Part shown: piece after piece, positions 1 through 64,000 of the stretch
Numbering within the stretch: position 1 is the first letter of the stretch
How the letters are laid out: the number at the start of each line of letters is the position of its first letter
DNA from: Cinnamomum chago
Taxonomy: Eukaryota; Streptophyta; Magnoliopsida; Laurales; Lauraceae
Assembly: GCA_038049695.1 (NCBI GenBank)
Contig: CP142452.1
Span: forward strand, 37,002,501-37,066,500
DNA length: 64,000 nucleotides
Reading direction: 5' to 3'
Translations under genes and position numbers: made by a program
The notes under the pieces: generated by a model
What the model was told of the DNA's origin: nothing
The model's input: only the letters and a program-made list of their open reading frames with translations
Database searches by the model: none

Positions 1-176
1 ATTACAAGGTATTGTCCAATATTCGTTACTGATGTCAACATTTGTATGCTTGACAATAGTAGCCATATGTGTAGGGTGGAAAATGTGCCATTCTGTTCAT
101 CTCATCTACTAGAGTTCATTTGTAAGAATCATTGAGTTGTTCAAAAGGTTTTACTAGACCAATACTCATCTGATTT

Positions 177-197
177 GGGGGGGGGGGGGGGGGGGGG
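177..197. repeat. Poly-G tract (21 G)
   Basis: An uninterrupted run of 21 G. Such homopolymers are unstable, and the length may be affected by sequencing. Confidence 0.95.
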
Positions 198-1615
198 TGA
201 TATACATGCAACACATTTTGGGCTGAAAAGTGTTTTTTTATTTTATTTTAGGGGTTTTAGTTAGTGGCTTTCCCTTTTATCGTTGTTCTGTGAGATGAAA
301 CCCAACTACAAGGTTTTCTTTTTGGGTGTTCTACAAGATGGTATAGGTGTGAAGGCCTACCAATGTGGTTTAAGATGTTTTCTAAGCTCCGTTCTTCCTC
401 CATGACAAGCCTTTCAATTTTTTCTGTTCTTCCTATTCCTGCTTTTCTTTTTTCTTTTTCCTGTTTTGTTTTGTTTTGTTTTTTTTTTTTTTTTGGAGGT
501 TGTTTAAAGCTGTGATGTTATCTTGTTGATGTTCTTGGGCTGTTCCTACTCTTTTTGGATGTTCTAGGGGCTGCCATGAATGACATTCTGTGTTTTTCTT
601 TGTCATGGGCTGGTGGCCTGTTTTTGGTCTGCTTTTAATACAGTTAGACATTGAGACCTGTGGCACATCGTTTCCATTTCCCAACATTTGGGGTGTAATC
701 ATATGAGCATGCCATTTCAATAAATAAATAATTACTTCAAAAAGCCTTTTAAAAATTGGAAACAATATAAGTTTTGGTTGTTTTTAATTCTTTTAATAAG
801 TTAACTAAGGTTGAATTAGGTTAAATCTAGTCTCAAAATCGTACATTAAAAATATTTTTAAGTTATGCTGCCTTTATCTTTTTCTTAGAAATAGAATGTG
901 TTAATGGGACATACGTCCCTCGATATGGAGCGTGACTGAAATGTGTGCTTCATCTGTGGGGTGTGCACCTCAAATATGCCTCATCTTGGTTAAACGTACT
1001 CCCTAAATGCAAGCCATACTTTGTAGTTTAATTTAGGGTGTGAGATGCTTGGCATTTTTGGGAAGCCTCACACTGAGTCATGAGCCCCAAACACTAATGA
1101 AAACATTGGTTTTATGTCTTTGGGTGATAATGAAAGCGGCAAATGTGACATTGGTGGTGGCCGTACTGGATCTGGTTGTAGTAGTTTATTCTGAAGGTGA
1201 GACACGTCTACTCCTTTTTGTTACATGTTTGCTTCTCAAGTTTCCATTCTGGTATTCCCCAATTGTAATACCCGACAGATATAATTTTGAAACTGCTCGG
1301 TCTCTGTTGTCTGCCCGTGTATCTCATCTGTTTTCGGGTGAAGCAACCTTTCCTGCTGTTTTTCTTATTAATCACATGCGATCATCTGTTATCGGCGGTA
1401 TGGCGGTATCTCATCATTTGTGTGACCTTTTGGTTTGGAACCTGCTTACGCTGCACTTATAGTAGTTGAGGCTAGGTGGGAGTTTGATGGGGATCCAGGA
1501 GGATAGGAATGTGTTAGTCAGTTCTTTTAATTTCCTCTCTTTCATGGGATCTTTCATTTTGGTTTTTATGTTAGTTGATTTTTCTTATAGGTCCATTTTT
1601 ATTAGAGTTAAGTTT

Positions 1616-1850
1616 TGATTCATTCTAACGAGTTATTGAGCCAGATTTAACCAAGTTGAGCCCAGATCCACACCAGACCTTGTGCAGATCCAGAATCCAG
1701 TTCGGCCAGGTTTAGTTCACGCATTAACTTTAATTGATGCATTCCAAAGAGTTATTGAGCCAGATCCAAGTTGAGCCCAGATCCACACCTGACCATGTAC
1801 ACATCCAGAATCCGGTTTGGCCAGGTCAAGTTCTAGCATGTACAAGCACA
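1616..1850. repeat. Imperfect tandem duplication, unit about 119 bp
   Basis: Two diverged copies in direct orientation. Landmarks such as GTTATTGAGCCAGAT and GAGCCCAGATCCACACC recur about 119 bp apart, starting near 1631 and 1750. The second copy has a short internal deletion. No coding potential is evident. Confidence 0.8.
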
Positions 1851-2392
1851 AACCCATTTGGAGCTGGCCGAATCCAAATCCATCAGTTGGTCTGAGGCCC
1901 AGATTCAGGGCCATCGAAGTCCTTTAATGCAAGTCTGACGCATCTGTGGATGAGATCTCTTAATTAGTAATTGGGGTTCTCTATTTTGTTATTCTCTTGT
2001 TAAATTGGAACTCTAATCGGAAAGTCTTTAGCTGTCCAATCTCACTAGGATTTAGTTTCGTAATAGGGCCACTTACAGGTGTTTTTGGGTTCTTTACTCA
2101 TGTTTTGAGGAATAACAATATTTTTGGTTTATCTGGAAACTTTGTTCCTCAGTTTTTCTATTCTAGATGAAACTATTGTGCAAGGGATATTTCCCCAGAC
2201 CTGTTCTAGCATGTCATAAAGTTGATTAGCACCATCACCTTCGGCTACCATCTCTTCAGTGTGTTGTGGGGACTGATCTTCCACGTCAGCATGTAGATCT
2301 TGGAGCAAAAACAGTCCCCAGGAATCAAATACTTTACTTTTGTAGTGGGAGGTCATACTGGAGAAGAGGCCAGGTCAGGCTGCTAGTGATAT

Positions 2393-2396
<4 letters not shown>

Positions 2397-2427
<31 letters not shown>
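2397..2427. repeat. (CT)n microsatellite
   Basis: About 15 uninterrupted CT units. They create spurious RE/SL-repeat reading frames on both strands. Confidence 0.95.
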
Positions 2428-2429
<2 letters not shown>

Positions 2430-3093
2430 GGTGTTGTACTTGGCTGCCTGATAGCCCCACAGATTCAGCTTCATATCCCACCACATCTGGACAGAGGTGT
2501 AGAAAGGATTGGATACCCATGTGTGGAAACTTCCGTTTATTCAATCCCAATTGTTTGTGAATTTGACAGTTGTTTAACATGGCTGCCTTGTGATATTGCT
2601 GCTGAATTGTTCCAACTTCCCATGTTTAACAATGTGTTCAAATACTGGAATAAATTAAATAAATCATAAGTGCTGTTGTATGTGGTTTGTATGCTTTGTT
2701 AGAGCAAGGGATGTGGGTTTAGTTAAATTGGTGTGAATCAACTTGGGCCTGAGTGTTTGCTTAGGAAGTTGGTTGAGGAAGTATTTCCCTCTAGTGAGTT
2801 GCCACTCCATGACTAGGCTATCTTCATCTCAGTTTCAGGTTAGTGTAAGAAATTCAATAATCTACAGTTTGTTTGGGTCAATATTCTGTATGTGTTTGGC
2901 CCATGTTCTAGTCATCCGTATTGTTTATCAGGTTTGGCCACTGTGGATAGGCATGCACAGCAAGGTGCTTCACCAAAGGCAAACTGTAGTCAAGTTGAAT
3001 GGATTAAATATGGCCAAGACTTTTAACTTTTATTGGTCTTTATGGTTAGTTCAATGTGATTTCTAACATAGTTGCGTTTTGTTTTTATTGCAG

Positions 3094-3423
3094 CCCAATT
3101 GTTTTTCGAGGACAATAAATGTTCATGGTGATGAGCATATAATTATTTTTGCAAAAAGAGATATTAACCAATGGGAGGAATTGACATATGATTACAGGTT
3201 CAATGCAGTGTTAATATATTGTATGTCTTAATTTATTTTCTTTATGTATTGATCTTACTCTCTGCATTTTGTAATCAGATTCACTTCAAAAGCTAAGCAA
3301 CTTGCTTGCTGCTGTGGTTCCGCTAGATGCCGTGGAGTTGTTAATGAAATTGAAGCGGAGGAGCCTCTTGACAAGATACAAGTACCTCAATGTGAGAGAG
3401 TGGAGCGGGGATTGAAGGGTTAG
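3094..3423 (+). CDS. C-terminus of a trithorax-type SET-domain histone methyltransferase (ATX1/ATX2-like), last two exons
   Basis: Two exons, 3094-3197 and 3279-3423, joined by a GT-AG intron. The first opens after a CAG acceptor at PNC and reads GDEHIIIFAKRDINQWEELT followed by YDYR, the end of a SET domain, where the Tyr contributes to the active site. The second carries the post-SET zinc motif (CCCGSARCRGVV, CxCx4C) and ends at TAG 3421-3423. Wording and spacing match the C-terminus of plant ATX1/ATX2 (H3K4 methylation, nuclear). The rest of the SET domain and the PWWP, FYR and PHD parts were not found upstream, so this is either the end of a host gene with long introns or a captured fragment. 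No stop or frameshift is seen. Family assignment is strong; functional status is unknown. Confidence 0.8.
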
Positions 3424-4103
3424 TAAAATCAAATCAATCCTAACATTGCGGACATTTTTTATTATTTCAATTAGACATTCAACTCAGTTACAGAATCAGG
3501 GGTGCGATGTCTCCTGGGAATGCAGCCTCAGCTTATGCTTTTTGATTTTTAATTTATAATATAAAAACCTCTCTATGAATTGCCATTGTCGTAAATGGTA
3601 CTCTAATAGAACCTATCTATCTGATCACACCATGTAGTTGGTTTTTTGCTGGGCACAGTGCATATTTTTTTCTTAATCCATTCCCTTCATATCATGCCTT
3701 CATGATCCTTTGGGAAGACGAGTACCTGTTATTGATTAAAAAAAGTACTTAATAGAAGAATAGAAGTGATACTCACCAATTTATAGTCTCTGGTCCAAGA
3801 TTAAAGGTTTGTTATCAAGTGTCATCTTTAATCTAAAATATCAAATAGTACTTTAATCTTGGTGCATTCCACATTGTGGCAATTTGCGAGGGGTAGTTCT
3901 GATCCATTGTTATACCTTGATGAAAAGTATGACCGATTGGTATGGACATATGGACGGAAAGCACATTCACCAATTGCTACTGGCTAGAGTATCACCAAGA
4001 TTGGTGTCACTACTTGGAACTCAGGGCCCTTCGAATTCCATGTTGCAGCTATGATGTATCAATTTCCATATGCATAAAAGTCAAAATGATTAATTCAGAT
4101 TTA
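3424..4103. other. Flank downstream of the SET gene; nothing recognised
   Basis: AT-rich sequence without a supported gene. It probably includes the 3' UTR of the SET-domain gene. It runs up to the left arm of the large inverted repeat. Confidence 0.5.
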
Positions 4104-5248
4104 AGGGCATGGATTAATAAATCTTGAAATTATAAAGAAAGCTAATACAAAAAAAGACAACCTTTATTGTTAAAAAAAAGGAAATTAAAATATTATGCAT
4201 CTAGTTCTATTTGTTATGCAGTCTATCACCCTCTCAATGCGCCTGCCACAAGTCTATATCATTTGGATCATCACAAGCTGATTATATAGATTCTGGTTAC
4301 TTTAAGTGGGGCAAACCCCTCTTCTGCATGAACTAGTGAATAGAGTTCCTAATCTAGCATGCATAAGATAAACAATTAGCATATAACGTATAAGAATAAC
4401 ATCAGTAAAATCGACAGCATGTAAATCCACATAGGTGCATCAAGTCCGAATAGTGTGGTTTATGAATGTTATTATATTTTCCCCATGGATTACCACCTAT
4501 CTACATTGTGGCATAGGTCACCATAGTCTTTGTTGCCCAAAAAGGTGCAAATCATAACATAAGAGTATCATCATACGCCTTATATCTGCTAACACCCAAT
4601 AAGGTTGCATTTGTGTAGCTGAATTTCCTGGAAGAAATCCACTCTTTCTGCCATCGATTTCCGCGCTAGAGGGGATCCGGAAGTTCGACAAGGCGAGGTC
4701 GGACTTGCAGCGTTTCCTCTTTCACCGCTCTGTATAGAATAATCCGTAATGACCAACAACGGGTTCATAAACGTGGTGACCTGCAAAAGGGTCTGCAGGT
4801 TCATCAACAAGGAACCGCTTTGTGTATCCTTATGATACAAAGAGGGAGAAAAGAAAAAAAAAACCTCTTGGATATAATAACATTCATAAACCACACTATT
4901 CGGACTTGATGCACCTATGTGGATTTACATGCTGTCGATTTTACTGATGTTATTCTTATACATTATATGCTAATTGTTTATCTTGTGCATGCTAGATTAG
5001 GAACTCTATTCACTAGTTCATGCAGAAGAGGGGTTTGCCCCATTTCAAGTAATCCTAGAATCTATATAATCAGCTTGTGATGATCCAAATGATGTAGACT
5101 TGTGGCAGGCGCATTGAGAGGGTGATAGACTGCATAACAAATAGAACTGGATGCATAATATTTTAATTTCCTTTTTTTTTAATAATAAAGGTTGTCTTTT
5201 TTTGTATTAGCTTTCTTTATAATTTCAAGATTTATTAATCCATGCCCT
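4104..5248. repeat. Large inverted repeat (arms 4104-4477 and 4872-5248)
   Basis: The left arm (374 bp) is repeated as its reverse complement in the right arm (377 bp) with few differences; the arms flank a 394-bp spacer. Arm ends are AGGGCATGGATTAATAAATC outside and a TTATTATAT-type end inside. The transcript would fold into a long hairpin. The spacer (4478-4871) holds only a short minus frame with no recognised domain. I see no clear target duplication or transposon terminus, so it could be a foldback element or a local inverted duplication. Confidence 0.85.
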
Positions 5249-5269
5249 GGGAAACACTCCTTGGACGTC

Positions 5270-5993
5270 CTCTAACCAATTAATCATAGTGATCATCAGT
5301 ACCATCCAATTCACTTTTAATCAAGATGGGTGCGCACTTACTAATGATAAATCCATTAATTGGCATAAGGGGATAATGTAGATAGATTTCATCTTGATCA
5401 TTGTATGTTCCCACAGTCATACTACCACGTACCTAAGACACCGAGGTGTTGACCTACAGTTGGCCTCACTCATTGGTGACTCAAAGCAAATGAATAGATA
5501 GAAACTTGAGTTCATGAATGTCTTAGGATTGAGAGTCTATTGCTAGGGAATTATGAGAACAGTCCTTAAATCGAGATAATATTTCATAAGGTGCTTTTCA
5601 TGGTCCTTCAATACATCCAATGTACCAGTACCGTGATTCAGAATCTTCCATTCTAATGATCAAGGCAAATCACACTATCTCATAGTGATCAAAGTGCTGC
5701 AACCTTATTATATGAGATGCTCAATCTCATTACTGGTTGTGAAGATATTTTAAGTATAAGATTTATGACACATGTCTCCCATATGTGGATTTAATTCATA
5801 TACATATATCACATCTAATATACTAATGAGACCCGATTCATCTCATGAACCATTATGTCATATGTATTGGTCATGTTCATTAAGTAATAAACACCATTCA
5901 TCTCATGAAAGGAAAGCATGATTTTATTGATAAATAAAGAAATTAATCAATTTATTATATCAACTAATGGATTGATACCACACAATCTAACAA
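5270..5993 (-). mobile_element. Truncated LTR, same family as the nested LTR at 44431-46191
   Basis: Read on the minus strand it begins TGTTAGATTGTGTGG at 5993 and follows the first ~720 bp of the LTR at 44431, including the stretches around CTTTCATGAGATGAATGGTG and GAAGGACCATGA. Similarity stops near 5270, just beside the inverted repeat, so the 3' part (including the promoter region seen in the other copy) is missing. No coding sequence is present. Confidence 0.75.
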
Positions 5994-6206
5994 TAAGTCC
6001 AGATATAGCCACATGTGAGACCGTCTCATTGGATTGAGAGGATTGTATTTTTTTTTTCGAAATTTTATTTAGCCACATGGTTGGCAGAGTTCATGTATTA
6101 GCCACTTGTATGGACAATAAATTGAATCATGTTCCAAAATTTGATGGCATTGAAAATTTGAAATCCATACAACCAAAAAAGGCTGACAATTGCCAATCCA
6201 TACAAC
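5994..6206. other. Short AT-rich segment, nothing recognised
   Basis: Lies between the truncated LTR and the first copy of the duplicated PMD 3' end. A MULE terminus would be expected in this area if the PMD locus is a MULE remnant, but none could be defined with confidence. Confidence 0.4.
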
Positions 6207-7492
6207 CCATAAAGACCATTTACATTATATTCTAGTAATAGAACACATGGAATTCACTCATAAATCATCAAATGTCCCTGCGGGGCCTTCGTGAGTAAGA
6301 ACGAGCAGTCATGCTGGGATGTCGTACCGTGCGCTCCACCTCTTCGATAGACATTCCACACAGAACATGTGCTGCCTGATCAACTGCAGTGTATATACCA
6401 TAAGGGTCTTCAATCCAACCCTCCGGACCCCTCTCGATGACTCTATCAAGGATGCTCAGGGCGCCTGCATTGCGCTGTAATTCAATGGATTAATTCATGA
6501 GTTCAATAAAAAAAATTACAAAAAAGGATTATAATTTGGCATATTTACCATACCATCTCATAATCAATGTCTGCATTAGATTGTGCAGCTCGAGGACGTG
6601 GGCGATAATCTGATCGGAGGTTAGGGTTTTGAAGCACTCTTCATGATACTCTTGCGTACCAATCCATGTAATTTGGTACGCAATTAGAAGGACGTCGAAC
6701 TGGTGTGCTTTGATTCTACCCAGACAGTAGGTGATCATTCCATCTTTCCCAAACTTGATCAAAATATTGATAAGCAATCTGATATGCTCCTGTGGTTGGG
6801 CCTTGTGCAACACGAATCAGGGCTAACGGGGCTGATGGAACAGTCTGCACCATAAAGATCATTTACATTATATTATAGTAATAGAACACATGGAATTCAC
6901 TCGTAAATCATCAAATGTCCCTGCGGGGCCTTCGTGAGTAAGAACGAGTAGTCATGCTGGGATTTCGTACCGTGCGCTCCACCTCTTCAATAGACATTCC
7001 ACGCAGAACATGTGTTGTTTGATCGACTGCAGTGTATATATCAGAAGGGGCTTCAATCCAACCCTCCGGACCCCTCTCGATGACTCTATCAAGGATGCTC
7101 AGGGCACCTGCATTGCGCTGCAATTCAATGGATTAATTCATGAGTTCAATAAAAAAAATTACAAAAAAGGATTATAATTTGGTATATTTACCATACCATC
7201 TCATAATCAATGTCTGCACTAGACTGCGCAGCTCGAGGACGTGGGCGATAATCTGATCGGAGGTTAGGGTTTTGAAGCACTCTCCATGATACTCTTGCGT
7301 ACCAATCCATGTAATTTAGTACACAATCAGAAGGACGTCGAACTGGTGTGCTTTGATTCAACCCAGACAGTAGGTGATCATTCCATCTTTCCCAGACTTA
7401 ATCAAAATATTGATAAGCAATCTGATATGCTCCTGCTGTCGGGCCTTGTGCAGCACGAATCGGGGCTAACGGGGCTGATGGAACAGTCTGCA
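6207..7492. repeat. Tandem duplication of the 3' end of a PMD gene, unit 643 bp
   Basis: 6207-6849 and 6850-7492 are direct copies offset by 643 bp and differing at scattered positions. Each copy carries, on the minus strand, part of the penultimate exon and the last exon of the PMD gene at 6911-8925. The right copy is contiguous with the rest of the gene; the left copy is a detached duplicate. The join falls within the penultimate exon at the shared CAGTCTGCAC. Confidence 0.92.
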
Positions 7493-8925
7493 CCCTACCA
7501 AATTACCCAAGGATCCTATCTGGATGATAGGGCTCAACAAAGTCCATGCACTTAATACACCAACAGTAGAAGTTGACCTGATTAAATGGTGAGTGCTGCC
7601 TAACATCGCAATAAGGATCCCATGTGACCTGCAATGACCAAGACAATTATGAGAAATTTTCTTATAAATTAAGAATTTGATGTCAATCAATCCAATAACT
7701 CATTAACAAGCAAGAACCCTTACCTAGTCTGCACCCATGCAATCTAGTTGCTCTCGCAGTGCCTGTAAGAGAGCAGCAGTCTCCCTATGAGGGAGCCATC
7801 GATGAACTCGGGGCAGATTAACGGTATAGTGAATGTTGGGAGTTGGAGCCAAACACTCAAAATGCTCATAAATCCACGCCTCTAGCAGCGTAAGATATCC
7901 GGCAATTTGTTTGACTTCATGATGGGTAGCCAATCCCAATTGTCGATACAAGTAAGCAAGAGCAGCGGCACCCCATGCATATGTACGGACACGCTCCAAG
8001 TCTGTCAAGAGCATCAGATATATAATTGGCACACGTGTGCCACTCTTGTCGGTGAACAATGTGCATCCTAATAAATACAGAAGATATGCTCTCACTGCAC
8101 AATCAATCATGTCCTCTCCATCTTCATCTGATATGTTTGAGAACCTCCCTCTCAGCCACTCTAATCTTACAGATTGGCCCCGAACCTGCTGCAGCTCATC
8201 ATTTGCCTCATTTGGATCAACTCCCAAGTAGTCAACAAGTAGTGAATGCGCATCTTGATATGACAATCTATCATGGTACGCAACAAAACGGGCAGTCACC
8301 GGGATCCCAAGTATGGTGGCAACATCATCTAGACTAATGGACATCTCACCGAACATCATGTGGAAGGTGTTTGTTTCAGGTTGCCACCTTTCCACAAAAC
8401 AAGATACACGGATCTTACTAACAGAGCGATATGATGCTGTAATAAGTGGACTCAAGTTAGATCTAGCTACTAAGTCTCTAAACCTGTCGCTCGTTTAAAT
8501 AACAGTGTGGTATTTTCTGTCCATGGCTCAAACACTTTAGCGCAACCCGTTCTTGTATTAAAAAAATGGTACATTATTGAAGATCTTATAACTAATGCAT
8601 TGATCTTGATATAAAAAGTAAAAAGCAAGAACATACATGTGAATGCCAAATGTATGCAGCTATGTGTGTGTTGAAACTGGGCAACAAAGAATGATCTTCT
8701 GGCCCCGCAGTTATTTCTTGTTCACCGACAGCTTCTTCTTCATCAAGTTGTTCAACAGGGGCTCCTTCTTCGTTGCCCTCTGCAAAATCATATTCCGGTT
8801 CCTTAGTTTCTTCTTCTACCACCTCTTCAATTCTTTGACGACGCCTCCTGTTGGAAGCTGTCGTTCTTACCTTGGAACTGCTTGGCCTATCTATTTTTGA
8901 CGAAACATTGGAAGAAGAGTGTAAA
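6911..8925 (-). pseudogene. Plant mobile domain (PMD) gene, MAIN/MAIL1-like, decayed
   Basis: Exons on the minus strand: about 8925-8637 (acidic/arginine-rich N-terminus ending AAYIWHSH), about 8556-7724 (PMD core: FVERWQPETNTFHMMFGEM, YLLYLLGCTLFTDKSGTRVP, YAWGAAALAYLYRQLG), 7628-7197 and 7117-6911. It is clearly related to the PMD gene at 32558-34878. Lesions: a frameshift near 8475-8500, a TAG as the last codon before the donor at 7724-7726, and a TAA near 7512 where the relative has Gln. The intron that splits the relative after LTLL is absent here. PMD proteins are known from host MAIN/MAIL1 genes (silencing) and from MULE and gypsy elements. Context (33-bp array, no host neighbours) favours a transposon origin. 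Confidence 0.85.
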
Positions 8926-8951
8926 ACATAAAAACTGCATTAACCAGTTAT

Positions 8952-9182
8952 TGTTCGACACCGTCTGTTCGAACTTTTCATGGAATGTTCGGGTTTTAAG
9001 TTATGAACATTCATTCAATGTTCGAACATTAAATTTCGAACATTCACAATATGTTCGAAACATCACTTCCGAACATTTAAGATATGTTCGAACTTTAAAA
9101 TCAGAACATTCTACATATGTTCGGAACTTACGATCCGAACATGTTCAATATGTTCGAACTTTCAGTATTGAACATATCGCAT
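8952..9182. repeat. Array of seven 33-bp palindromic repeats (PMD locus 1)
   Basis: Units start at 8952, 8985, 9018, 9051, 9084, 9117 and 9150, exactly 33 bp apart. The consensus half-sites are ATGTTCGAA on the left and GAACAT about 20 bp further on, so each unit is an inverted repeat of about 26 bp plus a spacer of about 7 bp. Units differ mainly in the middle and spacer. Because 33 is a multiple of 3, a plus frame stays open across the array, but it is unlikely to be a gene. The array sits just upstream of the 5' end of the minus-strand PMD gene, the same relative position as array 1 of the MULE at 31736. Confidence 0.95.
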
Positions 9183-10513
9183 GGAAAATAAAAAAAGAAG
9201 TTTGAATGACTCACTACAGTGTGAATACACAGCAAATATGTGATAACATTCAAAACATATGTATCCCTTCTACATATATTCATGCAAAAGAGTGGATACA
9301 AACAACTATTTGCAAAAATATAACAATGAGAATGGTGGTGAGGTCACCCTTGATTTAAATATACCGGTGATATTGCCTTCTTCGTTGAAAATGACCGCAA
9401 CAAATTGATTCAAAGACTGGTTCGGTCCCTTCACTTGCTTAATCGTCAAAATGAATGTGCGACAGATGAATCAAGGGCTGGAAGAGTTACAGGCGTTACG
9501 GGAAGGTGGAGAACGTGTATGAGTAGAGAGAGGAGAGCAAGTCTAAATAGCAGGGGTAGTTAGGGTATGTGGATGGGTGCGGAAAGTAAAACCAATAAAC
9601 ATTCAAATGTTATACATGGGTGTGGAGAGAAATTCGGTGGGAAGAGCAATTTTTGTGGTGCCAATAGAACCCCCCATTGATTAATACTTAATTTGGATAT
9701 TAATTTTAATTTATTATTCAGTTTGTACGGGTTTGAGGCTAGTAAGACTAAAAGAACCATGCTTTAACAAGGTAGGGCTGTTAGACCATAGTCACTGAGT
9801 GATTATGCAATGCTTAAGCATAAGCCATTGACCTGGTCTTACAAAAAATTATACATTCAGCCAATATTTTGGCTATTGAATCCGCATGGCCTTTCGTGAG
9901 AGATTACTCCATGAGGATCCCCGTGCTTTCATCCTGACCATGTAGTTTTGCCCGTCAAATTTGGACCATTGGTAGAAATTTTTGCAACCACCAATCAATT
10001 AACTGCATAGGCATCTGATTGAACTTCATGATACAATTTGAAAGATTTGTACTATTTAAAAAACCTAATGGACAAATATATAGAAACCATCATGCTAAAA
10101 TTACCCAAAAGAATAAGTAAATATATATATATATATATTTACAATTTGTATAAACTAAATAAAATAAAAGGTGTAAATTATTGTTTAAGAACATGAAATT
10201 AAAAAGGCGGAATGGCAGAAGATGCTATCGATGATGTGGGTCTTGATGAATTGGCGATCTCTCTTCGATGATATCGTTCTTATCGACCACGTGGATTTGA
10301 AAGATTCAGCCCATCCATCATCAATCTATATGAGGCCCCTTCCATATGAAAGATGTTCATAATATGTCATCCTACCATAACATTGGACCCACCCATACAC
10401 TTATCTGCAGGAGATGCTATCTACCCACCTGTGACCTGCCCATATCTTTAACTCCGGGCTTGCATAGGCTACTAGACTAGCATACATATCATGAAAAAAG
10501 TTGTTTATAGAGA
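9183..10513. other. Intergenic, nothing recognised
   Basis: No gene or RNA was found. The first part (to about 9660) is probably the outer end of the PMD-bearing element, because GGGTGCGGAAAG and GGGTGTGGAGAGAAATTC near 9570-9650 resemble the MULE end GGGTGCGAATAGAATTTCCC. No matching opposite end or target duplication could be identified. Confidence 0.4.
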
Positions 10514-10556
10514 GTCCCACATCGCCAAAGAATTGCTAGCTTGCTTTCTTTATAAG
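10514..10556 (+). promoter_or_regulatory. Plant snRNA promoter: USE and TATA box
   Basis: GTCCCACATCG at 10514-10524 matches the plant Upstream Sequence Element (RTCCCACATCG). TTTATAAG at 10549-10556 is the TATA box. The 24-nt gap is the spacing used by Pol III snRNA promoters (U6 type); Pol II snRNA genes have about 10 nt more. The U6-like sequence begins 22 nt after the TATA box, as expected. Confidence 0.9.
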
Positions 10557-10578
10557 TACTATTGTCACTAGTTTCACG

Positions 10579-10653
10579 GTTTTTTCGGAGATATCTGATA
10601 AAATTTGAACGATACAGAGAAGATTAACATGCCTGTGCAGAGAAATGGATCAA
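10579..10653 (+). pseudogene. U6: U6 spliceosomal snRNA pseudogene
   Basis: The 5' stem-loop region aligns base for base with plant U6 but with C-to-T changes, followed by CTGATAAAATTTGAACGATA and CAGAGAAGATTAACATG; the ACAGAG box that pairs with the 5' splice site is intact. The segment between AACATG and GAGAAATGGATCAA is shortened, losing the part containing the AGC triad and the internal stem-loop, so it is about 75 nt against about 102 for U6. A run of six T within the first eight bases would also be a premature Pol III terminator. It is therefore very unlikely to make functional U6 despite the good promoter. Confidence 0.88.
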
Positions 10654-10661
10654 TTTTTTTT
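10654..10661 (+). terminator. Pol III terminator (T8) of the U6 pseudogene
   Basis: Eight T directly after the U6-like 3' end, the expected Pol III stop signal. Confidence 0.8.
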
Positions 10662-11853
10662 GCCAATCTTGCCCTTGCAGTCTTAAATTTTTTTTTTCCA
10701 TTTTACCCTTTTATATGCAAGTGGGCCTAGGGCCCATCATGCCTAACCAAATTAGATTAATTCTAGTTTCATTCTTTTCCTATCTTATCCTTAAGTATTC
10801 AAGTGGGCCTGGGGCCCATCATGCCTCATCAAATAAGATCAACTGGATGATCAAAACTGATGTTCGTATGATCTATTGAAATTTGCTGTGTTTTTAGAAG
10901 AGGCCAAACAATATGGATGTGTGTGAAAAATAATCATGGGTTGGATGAACAAGTCAAGAAATGATCCAATTCTTTTTTTTACATTTCTGCCCTTCACTTA
11001 TTCTCATTTTCCATTTTACCATTTTTTGGCCTAGGCCCATCAGGCCTCAGCAAATCAGATCAGGTGGAAGAATATCAGTAATGGGCTGGATGATGTAATG
11101 CAATTTGTTGGTTATTACAAGAGGCCCCCACTATATGCATCGCTGTGTGAAAATAACAATGGGTTAGATAAATTGTTGTGGGCTTTAGTTACCACTAGTT
11201 AGGCCCTGCACGTGCATGTTTTGCTGTTCATCTATTTTAGCTGAATGACTATAAATAGATTGAAAATAACTATTTAACATTAATTTGAATATCTATAGTT
11301 TAAAAATCTGTAATTATCAGATAACTGTTTGGTTTGGTGACTGCACTCATCCACTTGTAACATAATTGAAGAAAAAGTGATTGTAGATGTAGATGGTTGT
11401 TTTAACAAAAAAATAAAAGAAAATTGAAGAGTTTTAAATATTTTAAAGCTATACCAAAGGCATACAATAAAAGGCTGGATTTGGAGTAATTTTTCCTTGC
11501 AGTTAGAGAATACTGTTAAGTTATCAGGAATCACCTGTTGAATGTAACAAGGAAGTAGATCGCTATTCTCAGCAATGGATTGTAGGTTTGTAGAACCATG
11601 CACTCTGCAAATTCAAATTCGCTCTCATCAAAACTACTGTTGTGGGGAGCTAGATTTATAGAAGATTTCTCTAGATACATTCATGAAGATCTAAAATATG
11701 TCATTCATTGCACAGAAGTCAAAATTAAAAGCTCCAAATCCATTTGAACAAGTAACAGACAAGTATTGATAAAAGATGAAGATTCATATATAAAGTATTG
11801 CAATGATGGTAGTTGGCATCCAAAGAAAATAAACATGCTAAGGATGCACTTAC
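10662..11853. other. Intergenic; three diverged GGGCC-rich repeats
   Basis: Near 10722, 10802 and 11025 a motif like GTGGGCCTAGGGCCCATCAT, followed by a CAAAT-A-GAT stretch, recurs with divergence, suggesting old local duplication. No gene is recognised. Confidence 0.5.
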
Positions 11854-12836
11854 ATTGAGGTCTGATAGTCATTAGCAGCTTCTCCCACTTCTTCATCGTT
11901 TTCACAGCCTCTGACAGAGCAGGACAAAAGAATCCTAATTGGAAGGCCGCTCTTATGTAAGTAAATTTATAGACAATTGATTGAGAACTCCTGCCCAGTT
12001 AATCAATCAGCAAACTTACCATCTTTAACAGTAAACTCTAGGGGTGAGTATTCGGTCGCTTCGGTTGGTTTGGTTGAAATTTTGACCAAACCGAAATATT
12101 TCGGTCGAAGAAATTCTTAACCGAACCAACCGAATTATGAGTTGTAACCGAATTCGACCGAACTGAAAATATTTCGGTTAAATTTCAGTCAATCCGGTCG
12201 AAAGGCCATATGTTGGGCTTTGTTATGGGGCCCAAATTTGTTGGGAACATTTCTATAATAAAAAAATCCAAAGTATAGACAACTAGCAAATTCTAAATAT
12301 CCAAAATAAAAAAGATATTAAAGCCAAGTATTCAACAGTTTATTAGCCTTAAGAGTTTATATATTTTATATATCTAAAATACAAACTTTTATATGTATAT
12401 TAATAAATCCGGTTAATTTAGTTAATTTGGTGAAAAAAAATAAAAAACCGAACTGAACTATATTATCCAAATTTGCTGTAAATCTTAACCGAACCTAACC
12501 AATTTAACCGTATAACCGAACCAAATAAAAAATTTCGGTTCGATTCGGTTCAAAACTTCGGTTCGTTAGACAGACGCTCACCCCTAGTAAACTCCACTCC
12601 ATAAGATTTGGAGATCACAGTTCCATCTTCAAGCCGAGTTTCATATTTCATTGTGGCGGAAAGAGATTGAAAAACACATTACAATTTAGTAGATCATATT
12701 TTCCAACCTGCAAAGTTATCAAATTAAGGATGCAAAATTGTATACCAAGAACTTCATCAAGGTCCTTGGGATTGTCCCATTTCTTTCCCTTTGCAATTGC
12801 ATTGGGTGGAATGGTTGGTGGAGACCCTGACTCTAG
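11854..12836 (-). pseudogene. Fragment of a ROF1/FKBP62-type FKBP prolyl isomerase gene
   Basis: Three minus-strand exons are visible. Exon a (12836-12746) reads LESGSPPTIPPNA then KKWDNPKDLDEVL; exon b (about 12650 to 12020) reads MKYETRLEDGTVISKS to EFTVKDG; exon c (11934-11854) reads FFCPALSEAVKTMKKWEKLL. These match the junction of the first and second FKBP domains of multi-FKBP TPR proteins of the ROF1/FKBP62 family (cytosolic/nuclear prolyl isomerases that act with HSP90). The segment normally between PPNA and KWDNPK is missing, the acceptor before exon b is AA rather than AG, and exon b is split by a MITE. The fragment keeps intron positions, so it was copied from DNA, as in Helitron gene capture. 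Confidence 0.85.
12039..12586. mobile_element. hAT-type MITE (548 bp)
   Basis: Termini TAGGGGTGAG and CTCACCCCTA are inverted repeats, flanked by a perfect 8-bp duplication GTAAACTC (12031-12038 and 12587-12594), the hAT superfamily signature. The sub-terminal parts are rich in AACCGAA/TTCGGTT repeats in both orientations, giving strong hairpin potential. There is no coding capacity. It sits inside exon b of the FKBP fragment. Confidence 0.95.
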
Positions 12837-15800
12837 GCACATCAAAAAATAATTAGAAGAATGTAATTTTCAATGCTACACCTAAATGCAGAAGGAAAGA
12901 CAAATTAACATATTGCAATAATTTGTTGAGCACTATGACAACAAATATGAAATTTGTTAGAATTCATAGGAATTAATTGTTTTATTGAAGATCTACCTGT
13001 AGTTCATTATTCTTAAATCGTATTGAACAACATATCATATATTGACATAAAATAATGTCATTAGAAGACCAAATAAAACACTAACTATTGCCACTATATT
13101 GATGTGAAACATAGCTTATCAACAATGTTAGAAGTTTGCCAAATGGTTTCAAAGAAGCTTCACCCATAAACACTGCAATTGACACTTACAATGTTTATAG
13201 CAAGTAGTAGCTGGCCCCCAGAAAAAAAAAATTGGTTTATAGCACGTGTAAGGGATCCAACAAATATGCCACGTGCCTCATGGACTTCACAAAAGATACA
13301 AACAATGCATTCCTAATAAAATTTGCAATAAAGCAATGGCCAACAACAAAATGAAACTCCTTGTTGATGATGAATATGATCATGGGAGAGAAATAATCAT
13401 TAACAGTATATGTACCTACTATTGGCATTGTCTAGATAGAAATAGATAAGAAACGGAGAAAACTTTTCTACTACTGAACCTTTCTCTGAGTTTGTGGACT
13501 AAAAAGGAGGGTCATTAACAGTCCATGTTTGTGTATCCAAAAAGAAAATGGAAAATAAAGTATTAAGGGAAGAAGGGGAGGAGGGAAAAGGTGAGAAACT
13601 GTTTCTTCACAAAAAGGCAAACCAACATGAGTTTTATTAAAGAAATGCTCTTAATAAAATGAGGCCATGTCTACATGCATTATCTCTTATTATATTAAGT
13701 AACAATCATTTGATGGCATGCATCAAAATGACGGCAGTATGGGGTGCATCTATACCGTCACTAAGGGCCCATTGGATTTTACGAACTCAGTGCAGGTAAC
13801 CTGAGTTACTTGCCAGTGAAAGTTTCTTTTGTTCTTGATATGACCAAGATGTAAAACAGAGTTACATGTATTTAGATTGATAGGTAAACTGGTTGCTCTT
13901 TGTCTTCAAGCAACTAATCAAGATTATGATTTATAAACAACCTGTTGTGTTAATTACCCTGCATCACTTGAGCAATCTAACAATTGTATCAATGATAAAT
14001 CATATGATTTAAAATTACGAAAGCAATTGTAGGAGTTTCATGGAAATGTTGAGAATTAGGCCAATAGCAGAATGAGAAGAGAAATCAGCAGAAAGTCGAT
14101 GGAGAGAGGGGGAAAATTGTAATACCTTGCTGAAGTTGAGAGTCAAATCTGGTGAGTGTGAATGCTCTGGAAGAGAAGGAAACGCCATTTGCATCATCGA
14201 GATGCATGACAAGTCCTCATCTTTCCAATGCCACTTATCTTTTCCCCCCCCCAAGAAAATGAAGAGAAATTAGGGATTTACTGAAGTTTTATTCAAACCT
14301 GCACCAATCAAGACCACATCCAGAGACAGAAAAATATGATCTCAAGAAAAATATTTTCAAGAAAAGGCACAATTAAAGATAAACATTTTCAAAACAAGAA
14401 CCCAAAACATCAAAAGATATAATAATCAGTCATGATAAAATAAAATAAAATAAAATCCTGACAAGCACAAGCCTTTACTCAAAGCCACATATTTTTTTCT
14501 TTTTTTTTAATGGCACCAGAACCCAAATATAATCTAATAAAAAACAAGGAAAGCTACCAAACTACTATTACATTCACTGCATTTTTTTTCATTTTCAATG
14601 TATAGTCTTTACATTCAAATCTTTAGATAAGTGTCATTCTCACCTCATAAGCATTAATATCTGAAAAAAAGGACCTGCAACTAAAGCATGGTTAGCCTCT
14701 TTGATAACAAACTCAATAGCAAAACACCAAATCCTTCACATTTATAAGTGATAGGGAATTAGGAGAATGGCATAAAATATGCAATCAATATGCAATGATG
14801 TTTAAGAGAATGGAGAGGTTGCATATTCTAGTTTTCTTTTCTTAGGGCGGTGCAGTGTAGAGAAAAACGAAGGAGAAATTAAGCAGACTAACCTTTGTGC
14901 CCATGACCACATGTCAAGAGAAAAGATGTGCATTTAGAGCATTTAGAGTGGATGTTACTTTTGCTGCATGCTGTTTAGCAATATCTATCTTTTGCCTTCC
15001 CACTTCAATCAAAGCAAGTCTGAAGTTCTTTGTAAGCAGCTGCATTGCAAATAGAGTCTTAGCTGGATTAGTTAAGGATATGTTTTACATGCATATAAAA
15101 ACATGAATTACTATGTAATTGGTGTTCTGCTACGACTCAATACTCATCCAAATTTACGAATTTGAAATCTTGAGTACAGATAAATTAAAGAAGGAAAAAC
15201 TCACAAATTGAATAGAGAGTGGAGGCTCATCTCTAGAAAATCATTATAGAAAGCTCCAATCCATGTAGTTGATGGATGATGGTGTCTCGCGGGTAGGAGA
15301 TAAAAGAAGCACTCAGCTTGGGGTGGTGACACATGAATAAGGAACTGCATGAGCTCTATTATTTTATGTTTTTCAGAGAAGACATGATGTAATTTCCTAT
15401 TTTCATGCCATTCCAAAAGAATTTATTATGGTTTATGATCAATATAAATTTGATTCATGATGGTTTGAACTTCAATTTGCATATATAGTAGGAATTATGT
15501 GATTTAAAAGAATGCAGAATGTCATAATTCATTGTTGTCATAGAAAAGTGTGTGTCAATTTGTAAGACAAAGAAGTAGAAATAACAGACTAATAATCAGA
15601 GAAAAACAAAACTCTATAGATAGCATCTTTTTTAAAAACATCCATAAAAAAGGTGGATATAGTTGTATGCTCGAAGTAAGACAAAAGAAAGGAACTATCA
15701 TCCTTATATGATTTGACACATAGTTGAAGTGTGACCGATAGTAGAAGTTAATATTTACAAAGTATAGTTTGTGACACATTGTTTATGCTTGGCTTTCATT

Positions 15801-15854
15801 AGGAAAGTCATCAATTGACAATGAAGTTTACTTCTGAGCTATATTGATAGGCTT
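12837..15854. other. No clear gene; one coding-like minus segment
   Basis: Mostly AT-rich noncoding sequence between the FKBP fragment and the RPA-like gene, probably interior of the decayed Helitron. On the minus strand near 15060-14920 a stretch reading MQLLTKNFRLALIEVGRQKI and continuing for about 25 residues looks exon-like, but I do not recognise it. No other feature is supported. Confidence 0.4.
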
Positions 15855-16158
15855 TCAGCTGAAATATGTATTCTTGTCGATTGAATTTGTCGATAATGTC
15901 TTTGATTTCACTGATTTGTCCCTAACATTAAAATAAAATGATAAGTTCAATATTTTATAGGAATTAGATATGTAAGTACTGGTAATGAGGTGAATTTGAT
16001 AGAAGCATACTTGTTCTGAAAAGTGCATCATTTGAACTGTTGTGCATGAAGAAAGTCTCTTGATTTCGTTTCCAAATAATGTTGCTGAAATCGTTCCTGT
16101 GGAGTCATAAATATTTGCAACAACTCTAAACCTGAAATTCAAGAATCAGTTAATTAGT

Positions 16159-16162
<4 letters not shown>

Positions 16163-16233
<71 letters not shown>
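16163..16233. repeat. (CA)n(TA)n compound microsatellite
   Basis: About 27 CA units followed by about 9 AT units, located between two exon-like pieces of the RPA gene. Confidence 0.95.
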
Positions 16234-17810
16234 AAAATTGTCTTACCATGGTTGTGCTGTGGTTTCTTTGTAGGTACATGAATGAGAGATTTGAGTGTTA
16301 TATTTCTCTGTTGTTTTCTTCTTGCATCCACTACAACCCATGTACCAGAACTTCTTTTGCATATTATCCACTGAAATTGATGCTCTTATGTGATGTATAA
16401 CATTCTGAAGGAAAGACTTTGCATTATTAAGCAATTGTTGAAATGAGAAAATGATGTTGATTTGAAAAGAAATGAAGTTGATTGATTAAAGTACCAATGT
16501 TTTTGAATTCAGAATGTCTTCTATGTTTGTAGTTGTTGTTGCCGATGTAGTTGGAATGCTTGCTTGAGACATATTTTTTCATAGTTCAATAAGCTTAGCC
16601 TCATCATTCGAACACCTAGCAAGAAATCATTTATGATATTAATAATTTATCTTATTAGAGTATTTTTATGTATTTTTATTAAAGAGGAAAAAGTGGTTTG
16701 AAAAATGATTTGTAATTACCAAGTGTGTAATATGGTGGCAATTGGTATGTCAGGGTTGGTGATTAGTGTTAAGGAATGTCTTGTATTTAGATCGACTATA
16801 CTTGAGCAAAAAGAAAAGAAAAGAACCATGTTAATGTATTCATTTCTCATAGCTATAGTAAATAGATTTACTATTGTTATACCATTATAATATGAGATCT
16901 TTGTACGTGTGACAAGAATGATCGGCATTGTATCTAGCGTTGTTGATAGAGCGTCAATCTCCTTTGCCATAAAGTTGTTCCACATAGACAAATTAATTGT
17001 TGTCAAACTAAATATTATAATAAAAAAGAAGGTATTAGTGGCAGTATATGGTAATTGATAATAGAGAAAGTTATTAAGAAGGTAGATGTTTTAAATGATT
17101 AAGAAAGTAGATGACATACTCTGAGTCTACTAGAACTATTTGTTGAAGTGGCAAGGTTTCTGATTTGACTTTCTTTGGGAGTAGTATATCAAGAATTGCA
17201 GCAATTATGTCTGAAAAATAACATTGTAATGAATAAAAATATTGCATGTTCATTTACATTTCATGGATGATGATAGTTCAGAAATATTATTCTAGTATAA
17301 TTTTTTTTTACCTATTTCTGCCTTTGAGTCATGCTTGTGAATATCAAATAGTGGAGTAAAATTGTCAATGTTGCTACTGATATCTTCATTTTCTTTCATG
17401 ACTTCTTCAATGATAGAGTGACTATTTATGTACCACTGATATTTTGTATTTTCAAATTTGCATCTTGGCTTACTTGGACAGATAGAGATATTTGACACAG
17501 TAGCTTTTCAATACAGTTAACGTGTTTTCAAGTAAATTAATATCGTTGTCAAAGATAGTGGCTCGGACCCTAGTTCCCTGCATACATTTAAAAAAACCAA
17601 AATCATGATAAATAAAGAAATGATGATGAAAAATGAAAGGAGTCTGAATTTTCTGGTTGTGGGGTAAATATATAGTTTTCATTGAATTTAAATATATATT
17701 TTTCATAGGAGTACTTTATTTTATCTAATTTATATAGAAATCACCTTGTCTTTTGTCTTAGTTTTGTTAAGTTAATCTAGGGAAGATGAATATTACATAT
17801 ATAGTGAGCT

Positions 17811-18109
17811 TGGAGTTTTCTTTGCTGATAATTTTATAAAGCAAAAACATGGAAAAGGAAAAAATTTGGAAGAAATTAAAGTTGCTTTGGTAGCTTCACT
17901 AACTTTATTACAAAAAACTCATAGTATGTTCTGTGAATGTATCCAATCACCAATTGAAATAAAAGAGAATTTCAATCTCCATTCACTTACTAAGAAAAAG
18001 TTTAAGTTTCAAATCACCAATCGAAAAAAAAAGTGGCCTTGGAGTTTTCTTTGTTGATAGTTTTATAAAGCAAAAAGTTGGAGAAGGAAAATATTTGGAA
18101 GAAATTAAA
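17811..18109. repeat. Direct repeat pair (about 73 bp, offset 226 bp)
   Basis: 17811-17883 and 18037-18109 share GGAGTTTTCTTTG, TTTTATAAAGCAAAAA and TTTGGAAGAAATTAAA in the same order. A second diverged pair (CATTCACT, AAGAAAAAGTTT, CACCAATC) occurs near 17975 and 18665, and GCATGACAAGGCAA is repeated at 18538 and 18591. These are local duplications in the RPA first intron. Confidence 0.75.
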
Positions 18110-18933
18110 AAATAAACAAACTCAATCAATGAAGAGAGAGACAGGAAGAGAAACCAGGAAATATCATATGACGTTAGTATTATAACATGATTCTATTAGA
18201 AAGAAAAAAAACCATTTTCTTTCTCATAGCACGTAGGAAAAAAATTAAGAAGGGAAAAAAAACCACACTACAAACTTCATCATAGAGTACAAAAACTTAT
18301 AAAGAAAAGATGGAAGCACTTTGCAGATGTGAGAAGAAAGGGAAAATTCTCTTATATGTTGGGGTGACTTTGAGAAAATCCAAAGAGATGGTAATCATCC
18401 TCTTTAGAAGAGAGAAAAAAAAAACTCTGTAGTTGCCATGGAGAGATGAACAATCGAGAGAAGAGAGGCATTGAATCTAACCTCAAAGGAGAGAGACGGA
18501 AAGAGAGAAGATATGAAGTTTTTTTTTTTTTTTTTTTAGCATGACAAGGCAACATGCATCTTTAAGTGAGGCCCACATATTTATTTTGCAAGCATGACAA
18601 GGCAAACATGCATCTTAGGCGGACCCCATGGAGAAGTAGAGAATCCAAATAAAAGAAAATTTCAAGTCCCATTCACTAACTCAAATAAGAAAAAGTTTCA
18701 GTTTCGATTCACCAATCTAAATAAAAAAAAAATACAGTCAATCTAGAATGTCTAAATTATGGGCCACACCTTGGATGAGTAGCTACTTATTCATGACCAC
18801 TACTCTCTCATACTAAAATAATTATGTAACCTAATATATTTTAGAGTTTAATAAATCCAAACTGAAAAAAAAAAGTAAACCTATAAACAAATAATATTCA
18901 AATATCACTAAAAAAACTAAATTCAAAAGAGGG

Positions 18934-21900
18934 TGTAAGACCCTGACCCGAGTGGCCTCGATTAGTCTTAATTAAGTCATGAGTTAGTTCTAAGCTTGAT
19001 TAGTGATTTTGGCTAAGTTGGGTTTGGAACAGCTTTATAATGGTTTGGGGAGTTTTAAGTGCCTTAGTGATTAGTGGGACCCTTTGGGGGTTCTTTTAGT
19101 GATGTTGCATGTGATTGGGGTTTTACTCGAGATTCTTATGACTAGTGTTTTCTTCCTATTTTACTTATCTTGTTAATCCCAACAACTTTCATGTTGATCC
19201 TGTTCCCGTTCGAGACCCCAAAACCCGATTTCCTAGCATTGAGGGCAAAACAGTCATTATACACCAAATCTGTACCCAAAACTTAATATCCCCGAAATCC
19301 GCGAAATATATACTTTTTGGAAACTAGAAATTTCGAAGATCATTTCTTCCTTCTTCGTCGAATTCATCCGAGACATCGAGAAACATGTTTCTAGCCCGAC
19401 AAATCATGTAAGTTGTGGGACCCACCTTCATTTGCTATAAAAGAGGGAGCCTATTTTCTTCTTCCCTTCCTCATTTTCCAGCACAAGAAGCTTAGCCTAG
19501 GGTTTTCTTGCTTCCCTCTTCTTCTTCTTATTCTCTTCATCCCAATCTCCCACCAAACTGCACCAACATCAAAATGGACTTCATCATTCTCTTCCTCACC
19601 TTGAAGGCTACCTCTTAATACCATTTGTGAAGAAAACCTCCCATTCCAAGATCTTCATTGAGCTCACTCTTGCCATTAGAGGACCTTACAAGTAAGTGAT
19701 CATCTCCATCTCCTAGAAATGTGTTCTTGTGACCCTAGAGAAGCTCCATCTCCATTATTGAAAGTCCTCTCCTCCTATTTCATTGTTTGACCCATTTTAG
19801 GGTTTGTGTTTTGGGGGTTTTTGTGTGTAGCTTGGAATCTTGACTTGAAAGTGATTAGAGCTTGTTTTTTACTAAGCTTGGACCTAAGGCAAGTGGATGA
19901 ATTGATGTTTTGAGTTTTGAATGGTTTTCATGAGAAGTATCAATGATTTCATTATTTCTTTCATGCTTTTATTGACTTGCATTGATTTGGAATAAATGCC
20001 CATGAATGCATCTTACTAGCTTATTTAATGTCTTGGAAACATTAGTTTTGACCTTTCATTTAATGCTTGTTATAGCTCAATCAATACTTGTGATTGGTGG
20101 ACTTCTCTCTCTTATGATTGAATGGGGTGTAGAAGGAGGTGATTAGATGAACGCTTGTAGAAGTTTTTGGGAAGTGTTAAATGATGATTTGGAGGAGCTT
20201 CTTAGCTCATTTCATTGCAGACAAAGGGATGGGAAACAAAGGGAATTGACTGGAAGAAGAAAAGGCTCAGATCTGAACTTAGTGTGAATTTCCCGCAGCT
20301 GGGTGGTCAGCTGGCGGCCACCTGTCAGCTAGCCGCCAGTCACCGACCCAAGTTCGGTTACAATTCCAAAGAGCTACTTTTCTCTTCTGAAGGCGCGGTC
20401 AGCCTCACGGTTATCCAGCGGCTAACCGCTGAAACCATCGGCGGCTAACAGCTAGCTAACCGAACCTATTCACGGTTACAATTCCAGTAAGCTGCATTCT
20501 GTCAGAGCAACCGCGGTCAGCCTCGCGATTAGCCAGTGGCTAACCGCTGAACCCCATCAGCGACTAACCGGCAGCTAACCGCCAGGTGATCGACCATACC
20601 CCAAGAGTTTTGAAATAAAGAGAAATGTAGAGGGTTTCCGTCCCAATCATTTGTGAACCCTTTTAGAGAATGATGGGGACTGTTTACCAGGAAATATGTA
20701 TTAAGCCCATTTGAGAAAGAAATCACATCACGAAGATTCATTGAATGTTTTGAAATTATCGAGGTGTATAAGGAGCCCAGAATGTCTTCAAACTCAAGAG
20801 TACCAAGATGTAATTAAATCGACATATGAGACCCCTATTCACCTTAGACAAATCTTGAACCCGATATTTTGCCCGAAACTTCAATATTTCATTTGTATTC
20901 CCTTGCTCCCGAGATTTATGCTACATGACTTGTTATTCCCGAAATGCATTGCCCGACATGAGATGACAATTGTTCCTTTGAACACCTCGCCCCGCTCGTT
21001 TACATACTTGCAATTAGTGTATTTTATACATGTCTTGATTTTTGTTATTTGACCTATGAGTCGGCATCACTAAGTTTGGATAACCTTGTCAGTTTGATCT
21101 ATCGACTTGGAGATCCCCCTCCTGTCCCGCCAGCTGCAGTTTGGATCCCGATGCCCGGTTTATTGCCGTGGTCCCGTCCCGATACCCTGTTCGCTACCGT
21201 GGTCCTATCCCGTATATTTATATTGTATATGTATGTTTCGTTGAATCTCCTCACCTCGTGTGACTGTGACCAACGCCCCGATATACTCTTGTCACTTCGG
21301 TGATAGAGGACTTAGCTTTGTGTGATTGCCATCTTGCTAGTTCCCGATTCCTTGGATACCTTACATGTTTTATATTGCTTATTTGTTCTCCAGTAACGAT
21401 TTATTTCTTTTATGAAAGTTATTGCTTGAACAGATTTTAATACTTTCCAAGGTATTTCGTTTATTACATATTGTTATATCTTTTCACCCGCTTGCCATAC
21501 CATCGTGTCTGATCCTTTTTCTTTGGTACTCAGGCCCAAACGTTATTTATCCCGAGACAGAGTTTGAAGAGGCGGTCGGCGAACCGCAACGTTTAGTTGA
21601 GTGGCATGCCGATGATGTCGTTTAGAGATTCGGTTGCCACGAGAGACGTAACATTTTGGGAATTGTCTAACTCATTCTTTGAGGGATTATTTTGGATTGT
21701 ACTAGGCTTTGTTGGCCTTTATGTTTGGGATGTTAATTAAATGATCTATTGTATAATTTTAACAATTACTTTTGGGAAACGCTAATGACATTGCTCACTC
21801 TGACATCAAGTTATTTGCATATGTTACTAGTCTTGTGATTTTGAAATGATTTACCAATTTGATTTGCTACACGCTTTCGCACTTAAATAAATGTTACATT

Positions 21901-22029
21901 AATGTGATATCCTCACCGAGGATACCTGTGGAAAATTAAATAAATGTGCACACCTTACTATGTCACACACCACATCTTTAGTCCCGATCCCGGATTAGGA
22001 CCTCGGTAACCCGGTCCGGGGTCGCGACA
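18934..22029 (+). mobile_element. Solo LTR (3,096 bp) of a Tekay/Del-like Ty3-gypsy family
   Basis: Begins TGTAAGACCCTGACCCG and ends GGTCCGGGGTCGCGACA, flanked by a perfect 5-bp target duplication GAGGG (18929-18933 and 22030-22034). A TATA box (TATAAAAG) lies at 19436-19443. The length and both ends match the 3,095-bp LTR of the chromovirus at 56447-59541 in the other orientation. No internal domain is present, so it arose by LTR-LTR recombination. A GC-rich block at about 20290-20590 contains many GGTTAGCCGC/GCGGCTAACC-type repeats. Confidence 0.97.
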
Positions 22030-22388
22030 GAGGGCATATATAGTTGTTTATTTACCTTAGACTCAATAAATACGGAGTTTTAATATGCTTTGTTGCTGGC
22101 CCTTGATCGATGAGGAATGCTTTTCTCATTCACTATTATTTTGGCTATCCAATTTGATGTGCGCTCGGTTATATCTTTAATTTTTCTACAATCTCTAGGC
22201 ATTTTGCTAGACCTGTGCAAAGAACAATGAAGCATTTATTGATTAGAACTGTAAAAAAAATTATGATTGTGCATGTCTAAAAATAGTAGATATATATACA
22301 GTAGTAAATAAAATATATGAAAAACTAGTATTCAAATTACCTATAACAATAATAGGTGCTAAACAGAATTGGCAAGTGTCAATATTTC

Positions 22389-24978
22389 TTAGTATACAAC
22401 ATTTGATGTACATGTGTCTTTCGATGTACATGTAACTTTTACAGTAGAAACTGTTTTCGCTCTAGATAGGGCAACATACGGTTGGCCATGTGAAAAAACA
22501 GGATGTGGAAGATATATACCAACATGTTCCAATGTTTGTCCTTGTACTTTGTTGATAGTCATGGTAAAGCTTAGACGAATTGGAAACTATTTTCTTTTAA
22601 ACATGAATGGATATCTGTTGTTTTCAGCTGGTTAAAGTGTAATTCTTGGTATAAAAACTCGTTTTCCTCGATAGTGACCAACAATTATTTCTGCGTCAAT
22701 TAGATTTTTTTGTAAATGTTCGACAGACTAATCTTGTCCCATTGCATAATCCTGATGGTGGATCTATGTTTTGCATCAACATTATTGGACAATTGATCTT
22801 TAATATTAATTCATGAGGAGGAAGTCCACTTGGTGTTAGGCTATTTAAAAATTCTTCTTGCGAAAGCTGCTCTGTATCATCTATTATCGAAACAAGTTGT
22901 AATACTTGACAGGAGAACCAGGAAAATGGTTTATAAGAAAATCATTGATTTCATCAACGAAATCATTTTTTGGAGTTAGTATCGCACGACTTGCTATAAA
23001 ATCTGAATTGCTGGCATTTTTTTCTAGCTTTGGAAATGTAGCCTCAATCAAATCAGCCCTTGATGTTATGTCATCTTTGTTAGGAATGACCATGCCATTT
23101 GAGATTTTTATTTTATCACTGTTTATGGAATTTTCTATCCCATTTCCAACCCGTAATAGGAATTTACTAAATGATGGGTTAAATTTTGACCTCATGTTTT
23201 CGGTTAGTTTGAATTTCTGTAATGTGGGCCACAATTTTGATGTAACCAGACTTGCTTCGATTGCTTCATATCTATTTGTTCTTGGGACAACATGAAGGAC
23301 TTGCCGAAAATCTCCTCCAAATACAACTACTTTTCCTCTAAACGGCAACTGTGAATCTGTTACATCTTGTAACATTTGATGGAATGCTTCAATTGTTTAT
23401 TTCATTGCCATTGATGCCTCATCCCATATAATGAGTCTATCCATTTGAATTAAGTGAGCAACACTTCCTTGTTTGTTTATATGATAACTCTTTATCTTTT
23501 CAATATTAAGCGGTATTTGGAAACGAGAGTGTGCTGTTCTACCAGCTGGTAATATTGATGCAGCGACTCCAGAAGTTTCAGTTGCAAGAGTGATAAGGCC
23601 TTTTGATCTCAATGTAGCTAATAGGGCAAGATACAAGTATGTTTTTCCAGTACCCCCAGGATCATCAATGAAAAAAGCTCCGGGACTTTGACTTAAAACT
23701 CTTTGCAATATAATATTGTATGCATGTTTCTGTTTTTCATTTAATGTATGTACCGCAAGTAAATCATGTTCAAACACTGAAACACTCAGTTCTTCTTCAA
23801 TTTTCTTTGAGTATGATATTTGCTCATTAATTTCAATATCTGCATTAGTAAAAGCATAGTCCATATTGCTTTTTCCCATTTACTGTAAAACAAAGTTTAT
23901 ATTTGCCAGTACTTTTGCCCACCTTATGTTTGATGAAAACTCAGGGAAGTGATAATCTTCGCACATAGCATCTTCGAATTTCTCCCACAACATTTTAGGA
24001 TTGCTTGGATTACAGTACACCAAAATGGTAGCAAACAATCGACCAAACTTTGTGGCATTTGATATTAAGATGCTTCTTGTAAGCATTCTTCAAAACTATT
24101 ATTAGATTCTAGCAACCCTCATAATAGTGCAGCTTCATGAAATGATGATGTTTGAATTCCATTAAAGAATTTCAAATCTTGAAATGACACTGGTGCTCTA
24201 ACATGATTCAACAATAGCCGCGGATAATATCTTTCACCTTCAATTGGATTTGCCGCAATGATTCTTCCAATTGCACAATCTTTTTTCCTCACTTCAGTAT
24301 CTTTGGTCATCGTGCCATACAAAATGTTTAGGGAATTCTTTATAAAGCCATTTTCGTGCTTCCATGTTAACTCTATTCATTTTGAAAAATTGAGTCAACA
24401 TTGTCCTATTTGCACGATCATTGGAAATCACATGAAGAAGAATTTTTTTTTTCTTGAATGATATAACTTGTTTATCTTCTAAATGCAACTACAAGCCTTT
24501 GACAGGTGGATGTATTTCATTCAATGAGAACTTATAGATTTGCCATGTGGCTTCTGGAGGTGAAATCCATCTTACTGTTTGAAATTGTTATATTTCATCA
24601 ACATCAGAACTATTTTCATGACCAGTAATATGGAATGCAACACGGTCATGACCCTTATAGATATACTTGTACAAGTATTTGACTGCGTTAATTGTAGAGT
24701 AAATTAATTTCTACATTCATGTGACAATCAAACTTTGCAAGTAAGGATTGTATAGTATCACCCATCGATTGTCTAAATATGCACCCCCGTACTTTGGCTT
24801 GTTCATTGGTGTCACGTTGTCCATATGTTGGATAGTAATTCTTTGCTTGAGTTGTTGAACAAGAAAAATCTTTAGGATAATGGCTTTTGCAATAACCATT
24901 GTTTCTCATGCAAATATATTTTGGATTTAAATCTCCACATGGTCCATGCATCAAGTGTTTCACAACTGTTGCATACAT
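22389..24978 (-). pseudogene. Helitron helicase (PIF1-type) region
   Basis: From the right: MYATVVKHLMHGPCG (Rep/helicase linker), EARKWLYKEFPKHFVWHDDQ, a Walker A GGTGKT near 23660, Walker B IIWDEAS near 23420, VFGGDFRQVL near 23310, then [20 protein letters not shown] and the terminal motif TINKVQGQTLE...YVALSRA, ending at a stop at 22389-22391. These are the ordered motifs of the SF1 PIF1-like helicase of Rep-Hel Helitron transposases. Several in-frame stops and frame changes (for example at 23397 and within 22880-22700) show it is dead. The N-terminal Rep part should continue directly on the right but is cut at about 24976 by copia sequence; the Rep domain resumes at about 25998. Confidence 0.9.
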
Positions 24979-25390
24979 ATTGAATTAGATTGTCAACTAG
25001 TTCGAGAAAAGACACAATCTGGGCTTATACAGACTGCTCACCTTCACACTTCAAAGCAGCCTGCGGATCTCTTCACTAAAGCATTGGGTCGTGATCGTTT
25101 TCGACTATTAATTGACAAGTTGGGCATGCTAAATATTCATGCTCCAACTTGAGGGGGCATATTGAATTATTCTTGACCTTCACATGGTCAATGACTGTGC
25201 GTTAAAGTATTTCCTTGTATAGAATCCTCCGTTGTATCAATCACCACAATCATGGGAATGCCCACAGTGTTAATCACTACAATAATGGGATTGCCCACTG
25301 TAACTTTTCTAATTTCACTCCTTGTATATTTATTTATAGCGATAGATCAATGAAAGAAAGTTAAGTCATTGTCATATTTCATTCTTAACA
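24976..25390 (+). mobile_element. 3'-end fragment of a Ty1-copia element with its 3' LTR (25160-25390)
   Basis: Encodes the tail of RNase H (LDCQLVREKTQSGLIQTAHL, then HTSKQPADLFTKALG) followed by the polypurine tract (GAGGGGGCA) and a 231-bp LTR with the same ends as the complete element at 29219-40964. The LTR is followed by AACTC then CAATTAAAG in a PPR fragment, the same junction as at 40964. The 5' part is missing: the left edge joins Helitron helicase at about 24976 with local sequence similarity (ATATTGAATT). Confidence 0.92.
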
Positions 25391-25575
25391 AACTCCAATT
25401 AAAGTAATATAATCCGGTTGTAGTTTAGCCTTATTCATTTCATCAAACATCCTCAGCACTTCTTTACTCTGCCCATGAGCAGCAAACCCATCGATTAAAG
25501 CTGTCCACGTCAACACATTTCTCTCATGCATTGCGTCGAAAACCCTCAAAGCACCCTCAAAGCTAGAATTTCAGC
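25391..25575 (-). pseudogene. PPR gene fragment, copy 1
   Basis: Minus strand reads FDAMHERNVLTWTALIDGFA then MFDEMNKA, the alternating PPR helices of a plant PLS-type pentatricopeptide repeat protein (organellar RNA binding). Only the upstream half of the fragment is here; the downstream half is replaced by the copia 3' end. Copies 2 and 3 lie at 28951-29213 plus 40965-41150, and at 49634-49925. Confidence 0.85.
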
Positions 25576-25997
25576 AAACAGTTGGGGTACGGTGTTAAAA
25601 AAAAAAAACACAACGATCTCATTTACATACAAGGCCATGCTAATCCAACAGTGGAAAAGGAAATAATACACTACAGATTCCATCGTAGAGTACAAAAATT
25701 AGAAAGCAAAGATGGAAGCACTTGCACGGTAGAGAATCCACCATAGTAAACAACACCAAAAGGGAAAAAAAAACAACAATATTTAGAGAGGATTTTGACC
25801 CGCAAGAGTCGAAATCCAGACAAAACAAACATCTATTTAGAGTTGTAATGTCATCTTGCATCTTATTGGGCCCCATCACAAAGGTGGGTGCAGTGAAACA
25901 AACATGTCAAGTTACTCTTTTGAATGAAGCATGTCAAGTTACTCTCTTTTACATAAGGATAAGGAAGAAGATAAGATATAAGGAGATAAGGATAAGG
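25576..25997. repeat. Segment X, copy 1
   Basis: A segment found three times (here, about 41151-41632 and 49926-50440), always beside the PPR fragment. It is marked by AGAATCCACCATAG, CATCTTATTGGGCCCCATCA and a GA-rich AAGGATAAGG tail. It may be the 5' flank or an intron of the captured PPR gene. Short minus frames of about 60-80 residues are conserved among copies only because the DNA is conserved. This copy lacks the segment around CTCGTTTTTGAACGTGAGG present in the others. Confidence 0.7.
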
Positions 25998-27590
25998 AGA
26001 AAGAAATGAGCATGTGCAAGTCCTTTCTTTTGAGATTGAATGACATACACATAAGTAGCAATTGGTCCAAATATATATATATATATTGAACAAATCATCT
26101 TTTAGGTCTTCCAGTTTTGCTCTAAATACTCGTGCAATCAAATCAGGCCTATTCTGCGATTCTTCAGATGATTCAAGTTCGTTCTTAATTTCAAACCAAG
26201 AAGGATTACATGTCATTGTTAAAAAAATATATCAGGCTTTCCAAAACATTCAACCAATGCCATTGCATCTATATAACGTCACCTCATATCTCTTGGACCA
26301 TGTATAAATGATGCTGGTAAGATAATTCTATTTCTAACTTTGGAGCCATGAGTTTCTTCAACTGTAATACTATCAACAAGCCCCTGATATAAATCATCAC
26401 GTATTTCATCTTGTCGATAATGAAGGTAGTCCAACCGAGAGCTCTCTAGCTTGATGTACATGTCAACAACATATTGTTGTAACAAATGACCTGAGTGTAG
26501 CAGTAGTGAAGGACAATTTCCCGTATTTGCAATTTGTAGCAACAATACTCGCAACAAGACACATCCTTTCTCTTGTTAACTTTCCTCTGGTTCACCGGAA
26601 AACATTAAAAACTTTATTATAATATGTTCAATATTAGCAGTATAATTTAAATAAGTAATGTATCATCAGTACCTTGCCTTTCTTTTTGAAGGAGATCTTC
26701 TGGTGATGATATTTGGGAAGGATTAAGAGATGTTTGTCCTTGACAATAAGCTCTCGAAATTGTTTTAGTTAATCTCTGTAATCCCTTATGCCATCCAGTA
26801 TCACCATATTGAAATCATAATGGATATTGCAATGGATCATAACATCTAAAATAATATTGCACTCTGTGATTATGGCCCGAATGACTATGGATAATTATAT
26901 CGCGTTCACCATGCATGCCAGAGTCATTATTCTCTATCCATATTGCTGCTACTTGTGATTTTGACGGAGTATTATACACTCTTTGGTTTAACCCGACATC
27001 GCACTTGATTACAATGTGGAGGCTTTCCAAAGTAGGTACATGCCGAAGGCTCTGGAAAAATGAGCAGTATGGATTAATTGATAAGATATTGAGCAACTTT
27101 CGAATGATGCTTGGATTAATTTTTGATGATGCCTGTATGCGGTTCTCCAGTTCATGTTCCGTGTTATAAAAATAGAGTTGCAAGAAAGAAGGATGTCCAT
27201 TTGTGGGTACCAAGTCATTGATATAGTGGTATACCTGACCTTGTACCTTGAATGTATATATACATTCTTGTCTTCTGCAATGATCTCTATCATATTTGAC
27301 ACCAACCGCAGTAAATGCAAGAGTGTTATTATATGTACGAACATATTTTTTAAATTCCAAAGCATCACTTGAGTTTGATTTAAATAGCGAATGGAGTTCT
27401 TCGGGGGAATGATTTGAAACTTGTGATATTTGACTGGAGGAGCAGCAGAAGCCTACAGGTTCACAATGAAGTCTCTTTGCATTTCAATATTCACATGGTG
27501 AAGAAGATGGTAAAATGGATGGTTCTTGAGATATATTTTAAAGAACTTCATCTATGCATGTGGAGCTAGAAGGGATTTCATCTATAATAA
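25998..27590 (-). pseudogene. Helitron Rep (HUH) domain, copy 1
   Basis: Minus strand: AKRLHCEPVGFCCSSSQ near 27470, EFKKYVRTYNNTLAFTAVGV, YTFKVQGQVYHYINDLVP, VGLNQRVYNTPSKSQVAAIW, SGHNHRVQYYFRCYDPLQYP, a TGA stop at about 26818, an intron near 26590-26690, then DYLHYRQDEIRDDLYQGLV, MTCNPSWFEIKNELE and DLIARVFRAKLEDLKDDLF. This is the Helitron-like N domain of plant Rep-Hel transposases. A TA-microsatellite expansion (about 26068-26085) interrupts the frame; beyond it lies YVYVIQSQKKGLAHAHFF with the HUH metal-binding pair HAH at 26006-26014. The domain breaks off at about 25998 before the catalytic tyrosines. The stop, TA insertion and truncation make it inactive. Confidence 0.9.
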
Positions 27591-28950
27591 ATATAAAAGC
27601 AAGAAAGAAGTATAGTTTAGTTACTTTGAAGATTTTTTTTTAAAAAAAAGAGAAAATTAGATAATTATATATGCGCCTGAACTTTGGTACTTATTCGAAG
27701 AGAAAATGAAGTATATATAATGTTTTATTACCTCTAAGAGCTTCATTTTATTTTTTATATTTTTATGAAGTAGAGTGACGATGCGCTTTTGATGTTGATC
27801 ATATTAAAACAATTTTAAAAAAAACTTACCATATGCCCGTACTTTAAGTGTTAAGTGATTACAGGTTGTAATTCTTACCAACTTCATAAGTGCTGAAGTA
27901 CTCAATTTGTTGTTTTCCTTCTGCTTGATGTTGTTGATGAAAGATAGTCAACTTGATTCACTAGTATAGAGAAAATCAAAGAATTGTTAGTCAATGATAA
28001 GAGTTTCAATAATTGATGCATAACTTTAGGAAAAGAATAAAATATATTTTTTATTTTGTTTATTACTATACCTGGTTTAGAAATAGAGTTTCCTTGATGA
28101 AGACAATTGTGAATCACGTGCAATTCTTAATTTTTTTTTCTTTTGTATGCTTCTCTCCTTTTTTCTGTAGTTCTGCCTTGTCATCGCTAAAATTTTTATA
28201 ATAGTTTTTTAAATATTCTCTTCTATCTCTCTTTTGGCCCATATTTTACATTTGAAGGAAAAAGGGGGGAAAATCTATAATGACGAAATTGTGCAGTTTT
28301 ACATTTTCTAACAAGGTGTAGACTGTAAGAGTCTGGATCTAGTAGGAATTGCAAGCGCATCTACAACTGCTAATGATATATTAGGTTTAGAATTTCCACT
28401 ATACAGCACAAGAGATTTGGAAAAAAAAAGAAAAAACAAACGGGTAGGAAGCATTGGAGAACTCTTGTCAGCTCTCGAAATCTCGACAATTGGATAGATT
28501 GAAGCATTTGAGATTTCTATCACAGCAAATGAAATTTGAGAATCAGCATGACAATGAATATTGGCAATTTCTCACATTTTGATTGAGGAATGCAAAATGA
28601 GATCGTGGAATCTCTTGCAAAGGAGATTGCATCCGGACTACAGTATGTTCAGGCATCCATGCCAGAAAGAACAAAGAAAAGAAGTTGGCAAGATGAACAT
28701 TCAAAACATCTCTACAACATATTTTAACATAAATACTTATATGTGAAGTCATACAAACATACTTATAAATTCATAGATTCCAATGAATGGCCAACAGAGC
28801 TTCATCTTTATTAGTAACTTGCTGGGCTGGAATCTCTAGCATCCATGTGTTTTAATTTGAATGTGGGAAAAAATTTGAACAAAAGTATTGGTGCATATTG
28901 ATCAGATTTTGTTGAACCGACGTCCTGAGATGTTTCTTAAGCCATTTAGC
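27591..28950. repeat. Helitron 5' leader and segment Y, copy 1
   Basis: Repeated at 43221-43797 plus 48826-49633. The first part is the AT-rich 5' region of Rep. The second part (from about 28150) has on the plus strand near 28337-28425 a coding-like stretch starting LDLVGIASASTTANDILGLE that I do not recognise, followed by sequence with stops. It ends where the PPR fragment begins. No RNA gene or complete ORF is supported. Confidence 0.6.
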
Positions 28951-29213
28951 CTATCTAATCTTCGGATTGAACTTAAGAGCCAGTCTTATTATCTATGGAA
29001 GCACTTGGTTCAATGCCATAATCTCTTCTAATGCTATCAAAAACCCGCATCCCTTCATCTAAAAGACCCCCATGACTACAAGCAGTTAAAACTCCAATTG
29101 AAGTAATATAATCCGGTTGTAGTTTAGCTTCCTATGACTACAAGCAGTTAAAACTCCAATTGAAGTAATATAATCCGGTTGTAGTTTAGCTTCCTATGAC
29201 TACAAGCAGTTAA
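28951..29213 (-). pseudogene. PPR gene fragment, copy 2 (downstream half)
   Basis: Encodes on the minus strand the part after LQPDYITLIGVLTA in the third copy (FSHGGLLDEGM-like, then PSASIDNKTGS). Its upstream half is at 40965-41150, separated by the complete copia element. It contains an extra tandem duplication (29074-29218). Confidence 0.8.
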
Positions 29214-29218
29214 AACTC
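29074..29218. repeat. 62-bp tandem repeat, 2.3 copies
   Basis: Units starting at 29074, 29136 and 29198 begin GACTACAAGCAGTTAAAACT. The other PPR copies have this sequence once, so it is a private expansion immediately beside the copia insertion site. Confidence 0.95.
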
Positions 29219-29613
29219 TATTGAATTATTCTTGACCTTGACATGGTCAGTGACTGTGCATTAAGGTATTTCCTTGTATAGAGTCCTCCGTTGTATCAAT
29301 CACCACAATCATGGGATTGCCCACTGTGTCAATCACTACAATCATGGGATTGCCCACTGTAACTTTTCTATTTTTACTCATTGTATCTTTATTTATAGCG
29401 ACACATCAATGAAAGAAAGTCAAGTCATTGTCATATTTCATTCTTAATATGGCATCAGATTAAGCTCGGGTTTCTCTTCCTGTTTTCAAATCTTTTTTGT
29501 CCACCTTTTTTTTATCTCTGTAAAAAAAAAAAAAAGGCTTCTACAGCTTCTACAGATTCCTCCATTTCTGATTCATCATCATCCCCATTTTTTCTCCATC
29601 CTTCTGATAGCCA

Positions 29614-31735
29614 TGGACATATCTTAGTCTCCCCACCTCTCATAGGTGACAACTATGCCACTTGGTTTCGTGCCATGCGAATGACTCTCATGGCTAAACA
29701 CAAGTATGGCTTTTTTGATGGCACTCTTCCAAAACCTCAACTCACTGATCCAAAATTTTCACTGTGGGAACGTTGTAACCAAATGGTCTACTCATGGCTT
29801 CTCAACTCTATCCACATGGACATTGCCAATAGTGTCATGTATGTTGGTTCTACTCAAGAAGTACGGACTTATCTTCGTGATTGATTTTCTCAGAAAAATG
29901 CTTCGAGGATTTATCAAATCACTCACACCATCGCCACTCCCCAACAAGATTCTTCTTCCGTGGCTGTTTATTTTACCAAACTCAAGGCTTTTTGGGATGA
30001 ACTTTCATCCTACACTTTTGTCCCACCTTGCGCCTGTGGATCTTCAAAAGCTTTATCTGCACTTCACCACCAAGAGATGGTTATGCAGTTTTTGATGGTT
30101 TGCATGAATCTTATGCTTCCATTAGAAGTCAAATACTTCTAATGGACCCTCTCCCATCTGTTAACAGGGCCTATGCCCTTCTACTTTAAGAAGAAAGGCA
30201 ACGTAAGTTGCATGCTTTTCCTTTTAATAATAATGTTACTGCTCTTCTTGCATGTACTCCATTTCAAGGTTGTCGTTCCACTTCGGATTCTCGCGGCAGA
30301 TCACGTTCAAAACTGAAGTGTGATCATTGTGGCAAAGACAACCATACCATTGATCGATGCTACCGGCTTCATGGCTTCCCACCAAAGAACAAACAATCTC
30401 GTGTAGTGGCTGCCAACGTACAACAGTCTCCTATTGTTGCTCCTCCTTCCGTGGAGTCATCTGATGTTACATCATCTTCTGCCATTATTTCTCCAACCCC
30501 ACCTCTTTCCCAAGAGCAATACCAACATCTCTTGAATTTACTCACAGCAGGTGCTACCTCTTCTATGGCCAGTCTAGCAAGTAACATTGCATGTTTTTCA
30601 GTTTCTCTACACCTATTTGGGTCATTGATACAGGTGCAACTCATCATATGGCCTGTAGCAAAACTTTTTTTTCTTCCATATGTAAGCCCACTTCTTTGCA
30701 ACCTGTTATGTTGCCCAATGGAAATAGCATTTCTATTTCTCATATTGGTTCTGTTATTTTATCTGACAATATGCACTTAGACCATGTTCTTTATGTTCCT
30801 GATTTTAAACATAACCTCTTATCTGTTAGTCAATTTACTAGATCTCTTCATTGCTCAGTCACATTCTACCCTGATTTCTGCATCTTTCAGGACCAATCAA
30901 CGAGGAAGATGATTGGATTGGGTAGACAGCGCGGCGGACTTTATTTTTTGGAAGGACCATCAGCCAACTTTGTTTATTCTCCCCCCACTACTTCATTTGA
31001 TACATGGCATTGGCGGTTTGGACATCCTTCCCTCTCGCGTTTGCAATTACTGTCAAAGTCTTTTCCCTTTATTTTTGCTATGAATAAATGTATTTGCAAG
31101 ATCTGTCCCTTAGCAAAACAAACTCGTTTACCTTTTCCAAATAGCACTATTTCTTCTACTTGCATTTTTAATTTAATCCATTGTGACATGGGGTGCTTAT
31201 CAAACTACCTCTCTTTGTGGTGCTCGTTGTTTTCTCAAACTAGTTGATGATTACTCACGATGCACTTGGGTGTTTTTGATGCTATGGCTCAAAATCAAAT
31301 CATTGTCAAATTCAAAACATCAGAACTGACAATGGTGCAGAATTTTATTCCATTGATATGCAAAATTTCTTTAGATACAATGGCATAATTCACCAACATA
31401 GTTGCATCTCTACCCCTCAACAAAATGGTGTGGTTGAACGCAAGCACCGACTTCTTCTTGAAGTTGCTCATGCTTTGCGTTTTCAAGCTCACCTTCCATT
31501 ACTATTTTGGGGTGATTGTGTTCTCACTGCTACCTACTTAGTTAATAAACTCCCAACCCCACTCTTGTCTGGGAAGAGTCCTTGTGAGGTTTTATTTAAT
31601 TCTCCACCTACTTACAAACATTTGCGCGTATTTGGTTGCCTATGTTATGCCCATAATCCTCACATAAGTCATAAATTTGATAAACGGGCTCGTCCTGGCA
31701 TCTTTATTGGATATCCATTTGCACAAAAAGGTTAT
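29614..31735 (+). pseudogene. Copia gag, protease and integrase, interrupted
   Basis: Gag begins with PPLIGDNYATWFRAMRMTLM at about 29630 and ends in a CCHC knuckle CDHCGKDNHTIDRC near 30325. Protease has an intact WVIDTGATHHM near 30615. Integrase shows WHWRFGHPSLSRL, the HHCC finger, a catalytic Asp in LIHCDMGCL, the second in RTDNGAEF and the Glu in NGVVERKHR, then LPLLFWGDCVLTATYLVNKL. Frames change near 29880, 30600 and in 31190-31330, where sequence between the first two catalytic residues looks partly lost. The reading ends at GIFIGYPFAQKGY, where the MULE inserted at 31736; the coding sequence resumes at 38711. Confidence 0.9.
31727..31735. other. Left 9-bp target duplication of the MULE
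   Basis: AAAGGTTAT, identical to 38711-38719. A 9-bp duplication is the Mutator superfamily hallmark. Confidence 0.97.
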
Positions 31736-31757
31736 GAGAAATTTTATATGCACCCAC

Positions 31758-32246
31758 CTATTCTCCTGAATACACCCACTTGCTAACCTCACCACACCCA
31801 TTCTAATTTTGGCTTGATTTTGCTAAGCTCACCCACCATAATCACCAAACTGCCCATCCAAGCTCACCATTCGTTCAATTTCCTGAACACATTCCCTCGT
31901 TGAGATTTTTCAAATTTCTGGCCATTTTGGAATCGTCGTCCTTCTCCACTTCAGAGCTCTCACACCCTCGTGGACAGTTGGTGAGCTGCGCTCCTTCTTC
32001 TTCGTCTTCTTCATCAGGGACACTCAAACAGGTGAGAGCCCTTCTTCTTCTTCTTCTTCTTCTTCTTCTTCTTCTTCTTCTTCATAGGTTTATCATTTTC
32101 ACAAATTTGTTTAGGTTGTAATTTCTGCATTAGAGAGTATAGTTGTGAGACCTTTGCAACAAATAGGGAAGTCCGTAATGAAAACATGAATAGTTTCGAA
32201 CTCCAATGTTTTCCATTTTTGAAAACATGAATAGTTGTTCGCGATC
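31758..32246 (+). promoter_or_regulatory. MULE left end: probable promoter and 5' leader of the PMD gene
   Basis: Noncoding sequence with a CT-rich leader, including a (CTT)n tract at about 32042-32084. It lies between the TIR and array 1. No TATA box stands out. Lysine- and leucine-rich frames here are products of the microsatellite. Confidence 0.5.
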
Positions 32247-32510
32247 TGCTCGGCAGTCCAGAGACGTGCAGGGATTTGCTGCACGGCAAGTGTAAACCGT
32301 GCAGAATATATATGCACGGCCTATATAAGCCGTGCACATATAATTTGCACGGCATGTAATGGCCGACCAAATATAGTTTGCACGGTTTCATATTACCGTG
32401 CAAACAGAGGTTGCAAGGTTACATTGAGCTGTGCAAACAGGACTTGCACGATTCCATTTCGCCGTGCAGAATAATGTTGCACTGTCTATTTAAACCGAGC
32501 AGTACAAAAA
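32247..32510. repeat. 33-bp palindromic array 1 (8 units), PMD 5' leader
   Basis: Units start at 32247, 32280, 32313, 32346, 32379, 32412, 32445 and 32478, each exactly 33 bp. The consensus is TGCACGG, 10 variable bases, CCGTGCA, then a 9-bp AT-rich spacer. Several units keep compensating half-sites, others have one degraded half. It lies 48 bp before the PMD start codon. The plus frame open through it is an effect of the 33-bp period. Confidence 0.96.
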
Positions 32511-32557
32511 AATATGATATCCTCTTATTGGTTTTCATTTTTAACAGATTGGAAGAA

Positions 32558-34878
32558 ATGCCGAGAAGACCAGCTTGCCGTATTGGTGCCAGCTCACATA
32601 TGACAGGGGGACGGGCCAGTTCTTCTAGCGAGCCATCGAGAGTTCGGACGAAGATCGGTGTCTCAAGATCGTGTTACCAAGGTGTGCATGCGAGTTCTTC
32701 GACCGCCGGCCGTCAACCGCCAACGACGTCTGAACGAAGACGAAAACTACAACAGGATCCACTCCCGGAGCAGGTTGAGGAGCATGTTGACAGTTCTTCA
32801 GAGGATGATTCCTCAGAGGAGGAGGCACAGCCGTCCAGTCCCCGTGCATCGGCACCAGGAGAAGAGCATGGTGACAGTTCTTCAGAGGATGATTCCTCTG
32901 AGGAGGAGGCACAACCGTCCAGTCTCCCTGCAGCGGCACCAGGGGAGGATGATTCCCATTTCGAGGAGGGACAGCCATCCAGTCCTCCTACTGCGGCGGC
33001 AAGGGAGGATCCTATCCTCGGCGGTCCGGCCGACCTATCTGTCCTTATGAGTTTTAGGACACACGTAGCCTTGTCCATATGGGACGGGGAGGTACAATTG
33101 CCTTTTTTAATGTTTTAATTAATCGTTTTTCAAGTAAGATGTGTTGAAGTCTATAATAACAGATATTAATGAAGATTTATACTTGTAATGTGCAGGAACG
33201 TGAGTCACTCAAATGTATTAATCATTGGCGAGGGCTGAAGGATTGGTACATACCTTTGCCCGGGGATGGGGTCGATATCCATGTTCCTCGGTTTCATGCT
33301 ATTATAGAAGAGTCTGGATTGGCAGATTTGAAGCGTTTTTGTTACCGATATATCTCCAGCCCTCTGGTATCCAACTTTGTAGAGAGGTGGCAGCCCGAGA
33401 CAAATACCTTCCACATGTCATTTGGTGAGATGATGATCACCTTAGATGATGTGGGTACTCTCCTCGGCATCCTAGTAATGGGACTGCTTGTCCACGCATC
33501 GACCAGTATGGGATTTACTGATCAAGTAGATTTACTTGAGCGTGGACTGGGCGTGGATAGGGCATCTGCGTCAGCTGAGTTGAGAGTAGCGCGTGGTGGG
33601 GTAGTGAGGATGGCCTGGATCAAACGGGTGTGCGGCGAGGTGAGTCCTGCGTCGTCTGTTGAGCAGGTAGAGTGTGCAGCTAGAGGCTATCTTTTGTATT
33701 TGTTAGGCTGCACACTCTTCGCCGATAAGTCAGCCACTCGAGTCCCCATTGCCTACCTACATTTACTGATGGACTTTCCACGGGTCCGTCGTTATGCATG
33801 GGGGGCTGCCGCACTTGCATATCTTTATCGCCAATTGGGCACCGCCGCGAGGGCAGACGTGCGACAGATTGCTAGATATCTGACACTGCTCACGGTAATA
33901 CATATACATATACATGTTCCATCGTAATTGATCATTTAAATTGTATAATTAATAATTCGTATCTTTTGCAGTCTTGGGTGTACGAGCACTTCCCATTTAC
34001 CTGTCCTCCTGCGCAGTGGGGATATATCGCTAGTATGCCTCAAGCGAGCCGCTGGAATGCTGGACAGGATTCTGGGATTGCGAGGGAGAACATAAAACTG
34101 TTGCGTGAGAGGCTGGATGACCTACATCCGAGTGAGGTGAGCACCCATATGGGGTCCTTGGTATCTATTTTACTTTTTTTCAATGGACAAGTTTTTATTA
34201 TAATAATGAGTTCTTTCATTTACTTGCCACAGGTCCAGTGGGATCCGTATACTGGTGTCAGGGCTCATCATCCATTCCATCAGATATCTTTCTTCTGTGG
34301 TTGCTTGAGAGCGCTAGATGTCATTGAACCCTACCATCCACATAGGGTTCTCCGACAGTTTGGATATGTACAGACCATCCCACCCGCACCGCTCGCCCCC
34401 ATTCGTGCGTCTCGGGGATCTACTGCTGGACAATACAGGGTCTCTTACAGATTTCTAGACCAGTACTGGGTTACTTGGGAGGATCATGTATTGTCCTTAG
34501 CGCACCGCGGCCATCGAGCGCAACATGCATGGGAGTGCTCACCCGACTACCTCGAGTGGTTTTTTAGGATTTCACACCCTCTAGTACAGAACCCCGAACG
34601 TCATTCCCACTATCACCCTAATGAGGGTATAGCTGGCCCGACTCCAAGAGTGGTGAGTGTTTGTACTTTATCGAAACATTATGCATCCATTTGTTATACT
34701 TATCTTAGGTATTGACACAGTTAATTGTTTCTTATAAATCACTCGGGCGAGGGACCATCTCCGCGCTACGATTGCACGAACGGAACAGCCTGCATATTTC
34801 TATTACCGGGCACTCCAAACCACCCTCGAGATCCTGGAGGGCTTGCCGGTGACGTACCGACGACGTACAGATCCATGA
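32558..34878 (+). CDS. Plant mobile domain (PMD) protein carried by the MULE
   Basis: Exons 32558-33091, 33196-33894, 33972-34136, 34233-34652 and 34709-34878, all with GT-AG introns. The start MPRRPACRIG was chosen because upstream in-frame codons lie in the 33-bp array. Exon 1 encodes a Ser/Glu/Asp-rich low-complexity region with two repeats of SSSEDDSSEEEAQPSS, ending at LMSFRTHVALSIWDGE. Exons 2-4 form the PMD: FVERWQPETNTFHMSFGEMM, YLLYLLGCTLFADKSATRVP, YAWGAAALAYLYRQLG, VQWDPYTGVRAHHPF, FFCGCLRALDVIEPYHPHRV, APIRASRGSTAGQYRVSYRF. Exons 1-4 are open; exon 5 needs one frame change near 34740 to reach RARDHLRATIARTEQPAYFY and its stop. The PMD is related to MAIN/MAIL1 silencing factors and occurs in MULE and gypsy elements. 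Its role in the element is unknown; nuclear localisation is inferred. Confidence 0.88.
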
Positions 34879-35149
34879 TGGCATGAGGGTTTTTCTTTTG
34901 TCTTATTCTTTTGTTAAGTCTGTATGGATGGGAAATTAAAGCATACACTTTAGAGGATGTATGGATGGGTTTATCCATTTTTACGATGTAAGGAATTTTT
35001 TGGATATGTATGGATGGATCACCTGATTTTTGGATGTATCCATTTTTTTAATGGATGTTTTGAGGATACAGTTTTTTATGTTTGAACTTGTATGTTTTAT
35101 ATGGATATGTATGTTATGTGTTTCTGTCCGAATAATTGGTAAAATACAC
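34879..35149. other. Intergenic between PMD 3' end and array 2
   Basis: AT-rich 3' flank with repeated ATGGATGG/GGATGTATGG motifs. No gene is present. It probably holds the PMD 3' UTR and polyadenylation signals. Confidence 0.5.
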
Positions 35150-35315
35150 TGCACGGCCACCATGTTCCGAGCAAATAGCTGTGTGCACGGCACTTTATTA
35201 ATGTGCAAATAGTTTATGCACGGCAACTTTCTGCCGTGCATTATCCATTTGCACGGAACATATTTGCCGTGCAGAACACATTTGCCCAGCCATGTTTAAT
35301 CGAGCAGTTGTTAAT
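35150..35315. repeat. 33-bp palindromic array 2 (5 units), between the two MULE genes
   Basis: Units start at 35150, 35184, 35217, 35250 and 35283 (the first is 34 bp, the others 33). They have the same TGCACGG / CCGTGCA half-sites as array 1, with more decay in the first and last units. It lies in the short space between the convergent PMD and transposase-OTU genes. Confidence 0.95.
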
Positions 35316-35451
35316 GAAGTAATACCTTCTTTGGAATATTATTAATGAATTAATACACAACATAAACACATAAAGACCTCATCGAATTCATTGGCCATCC
35401 AATACAAAATAGGTAATATGTTTGTTTACATCAAATTGAGAGTACACATAA

Positions 35452-38342
35452 TCAATCACTGTCAAGATTGACCGACTCCTGCGTCGCGACACTGTTTCCA
35501 ATCAATTCTCTGAATTGCTCGATGCTCTTTGCATATGGGAGCTGCCATCTGTTTGCTTCAGGATGGTGGTGTCTATGCCAATTTGTAGCGATGGGAGGCA
35601 TGGGTGATTCGGGTTTCATGAAGACCTGAACAAAATGGTTTCCATTGACGAAACCAACCGCGAGCACTTTGTGAGAACTTGATGGAATCGGGGATGATCT
35701 CAAAGGCAGGAAAGTAAGGCACTGCTGCAGTGAAAGAAGGACCAATACAACGTTATAATATGAAGATATTAAGTGACCTATGTCCGGCATTGTCATCCAT
35801 CGATCAAATGAAGGATTGCTTTCAAAGTAACACAATGCATAATACAGCTCCACAACCCTGTCCTCTCCTCCATAGACCAGTGCATAATAATTTTGATACC
35901 TCTGCAATTCATTGCTCAAATCCATTCTAACTTGCATCCATTTATCCTCGCCCAGGCCTAGGAGACCAGCTATCGCTCTGAATCCACAATTACCATCAGC
36001 TGCAACATCCTTAATAGTGTGGATATAGGGGCCCAAAGACTAAGGAAGCAAATGCAGAAACGTACATGACCGAGTGCGACGGACAGTCATTTTCTCCTTA
36101 TTCTTCGTTGCAACTGTATTGCTTAATCTAGCTGGAACGCTATCTTTTATCGACAGTGCGTATTCAAAATTAGATGATTCCCGACGCGTAGATCTATCCA
36201 ACTTCTTTCTTTTCGATGATGATCGATCGCGGGTATTCAATTTTACGTCTGGTTCGATAAGAGAAGTAGATGAAGGACAACCGAGTTCTCTAAGTTTTCT
36301 TAAAATTTGTATTTTACCCTTCTGATCACTACTTTGAAATCTCTTAGTGATCAACTCGAACTCTGAAGTTGTGGTCAACTCAAGGGCTTCGTTCACCATA
36401 GTGGCTTCTAAATTGAGCTTCCGCCAATAGTGGTGGACACTACTCAGTGGTATATGAGAACCTTCTCTTATGTACTCGGCAATTTCATGTGCACATGGCA
36501 AACCATGAGTCCGTCGGATTATGCACCCACTGATGTAGAATCTGGACCAATATCACTAGCCCTTAACGACTCATTTAACACTATATCCAAAGCATTCCTT
36601 GATAGAAATCCTCTCAATTCACGAAACAGTGCCGGTTTGAACTTATGTTGCACGGTGTTCAAACTCTTTTCAAAAGAAGCCTTTATTTCTGTAAAAAGCA
36701 ACTCTAGCAAGGCATGTATAACCTGCCAGGACGAATCAAAGCTACAGCTTGATGTGCCTAGGTGTCTCTTTAATTTTGCATGTGCACTCTCAGCTCTGTT
36801 AGTAGTGACGTTCCCAAAGTGCATATGCCGATCCGTCCATGCAGCCACAAATTGCTCCTTATGCTTATTCAACCATGAGGTCTTCACATAATCAACAGCA
36901 TGTGGATACCCACAGTAATTCCGTTCCAAAGCACTTAGCATTTGCATGTAGTCGCTTTCAGTTGGAGAGACTACCAACGTGTTCCAACAAGAGATAAATG
37001 CAACCCATCTGTCGTTGGTCTCAAAACACTTCTTACAATTTGCCAAGATGTTCCTAGAAATATGCCACCTGCATAATAAGTTTGTTGCATTCGGAAAAAT
37101 AACATTTATTGCATTCATCAGCGCTAACTCTTTGTCTGTGACAATCACACGGGTCGTGATGCATCCATCCATTAATTCCTTAAGCCTCTCCAAAGCCCAT
37201 CTATAATTGGCCCCCCTCTCTGATTTAAGGTACACAAAAGCAACAGAGAACGTCAATTGAGTAGATGTGACACCAACAATCTCAAGCAAGGGAAGTCGAT
37301 ATCTATTAGTCTTGTATGTGGAATCCATTATCAAAACTTCTGGAAATGCACGTAATAACTGAATAGATGATGGATGTGCCGAGAATAGGTTCATGATAAC
37401 ATCTGTAGCATCGTTGCTAGTGTGATACTCAATGTAGTTGTTCTCTTCCAAATGCCTCATGAGTTGCTGTATTTGTGATCGACCGGCCATCTCTGTCACC
37501 TTAAACTTCTGGCGAGCATTGTAGATACTCTTAATTGTAGTGGTGTTGTGCACATCCCTTTCCTGCAATGTTCAAAGGATGTTCCTCGGTTTCACCAAAC
37601 TCTTAGACATATCAATCAAAACGTTGATTTCTTCCACAGAAAGCCTCCCAACAAACCAGTACCCCTCTAGATGCTGTGCGTTTGGATGATTGTGCACCCC
37701 ACAAACCACTGTTAACATCCAATCGTCGTCAGTTGCCAACTTTCGACCCTTCAAAGCAAAAGGGCAACTACACTTCTTCGTTCCCGTTGCCTTGTTAGGA
37801 TTTCTCTTCTCGAATACCTTCGATGGACTCCTATAACTACCACTTCTCTCACAAGAAAAAATGATTCTCGGCTTCCTTCCATCTCCACCAGCATCCCAAG
37901 TCTTGATTACAATTACCAAGCCATGTTTCTTTCCAACATCCCTTGTCCATTGGATTAGGCCCTCTCGACTTCTGAATATCATGTTAGTGGTGAAGACATT
38001 TGTAAAATCCAAAAGGCACTCACTGGCACCGGTTGATTCAACCTCCTGCAAATATATCACAAATTTTTAGATTAGCACTGTACACTCATTTATTAATTTT
38101 GCACGGTTTATATAGGCGGTGCAAAATTATTCTGCACGGTTTATATAGGCGGTGCAAAATTATATTGCACGGTATATATAGGCCGTGCAGAATAATTTTG
38201 CACGGTATATATAGGCCGTGCAATATAATTTTGCATGTCTTATAGAATGCCGTACAGGACGTGAGAAAACAAAAAAAAAACGAACGAAATGAAGTCAAAA
38301 TGTATATACCTCATTTTCGTAGATCGTCAACTGCTTGTCCAT
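35452..38342 (-). pseudogene. MULE transposase with FAR1-like, SWIM and OTU protease domains
   Basis: Exon 1 (38342-38310) encodes MDKQLTIYENE; intron 1 holds array 3; exon 2 runs from 38045 to a stop at 35452. Domains in order: a FAR1/WRKY-GCM1-like DNA-binding region (RSREGLIQWTRDVGK, then KCSCPFALKG and VVCGVHNHP); the MULE DDE core with Asp in EVLIMDSTYKTNRY, Asp in VIVTDKELALMNA, LCRWHISRN, and Glu in TTNRAESAHAKLK; a SWIM finger (CIIRRTHGLPCAHEIAEY); then an OTU cysteine protease with the Cys box DVAADGNCGFRAIAGLLG and His in NGNHFVQVF. Lesions: TGA at 37572-37574, a frameshift at about 36517 destroying the first SWIM cysteines, and TAG at 36040-36042 just before OTU. The flanking frames are otherwise continuous, so the parent gene was probably a single fusion of roughly 850-870 residues. 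OTU enzymes remove ubiquitin; why a transposon carries one is unknown. Confidence 0.92.
38100..38264. repeat. 33-bp palindromic array 3 (5 units), in transposase intron 1
   Basis: Units start at 38100, 38133, 38166, 38199 and 38232, each 33 bp. The first four are nearly identical: TGCACGG, TTTATATAGG or TATATATAGG, then [C/G]GGTGCA or CCGTGCA. The first two share one base change in the right half-site. This is the most homogeneous of the three arrays, so it probably expanded most recently. It lies between the GT donor at 38309 and the CAG acceptor at 38046-38048. Confidence 0.96.
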
Positions 38343-38688
38343 ATTGCAAATGCCTACTTTAAATACACAATGTGGTGTAGGGATAATTGTACTTCCAAGT
38401 TCGTTCAATAAATGGAGGAGACTTGATGATATATTAAAAAGAGTTAGAAGAAATGATGATGAAGGAGATGAAAATCAATGAGGAAGAAGGAGTGCAGAGG
38501 TGCAGTGAGAAGGGAATGGATAAAGGGATAGGAGGAGGAGAAGAAGAAGAAGAGACTGGAGACCCACTGCTGCTGGTGAACCAAAGGAGGAAGACGGATG
38601 TTGATGGTAAGGGAAATTTTGTCCTTTCACCCGAGGGCATTTTAGTAATTAAAAAATATTTAAGTTGTGGGTGTATTCATCACTTCCA
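38343..38688 (-). promoter_or_regulatory. MULE right end: probable promoter/5' leader of the transposase gene
   Basis: Noncoding on the minus strand, CT-rich near 38450-38560 like the leader at the other end. Plus-strand frames here are glutamate-rich shadows. It borders the right TIR (38689-38710). Confidence 0.5.
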
Positions 38689-38710
38689 GTGGGTGCGAAT
38701 AGAATTTCCC

Positions 38711-40653
38711 AAAGGTTATCAAATTTATGACCTCGAGACTAAGTCTACCTCTATCAGTCGTGATGTCATATTTCACGAGAATGTTTTTCTTATAGAGAAA
38801 TCAAAACTAACCATTTTGACAACTCGCCTGTCCTACCCATTCCCTCTCATGACATTGATGATGGTCCCACTACACCTCTTCATCCGACCAATGATTGTTC
38901 TCCTCCAACCCATTCATCCCCACCACTTTCTAATAGAATTTCCACATCTGATCAACCCCTGTCCTCACCACCTCCTTCACATTCAGATCCAGTCCCTATT
39001 CCACATCGTTCTACCCGTATTTCTAAAACCCATCATTCTTAAAAGACTACCATTGCTCCACCACCATCGCTTCTATTGCTCCATCTTCCTCAAAGAAAGG
39101 TATTGCACACCCTTTGTCTAGTTATTTGGATTATAATAATTTGTCACCCAAATATCTTGCTTTTCTTGTTGGTATCAGTTCTCATACAACGCCGACATCC
39201 TTTTCCACTGCCGTGAAGATACTTGAATGGAGAGATGCAATGGCTACTGAAATACGTGCACTAGAAGCCAACAGAACATGGGTTGTCACTCCTTTACCAC
39301 CTGACAAAAAACCCATAGGATGCAAATGGGTTTACAAGATCAAACATCGACCCGATGGTTCTATAGAATGATATAAAGCACGTCTTGTTGCCAAATGATA
39401 TACACAAACTGAAGGCCTGGATTATCATGGGACATTTGCCCCTGTGGCAAAGCTAGTGACTCTGCGTTGCCTTCGTGCCATTGCTTCCATCCAAAAATGG
39501 TCCATACATCAACTTGATGATAACAATGCATTTCTCCATGGTGATTTAGAGGAGAAGGTTTACACGAAGATCCCACCTGATTTTTTCAAGCAAAGGGGCA
39601 ATTATGTTTGTCGGCTTCATAAGTTGATTTATGGCTTAAAATAGGCTTCAGGAAATTAGTTTTTCAAGCTATCATTAACTCTTATTGCTACTAGTTTTGT
39701 GCAATCTAAGGCTGATTATTCTCTTTTTAGCAAAATTTCTGGTCACCTGTGTGCACACATGCTAGTTTATGTAGACGATATTATAATTACAGGTAATGAC
39801 TCAATAGCAATTTCTCACTTGAAAAGTTTCTACATACAAGATTTCTATAAAGAAATTGGGCCAACTCAAGTATTTTCTTGGCATAGAAGTTGCTCGTTCT
39901 TCAAAGGGAGTTTTTTTATGCCAACGAAAATACACTTTAGAGCTTTTACAAGATGCTAGCCTATTGGGTGCACGACCTGCAGATTTTCCAATGGAGCAAC
40001 ATTTAAAGTTGACCTCCACTGATGGTGACCCTCTACCAGATGCTTCATCTTATAGACGACTGGTTGGTCAACTTATCTACTTAACAATGACTCGTCCTGA
40101 CATAACATATAGTGTCCACATTTTAAGCCAGTTCATGCAACATCCTCTTCAACCTCATCTTGATGCTGCTCATCGGTTACTTCGCTATCTCAAAAGCACT
40201 CTCGGCCAAGGCATTTTACTCTCCTCTTCCAGTCCACTCCAATTATCTGGATATTATGACTCTGATTGGGCCAGTTGTCCAATGACTCGCAGATCTACCA
40301 TTGGCTACTGGACTTTTTTAGGCACCAGTCCTGTCTCATAGAAGGCAAAAAAGCAACCTACAGTTCCCCGTTCTTCTACCTAGGCTAAATATTGTGCAAT
40401 GGCTCTTCTCACTTGTGAGATTACTTGGTTAAAATATCTTTTATACGATCTTGGAATTTCTCATGACCAGCCCATTACACTATTTTGTAACAACAAGGCA
40501 GCCCTGCACATTGCTGCTAATCCTGTTTTTCATGACCAGACTAAATATATTGAATTAGATTGTCATCTAGTTCGAGAAAAGATACAATCTGGGCTTATAC
40601 AGACTGCTCATCTTCACACTTCTAAACAGCCTGCGGATCTCTTCACTAAATAA
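38711..40653 (+). pseudogene. Copia reverse transcriptase and RNase H, interrupted upstream
   Basis: Resumes with KGYQIYDLETKSTSIS after the MULE. RT: EWRDAMATEIRALEANRTWV, GCKWVYKIKHRPDGSIE, then a stop; FAPVAKLVTLRCLRAIAS, AFLHGDLEEKVYTKIPPDFF and the catalytic MLVYVDDIIITGND (intact YVDD). The connection region LKYFLGIEVARSSKG and RNase H (SGYYDSDWASCPMTRRSTIG, LFCNNKAALHIAANPVFHD) follow. Stops or shifts occur near 39369, 39396, 39642, 39850, 40339 and 40381. This is replication machinery of the copia element, now dead. Confidence 0.92.
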
Positions 40654-40964
40654 AGCATTGGGTCGTGATCGTATTCGACTATTAATTGACAAGTTGGGCA
40701 TGCAAAATATTCATGCTCCAACTTGAGGGGGCGTATTGAATTATTCTTGACCTTCACATTGTCAATGACCGTGCATTAAAGTATTTCCTTGTATAGAATC
40801 CTCCATTGTATCAATCACCACAATCATGGGAATGCCCACGGTGTTAATCACTACAATAATGGGATTGCCCACTGTAACTTTTCTAATTTCACTCCTTGTA
40901 TATTTATTTATAGCGATAGATTAATGAAAGAAAGTTAAGTCACTGTCATATTTCATTCTTAACA

Positions 40965-41150
40965 AACTCTAATTAAAGTAATATAATCCGGTTGTAGTTT
41001 AGTTTTATTCATTTCATCAAACATCCTCAGCGCTTCTTTACTCTGCCCATGAGCAACAAACCCATTGATCAAAGTTGTCCACGTCAACACATTTCTCTCA
41101 GGCATTGCGTCGAACACCCTCATAGCACCCTCAAAGCTAGAATTTCAGCA
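40965..41150 (-). pseudogene. PPR gene fragment, copy 2 (upstream half)
   Basis: Continuation of 28951-29213 after the copia element. It follows the 3' LTR at AACTC, then TAATTAAAG, and encodes FDAMPERNVLTWTTLINGFV-type PPR helices on the minus strand. Confidence 0.83.
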
Positions 41151-41632
41151 TACAGTTGGGGTACGGTGTTAAAAAAAAAAAAAACCACAGCGATCTCATT
41201 TACATACAAGGCTATGCTAATCCAACAATGGAAACGGAACTAATACACTACAGATTCCATCATAGAGTACAAAAATTAGAAAGCAAAGATGGAAGCACTT
41301 GCATGACAGAGAATCCACCATAGCAAACAACACCAAAAGGGGAAAAAAACAACAATATTTAGAGAGGATTTTGACCTGCAAGAGTCGAAATCCAGACAAA
41401 ACAAAACATCCTCTTGGTCACCAAAAGCTCGTTTTTGAACGTGAGGAGAAGAAGAGACAACTCCTGTTTCCTTTACCAGCTAAACAGTGCCACAGGAGCT
41501 GTAATGTCATCTTGCATCTTATTGGGCCCCATCACAAAGGTGGGTGCAATGAAACAAGCATGTCAAGTTACTCTCTTTTACATAAGGATAAGGAAGAAGA
41601 GAAGAAGATATAAGGAAATAAGGATAAGAAGA
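41151..41632. repeat. Segment X, copy 2
   Basis: Same segment as 25576-25997 and 49926-50440. Includes AAGCTCGTTTTTGAACGTGA, which copy 1 lacks, and ends at the same GA-rich junction with Helitron Rep. Confidence 0.75.
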
Positions 41633-43220
41633 AAGAAATGGGCATTTGCAAGTCTTCTCTTTTGAAATTCAATGACATACACATAAGCAGCAATTGGTCC
41701 AAATATATATATATATATGTTTTTTGAACAAATCATCTTTTAGCTCTTCCAGTTTTGCTCTAAATACTCGTGCGATCAAATCAGGCATATTCTGCGCTTC
41801 TTCAGATGATTAAGTTTGTTTTTAATTTCAAACCAAGAAGGATTACATGTCATTGTTAAAAATATATTAGGCTTTCTAAAACGTTCAACCAATGCCATTG
41901 CATCTATATAACGTCGCCTCATATCTCTTGGACCACCTATAAATGATGCTGGTAAGACAGTTCTATGTCTAACTTTGGAACCATGAGTTTCTCCAACTAT
42001 AATACTACCAACAAGCCCCTGATATAGATCAGCTCGTATTTCATCTTGTCGATAACGAAGGTAGTCCAACAACATATTGCTGTAGCTTGATACAGAGAGC
42101 TCTCTAGCTTGATGTACATGTCCACAACATATTGCTGTAACAAACGACCGGAGTGCAGTAGTAATGAAGGACAATTTTCCCGTATTTGCAATTTGTAGCA
42201 ACAATACTCGCGACAAGACACATCCTTTCTCTTGTTAACTTTCCTTTGGTTCACCGGAAAACATTAAAAAAATTTATTATAATATGTTCAATATCAGCAG
42301 TATAATTTAAATAAGTAATGTATCATCAGTACCTTGCCTTTCTTTTTGAAGGAGATCTTCTGGTGATGATATTTGGGAAGGATTAGGAGATGTTTGTCCT
42401 TGACGCTTTCGAAATTATTTTGGTTAATCTCTGTATTCCTTTATGCCATCCAGTATCACCATATAGAAATAATAATGGATATTGCAATGGATCATTACAT
42501 CCAAAATAATATTGCACTCAGTGACTATGGCCCGAATGACTATGGACATTTATATCGCGTTCACCATGCGTGCTAGAGTCATAATTCTCTATCCATATTG
42601 CTGCTACTTGTGATTCTGACGGAGTATTTATACACTCTTTGGTTTAACCCGACATCGCACTTGATTACAATGTGAAGGCTTTCCAAAGTAGGTACATGTT
42701 GAAGGCTCCGGAAAAATGAGCAGTATGGATTAACTGATAAGATATTGAGCATCTTTTGAATGATGAATGGATTAATTTTTGATGATATCTGTATGCGGTT
42801 CTCTAGTTCATGTTCCGTATCATAAAAATAGAGTTACAAGCAAGAAGGACGTCCATATGTGGGTACCAAGTCATTGATATAGTGGTATACCTGACCTTGT
42901 ACCTTAAATGTATATATTACTTTTTGTCTTCTGCAAAGAACTCTATCATATTTGACACCAAACGATGTAAATGCAAGAGTGTTATTATATGTATGAACAT
43001 ATTTTCTAAATTCTAAAGCATCTCTTGAGTTTGACTTAAATAGTGAATGGAGTTCTTCGGGGGCATGATTTGAAACCAGTGATATTTGACTAAAGGAGCA
43101 GCAGAAGCCTACAGGTTCACAATAAAGTCTCTTTGCATTGCAATATTCACTTGTTGAAGAAGATGGTAAAATAGATGGTTCTTGAGATATATTTTGAAGA
43201 ACTTCATCGGTACATGTGGA
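41633..43220 (-). pseudogene. Helitron Rep (HUH) domain, copy 2
   Basis: Collinear with copy 1 at 25998-27590. It reads RRRYIDAMALVERFRKPNIF, MTCNPSWFEIKNKL and YVYVIEFQKRRLANAHFF. The first metal-binding His of the HUH pair is Asn here (41638-41646), and the TA expansion at about 41704-41718 again disturbs the frame. Unlike copy 1 it keeps YPLLFLYGD where copy 1 has a stop, but it has a short duplication near 42070-42140 and several frame losses at 42630-43020. Inactive. Confidence 0.88.
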
Positions 43221-43797
43221 GCTAGAAGGGATTTTATCTATGATAAATATAAAAGCAAGAAAGAAGTATAGTTTAGTTACTTTGAAGATTAAAAAAAATA
43301 AAATTAGATAATTATATATGCGCCTAAACTTTTGTACTTATTCGAAGAGAAAATGAAGTATATATAATGTTTTATTACCTTTAAGAGCTTCATTCTTTTT
43401 TTTATGAAGTAGAGTGATGACGCGCTTTTGACGTTGATCCTATTAAAAAAATTAAAAAAAAAACTTACCATATGCCCGTACTTTAAGTGTTAAGTGATTA
43501 CAGGCTGTAATTCTTACCAACTTCATGAGTACTCAATTTTTTGTTTGCCTTTGTTTGATGTTGTTGATGAAAGATAGTCAACTTGATTCACTAGTATAGT
43601 GAAAATCAAAGAATTGTTAGTCAATGATAAGAGTTTCAATAATTGATACATAACTTTAGGAAAAGAATAAAATATATTTTTTATTTTGTTATTGCTATAC
43701 CTAGTTCAGAAATAGAGTTCCTTGATGAAGACAATTCTGAATCAGGTGCAACTCCTACTTTTTTTCTTTTGTACGCCTCCTTTTTTTCTATAGTTAT
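43221..43797. repeat. Helitron 5' leader, copy 2 (left part)
   Basis: Collinear with 27591-28170. It is cut by the solo LTR that follows and resumes at 48826. No gene. Confidence 0.7.
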
Positions 43798-46700
43798 TAT
43801 AAGACCCCGACCCGAGTGATCTCGATTAGCGTTAATTAAGTTGTGTTTTAGTTCAAAGCGTGATTAGTAGATTTTGGTTAAGTTAGGATTTGAATAGCTT
43901 TTGTTATAGCTTTGAGGAGTTCTGAGTGCTTTCGTGATTAGTGGGACCCTTTGGGGGTTCTTTTAGTGACTTTGCATGTGATTGAGGGATTTCCCGAGAT
44001 ACTTATGATTTTGTGTTTTCATCCCGTTTTACTTAACTCGTTATTCTCTGCAACTTTCATGTTGATCCCGTGCCCGTTCGAGACCCCGAAACCCGACTTT
44101 CCTAGCATTGAGGACAAAACAATCTTTTACAGCAAAATCTGGACACAATTTTCAATATCCCCGAAACTGGCAAAACATATACTTTTTGGGAACTAGATAT
44201 ATCGGTGATCGTTTTTGCCTTCTTCGTCGAATTCATTAGAAGTCCCGAAAACCACGTTTTGAACCCCACAAATATTTCTAGTGGTGGATCCCATCTCTAT
44301 TGCTATAAAAAGGAAACCCATTCCACTTTTCACCCTTCTTGGTTCAAAAACGTGGGAGTGGTGTTTGGGAGCTGTCTAGGGTTTCTTCTTGCCATTCCTT
44401 CTCCTTCTTCTTGCTCTCCCATCTCCCAGTTGTTAGTTTATGGTCTCAATACCAAGGGTATATGATGTAATAAATTGATTAATTTCTTTATGTATCAATA
44501 CAATTCATGTTTATCCTTTCATGAGATGAATGGTGTTTTATATACTTGCACATAACTAATACAAATGACATAATGGTTCATGAGATGAATCGGAGTCCAT
44601 AAGTATACTAGATGTAATACATGTGTATGGATGAGATCCACATACATGAGATATGTATTACAAATCTTATACTTAAATATCTTCACAACCAGTGATGAGA
44701 TTGGACATCTCATCTGACAAGGTTGCAGCATTTTGATCACTATGAGATAGTGTGATTTATCTCGATAATCAGAATGTAAGATTCTGGATCATGATGCTGG
44801 TACATTGGATGTATTGAAGGACCATGAGAAGCACCTTATATACACTGTCTTTATTTTAAGGTCAGCTTTCATAATTCCCTAGCAATAGGCTCATAATCCT
44901 GAGACATTAATGAACTCAAGTTTCTATCTATTCATTTGCTTTGAGACACCAATGAGTGAGGCCAATTGTAGGTCAACACCTCGGTGATTTGGGTATGTGG
45001 TAGTAGAGTTGTGGGAACATTCAATGGTCAAGATGGAATCCATCTTTAATATCCCCTTGTGCCAATTAATAGATTTATCATTGGTAAGTACGCACCCATT
45101 CCAGTTAAGAGTTAATTGGATCGGTACCAAATGATCATTATAATTAATTGGGGCTCAAGGATAATAAGACATGGATCTAATTTGGTGGACAGGTCCATTT
45201 GATCCATGGATATAGATGGAGGGGCCTACTTGTGGTACTGTGGAAGTTTAGGGTCTTCATTGTAATTTATTCCTAAGACTGGAGTGCAATTGCATTTATA
45301 TAGTGGAGTTATTTGCAATTAACTGTGGGCCCGGATTGCACATGAGGTGTGGGGTCGCGTATCCCAGTTGGAGCCAGCTTTCTAAGGAATCCCTAGTGGT
45401 CCCCACGCTAGCCCAATATATTAGAAAGATACTAATTCTACTTAAACTCTAAAATGAAGGTTACTATTTCTATTTGAAGTGAGACTTCTAATAGTGGTAA
45501 TGGTAAGCTACTAATTAATAATGGAAGTAGGACTTCTATTTTAATTAGAAAGGAGAAAGTTACTAATAGTTGTGGAAGTAAGACTTCTATGGCAATTAGT
45601 AACGGAGATGTTTACTAATTTGTAATGGGAGTTAAAGTTCTATTTCAAATAGGAAAAGAGGAGTTATGGAGGGCTATAAATAGAGGAATACTCCTCTCAA
45701 ATTCGTGCATAATCCATAGAGCACTTTCAGCCCCCTTGTGCAAGAGTTGTACAAGTCCTCTTCTACTAAAAGTTCCCTTCTCTTTCACCTTTGGTTCCTT
45801 AGAGTTACTAGTAGGATTTTCTCTTGGAGATTCCACCATCTTCTTGAGAAAAGAGATCTAATACGGGACATAGCGTGGATGATCAAAAGGAGTTGAAGAT
45901 TCTGAATTGGATTGTGAAGTTGTTCATCATCAAAGTAAAGAACTCAAATCCTCCATTAAAGCACAACAAAGCTCCAAAGGTATATCTACATCCTTGTATG
46001 TTGTGGATTTCGTGGTTGCATATTTGTGTGCTGTTTTCTATCTCCTAGATAGTATTTGTTGTTGTACATGGCTATGAGATTGAGGGAATTGCATCCTGGA
46101 TTGGGTTTATTGCATTCTAGACAATTGATCCCTGCATTAAGTGGGTCAAAAGTTTTGAAACTTGTCTGGAAGGCCCACCTATATTCCAACAATAGTCTCC
46201 TCTAGACCTTTGCAAATGGGAAAATGCATGTTATTTTCTTCTCCCTCTCTTTGAGAGCTCTCTAGCTACACCACTGGTGGAGGAAGTCACCCATCCAAAG
46301 ATCCTCTTTGAGCCATTCTTGTTCTTTTGAAGACTCTACAAGTAAGCTCCTCCTTCAATCTCTTAGACTTGTGTTCTCCTAACCTTAGAGGAGCTCCATT
46401 TTGATTATTGCAAGCTTCTTCTTTTTCATTCTTGTTTTAACTCTTTTAGAGTTTGTTTTGGGGGTTTTGCTTGTAGTTTGGACCTTTGACTTGGAAAGCT
46501 TGTTTAGAGCTTGGATTGCTTGTTAGAGACTGTAAGGTAAGTGGTTGAAATTATAGTTTGAGCATTTAATGGTTTTATGAAGAATGTGTTGATTTTGTTA
46601 TTCATGTTCATATTTATTAGCTTGCATTGATTTGAAATAAATGCTCATTAAAGAGTTTTGCTAACTCATTTATTGTCTTGGAAATGTGATAGATAACCCT

Positions 46701-48825
46701 CATTCTATCTCTTGATTACAGCTCAAATGAATCTCTATGGTTATGAGTTTCTTCTCTCTTTGGTGATTGAATGTGAAAGGATGGAGGTGTTGGGTTGGAT
46801 GTTTGTGGAATTTGGAGTTGTGGAGAAGTGAGGAAAGATGTATTGGAGGAGCTTTTAGCTCACTTTTATTACAGGAAATTAATGGGAAGTGAGGAGAGTA
46901 GTTTGAGGAGGGAAAGAGCTCAATTTGATCGCAGAAGGGCTTCTCTGCACCTGGCGGTCACCTGCCGGCTAGCTGCCTGGTGACTGGAGGCTAGCCCCTG
47001 GTGACTAGAGGCTAGCCGCCTGGTGACTGGATGCTAGCCCCTGATAACTGGAGGCTAGCCCCTAATAACTGGAGGCTAGCCGCCAGATAACCGCACAGTC
47101 ACGGTCACTTTTCCAGAGAGCTACATTTTTCTCTCGAAGCCACACGGTCAGCCTCACGGCTAGCCACTACCTAACCGAACTATTTCGGTCACATTTCCAG
47201 TAACCTGTTTTCTGTCAGGCCACCCACGGTCAGTCACGCGGTCAGCCAGCGGCTAGCCGCAAAACTCAGCGGCGGGTAACTGCCAGATGACCGCTAGGTA
47301 ACCGAATTCACCTAGAAACCCTGATATGAAGAGAAATGAAGAGTGTTTTGGTCCCAATCATTTGTGCGCCCTTTTAGAGCATGGTGGGGACTATTCACCT
47401 GGAGATATGTATGGAGCCCGTTTGAGGAAGATACCATACCACGAAGACTCATTCGAAGCCTTAAAAAACCCTAAGGTGTATATGGAGCCGGAAAGTCTTC
47501 AAAAATTCAAAGAGTACCAAGGGTATATTTAATTTGACATACGGGCCCCCTATTCACCTTGGACCAATTTTAAATCTCGATACTTGTCCTGTAATTTCAA
47601 AAGATCAACTGTGCTTCTAGATATCCCGAATTGTTACATATGTTTTCGAAAATTCATGAATGATGATTTGTCAATTCCGAAGGCATTGAAATTACAATTT
47701 AGTATGTTGCTAGCCCGTTTATACATTGCTCGAATTGAAAGGAAATTTGTGCCTTGAGCACTCCCGTCCCGTTCTTTTACATATGTGCACTTGATATGTT
47801 TTATACATGTTTGATTTGTAATTTGACCTATGAGTTGGCATCACTAGGCTTGGATTACCTTGCCGGTTTGATCCACCGACTTGGAGATCCCCCTCCTGTC
47901 CCGCCAACTATAGTTTAGATCCCTATGCCCGGTTTGTTACCGTGGTCCCGTCCCGATACCCGGTTCGCTACCATGGTCCCGTCCCGTATATTTATACTGT
48001 ATATATATATATATGTTCGTTGTCTCTCCTCACCTCGTGTGACTGAGATCAACGCCCGATATGCTTTTGTCACTTCGGTGATAGAGGACTTAGCTTCGTG
48101 TGGTTTCCATCTTGCTTATTTCCCGATTCCTTGGTTACCTTTACATGTTTTACAATGCATACTTGTATTTGAATAAATGATTTACCTCTTTTTATGGAAA
48201 TTATTATTTAAACATGTTTAAATGCTTTTGAAGGTAAATTCGTTTATCATTTTACTGTTGTGTTCTTTCACCCGTTTGCCAAACCGTCGTGTTTGACCCA
48301 CTCTTTGGTACTTAGGTCTAGACGTCGTGTTTCCCAAGGCAGAGCCTGAGGAGGCGGTCGGAGAACCACAACGCTTAGTTGAGTGGCACGCTGATGATGT
48401 CGTTTAGACATTCGGTTGACTCGAGATGTGATTCATTTTGGGAGTTTGTGGATAACTCATTCTTTTGGGATTATACTTTGAGATGTATTGGCCTTTGTTG
48501 GCCTCTATTTTTGGGGAATGTAATTAAATGATCTTTTGTATTAACTTTAACTTTACTTTGGGAAACATGCTAATGATCATTGCTCATTCTGATACAGTAT
48601 TATACTTGTTTTATTGTCTTTATGACTAGAGATGGTTTGAATATTTGATTTGCTACATACTTTCGCACTTTAAAGAAATGTTCATATATGGTTGTGAAAT
48701 CCTCACCGCGGACACCTGTGGGAAATTAAATAAGTGTACCTTATCACCACACTCATCACATTAACTCACCATCAATTAGTCCCGATCCCGGATTAGGCCC
48801 GCTGACCTGGTCCGGGGTCGCGACA
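43798..48825 (+). mobile_element. Second 3.1-kb-type solo LTR, enlarged by a nested LTR
   Basis: Begins TATAAGACCCCGACCCG and ends GGTCCGGGGTCGCGACA, flanked by the perfect 5-bp duplication GTTAT (43793-43797 and 48826-48830). Collinear with the LTR at 18934-22029 throughout, apart from a 1,761-bp insertion at 44431-46191. It sits in segment Y of tandem unit 2, where unit 1 has no insertion, so it arrived after the duplication or was lost from the other copy. GC-rich GGCTAGCCGCC-type repeats occur at about 46955-47310. Confidence 0.96.
44431..46191 (+). mobile_element. Nested LTR of another family (1,761 bp)
   Basis: Begins TGTTAGTTTATGG and ends ATATTCCAACA. Candidate 5-bp flanks are CCAGT and ATAGT, agreeing at only three positions, so the target duplication is weak. 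A TATA box (TATAAATA, 45675-45682) and a downstream leader fit U3-R-U5 organisation. Its first 720 bp match 5270-5993 in the other orientation. There is no internal coding region, so it is a solo LTR or a related non-autonomous element. Confidence 0.8.
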
Positions 48826-49633
48826 GTTATGCCTTCTTGTCATCGCTCAAATTTTTATAATAGTTTTTGAAATATTCTCTTCTATCTCTCTTTTGGCCCA
48901 TATTTTACATTTGAGGAAAATGGGGGGAGGGGGTATTAATAATGACAAAATCGTGCAGTTTTACATTTTCTAACAAGGTGTAGACTATAAGAGTCTGGAA
49001 CCAATAGGAATTGCCAGCGTATCTACAACTGCTAATGATATATTAGGTTCAAAATTTCCACTATACAGCACAAGAGATTATGAAAAAAAAAAAGTGGGAA
49101 TCATTGGAGAACTCTTGCCAGCTCTCGAAATCTCGACAAAGCTCTGTTTTATTGGACAGATTGAAGCATTTGAGATTTCTATCGTAGCAAATGAAATTTG
49201 AGAAGCAGCATGACAATGAATATTGACAATTTCTCACATTATGATTGAGGAATGCGAAATAAGATCGCGGAATCTCTTGCAAAGGAGATTGCATCCGAAC
49301 TACAGTATGTTCAGGTATCCATGCCAGAAAGAATAAAGAAAAGAAGTTGGCAAGAAGAACATTTAGAACATCTCTACAACATATTATAACATAAATACTT
49401 ATATGTGTAGTCATACAAACATACTTATAAATTCATAGATTCCAATGAATGGCCAACAGAGCTTCATCTTTATTAGTAACTTGTTGGGCTAGAATGTCTA
49501 GCATCCATGTGCTTTACTTTGAATGTGGGAAAAAATTTGATTAAAATTTTGGTGCATATTGATCAGATTTTGTTGAACCGACGTCCTGAGATGTTTCTTA
49601 AGCCATTTAGCCTATCTGATCTTCAGATTGAAC
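48826..49633. repeat. Segment Y, copy 2
   Basis: Collinear with 28170-28950, including GTAGACTATAAGAGTCTGG and the region around CTCTTGCAAAGGAGATTGCA. Differs from copy 1 by small indels. No recognised gene. Confidence 0.7.
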
Positions 49634-49925
49634 TTAAGAGCCAGTCTTATTATCTATGGAACCACTTGCCCTAATGCCATAATCTCTTATAATGCTATCA
49701 AAAACCGACATCCCTTCATCTAAAAGACCCCCATGACTAAAAGCAGTTAAAACTCCAATTAAAGTAATATAATCCGGTTGTAGTTTAGCTTTATTCATTT
49801 CATCAAACATCCTCAGTGCTTCTTTACTCCGCCCATGAGCAACAAACCCATTGATCAAAGTTGTCCACGTCAACACATTTCTCTCAGCCACTGCATCGAA
49901 CACATCACAACACCCTCAAAGCTGG
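49634..49925 (-). pseudogene. PPR gene fragment, copy 3 (uninterrupted)
   Basis: The clearest PPR copy: MFDAVAERNVLTWTTLINGF, then AHGRSKEALRMFDEMNKAKL, QPDYITLIGVLTAFSHGGLL and DEGMSVFDSIIRDYGI, about two PPR motifs of the PLS type, ending in frame-lost sequence (SGSIDNKTGS, stop). Complete PPR proteins have ten or more motifs, so this is a captured internal piece. It marks the target sequence that the copia split in copy 2 (AACTC at 49751). Confidence 0.88.
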
Positions 49926-50440
49926 AATTTCAGCAAACAGTTGGGGTACGATGTTTTAAAAAAAATAAACACAACAATCTCATTTACATACAAGGCTATG
50001 CTAATCCAACAATGGAAAAGGAAATAATACACTACAGATTCCATCATAGAGTACAAAAATTAAAAAACAAAGATGGAAGCACTTGCACGACAGAGAATCC
50101 ACCATAGAAAGTAACACCAAAAGGGAAAATAAAACAACAATATTTAGAGAGGATTTTGGCCTGCAAGAGTTGAAATCCAGACAAAACAAACTTCTTCTTG
50201 GTCACCAAAAGCCCGTTTTTGAACGTGAGGAGAAGAAGAGATACCTCTTGTTTCCTTTACCAACTGAGCAGTGCCACAGGAGCTGTAATGTCATCTTGCA
50301 TCTTATTGGGCCCCATCACAAAGGTGGGTGTAGTGAAACAAGCATGTCAAGTTACTCTTTTGATTGAAGCATGTCAAGTTACTCTCTTTTACATAAGGAT
50401 AAAGAAGAAGAGAAGAAGTTATAAGGAGATAAGGATAAGG
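49926..50440. repeat. Segment X, copy 3, with a different right neighbour
   Basis: Collinear with copies 1 and 2 up to the GA-rich tail ending AAGGATAAGG at 50440, where the other two join Helitron Rep. Here the sequence continues instead with a second partial X-like repeat (CATCTTGCATCTTAGTGGAC) and then an LTR-like block. Confidence 0.75.
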
Positions 50441-52953
50441 ATGATATCATCTTGCATCTTAGTGGACCCCATCATAAAGGTGGGTGTAGTGAAAGAACCA
50501 TGTCAATTTACTCTCTTTTATAAAAGGGCTATAGATACAAGGATGAGACAAAATCAAAGCATAACCTCTCACTTGGAGAAAAACAAGGCCCACATCGCTT
50601 ACAAAATGATGTCCAGTGTTTGGATCAGCCAGTGGAAGGCTTGGCCCATTACAAGCTTTTGCATAGAAGAGTTGTCCTCCTCGGATTTCCCCAATTTTCT
50701 TGTCATCTTCTTGACCAAGGCAAGTGATAAACAATGGTTAATTGATGTGTACATGTTTGTTTCTATGATTCCTTGATGATATTGATAGATACCGCAAATC
50801 CAAGCTTAATAATTTATGGAATTTGGACTTTTATGTTAAGGTTAGATTATTGTGATTGGACTTGATTATTGGTAGAGATTGGTTCCAATGAATTGACGAT
50901 GGAAATGGATTGTTGATAGAGCAGGAGGCTCAATTTTGTGCAGATTATGGCCTTCTCTAAGGCAATTAGAAGATGAAACAGGGAAATCTCGGACGTGGAC
51001 GCCTAGGAGGTTTTTGCCTCCCGACGTCCGGACGCTAGCGGGCAGTATCCCAGGGCGCCTAGACTGGTGTCGGGAGTCCGAATGCCAAAAGGTAGTGTCC
51101 CGGGGCACCCATACTGGTTTCGGGCGTCTGAGTGCCGAATATTTGGCGTCTGGACGCCGGGAACCTGTAGGGACCTATAAAATGGACCACTTTGAACGCC
51201 ATAACTTTTGATCCGTTCGTCAGAATTTTGCGGGCTATATACCGTTGGAAAGATCTTGGAATGTAGAATCTAATGGCTCATTTTTCATAATGATCAGAAA
51301 TGGGGAACTAAGGTAGATATGTGGATTAAAGATTCAGATCCTTTATTATGGGAAGTGAGACTGTTGACCTAAGTTTGGGCCTTAGATGTTGGGTACTTCG
51401 ATCTTACCCTCACTTGACCAATAATGGAAAATGAAATCGAAGCATGTTGCTTGGTATGCCTCGGTGTTTCTAGGTATTCGTATATTACGCACGGATTAAC
51501 CGAATGCATATGGAAGTTGATTCAATTGATGTCTAACATGATTGCTCACCAAGGGTTCGTTCCTAGAATCATCGTTGGCTCAATTTCCACACGTACTCCA
51601 TTAAGTCATGTATGGTATATGGATGACAACATATGCCTAGGATTGGATTGTAACATCTTCCTTGATTTGCGATCGTATCTGTTGATCTTGCTTCCTTGTA
51701 TACTCACTTGGCATAAAATACTTAATTAATTATGAAACATAAATCCTTGTAGGACTAGGACTTGGATTGGACTTAGGGTGTACTTTAGGACCCTTGTATT
51801 TTATACTTGATAAACAGGATGGCTAGAATGCAAAGGATTATCAATTGGTATAGACTTGTCTTGCAACTTGGCTTGAATGAGATAATCCCTTGATCTCGGT
51901 TGTGTATCTTGACTAGCCAGACTTGCTTGTCTTGGCTTCCTCGTGTCAACACCACTTCACTATTCATTATCCGACCACAGTAGGATCCACTATGGGGAGG
52001 ATTGCATATCATGACCAGCTGGAGTTTAGGGGTTGTTTCGATGGGCCGGTTACTCGGACATCAGGATGCACTGTCGGCTTGGACGGCGTCCATGGTGTTG
52101 AATAGCTGGGAGCGGGCTCTAACCGTGGTGCTATTCCTGGGACTGGGAGCTTGGATCCCCCTGAAGTGATATGGATAGTATTGCCATTGGTATCTCGGGA
52201 GGTGGCTTGCACACCCTCGGAGTCTCCTTCTTCATTCTTGCATCATTCATGTGTGTGGAGGGTGTTTATTGCTAGATGTTGCTGGGACTTTATCATTGTT
52301 GATTCCTGTTTTATACTCATGTAATATGACTCATTCTTTTACCTTGTGTTCACATGATTATACTTGTCAATACTCTCATTTTGATACATGATATACATTG
52401 TTATTATTCATTATTTATTCTTGCTCAACATGTCATTGACTCTGTTTCTTAGTGTGCAGACACCCCATGTGACTACTATAAGGAGCCGGTAGGAAAGGAG
52501 ATCCCAGAGGATCTCCAACCGAAAGTGGAGTGTGAGTGGTGTGCCGATGACGTAGTATAGCTTCATCTTATCCGGCACGAGAGACTCACATGGGATTCTA
52601 TTAGAATTATATTTGTCCATTTATTATTCATGACTTGAACATTTCTATTTATTGATTCTTTTCGGTTTCCAAATGGTCTAGGACTTGGGATGACCATTTA
52701 TTTAATAAATGACTTCTTTATTAGTATCATTAGTTATTGTTTAAACTTTAATATTAATGAGAATTGATATTCTTTTGCTTTGATTTTTAATATGACTTGA
52801 ATTGTAATGAGTTCTGCAGTTCTTATATTGAAATGCATTATCCTTACAGCGGACTTACGATCCATGGGCTTAAAGGGTGAAAATTTTTAATTAGCCCTAA
52901 AATTCACTCCCCGGATCCGATTTATTCTTTAATCGGGTTCGAGGGATGTGACA
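50441..52953 (+). mobile_element. Ty3-gypsy LTR-like block (plus orientation)
   Basis: The end GGGTTCGAGGGATGTGACA and the 3' half resemble a long gypsy LTR: the stretch GCCGATGACGTAGTATAG followed by CACGAGAGACT parallels GCCGATGATGTCGTTTAG and CACGAGAGACG in the 3.1-kb LTR. TATA-like boxes occur at 50519-50526 and 51176-51183. The left boundary is not visible, because the block begins inside X-like sequence; it is probably truncated. Short open frames here are not supported as genes. Confidence 0.6.
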
Positions 52954-54796
52954 TTACCCATACAACATAGAACATAACATCAAATAAAACGCACAAGTCT
53001 AAATTAACAAGTCAAGTATAATTAAAAGTCCATCCATTTACATCTTCGTGCCCCATTCACATTACTACGCTACCAAGGCTGATCATACATGATCACATGC
53101 CCCTTTTGGCATTAACTCAATAACCGCGTCCACCAAGGACTTGCCAACACAACGGCCACCATGGCCCAAGTCCATAAATTATCTGGACACCAAGTCCAAC
53201 ATTCACTATAGGACCCGATGTATAACATTTCATTACCATGTTCACCTTTCTAGACATGTCATAACATTACAATAATCAGAATTCAATTAAATATGCATAA
53301 CCTACACAAATCAACAGTGTGGACCAGCCCCCCTACACACTTTACATGTTGCTGCCCCACTTCTAGTCATGACCGGTAGTAATAAGTGTAGGGTGGTCCA
53401 CTTAATTATAAACATGACAGTACACAATATCAACAAATAAAACAATCCATAAAATTATAATAATCCTCATAAAACCTCAACTAATCTAAAGCATAAGGAT
53501 AAATTGTACTGGTGCCCAAAGTCCAAGGCTCTCTCCAATTACAGACTCCTTTTCAGACTTCTACTACATACACAAAGACATAAAGAAATAGTAAATCACG
53601 CCTGAAACATCTTGGCTTGAGATGCTGTGGGTCCCACTGACCTAAGATATGATCAGGTCTACTCCTTACGGTTGCCCAGGCCCCCACATGAATACACATG
53701 ATTCAGATTTAACATTGATTAGTCCTTCTGGGCCCCACAATCCTATTAATAAAGATATAACCCAAAGATAAGCTCTCGCGCCACCTGAAGTTGAGTTTAT
53801 TGGATGGTGGGGCATATGGGGCCTACTCCACATGGGACACCACCAAACAGGTCGCCCTTGGGCCCCCTTCAAGATGTGGGGTATTGATCAATTATCAGGT
53901 AGTCACAGTGGTCCCACAACCACTGCCGACCAAATCTGAATTTTCTTCCTCATTGACGCATCTGTGATCTGAAATACATGGATAGTGGCCCAAACGGGGC
54001 CCAATCTTTGTGATTCTAGCATCATCATGGTCGCCCATGGGTCCACCTCAGGATCCATGGACCAGATTTTATATCTAATGGACCATGGGGTCCCACAACT
54101 CCGAAGTGTCCATTCCACTGTTGATGTCCAAGTCTATTTCCATGAAATCTAGATATGATGTTCATAACACTTGGAGATTAAAAGAAAACAACACTTGGTA
54201 ATCATCTACCTATGATAAACATGATTTATATGATCTCCATGACTCAAAATATAGTCTGTATCTAATCCCTGACCACAATAGCCTTGCACAACAGTTAAGG
54301 CATATTATCAGTCATCTGGTTAAATCATCTAGGGTATTTAGGAAGATCCACTCACCTTCGATAGACGACTGTTGCGTTCGAGATGTGAGGGCTCGAGTAA
54401 GACATCTGCTAATTTTCCCTCCGCTGATTGCCTTCTTCTTCTCCTGAATTCCAGCCAACAAGACCCTCTCTCAGATTTTCTCTCAAAAGAAAAGAAGGAG
54501 AATGTTGAATGTCACTACTAGGATCGATGGTTTCCTTATATACATGCAGAAAGGGTGAAGGTAGAGTCCTTCACAAACAGAACTTAGAGTTCTACTCAAA
54601 TATATCTCACGCAAGCCACTAAGTTGAGTTGATGTATAAGTCTTCTCTTATCATAAGACTAACTCACGTGGCCTCTTCTAATCCATTAAGGATTTAAAAC
54701 AACTAAATTAAAAACAACCAAGGTCTGAGGGTCCCACCTAGGCCCTTCCACTAACTGTTTCCCATCTCAATTCCCCACGTGGTACGGGATATTACA
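52947..54796 (-). mobile_element. LTR-like block (minus orientation)
   Basis: On the minus strand it begins TGTAATATCCCGTACCACG at 54796, has a TATA box (TATATAAG, 54542-54535) followed by a leader, and ends at TAATGTCACA near 52947, i.e. TG...CA. No target duplication is evident and its end overlaps the end of the preceding block, so the boundary is tentative. No coding domains are present. Confidence 0.55.
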
Positions 54797-56251
54797 ACTT
54801 TTTTTTTTTTTTTGTATCTTAGCCTGGGGGGTTGGGATACAAGAGAGTTAAACTGTGGGAAAGAGAGCCCACACAAGTGGAAATAGGAAACCCACAAAGC
54901 ATGATGGATAACCCACATTGTTCGGCTATTTTTTCTGACGATTCCATGGACAGAGAAGATACCATCGCAGAAACTAGCAAATACATATTAAAATAAAATA
55001 ATGTACTTTACCCAAGATAGAGGGAAGACACAATCTGGAAATATATTTGTCATTGCATTTAATTTTTCAAGGAAAAATATTAATTATCTCAAGAGATAAT
55101 GGGCTAGACCTTCAGACTCATATGTGATAGGTCATTTATAGAACATATGACCCCACTAACTGTCATCCAATGCACAAAATTACACATTTAAATTACATTT
55201 TGACAATGAAGAAGCCACAGAAAGTGGAAAAAGGACCTCAAAGGCCATTTTCAAGCCTCGAAAACCATAAGATGCATAGGAACCCAATTCCTTGTAATTT
55301 CAAATTTCTTTGCCAATTTCGGGCTTAGCCCTCAAAGCTGGCATCCATGTGGGTAGTCGGAGTTTTGGTCCGAATGTGGCTCCTTTCATCACGTCACTTT
55401 GGCCGATGAAGACTTGCATGTGGGTTGGGCATGAAACCTTATGTTTCTCCCACTTTCTCCATCAAAAATCAATTTCTAGAAGATGTAGTCACATAAACTG
55501 TGGGGGGATTGCGACAACTGTGCATCTTGTAAAAATGGGGGTTGCAGGTGGCAGTAGCGGACGGAGGGTTGCCCCTCCTCGAATTTCTTGTCTTTTTTGG
55601 ATATGTAAGTGATTTTGGAATTGTTATGGATTTTTCCTTATATTGCCCATTCTCAGATTTTTTTTATTTTTCTGAATATGCCTTGGGATTTAAATTTTAT
55701 AGTGGGTTACTTTGTCATTTCACTAAATGCCCTTCTCAAGATTTAAGTGTTGCAAAAGAAGAAAAGAGAGGGAAAGTTTGTCTTTTTATACACGATGTCT
55801 TTTCACATTTCTTTTTCATTGTCTTCTCATATATTATTTTCCCATTGTCATCATCTATTGCACGACAGTAACCATTCCCCATTGTCTTAACTGACATTAA
55901 TACTCAATAGTCAAAAGTACAATTACATTTTAAGGCTCAAGTCAAGTACAAGTCCATTCCAGCTTAAATAAGCTTCTTACTTTCTAGAGTAGCTTCTTGC
56001 TTTATAGAGTACATGTCTACATCATTGATGGGTGATGCAGTGAATGTGATGACAACTTATTTTTACTTTTTATATTATTTTTACATTGCATTATTGATAG
56101 AATGATGGAGTGATGGTTTTCATTTTTTTTATTTTTAATTTTTTCCTACATGAATGAACATTATGCTTTTCATAATTGCAATTGTTTTTTCTAAGTTCCT
56201 TTTGATACATGTCCATTTTATCTTTTTTTTTTTTTTACATATCCTTTAGAA
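54797..56251. other. No gene recognised; probable remains of a hAT transposon
   Basis: A T-rich tract (54799-54813) and AT-rich noncoding sequence. Because a hAT dimerisation domain follows at 56252, part of this stretch may be the degraded body or an intron of that transposase, but no motif could be identified. Confidence 0.4.
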
Positions 56252-56446
56252 GTAAACAAGATTAGCGATCTTGCTAGGGAGATGATTGAGACAAAAAAGG
56301 TTATTTTATATCCATTAGTTTACTTGCTCATTAAATTTTCACTAATCTTATTGGTTACCACTGCCACTCTTAAGAGGGCATTTTCTGTTGTGCACATTGT
56401 AAAAACTCGACTGTGGAAGTGAATGGGAGAAAAATGGATGAATGAT
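56252..56446 (+). pseudogene. hAT transposase C-terminal dimerisation domain, truncated
   Basis: Reads VNKISDLAREMIETKKVILY, then TTATLKRAFSVVHIVKTRLW, a TGA stop, and MGEKWMND up to the gypsy LTR. The A-T-x-x-R-A-F-S core followed by I-x-K-T-R-L is the hAT C-terminal dimerisation signature, closest in style to plant TTF-type zinc-finger hAT proteins. The Ty3-gypsy element at 56447 cuts it off. Confidence 0.82.
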
Positions 56447-59400
56447 TGTCGCGACCCCGGACCGGGTTACCGAGGTCCTAATCCGGGATCGGGACTCGTA
56501 ATGTGTGTACATTTATTTAATTTCCTACAGGTGTCCTCGGTGAGGATATCTAAAAAACATAGTACATTTCTTTTAAAGCGGAAGCATGTAGCAAATCAAA
56601 TTGATGATTTTAATTATAGTCATAAGATAAAATCATATGTATAAACCAAGTATTAGGATGAGCAACGATCATTAGTGCTTTCCTAAAAGAAAAGTTAAAG
56701 TTTATACAAAAGATCATTTAGTTACATTCCCCAAAAATAGAGACCAACAAAGGCCAATATAAAACAAAATATCAATCCCCAAAAGAATGGTTAAAAGTCT
56801 CCCAAAATGTTACGTCCCTCATAGCAATCGATGTCTAGACGACATCATCAGCATGTCACTCGACTAGAGGTTGCGGTTCACCGACCGCATCCTCAAGCTC
56901 CACCTCGGGATAGACAATGTCCGGACCTGAGTACCAGAGAGTGGGGTCAAACGCGAAGGTTTGACAAATAGGTGAAAAAAACATAACAATATAATGATAA
57001 AGGAATTTACCTTCAAAAGCATTTAAAGCCTGTTTAAATAACAATCTCCATAAAAGAGATAAATCATTTATTCAAATACAAGTATGTATTGTAAAACATA
57101 TAAAGGTAACCAAGGAAACGGGAAACGAGCAAGATGGAAACCACATTAAGCTAAGTCCTCTATCACCGAAGTGACAAAGCAATATCAAGGCGTTGATCTC
57201 AATCACATGAGGTGAGGAGAAACAATGAAATATATACATATAATATACGGGACATGACCACGGAAGCGAGCTAGGCATCGGGAACCATGGTAGCAATCTG
57301 GGGTATCGGGACAAGACCACGGTAATAACCAAGTAGCGGGATCCAAACTGCAACTGGTGGGACAAGAGGGGGATCTCCGAGTCGGTGGATCAGACCAACA
57401 GGGTTATCCAAGCTTAGTGGTGCCGACTCATAGGTCAAATGACATAATCAAAACATGTATAAAAATACATCAAGTACAAGTACATAAAAAAGCAGGACAG
57501 GGTGCTCAAGGCACAAGTATCCTTTCAATTCGGGCAATATATAACCGGGCTAGCAAAATGCTAAAACACTATTTCAATACTTTTGGAAATGATAAATCAT
57601 AATGCAACTTTCGAAATCTCAAGACAAGTATCTGGGTTCGAAACTAGTTCAAGGTGAATAAGGGTCTCGTATGTCGGTTCCAGCATAGACTTCGTACTTT
57701 TTGAATTTGAAGACATTTCGGGCTCCTTATACACTTTGGTGAAATCGATGAATCTTTGTGACATGGTTTCCTTTTCAAACAGGCTTCATACATATCTCCA
57801 GGTGAACGGTCCTCATCATTCTCTAAAAGGGTTCACAAATGATTGGGATAGAAACCCTCTTCATTTCAAAATTCCTAGGTAAGGTCGGTCACCTGGCGGT
57901 TAGATGCCGGTTAACCACTGATGGGTTCAGCGGTTAGCTGTTGGCTGACCATGAGGTTGACCGTGGATTTTCCAACCTCGATACAGAACACTGGAAATAT
58001 AGCCAAAATGAGCTCGGTTAGCTGGTGGTTAGCCGCTGAAGGGTTCGGCGGTTAGCCACTGGCTGACCACGCCTTCAGAAGAGGAAAACAACTCTTTGGA
58101 ATAGTAACCGCGATGGTTCGATTGGCTGGCGGTTAGCCGCCAGTCACCAGGTGGCTAGCCGACATGTGACCGTCAGCTGACCGTCAAGTGCGGGAAACTC
58201 CCACTGTGTTCAGATTTGAGCTCTTTTCCTCCTCAAAACCACTCTCCTCTCCTCCCATTCATTTCCTGCAATAAAATGAGCTAAAAGCTCCTCCAATACA
58301 TCTTTCACTACTTCTCCAAAACTCCAATAAGTATTCATTCCATCACCTTCTTCTTAACCACAACAACCACAAAAGAAAAGAGAATCCAAATCACAAGTAC
58401 TCATTTAAGATATATCTCAAAAGACAATAAGGTCTATAAACAAACATGTTTCCAAAACATTAAATGAGCTAGCAAGGTTCACTCAAGAGCATTTATTTCA
58501 AAAATCAATGCAAGTCAATAAATATGAATATAAATGACAAATCAACCACATTTCTCATGAAAGTCATACGAAGTTCAAATAACATTTCATCCACTTGACT
58601 TAGGTCTCTATTAAGTAAATTAAGCTCTAATCACCTCTCCAAGCCAAGAATCCAAGATATGAACCAAAATCCCTAAGACAAACCCTAAATGGGTCAAAAC
58701 AAGAAATAGAAAGGGAAATCTTACAATAATGAAAATGGAATCCCTTCAAGGCTAAAGGAACACAAATCTAAGAGATGGGGAGGGTTGCTTACTTGTAGGT
58801 TCTCCAAATAGTAGTTCAATGAAGATCTTGGAATGGGAGGTTCTCTCAAAATGGTATTAATGGGAAGCTATGACGATGAGGAAGAAGATGATGACAAGCA
58901 TTTCTCCAATGGCAAGGGTTTGGTAGTGGATTGGGAGATGGAAGAGCAAGAAGAAAAGGGAAAAGGGAAAAACTCTAGGTTAATGGTTCTTGTGCTGAAA
59001 AAGGGAAAAAGAGAAGATGTGTTCTCCTTTTATAAGCAATTGGAGTTGGGTCCCACCACTTAAGAAACTTGTTGGGTTGAAATCATGTTTTTCGAGACTT
59101 CGAATGAATTCAATGAAAAAGGAAGAAATGATCACCTAAATATCTAGTTTCCAAAAAGTATATGTTTCACGGGTTTCGGGGATATCAGATTTTGGGTACA
59201 AATTTAGTGCACAATGACTGCTTTGCCCTCAATGCTAGGAAAGTCGGGTTTTGGGATCTCGAACGGGCACGGGATCAACATAAAAGTTCTAGGGATTAAT
59301 AAGATAAGTAAAACGAGATTAAAACAATAAATGCGAGAATCTCATATAATCCCCCAAGTAAACACAAGGTCATAAAAGGAACCCCTCAAGGGCCCCACTA

Positions 59401-59541
59401 GTTACAAAAGCACTCAAAATTCCTCAAAGCTATAACTGAAACTATTTTATTCCCCAATAAACCAAAATCTACCATTCACACTTAGAACTGAAATACGACT
59501 TAATTAACACTAATCGAGGTCACTTGGGACGGGGTCTTACA
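56447..59541 (-). repeat. 3' LTR of the chromovirus (3,095 bp)
   Basis: Minus strand begins TGTAAGACCCCGTCCCAAG and ends GGTCCGGGGTCGCGACA. A TATA box with AAAAGGAGAAC lies near 59025 on the minus strand. A GC-rich cluster of GGTTAGCCG-type repeats lies at about 57890-58190, at the same relative place as in the solo LTRs. Confidence 0.96.
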
Positions 59542-59589
59542 TCCTCCACCCCTTAGGGCATTTGGTCCACCAAATGAAACATTAAACTC

Positions 59590-62175
59590 ACCTCAGGTAG
59601 CAGATGTGGATACTTGTTCTGCACTTGATCTCGTAATTCCCACGTTGCTTCTTCCGGTCCATGATTCTCCCAAAGCACTTTCACCCATCGAATAGTTCAT
59701 GTCCTTAACTCTTGTTCCTTCGTATCAATGATCTGAACGGGCTTCTTAACATATGTAGCATCCTCTCTGATCTCCAAAGGCTCATGCCGGAGTACATGCA
59801 ATGGGTCAGTGACATACTTCTTCAACATAGACACATGAAAGACGTTGTGTACACCGGATAGCTTGGGTGGTAAGGCTAATCTATAAGCCACATCACCGAT
59901 CTTACTCACAATGTCATACGGTCCAATGTATCTTTGTGATAGCTTGCCCTTCTGTCCAAATCTCAATGTTTCTCTCGTGGGTGACACTTTCAAGAAAACC
60001 TTATCTCCTTCTTTAAGCTGTAGGTCCCTTTGGTGAGAGTCTGCATAACTTTTCTGTCTACTCCGGGCTACTTTCAAATGTTCTTGGATTAGCTTGACTT
60101 TGTCACTGGTCTCACTTACTATGGTCGGTCCATGGAAACTGCGAATTCCGACATCTTTCCAACATTTAGGTGTCCTACACCTTCTGCCATACAATGCATC
60201 GAAAGGCGCCATCCCAATGCTCGAGTGGTAACTGTTGTTGTAAGCAAACTCACACAATGGTAGAGTCTCATCTCATTGAGTCTTGAAATCTAACACACAA
60301 GCATGAAGCATATCCTCAAGAGTTTGAATAGTCCTCTCTGACTGGCCATTTGTCTGCGGGTGATAAGCCGTGCTGAATTGTAGTTTCGTACCCATAGACT
60401 CATGTAGTGTCTTCTAGAACCTCGAAATGAATATGCTGTCTCTGTCAGATGTGATAGAAACCAGCTGTCCATGTCGACTGACAATCTCGTTGACAAATAA
60501 CTCTGTCAAAGGTAGCATATGCATCTTCTTCCCTGTCCTCATAGGAATGAAATGAGCTGACTTGGTGAGACGATCCATAATGACCCATATTGCATCATTA
60601 CCTCTGCTGGTCTTCGGTAGTCCCGAAATAAAATCCATGGTAATGTGCTCCCATTTCCATTCCGGGATCTCTAACGGCTGTAACAATCCTGGAGGCCTCT
60701 GATGTTATGCCTTTATCAACTAACAAGTCATGCAACGGGAGACAAACACTATAATCTCTCTCTTCATGTTGTTCCACCAAAATCTACCCTTCAAATTCTG
60801 ATACATCTTCGTGCTGCCTGGATGCATTGAATACTTCGTACCGTGAGCCTCGGTCATAATATCATTCCTCAAATCTTCAATATTGGGTACACACAGACGG
60901 TCGCGATAGTATAAAACTCCATCAACAATACGAAAATCAGGACGTTCTGCTAGGTGCTCTGAAATCTTGGCCAACTCTGGATCTTGCAACTGACTATCCT
61001 TAATCTTCTAAATGAAGGAAGGCTCTGACACTGACATATTAGCTAACAATACACCCTTCCTTAGTGGCTGTAGATCTATATTCAACTCTTCGAATTGTTC
61101 AAACATACAAGTGCCACTTAGATTTGCCAAGCCTACTGATTTTCTGCTCAAGGCATCGGCAACTACATTAGCTTTCCACGGGTGGTACTTGATTGGAAAA
61201 TCATAGTCCTTGATATATTCCATCCATCTTCTCTGCCTCATGTTCAATTCCTTCTGTGAAAACAAGTATTGTAAACTGCGGTGATCGGAGTGGACTTCGA
61301 ACTTCTCTCCATAAAGGTAGTGTCTCCACATTTTCAATGCAAAGACGACCGCTGCTAACTCAAGATCATGGGTGGCATAGTTTTTCCCGTGATCTTTCAA
61401 CTACCGGGATCCATATGCAATAACTTTTCCATCTTGCATCAATACACAACCAAGTCCAACATTCGAAGCATCGGTAAAAATGGCAAAACCACCTCTTCCG
61501 GATGGTAACATAAGGACTAGTGCTATAGTCAATTTCTTTTTCAGCTATTGAAAACTAACTTCACATTGATCTGTCCGCACATACGGTAGATTCTTTCTTG
61601 ACAACTTCGTCAAAGGTGACGCAATTGATGAAAATCCCTACACAAACCTCCGGTAATATCCTGCCAATCCCAGAAAACTTCTGATTTCTGTCACGTTCTT
61701 CGGTCTTTCCCACTGCACTACTACCTCAATCTTGGACGGATCTACTGATAATCCTTCCTTGGAGATGATGTGCCCCCAAAATGCTACTTGCTCCAACCAA
61801 AATTTACACTTGTTGAGCTTCGCATACAACTGATACTCTTTTAGAAGTTGCAGTGCTATCCTCAAGTGCTCTTCATGCTCTTCTTTGGTCTTAGAGTACA
61901 CCAAAATGTCATCAATAAACACTACTACAAACTAATGTAGATACTGTGCAAATATCTTGTTCATTAATGCCATGAACACTGCTGGTGCATTAGTCAACCC
62001 AAATGGCATCACTAGGAACTCATAGTGGCCATATCTCGTCCGGAAAACTGTCTTTAACACATCTGATTCTCTGACTCTCAGCTGATGGTAACCGGGTCTC
62101 AAATCAATCTTCGAAAAGTATGATGCACCTTGCAAACAAGATTGGAGCTCCACATGGTGAAATACTCGGTCTCAT
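59590..62175 (-). pseudogene. Chromovirus RT, RNase H, integrase and chromodomain
   Basis: [42 protein letters not shown], catalytic [11 protein letters not shown]. RNase [21 protein letters not shown]. Integrase: HHCC finger (EAHGTKYSMHPGS to CMTC), ITMDFISGLPKT, ITSDRDSIF, CEFAYNNSYHSSIGMAPFDA, YGRRCRTP, and C-terminal VFHVSMLKKYV. The chromodomain reads IRWVKVLWENHGPEEATWEL but a TGA at about 59695 separates it from integrase. Stops also occur near 60718, 61005, 61400, 61637 and 61930. Just before the LQGASYF motif, sequence that normally follows GAPIL in gypsy RTs is missing (an internal deletion near 62130-62145). Confidence 0.93.
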
Positions 62176-62178
62176 AAA

Positions 62179-64000
62179 TCATTTGTCTAACAACTCTTGT
62201 AATTGTATCTTCAACTCTCCGAATTCTATAGAATCCATCCTATATGATGCAATCGAAATCGGAGTTGTCCCTGGTAAGAACTCCATAGTAAAGTCAATCT
62301 CTCTGATGGGTGGTAAACGTGGAATCTCCTCCGGAAAAACATCCGGGAATTCCCAAACAATTGGGATCTCCTGCACCCCTTGGGACCGTTTACCCTCCGT
62401 GATAAACGCCAAATATGCTTCACATCCACTTTTCAATAGTCTATCAGCCTTCAATGCTGAGACAAACCCTGTACGAGGATTTTTCCTCTCTCCCTGAAAT
62501 AACACTCCTGCTGGTGTCTCTACTAGCTTGAAGGTAAGGGTCTTATGGAAACAATCCATTGTGGCATGGTACCCTGCTAGCCAATCCATCCCTAGGATGA
62601 CATCATAATCATACATCTCCAATAAAATAAGATCTGCGGTTAAAACCACTTCTCCTATTTGGACTGTGCAACTAGGATTAAAGGTTCTACAAATAACTTG
62701 TTTACCTACTGGGGTTGCCACAGTCAAAATGAACTCAAGTTCTCTAACATGCATATCAATCAACTCAGAAAATCCATGGGATACAAATGAATGTGTAGAG
62801 CCAGGATTAAATAAAATCCTAGCTTTAATCCCATAAACAAGGAGTGTACCTTCCACTACATTACTTGCTGCCTCTGCATCAGCCCTATTGACCGCATAGA
62901 TTTGCCCTCGCTGTTGTGGCCTATTCTGAGATTGTTGTGGCCTGCCTTGTTGGACGTTTCTGTTCTGTTGTGGTGCACATTGATTCTGGTTATGTCCCTG
63001 TTGACGGGCTTGTTGTTGCTGTTGTGGTCTATGTTGTTGTTGTGGTGCCTGCTGCTGAAGTGGCCTTGCCTGATTCTGAACAACGATTGCATTTTGTGGT
63101 GGTGCTCCTTGCTGTTGCTGATTCTGTTTGTTCTGCCTTAGACAGTCTCTCATCTGGTGGTTCATAGAACCACATCTAAAACATGCTCCCATGAATGTAT
63201 GACACTGTGCACTCTCATGGTTCTTCCCACAGTGGGTACAAACCAACGGATTCTGGGTATTCTGTTCCGTCCTCTGCTTCTTGTTCTGATGATTCTTCTA
63301 CTGGTAGTTCTGCTGATGAGCTTGTCCTTTCCCTTGAACTCTAAGGATCTTGTTGTGAAGATTCTCAAACTTGTAGGCTCTCTTGACAGCTTCCTCGAAA
63401 GTGACAGGTGGTACTACTCCCGTAGCATCTCTCTCAATGATGGGGTTAAGTCCCTCTAGAAACTTTGCAATTTTCTTCTCCACCGTGTCCACTAGCTCTG
63501 GAGCATATCTAGACAATCTCTCGAACTTTGTGAGGTATTCGAGTGATATCATTGTCCCTTGCACAAGCTGTTGAAACACCACCGCCTTTTGTCTCTTGAT
63601 GTGGGTGGGTACATATTTATCATGAAACTGCCTCTTGAAATTTGCTCAAGCCTCTGCATCAGCCATAGTCTTGTATTCATCTCTAACTATTTTCCACCAA
63701 ATATCTGTTGCACCGCTAAAGAGAGATGATGCAAGTTTCACTCTGTCTCCTCCAGTGCATTGGAAGATCTCAAAGATGTTTTCGGTATGCTCTAGCCAGT
63801 CATCTGCAACTAATGGATCCTCTATGCCTAGAAAGTCTTTCGGAGCTCTCTTCCGAAACCACTCAAACAAAGCGTTCGGGTCATGTTGCCTCTGATTGAT
63901 GACAATAACAGGTTGAGGTTGAACCAGTTCGGGCCTTCTCTATAACACCTCTAACAACTGTCTCTGCATTTCTGCCAATTCTCTGGCACGATATTCCTCA
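62179..64000 (-). pseudogene. Chromovirus gag and aspartic protease
   Basis: Gag: DWLEHTENIFEIFQCTGGDR (about 63800), LASSLFSGATDIWWKIVRDE, GTMISLEYLTKFERLSRYAP, then zinc knuckles CTHCGKNHESAQC and CFRCGSMNHQMRDC followed by a Gln-rich spacer. Protease: KARILFNPGSTHSFVSHGF near 62800, where the catalytic Asp expected before the Gly is Asn, and VILGMDWLAGYHATMDC. In-frame stops lie near 63298 and 63643. The N-terminus of gag and the 5' LTR are outside the window. Confidence 0.92.

Follow-up and report, generated by a model that had tools for sequence, protein, structure and literature searches.

Inverted half-site arrays in MULEs with a plant mobile domain gene: a proposed VANC-like anti-silencing system

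Introduction

The 64-kb stretch of DNA analysed here (the window) holds a MULE, E1, with three arrays of one palindromic repeat, and the question raised by this locus is which protein reads these arrays and with what effect. Plant CACTA or hAT transposons carry subterminal arrays of repeated short sites inside both ends, whereas E1 has a third array in mid-element, a strict period and inverted half-sites. A second point of comparison is Arabidopsis VANDAL21 with its protein VANC21 (Hosaka 2017, PMC5735166; Sasaki 2023, PMC10398659), which in the available parts of these papers shares with E1 a non-transposase protein encoded by the transposon. MULEs with a PMD gene, like E1, appear in the accessible text on MAIN/MAIL1 (Ikeda 2017, PMC5418596), although there the PMD is fused with the transposase, while in E1 it is a separate convergent gene. 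In the portions available of that paper and of a 2021 review (PMC8616336), transposon PMDs have already been suggested to serve anti-silencing, and the review describes PMD as a domain of unknown function; those portions make no mention of target arrays, motif classes or a VANC-fold link.

Results

E1 combines TIRs and a 9-bp TSD with a transposase carrying the PF10551 domain, as expected of a MULE (Table 1). Exact 9-bp TSDs also flank two other loci (L018 and L020), and in five E1-type copies they are exact in L006 and L012, imperfect in L005 and L011, and not visible in L013. From its translation, read by eye, we take the host sequence around E1 to be a copia-like polyprotein. The spliced E1 PMD protein matches PF10536 (Pfam, E 4e-63), which makes E1 a PMD-encoding MULE. 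The host is close to Cinnamomum (best protein match 82%). The N-terminal region encoded by exon 1 is acidic and contains tandem repeats that stay in frame (32780-33010, period 84 and 60). Family dN/dS at exon 2 is 0.38, and PMD is under purifying selection; such selection fits either sign of action, anti-silencing or repression. Two labels from the original prediction fared less well. The transposase had been called FAR1-like, and its N-terminal part falls below the Pfam cut-off for FAR1 (22.7 of 28.1 bits) but above that for AFT (28 of 21.6). The OTU label has no Pfam support, with no match at E <= 10 for that ORF, in which we presume a GNC-type motif, spotted by eye.

Table 1. Positions of E1, E2 and their parts within the window
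Feature	Position	Strand	Remarks
Further E2 PMD pieces	7242-7631 and 6599-6886		
E2 PMD ORF	7724..8455	-	PF10536 E 9.2e-49
E2 array, 7 units	8952..9174	.	Half-site TGTTCG[A/G]; leader side of E2 PMD gene
E2 terminal sequence GGGG-TTCTATTGGCACC	9655..9677	-	Like E1 TIR
Left 9-bp TSD AAAGGTTAT	31727..31735	.	Right copy 38711-38719
MULE E1, 6,975 bp	31736..38710	.	TIRs 31736-31756 (+), 38690-38710 (-)
Leader array, 8 units	32247..32510	.	TGCACGG-N10-CCGTGCA, period 33; between left TIR and PMD start codon
PMD gene coding exon 1	32558..33091	+	Splice sites inferred from GT/AG
PMD gene exon 2	33196..33894	+	Plant mobile domain core
PMD gene exon 3	33972..34136	+	
PMD gene exon 4	34233..34652	+	3' extent of gene provisional
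Middle array, 5 units	35150..35315	.	Gap between convergent PMD and transposase genes
C-terminal ORF	35452..36036	-	Labelled OTU in the original prediction
Transposase core	36519..37568	-	MULE domain PF10551 E 9.4e-25
Transposase N-terminal DNA-binding part (predicted)	37572..38060	-	AFT E 2.8e-6, FAR1 E 1.6e-4
Transposase-intron array, 4 good units and 1 out of register	38100..38264	.	446-610 bp from right end
Transposase short first coding exon, 11 residues	38310..38342	-	Followed by array-holding intron; splicing predicted

A pattern search allowing up to two mismatches returned 16 matches in the window, all 16 inside the three E1 arrays (shuffled sequence: mean 0.04, maximum 1), confirming that a 33-bp palindromic repeat forms three arrays in a single MULE. 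The predicted 8, 5 and 5 units hold for their starts, which follow 32247 + 33n in the leader, 35150, 35184, 35217, 35250 and 35283 in the middle (one 34-bp step) and 38100 + 33n in the intron, but in the fifth intron unit (38232) the arms are shifted one base from the register. As had been claimed, the half-sites are better kept than the rest of the unit, with a mean information over the 18 E1 units of 1.65 bits in the left arm and 1.33 in the right against 0.50 in the centre and 0.44 in the spacer. When the window was scanned for lattices without a motif prior (7-bp arms, gap 10, period 33, 4 units, maximum 56), the E1 arrays scored 54, 54 and 50, and the only other outlier was a fourth array at 9019 (51/56), absent from the original list of three; the next best score in the 64 kb was 41.

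As to which E1 protein would read the arrays, PMD or the FAR1-like transposase, PMD is favoured by predicted structure and by the motif classes described below. Models of PMD predict the fold seen in DNA-bound VANC21, where the modelled proteins are Cinnamomum and Euphorbia relatives rather than the E1 protein itself and are partly dependent, most sequences in their alignments being common. Sequence identity between VANC21 and PMD is 8-10% despite this common predicted fold, and the likeness emerges from fold comparison and not from sequence profiles: PMD profiles matched no solved structure at E <= 1, and another search returned 14 unrelated matches at E <= 10. DUF1985 was not matched by the E1 PMD protein at E <= 0.01, and weak matches (E <= 1) occurred in 15 of 30 homologues (best 4.8e-4). 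In the manner of VANC-type systems, tandem arrays of the candidate target motif lie in the non-coding parts of the same element and differ between families. Given the likeness between PMD and the VANC fold, an anti-silencing protein probably uses the arrays as its landing strips, and by this analogy we favour, with moderate confidence, a VANC-like sequence-specific anti-silencing system in which the PMD protein reads the arrays. A common fold is not proof of common function, and we infer both the identity of the binder and the outcome, anti-silencing as opposed to repression or help in transposition. That PMD binds the arrays and represses, as autoregulation or copy control in the way of host MAIN/MAIL1, we consider unlikely. 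The arrays do lie near both gene starts, and host PMD proteins have a silencing role (in the available text of PMC5418596), but VANC21, the only clear solved relative of the fold, leads to loss of silent marks (as far as the accessible part of PMC5735166 describes), and the middle array, between gene ends, is unexpected for promoter autorepression.

The fourth array belongs to a second element, E2, and repeats the E1 geometry (7+10+7, spacer 9, period 33) with a different half-site. The E2 PMD ORF has a weak DUF1985 match (E 0.0059, 17.0 bits of 35.1 needed). Only one end of E2 is readable, and neither its other end nor an E2 transposase was found. This element bears on whether the arrays are accessory sites for the FAR1-like transposase that aid end synapsis, like subterminal repeats elsewhere. 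Two of the E1 arrays are near-symmetrically subterminal (512-775 and 446-610 bp from the left and right ends), the transposase N-terminus has its AFT/FAR1-type DNA-binding match, and small non-autonomous copies retain sites between their TIRs. On the other hand, the third array sits in the exact middle of E1 (0.50), and the VANC fold is predicted for PMD, the only protein modelled. The E2 end, the one that could be read in an element for which no transposase was found, resembles the E1 TIR while the array motif differs, and therefore end and array recognition appear uncoupled. We judge this use of the arrays by the transposase to be rather improbable.

Motif class follows PMD clade, TGCACGG in one and TGTTCGG in the other, an agreement that comes from two clades of related copies and amounts to about one evolutionary contrast rather than 14 independent ones. 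A strict rule of one motif per family was rejected, since PMD fragments at L015, L019 and L021 that are 58-63% identical to E1 exon 2 carry TGCACGG. Against the favoured reading, members of a PMD subfamily at 72-80% carried neither motif exactly (0/4 on C1), for which a third motif or decay could each account. Inverted sites that are short, strongly conserved and close to both promoters would also suit a host transcription factor that reads the units as enhancers of both transposon genes, with the role of PMD lying elsewhere. This has little probability in our view, because within one genome the half-site varies between two families in step with the PMD clade while the 33-bp lattice is unchanged.

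Across the source genome, the motif TGCACGG-N10-CCGTGCA has 637 exact places against 1 for a reversed control. We examined 18 regions on C1, which cover the 50 exact places listed there, and 17 of these contain E1-type MULE coding sequence or a good TIR, so that the arrays are, as predicted, a property of these MULEs; the remaining region (L016) shows just a single TIR-like end, mismatched at 3-4 positions. Two non-autonomous elements (425 and 911 bp) retain the motif. Retention in close copies was likewise as expected, with the leader array in 37/38, the middle array in 38/38 and the intron array in all 8 loci that reach that part. Between exact half-sites the gaps stay at 10 and 9 bp, and the close copies hold 1.41/1.25 bits in the arms versus 0.42/0.41 in centre and spacer. 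None of the three outcomes named beforehand as contrary (arrays mostly outside such elements, copies without arrays, no excess in the half-sites) was seen in the material examined. The scope of a single MULE was too narrow: the system switches motifs and has more than two thousand exact places genome-wide.

Indels are clearly depleted in the leader array (4.0 versus 24.7 per kb) and weakly so in the middle array against one flank (5.6 versus 8.6), the other flank giving 2.2 (9 copies) and no depletion, in a comparison whose unit detection favours 32-34 bp steps; we rejected this mixed result as general proof of a spacing constraint. Among 10 close copies, divergence is 0.060 in arms, 0.113 in centres, 0.111 in spacers and 0.063 in non-coding flanks. 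That the arms do not lie below the flanks here counts against the favoured reading and, together with the insertions and deletions of whole 33-bp units that the leader array shows at 3.8 per kb, would fit passive minisatellites born of slippage, a reading that we rejected as highly improbable since slippage homogenises whole units and here only the arms are alike, since the geometry persists under the different motif of E2, and since L014, L015, L019 and L021 share the TGCACGG arms and spacing while their blastn matches to E1 of >150 bp all fall in gene bodies and never touch the leader, the intergenic part or the arrays. RNA hairpins acting in splicing or as a small-RNA source or decoys, for which a unit could fold into a stem of 7 bp closing a 10-nt loop and transcription would cover the arrays in leader and intron, are equally hard to credit and were rejected, as double complementary arm changes number 9 versus 13.4 expected and it is the letters, not the pairing, that are kept, with no RNA-type covariation.

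Discussion

We propose that the MULE E1 and its relatives bring along both a sequence-specific DNA-binding protein, PMD, and the sites that this protein targets. Each array would be a regular lattice of inverted half-sites, bound by the element's PMD as dimers or higher assemblies, so that PMD may mark all three non-coding parts, both gene leaders and the middle. Bound PMD would counteract host silencing, as VANC proteins do for Arabidopsis VANDAL elements. PMD clades would read different half-sites (TGCACGG, TGTTCGG) on one 33-bp ruler, and therefore the copies opened by a family would be its own, while non-autonomous derivatives with sites could be opened in trans.

The parallel with VANDAL21 extends, in the available text of PMC5735166, to tandem motif arrays that differ by family and sit in introns and non-coding upstream sequence, as in E1 and E2, and to variable parts of VANC21 with peptide tandem repeats, comparable to the acidic repeat region of the E1 PMD. 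The two systems also differ: the E1 protein is a PF10536 PMD below the DUF1985 cut-off, and VANC21 sites are described there as 9-bp words in one orientation, whereas E1 sites come as inverted pairs whose lattice is fixed at 33 bp, a difference that counts against the proposal. VANDAL21 resides in Arabidopsis, and the PMD-MULEs reside in a distant host close to Cinnamomum. The host DOWN motif CATGCAGTTT, as given in the accessible part of PMC9899485, has only TGCA in common with the half-site. We found no literature on a PMD-VANC structural link or on such arrays in a collection with few subscription journals.

We give about even chances to a broader reading in which PMD proteins, including host MAIN/MAIL1, and VANC form one superfamily of sequence-specific DNA-binding proteins, and in which PMD-MULEs carry matched pairs of reader and site whose half-sites have switched between PMD clades (TGCACGG, TGTTCGG, perhaps others) on an inverted lattice that stays fixed at 33 bp. 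This reading raises the question of direct DNA binding by host MAIN/MAIL1, which is open in the literature as represented in the available text of PMC9899485. The present analysis assigns PMD the predicted fold of an anti-silencing protein bound to DNA, along with candidate DNA targets whose code can be read. Because one genome offers two motif classes, each with its PMD clade, specificity can be tested directly. If the anti-silencing proposal is true, sequence-specific anti-silencing reaches a second protein family and a plant lineage distant from the Arabidopsis VANDALs. If the superfamily reading holds, a single arms race would set host PMD silencing proteins against selfish anti-silencing ones.

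The E1 arrays are lattices of alternating half-sites

E1, a PMD-carrying MULE of 6,975 bp, ends in the TIRs GAGAAATTTTATATGCACCCA and GGGAAATTCTATTCGCACCCA and is bounded by a perfect 9-bp target duplication, AAAGGTTAT. It carries a plus-strand PMD gene, with four coding exons placed by GT/AG and the gene end left unassigned, and a convergent minus-strand MULE transposase with AFT/FAR1-type and MULE domains, whose reading contains one stop and a frame change in this copy. The closest protein match was from Cinnamomum micranthum (82%). By eye, we take the insertion host to be a copia-like element with stops; its split by E1 would give the insertion a relative age. Near-duplicate stretches, whose translations look Helitron-like by eye, flank this host, one on each side, and further along lies a tandem repeat with no relation to the 33-bp arrays.

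Three TGCACGG-N10-CCGTGCA arrays were located where the original prediction had placed them. Measured within E1, the first lies 512-775 bp from the left end, the second precisely at the midpoint (0.50) and the third 446-610 bp from the right end. All 16 inverted-pair matches with ≤2 mismatches in the 64 kb fell inside these arrays, compared to a mean of 0.04 in shuffled sequence. The predicted unit counts of 8, 5 and 5 held for the first two arrays, while the third proved to have four good units and one out of register. CpG observed/expected was 1.03, 0.95 and 1.65 in the arrays versus 0.74 across E1.

Table. Coordinates of features in the window and on genome contig C1
Feature	Position	Description
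E1	31736-38710	PMD-MULE
Leader array of E1	starts 32247 + 33n	8 units
PMD repeat region of E1	32780-33010	in-frame tandem repeats, 84 + 60 bp
Middle array of E1	starts 35150 to 35283	5 units, one 34-bp step
Transposase-intron array of E1	from 38100	4 good units + 1 out-of-register unit
E2	6599-9677	decayed PMD-MULE
PMD ORF of E2	7724-8455	PF10536, E 9.2e-49
E2 periodicity	8955-9187	33 bp
Presumed copia-like element	29220-31726 + 38720-41000	with stops, split by E1
Presumed Helitron-like stretches	25400-28000 and 40950-42500	near-duplicates
Tandem repeat	46960-47091	21/43 bp
TGTTCG clusters	C1:350791, 353854, 356228; C1:11575662, 11578047, 11581096	
72-80% PMD subfamily	C1:23329526, 25566743, 26784349, 27025699	neither exact motif on leader side

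As predicted, the half-sites, or arms, are better kept than the rest of the unit, with 1.65 and 1.33 bits per position versus 0.50 in centres and 0.44 in spacers of E1 units. Copies of the E1 family held 489 units (206 distinct), and the distinct ones gave 1.41 and 1.25 bits in arms, 0.42 in centres and 0.41 in spacers. Unit-to-unit steps were exactly 33 bp in 390/406 cases; since the detector behind this count favours 32-34 bp, we also counted exact half-sites without a spacing rule in the window and 46 loci. Same-orientation pairs (up to 120 bp) lay 33, 66 or 99 bp apart in 243 of 270 cases, inward-facing gaps were 10 or 43 in 278 of 300, and outward-facing gaps were 9 or 42 in 134 of 142. 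These spacings demonstrate that the array is a lattice with one half-site per 16-17 bp in alternating orientation, forming dyads within and between units. Arm changes included 9 double complementary changes versus 13.4 expected, so compensation is absent; this disfavours RNA pairing of the arms and speaks for DNA recognition.

Arrays are retained in E1-family copies and related MULEs

Among the best 150 of 2,711 genomic candidates scored against E1 PMD exon 2, the top 75 were 89-100% identical and the other 75 were 59-92%. Our E1-family set comprised 38 loci (E1, which is also L023; L005-L013; and L024-L052 minus L035, which repeats L008). The arrays are kept in these copies: the leader array in 37/38 (missing in L052), the middle array in 38/38 and the intron array in 8/8 loci reaching it; L009 stops short of its position and L010 is rearranged there. 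PMD exon 2 bears the signature of purifying selection (dN/dS 0.38 over 698 pairs), with an in-frame stop in 5/38 copies and gaps or unaligned ends in 4/38. Between ten close copies, arm divergence (0.060) was lower than that of centres (0.113) and spacers (0.111) but close to that of non-coding flanks (0.063). In the leader array, non-whole-unit indels were rarer (4.0 per kb) than in the flank (24.7 per kb), and whole units were gained or lost at 3.8 per kb. In the middle array non-whole-unit indels, at 5.6 per kb, were only slightly rarer than upstream (8.6) and commoner than downstream (2.2; nine copies). Neither the flank divergence nor these indel rates strengthen the case for constraint.

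Across the 1.06-Gb source genome (14 contigs), the exact TGCACGG motif occurs at 637 places, and the same pattern backwards at one. For the first 50 of the 637, which lie on C1 and reach 51.5 Mb, we fetched 18 regions that cover them all. Nine held E1-type copies, five (L014, L015, L019, L021, L022) held diverged PMD, transposase or C-terminal matches, and four had a TIR-like end with no protein match, good in L017, L018 and L020 and with 3-4 mismatches in L016. By these coding matches or ends, 17 of the 18 belong to such MULEs and the remaining one is probably a member too. Two complete non-autonomous elements retain the motif, L018 (425 bp, TSD TTTACTTGA) and L020 (911 bp, TSD TTCTTGTTT); L016 and L017 each have a single recognised end. 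A 4-unit lattice scan found no full array in these four, their units being few or irregular. L021 contains, at 835-1559 and 4471-5370, two PMD-type arrays with a TIR-like end after each; the two ends are 3.8 kb apart, the second array has 12-13 units, and the whole is perhaps a tandem or nested pair.

Array motif and PMD protein change together

Scanning all 64 kb by lag (periods 20-59) revealed a fourth 33-bp periodicity, missed by the original prediction, and a motif-free lattice scan ranked 9019 third (51 of 56, consensus TGTTCGA). This array sits beside a second PMD gene, on its leader side, near a terminal sequence resembling the E1 TIR, and belongs to E2, whose units share the 7+10+7+9 plan of E1 with a different half-site, TGTTCG. 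Within the window, one E2 terminal sequence was recognised and no second end was found, nor was a transposase, as tblastn with E1 transposase pieces matched E1 alone. Genome-wide, TGTTCG-N12-CGAACA-N9-T matched 1,422 forward places vs 11 reversed controls, and 1,430 vs 13 on the other strand; among the matches listed, 33-bp steps were frequent, and some stretches held successive clusters spaced 2.4-3.1 kb apart, as in E1.

We scored the best 150 of 2,806 candidates for the E2 PMD and compared motif with protein on C1 up to 30.46 Mb, the reach of both motif lists, among the best 150 PMD matches listed for each of E1 and E2. E1-type PMDs (91-94%) had TGCACGG units 730-900 bp upstream in 6/6 cases and TGTTCG in 0/6, while E2-type PMDs (73-91% to E2) had TGTTCG units 459-698 bp upstream in 8/8 and TGCACGG in 0/8. 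TGCACGG also accompanies one relative of E1 at 59%, and 4/4 PMDs 72-80% identical to E1 had neither exact motif on the leader side, which may reflect a third half-site or decay. The TGCACGG-class PMDs of E1, L015, L019 and L021 form one clade (support 98/96) that also holds two Cinnamomum proteins with no motif class attached. The E2 PMD falls outside, with Papaver and Acorus PMDs joining the E1 side first, although support at this fork is lower (81/71). TGCACGG is kept while PMD identity drops to 58-63%, and the E2 clade motif differs; blastn matches >150 bp between E1 and L014, L015, L019 and L021 are confined to gene bodies. Array motif and PMD protein thus change together, although, since copies within a clade are related, the agreement is near one contrast rather than independent cases.

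A candidate anti-silencing system akin to VANC21

Ikeda 2017 speculates that MULE-captured PMDs serve anti-silencing (PMC5418596), and a 2021 review suggests something similar for transposon PMDs (PMC8616336); our literature searches listed no paper on target arrays, on motif classes or on a structural connection between PMD and VANC. The PMD proteins of E1 and E2 fall short of the Pfam cut-off for DUF1985, the domain criterion of VANC-type systems, and both binding and demethylation are putative here; we therefore regard the PMD system as akin to these systems and do not count it as a member. DUF7745 also matched 6/30 aligned PMD proteins (best E 3.8e-6), suggesting that PMD, DUF1985 and DUF7745 may be related.

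VANC21, the anti-silencing protein of Arabidopsis VANDAL21, is described as binding a 9-bp word, repeated in single orientation in non-coding parts of the element, and as causing hypomethylation, intergenic parts included; the words lie in introns and upstream regions, and these regions vary as tandem repeats (PMC5735166). The E1/E2 sites are similarly placed, at both gene leaders and mid-element, their words are clade-specific, and the E1 leader array varies by whole units. The tandem repeats in the E1 PMD gene encode an acidic Ser/Glu/Asp-rich N-terminal region, resembling variable regions with repeats that have been described in VANC proteins. Anatomy, conservation and motif classes are observed here, and the PMD fold is modelled. 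On the reading we favour, the PMD protein would bind the lattice of its own family and keep the element open; binding, its specificity and the sign of the effect we infer.
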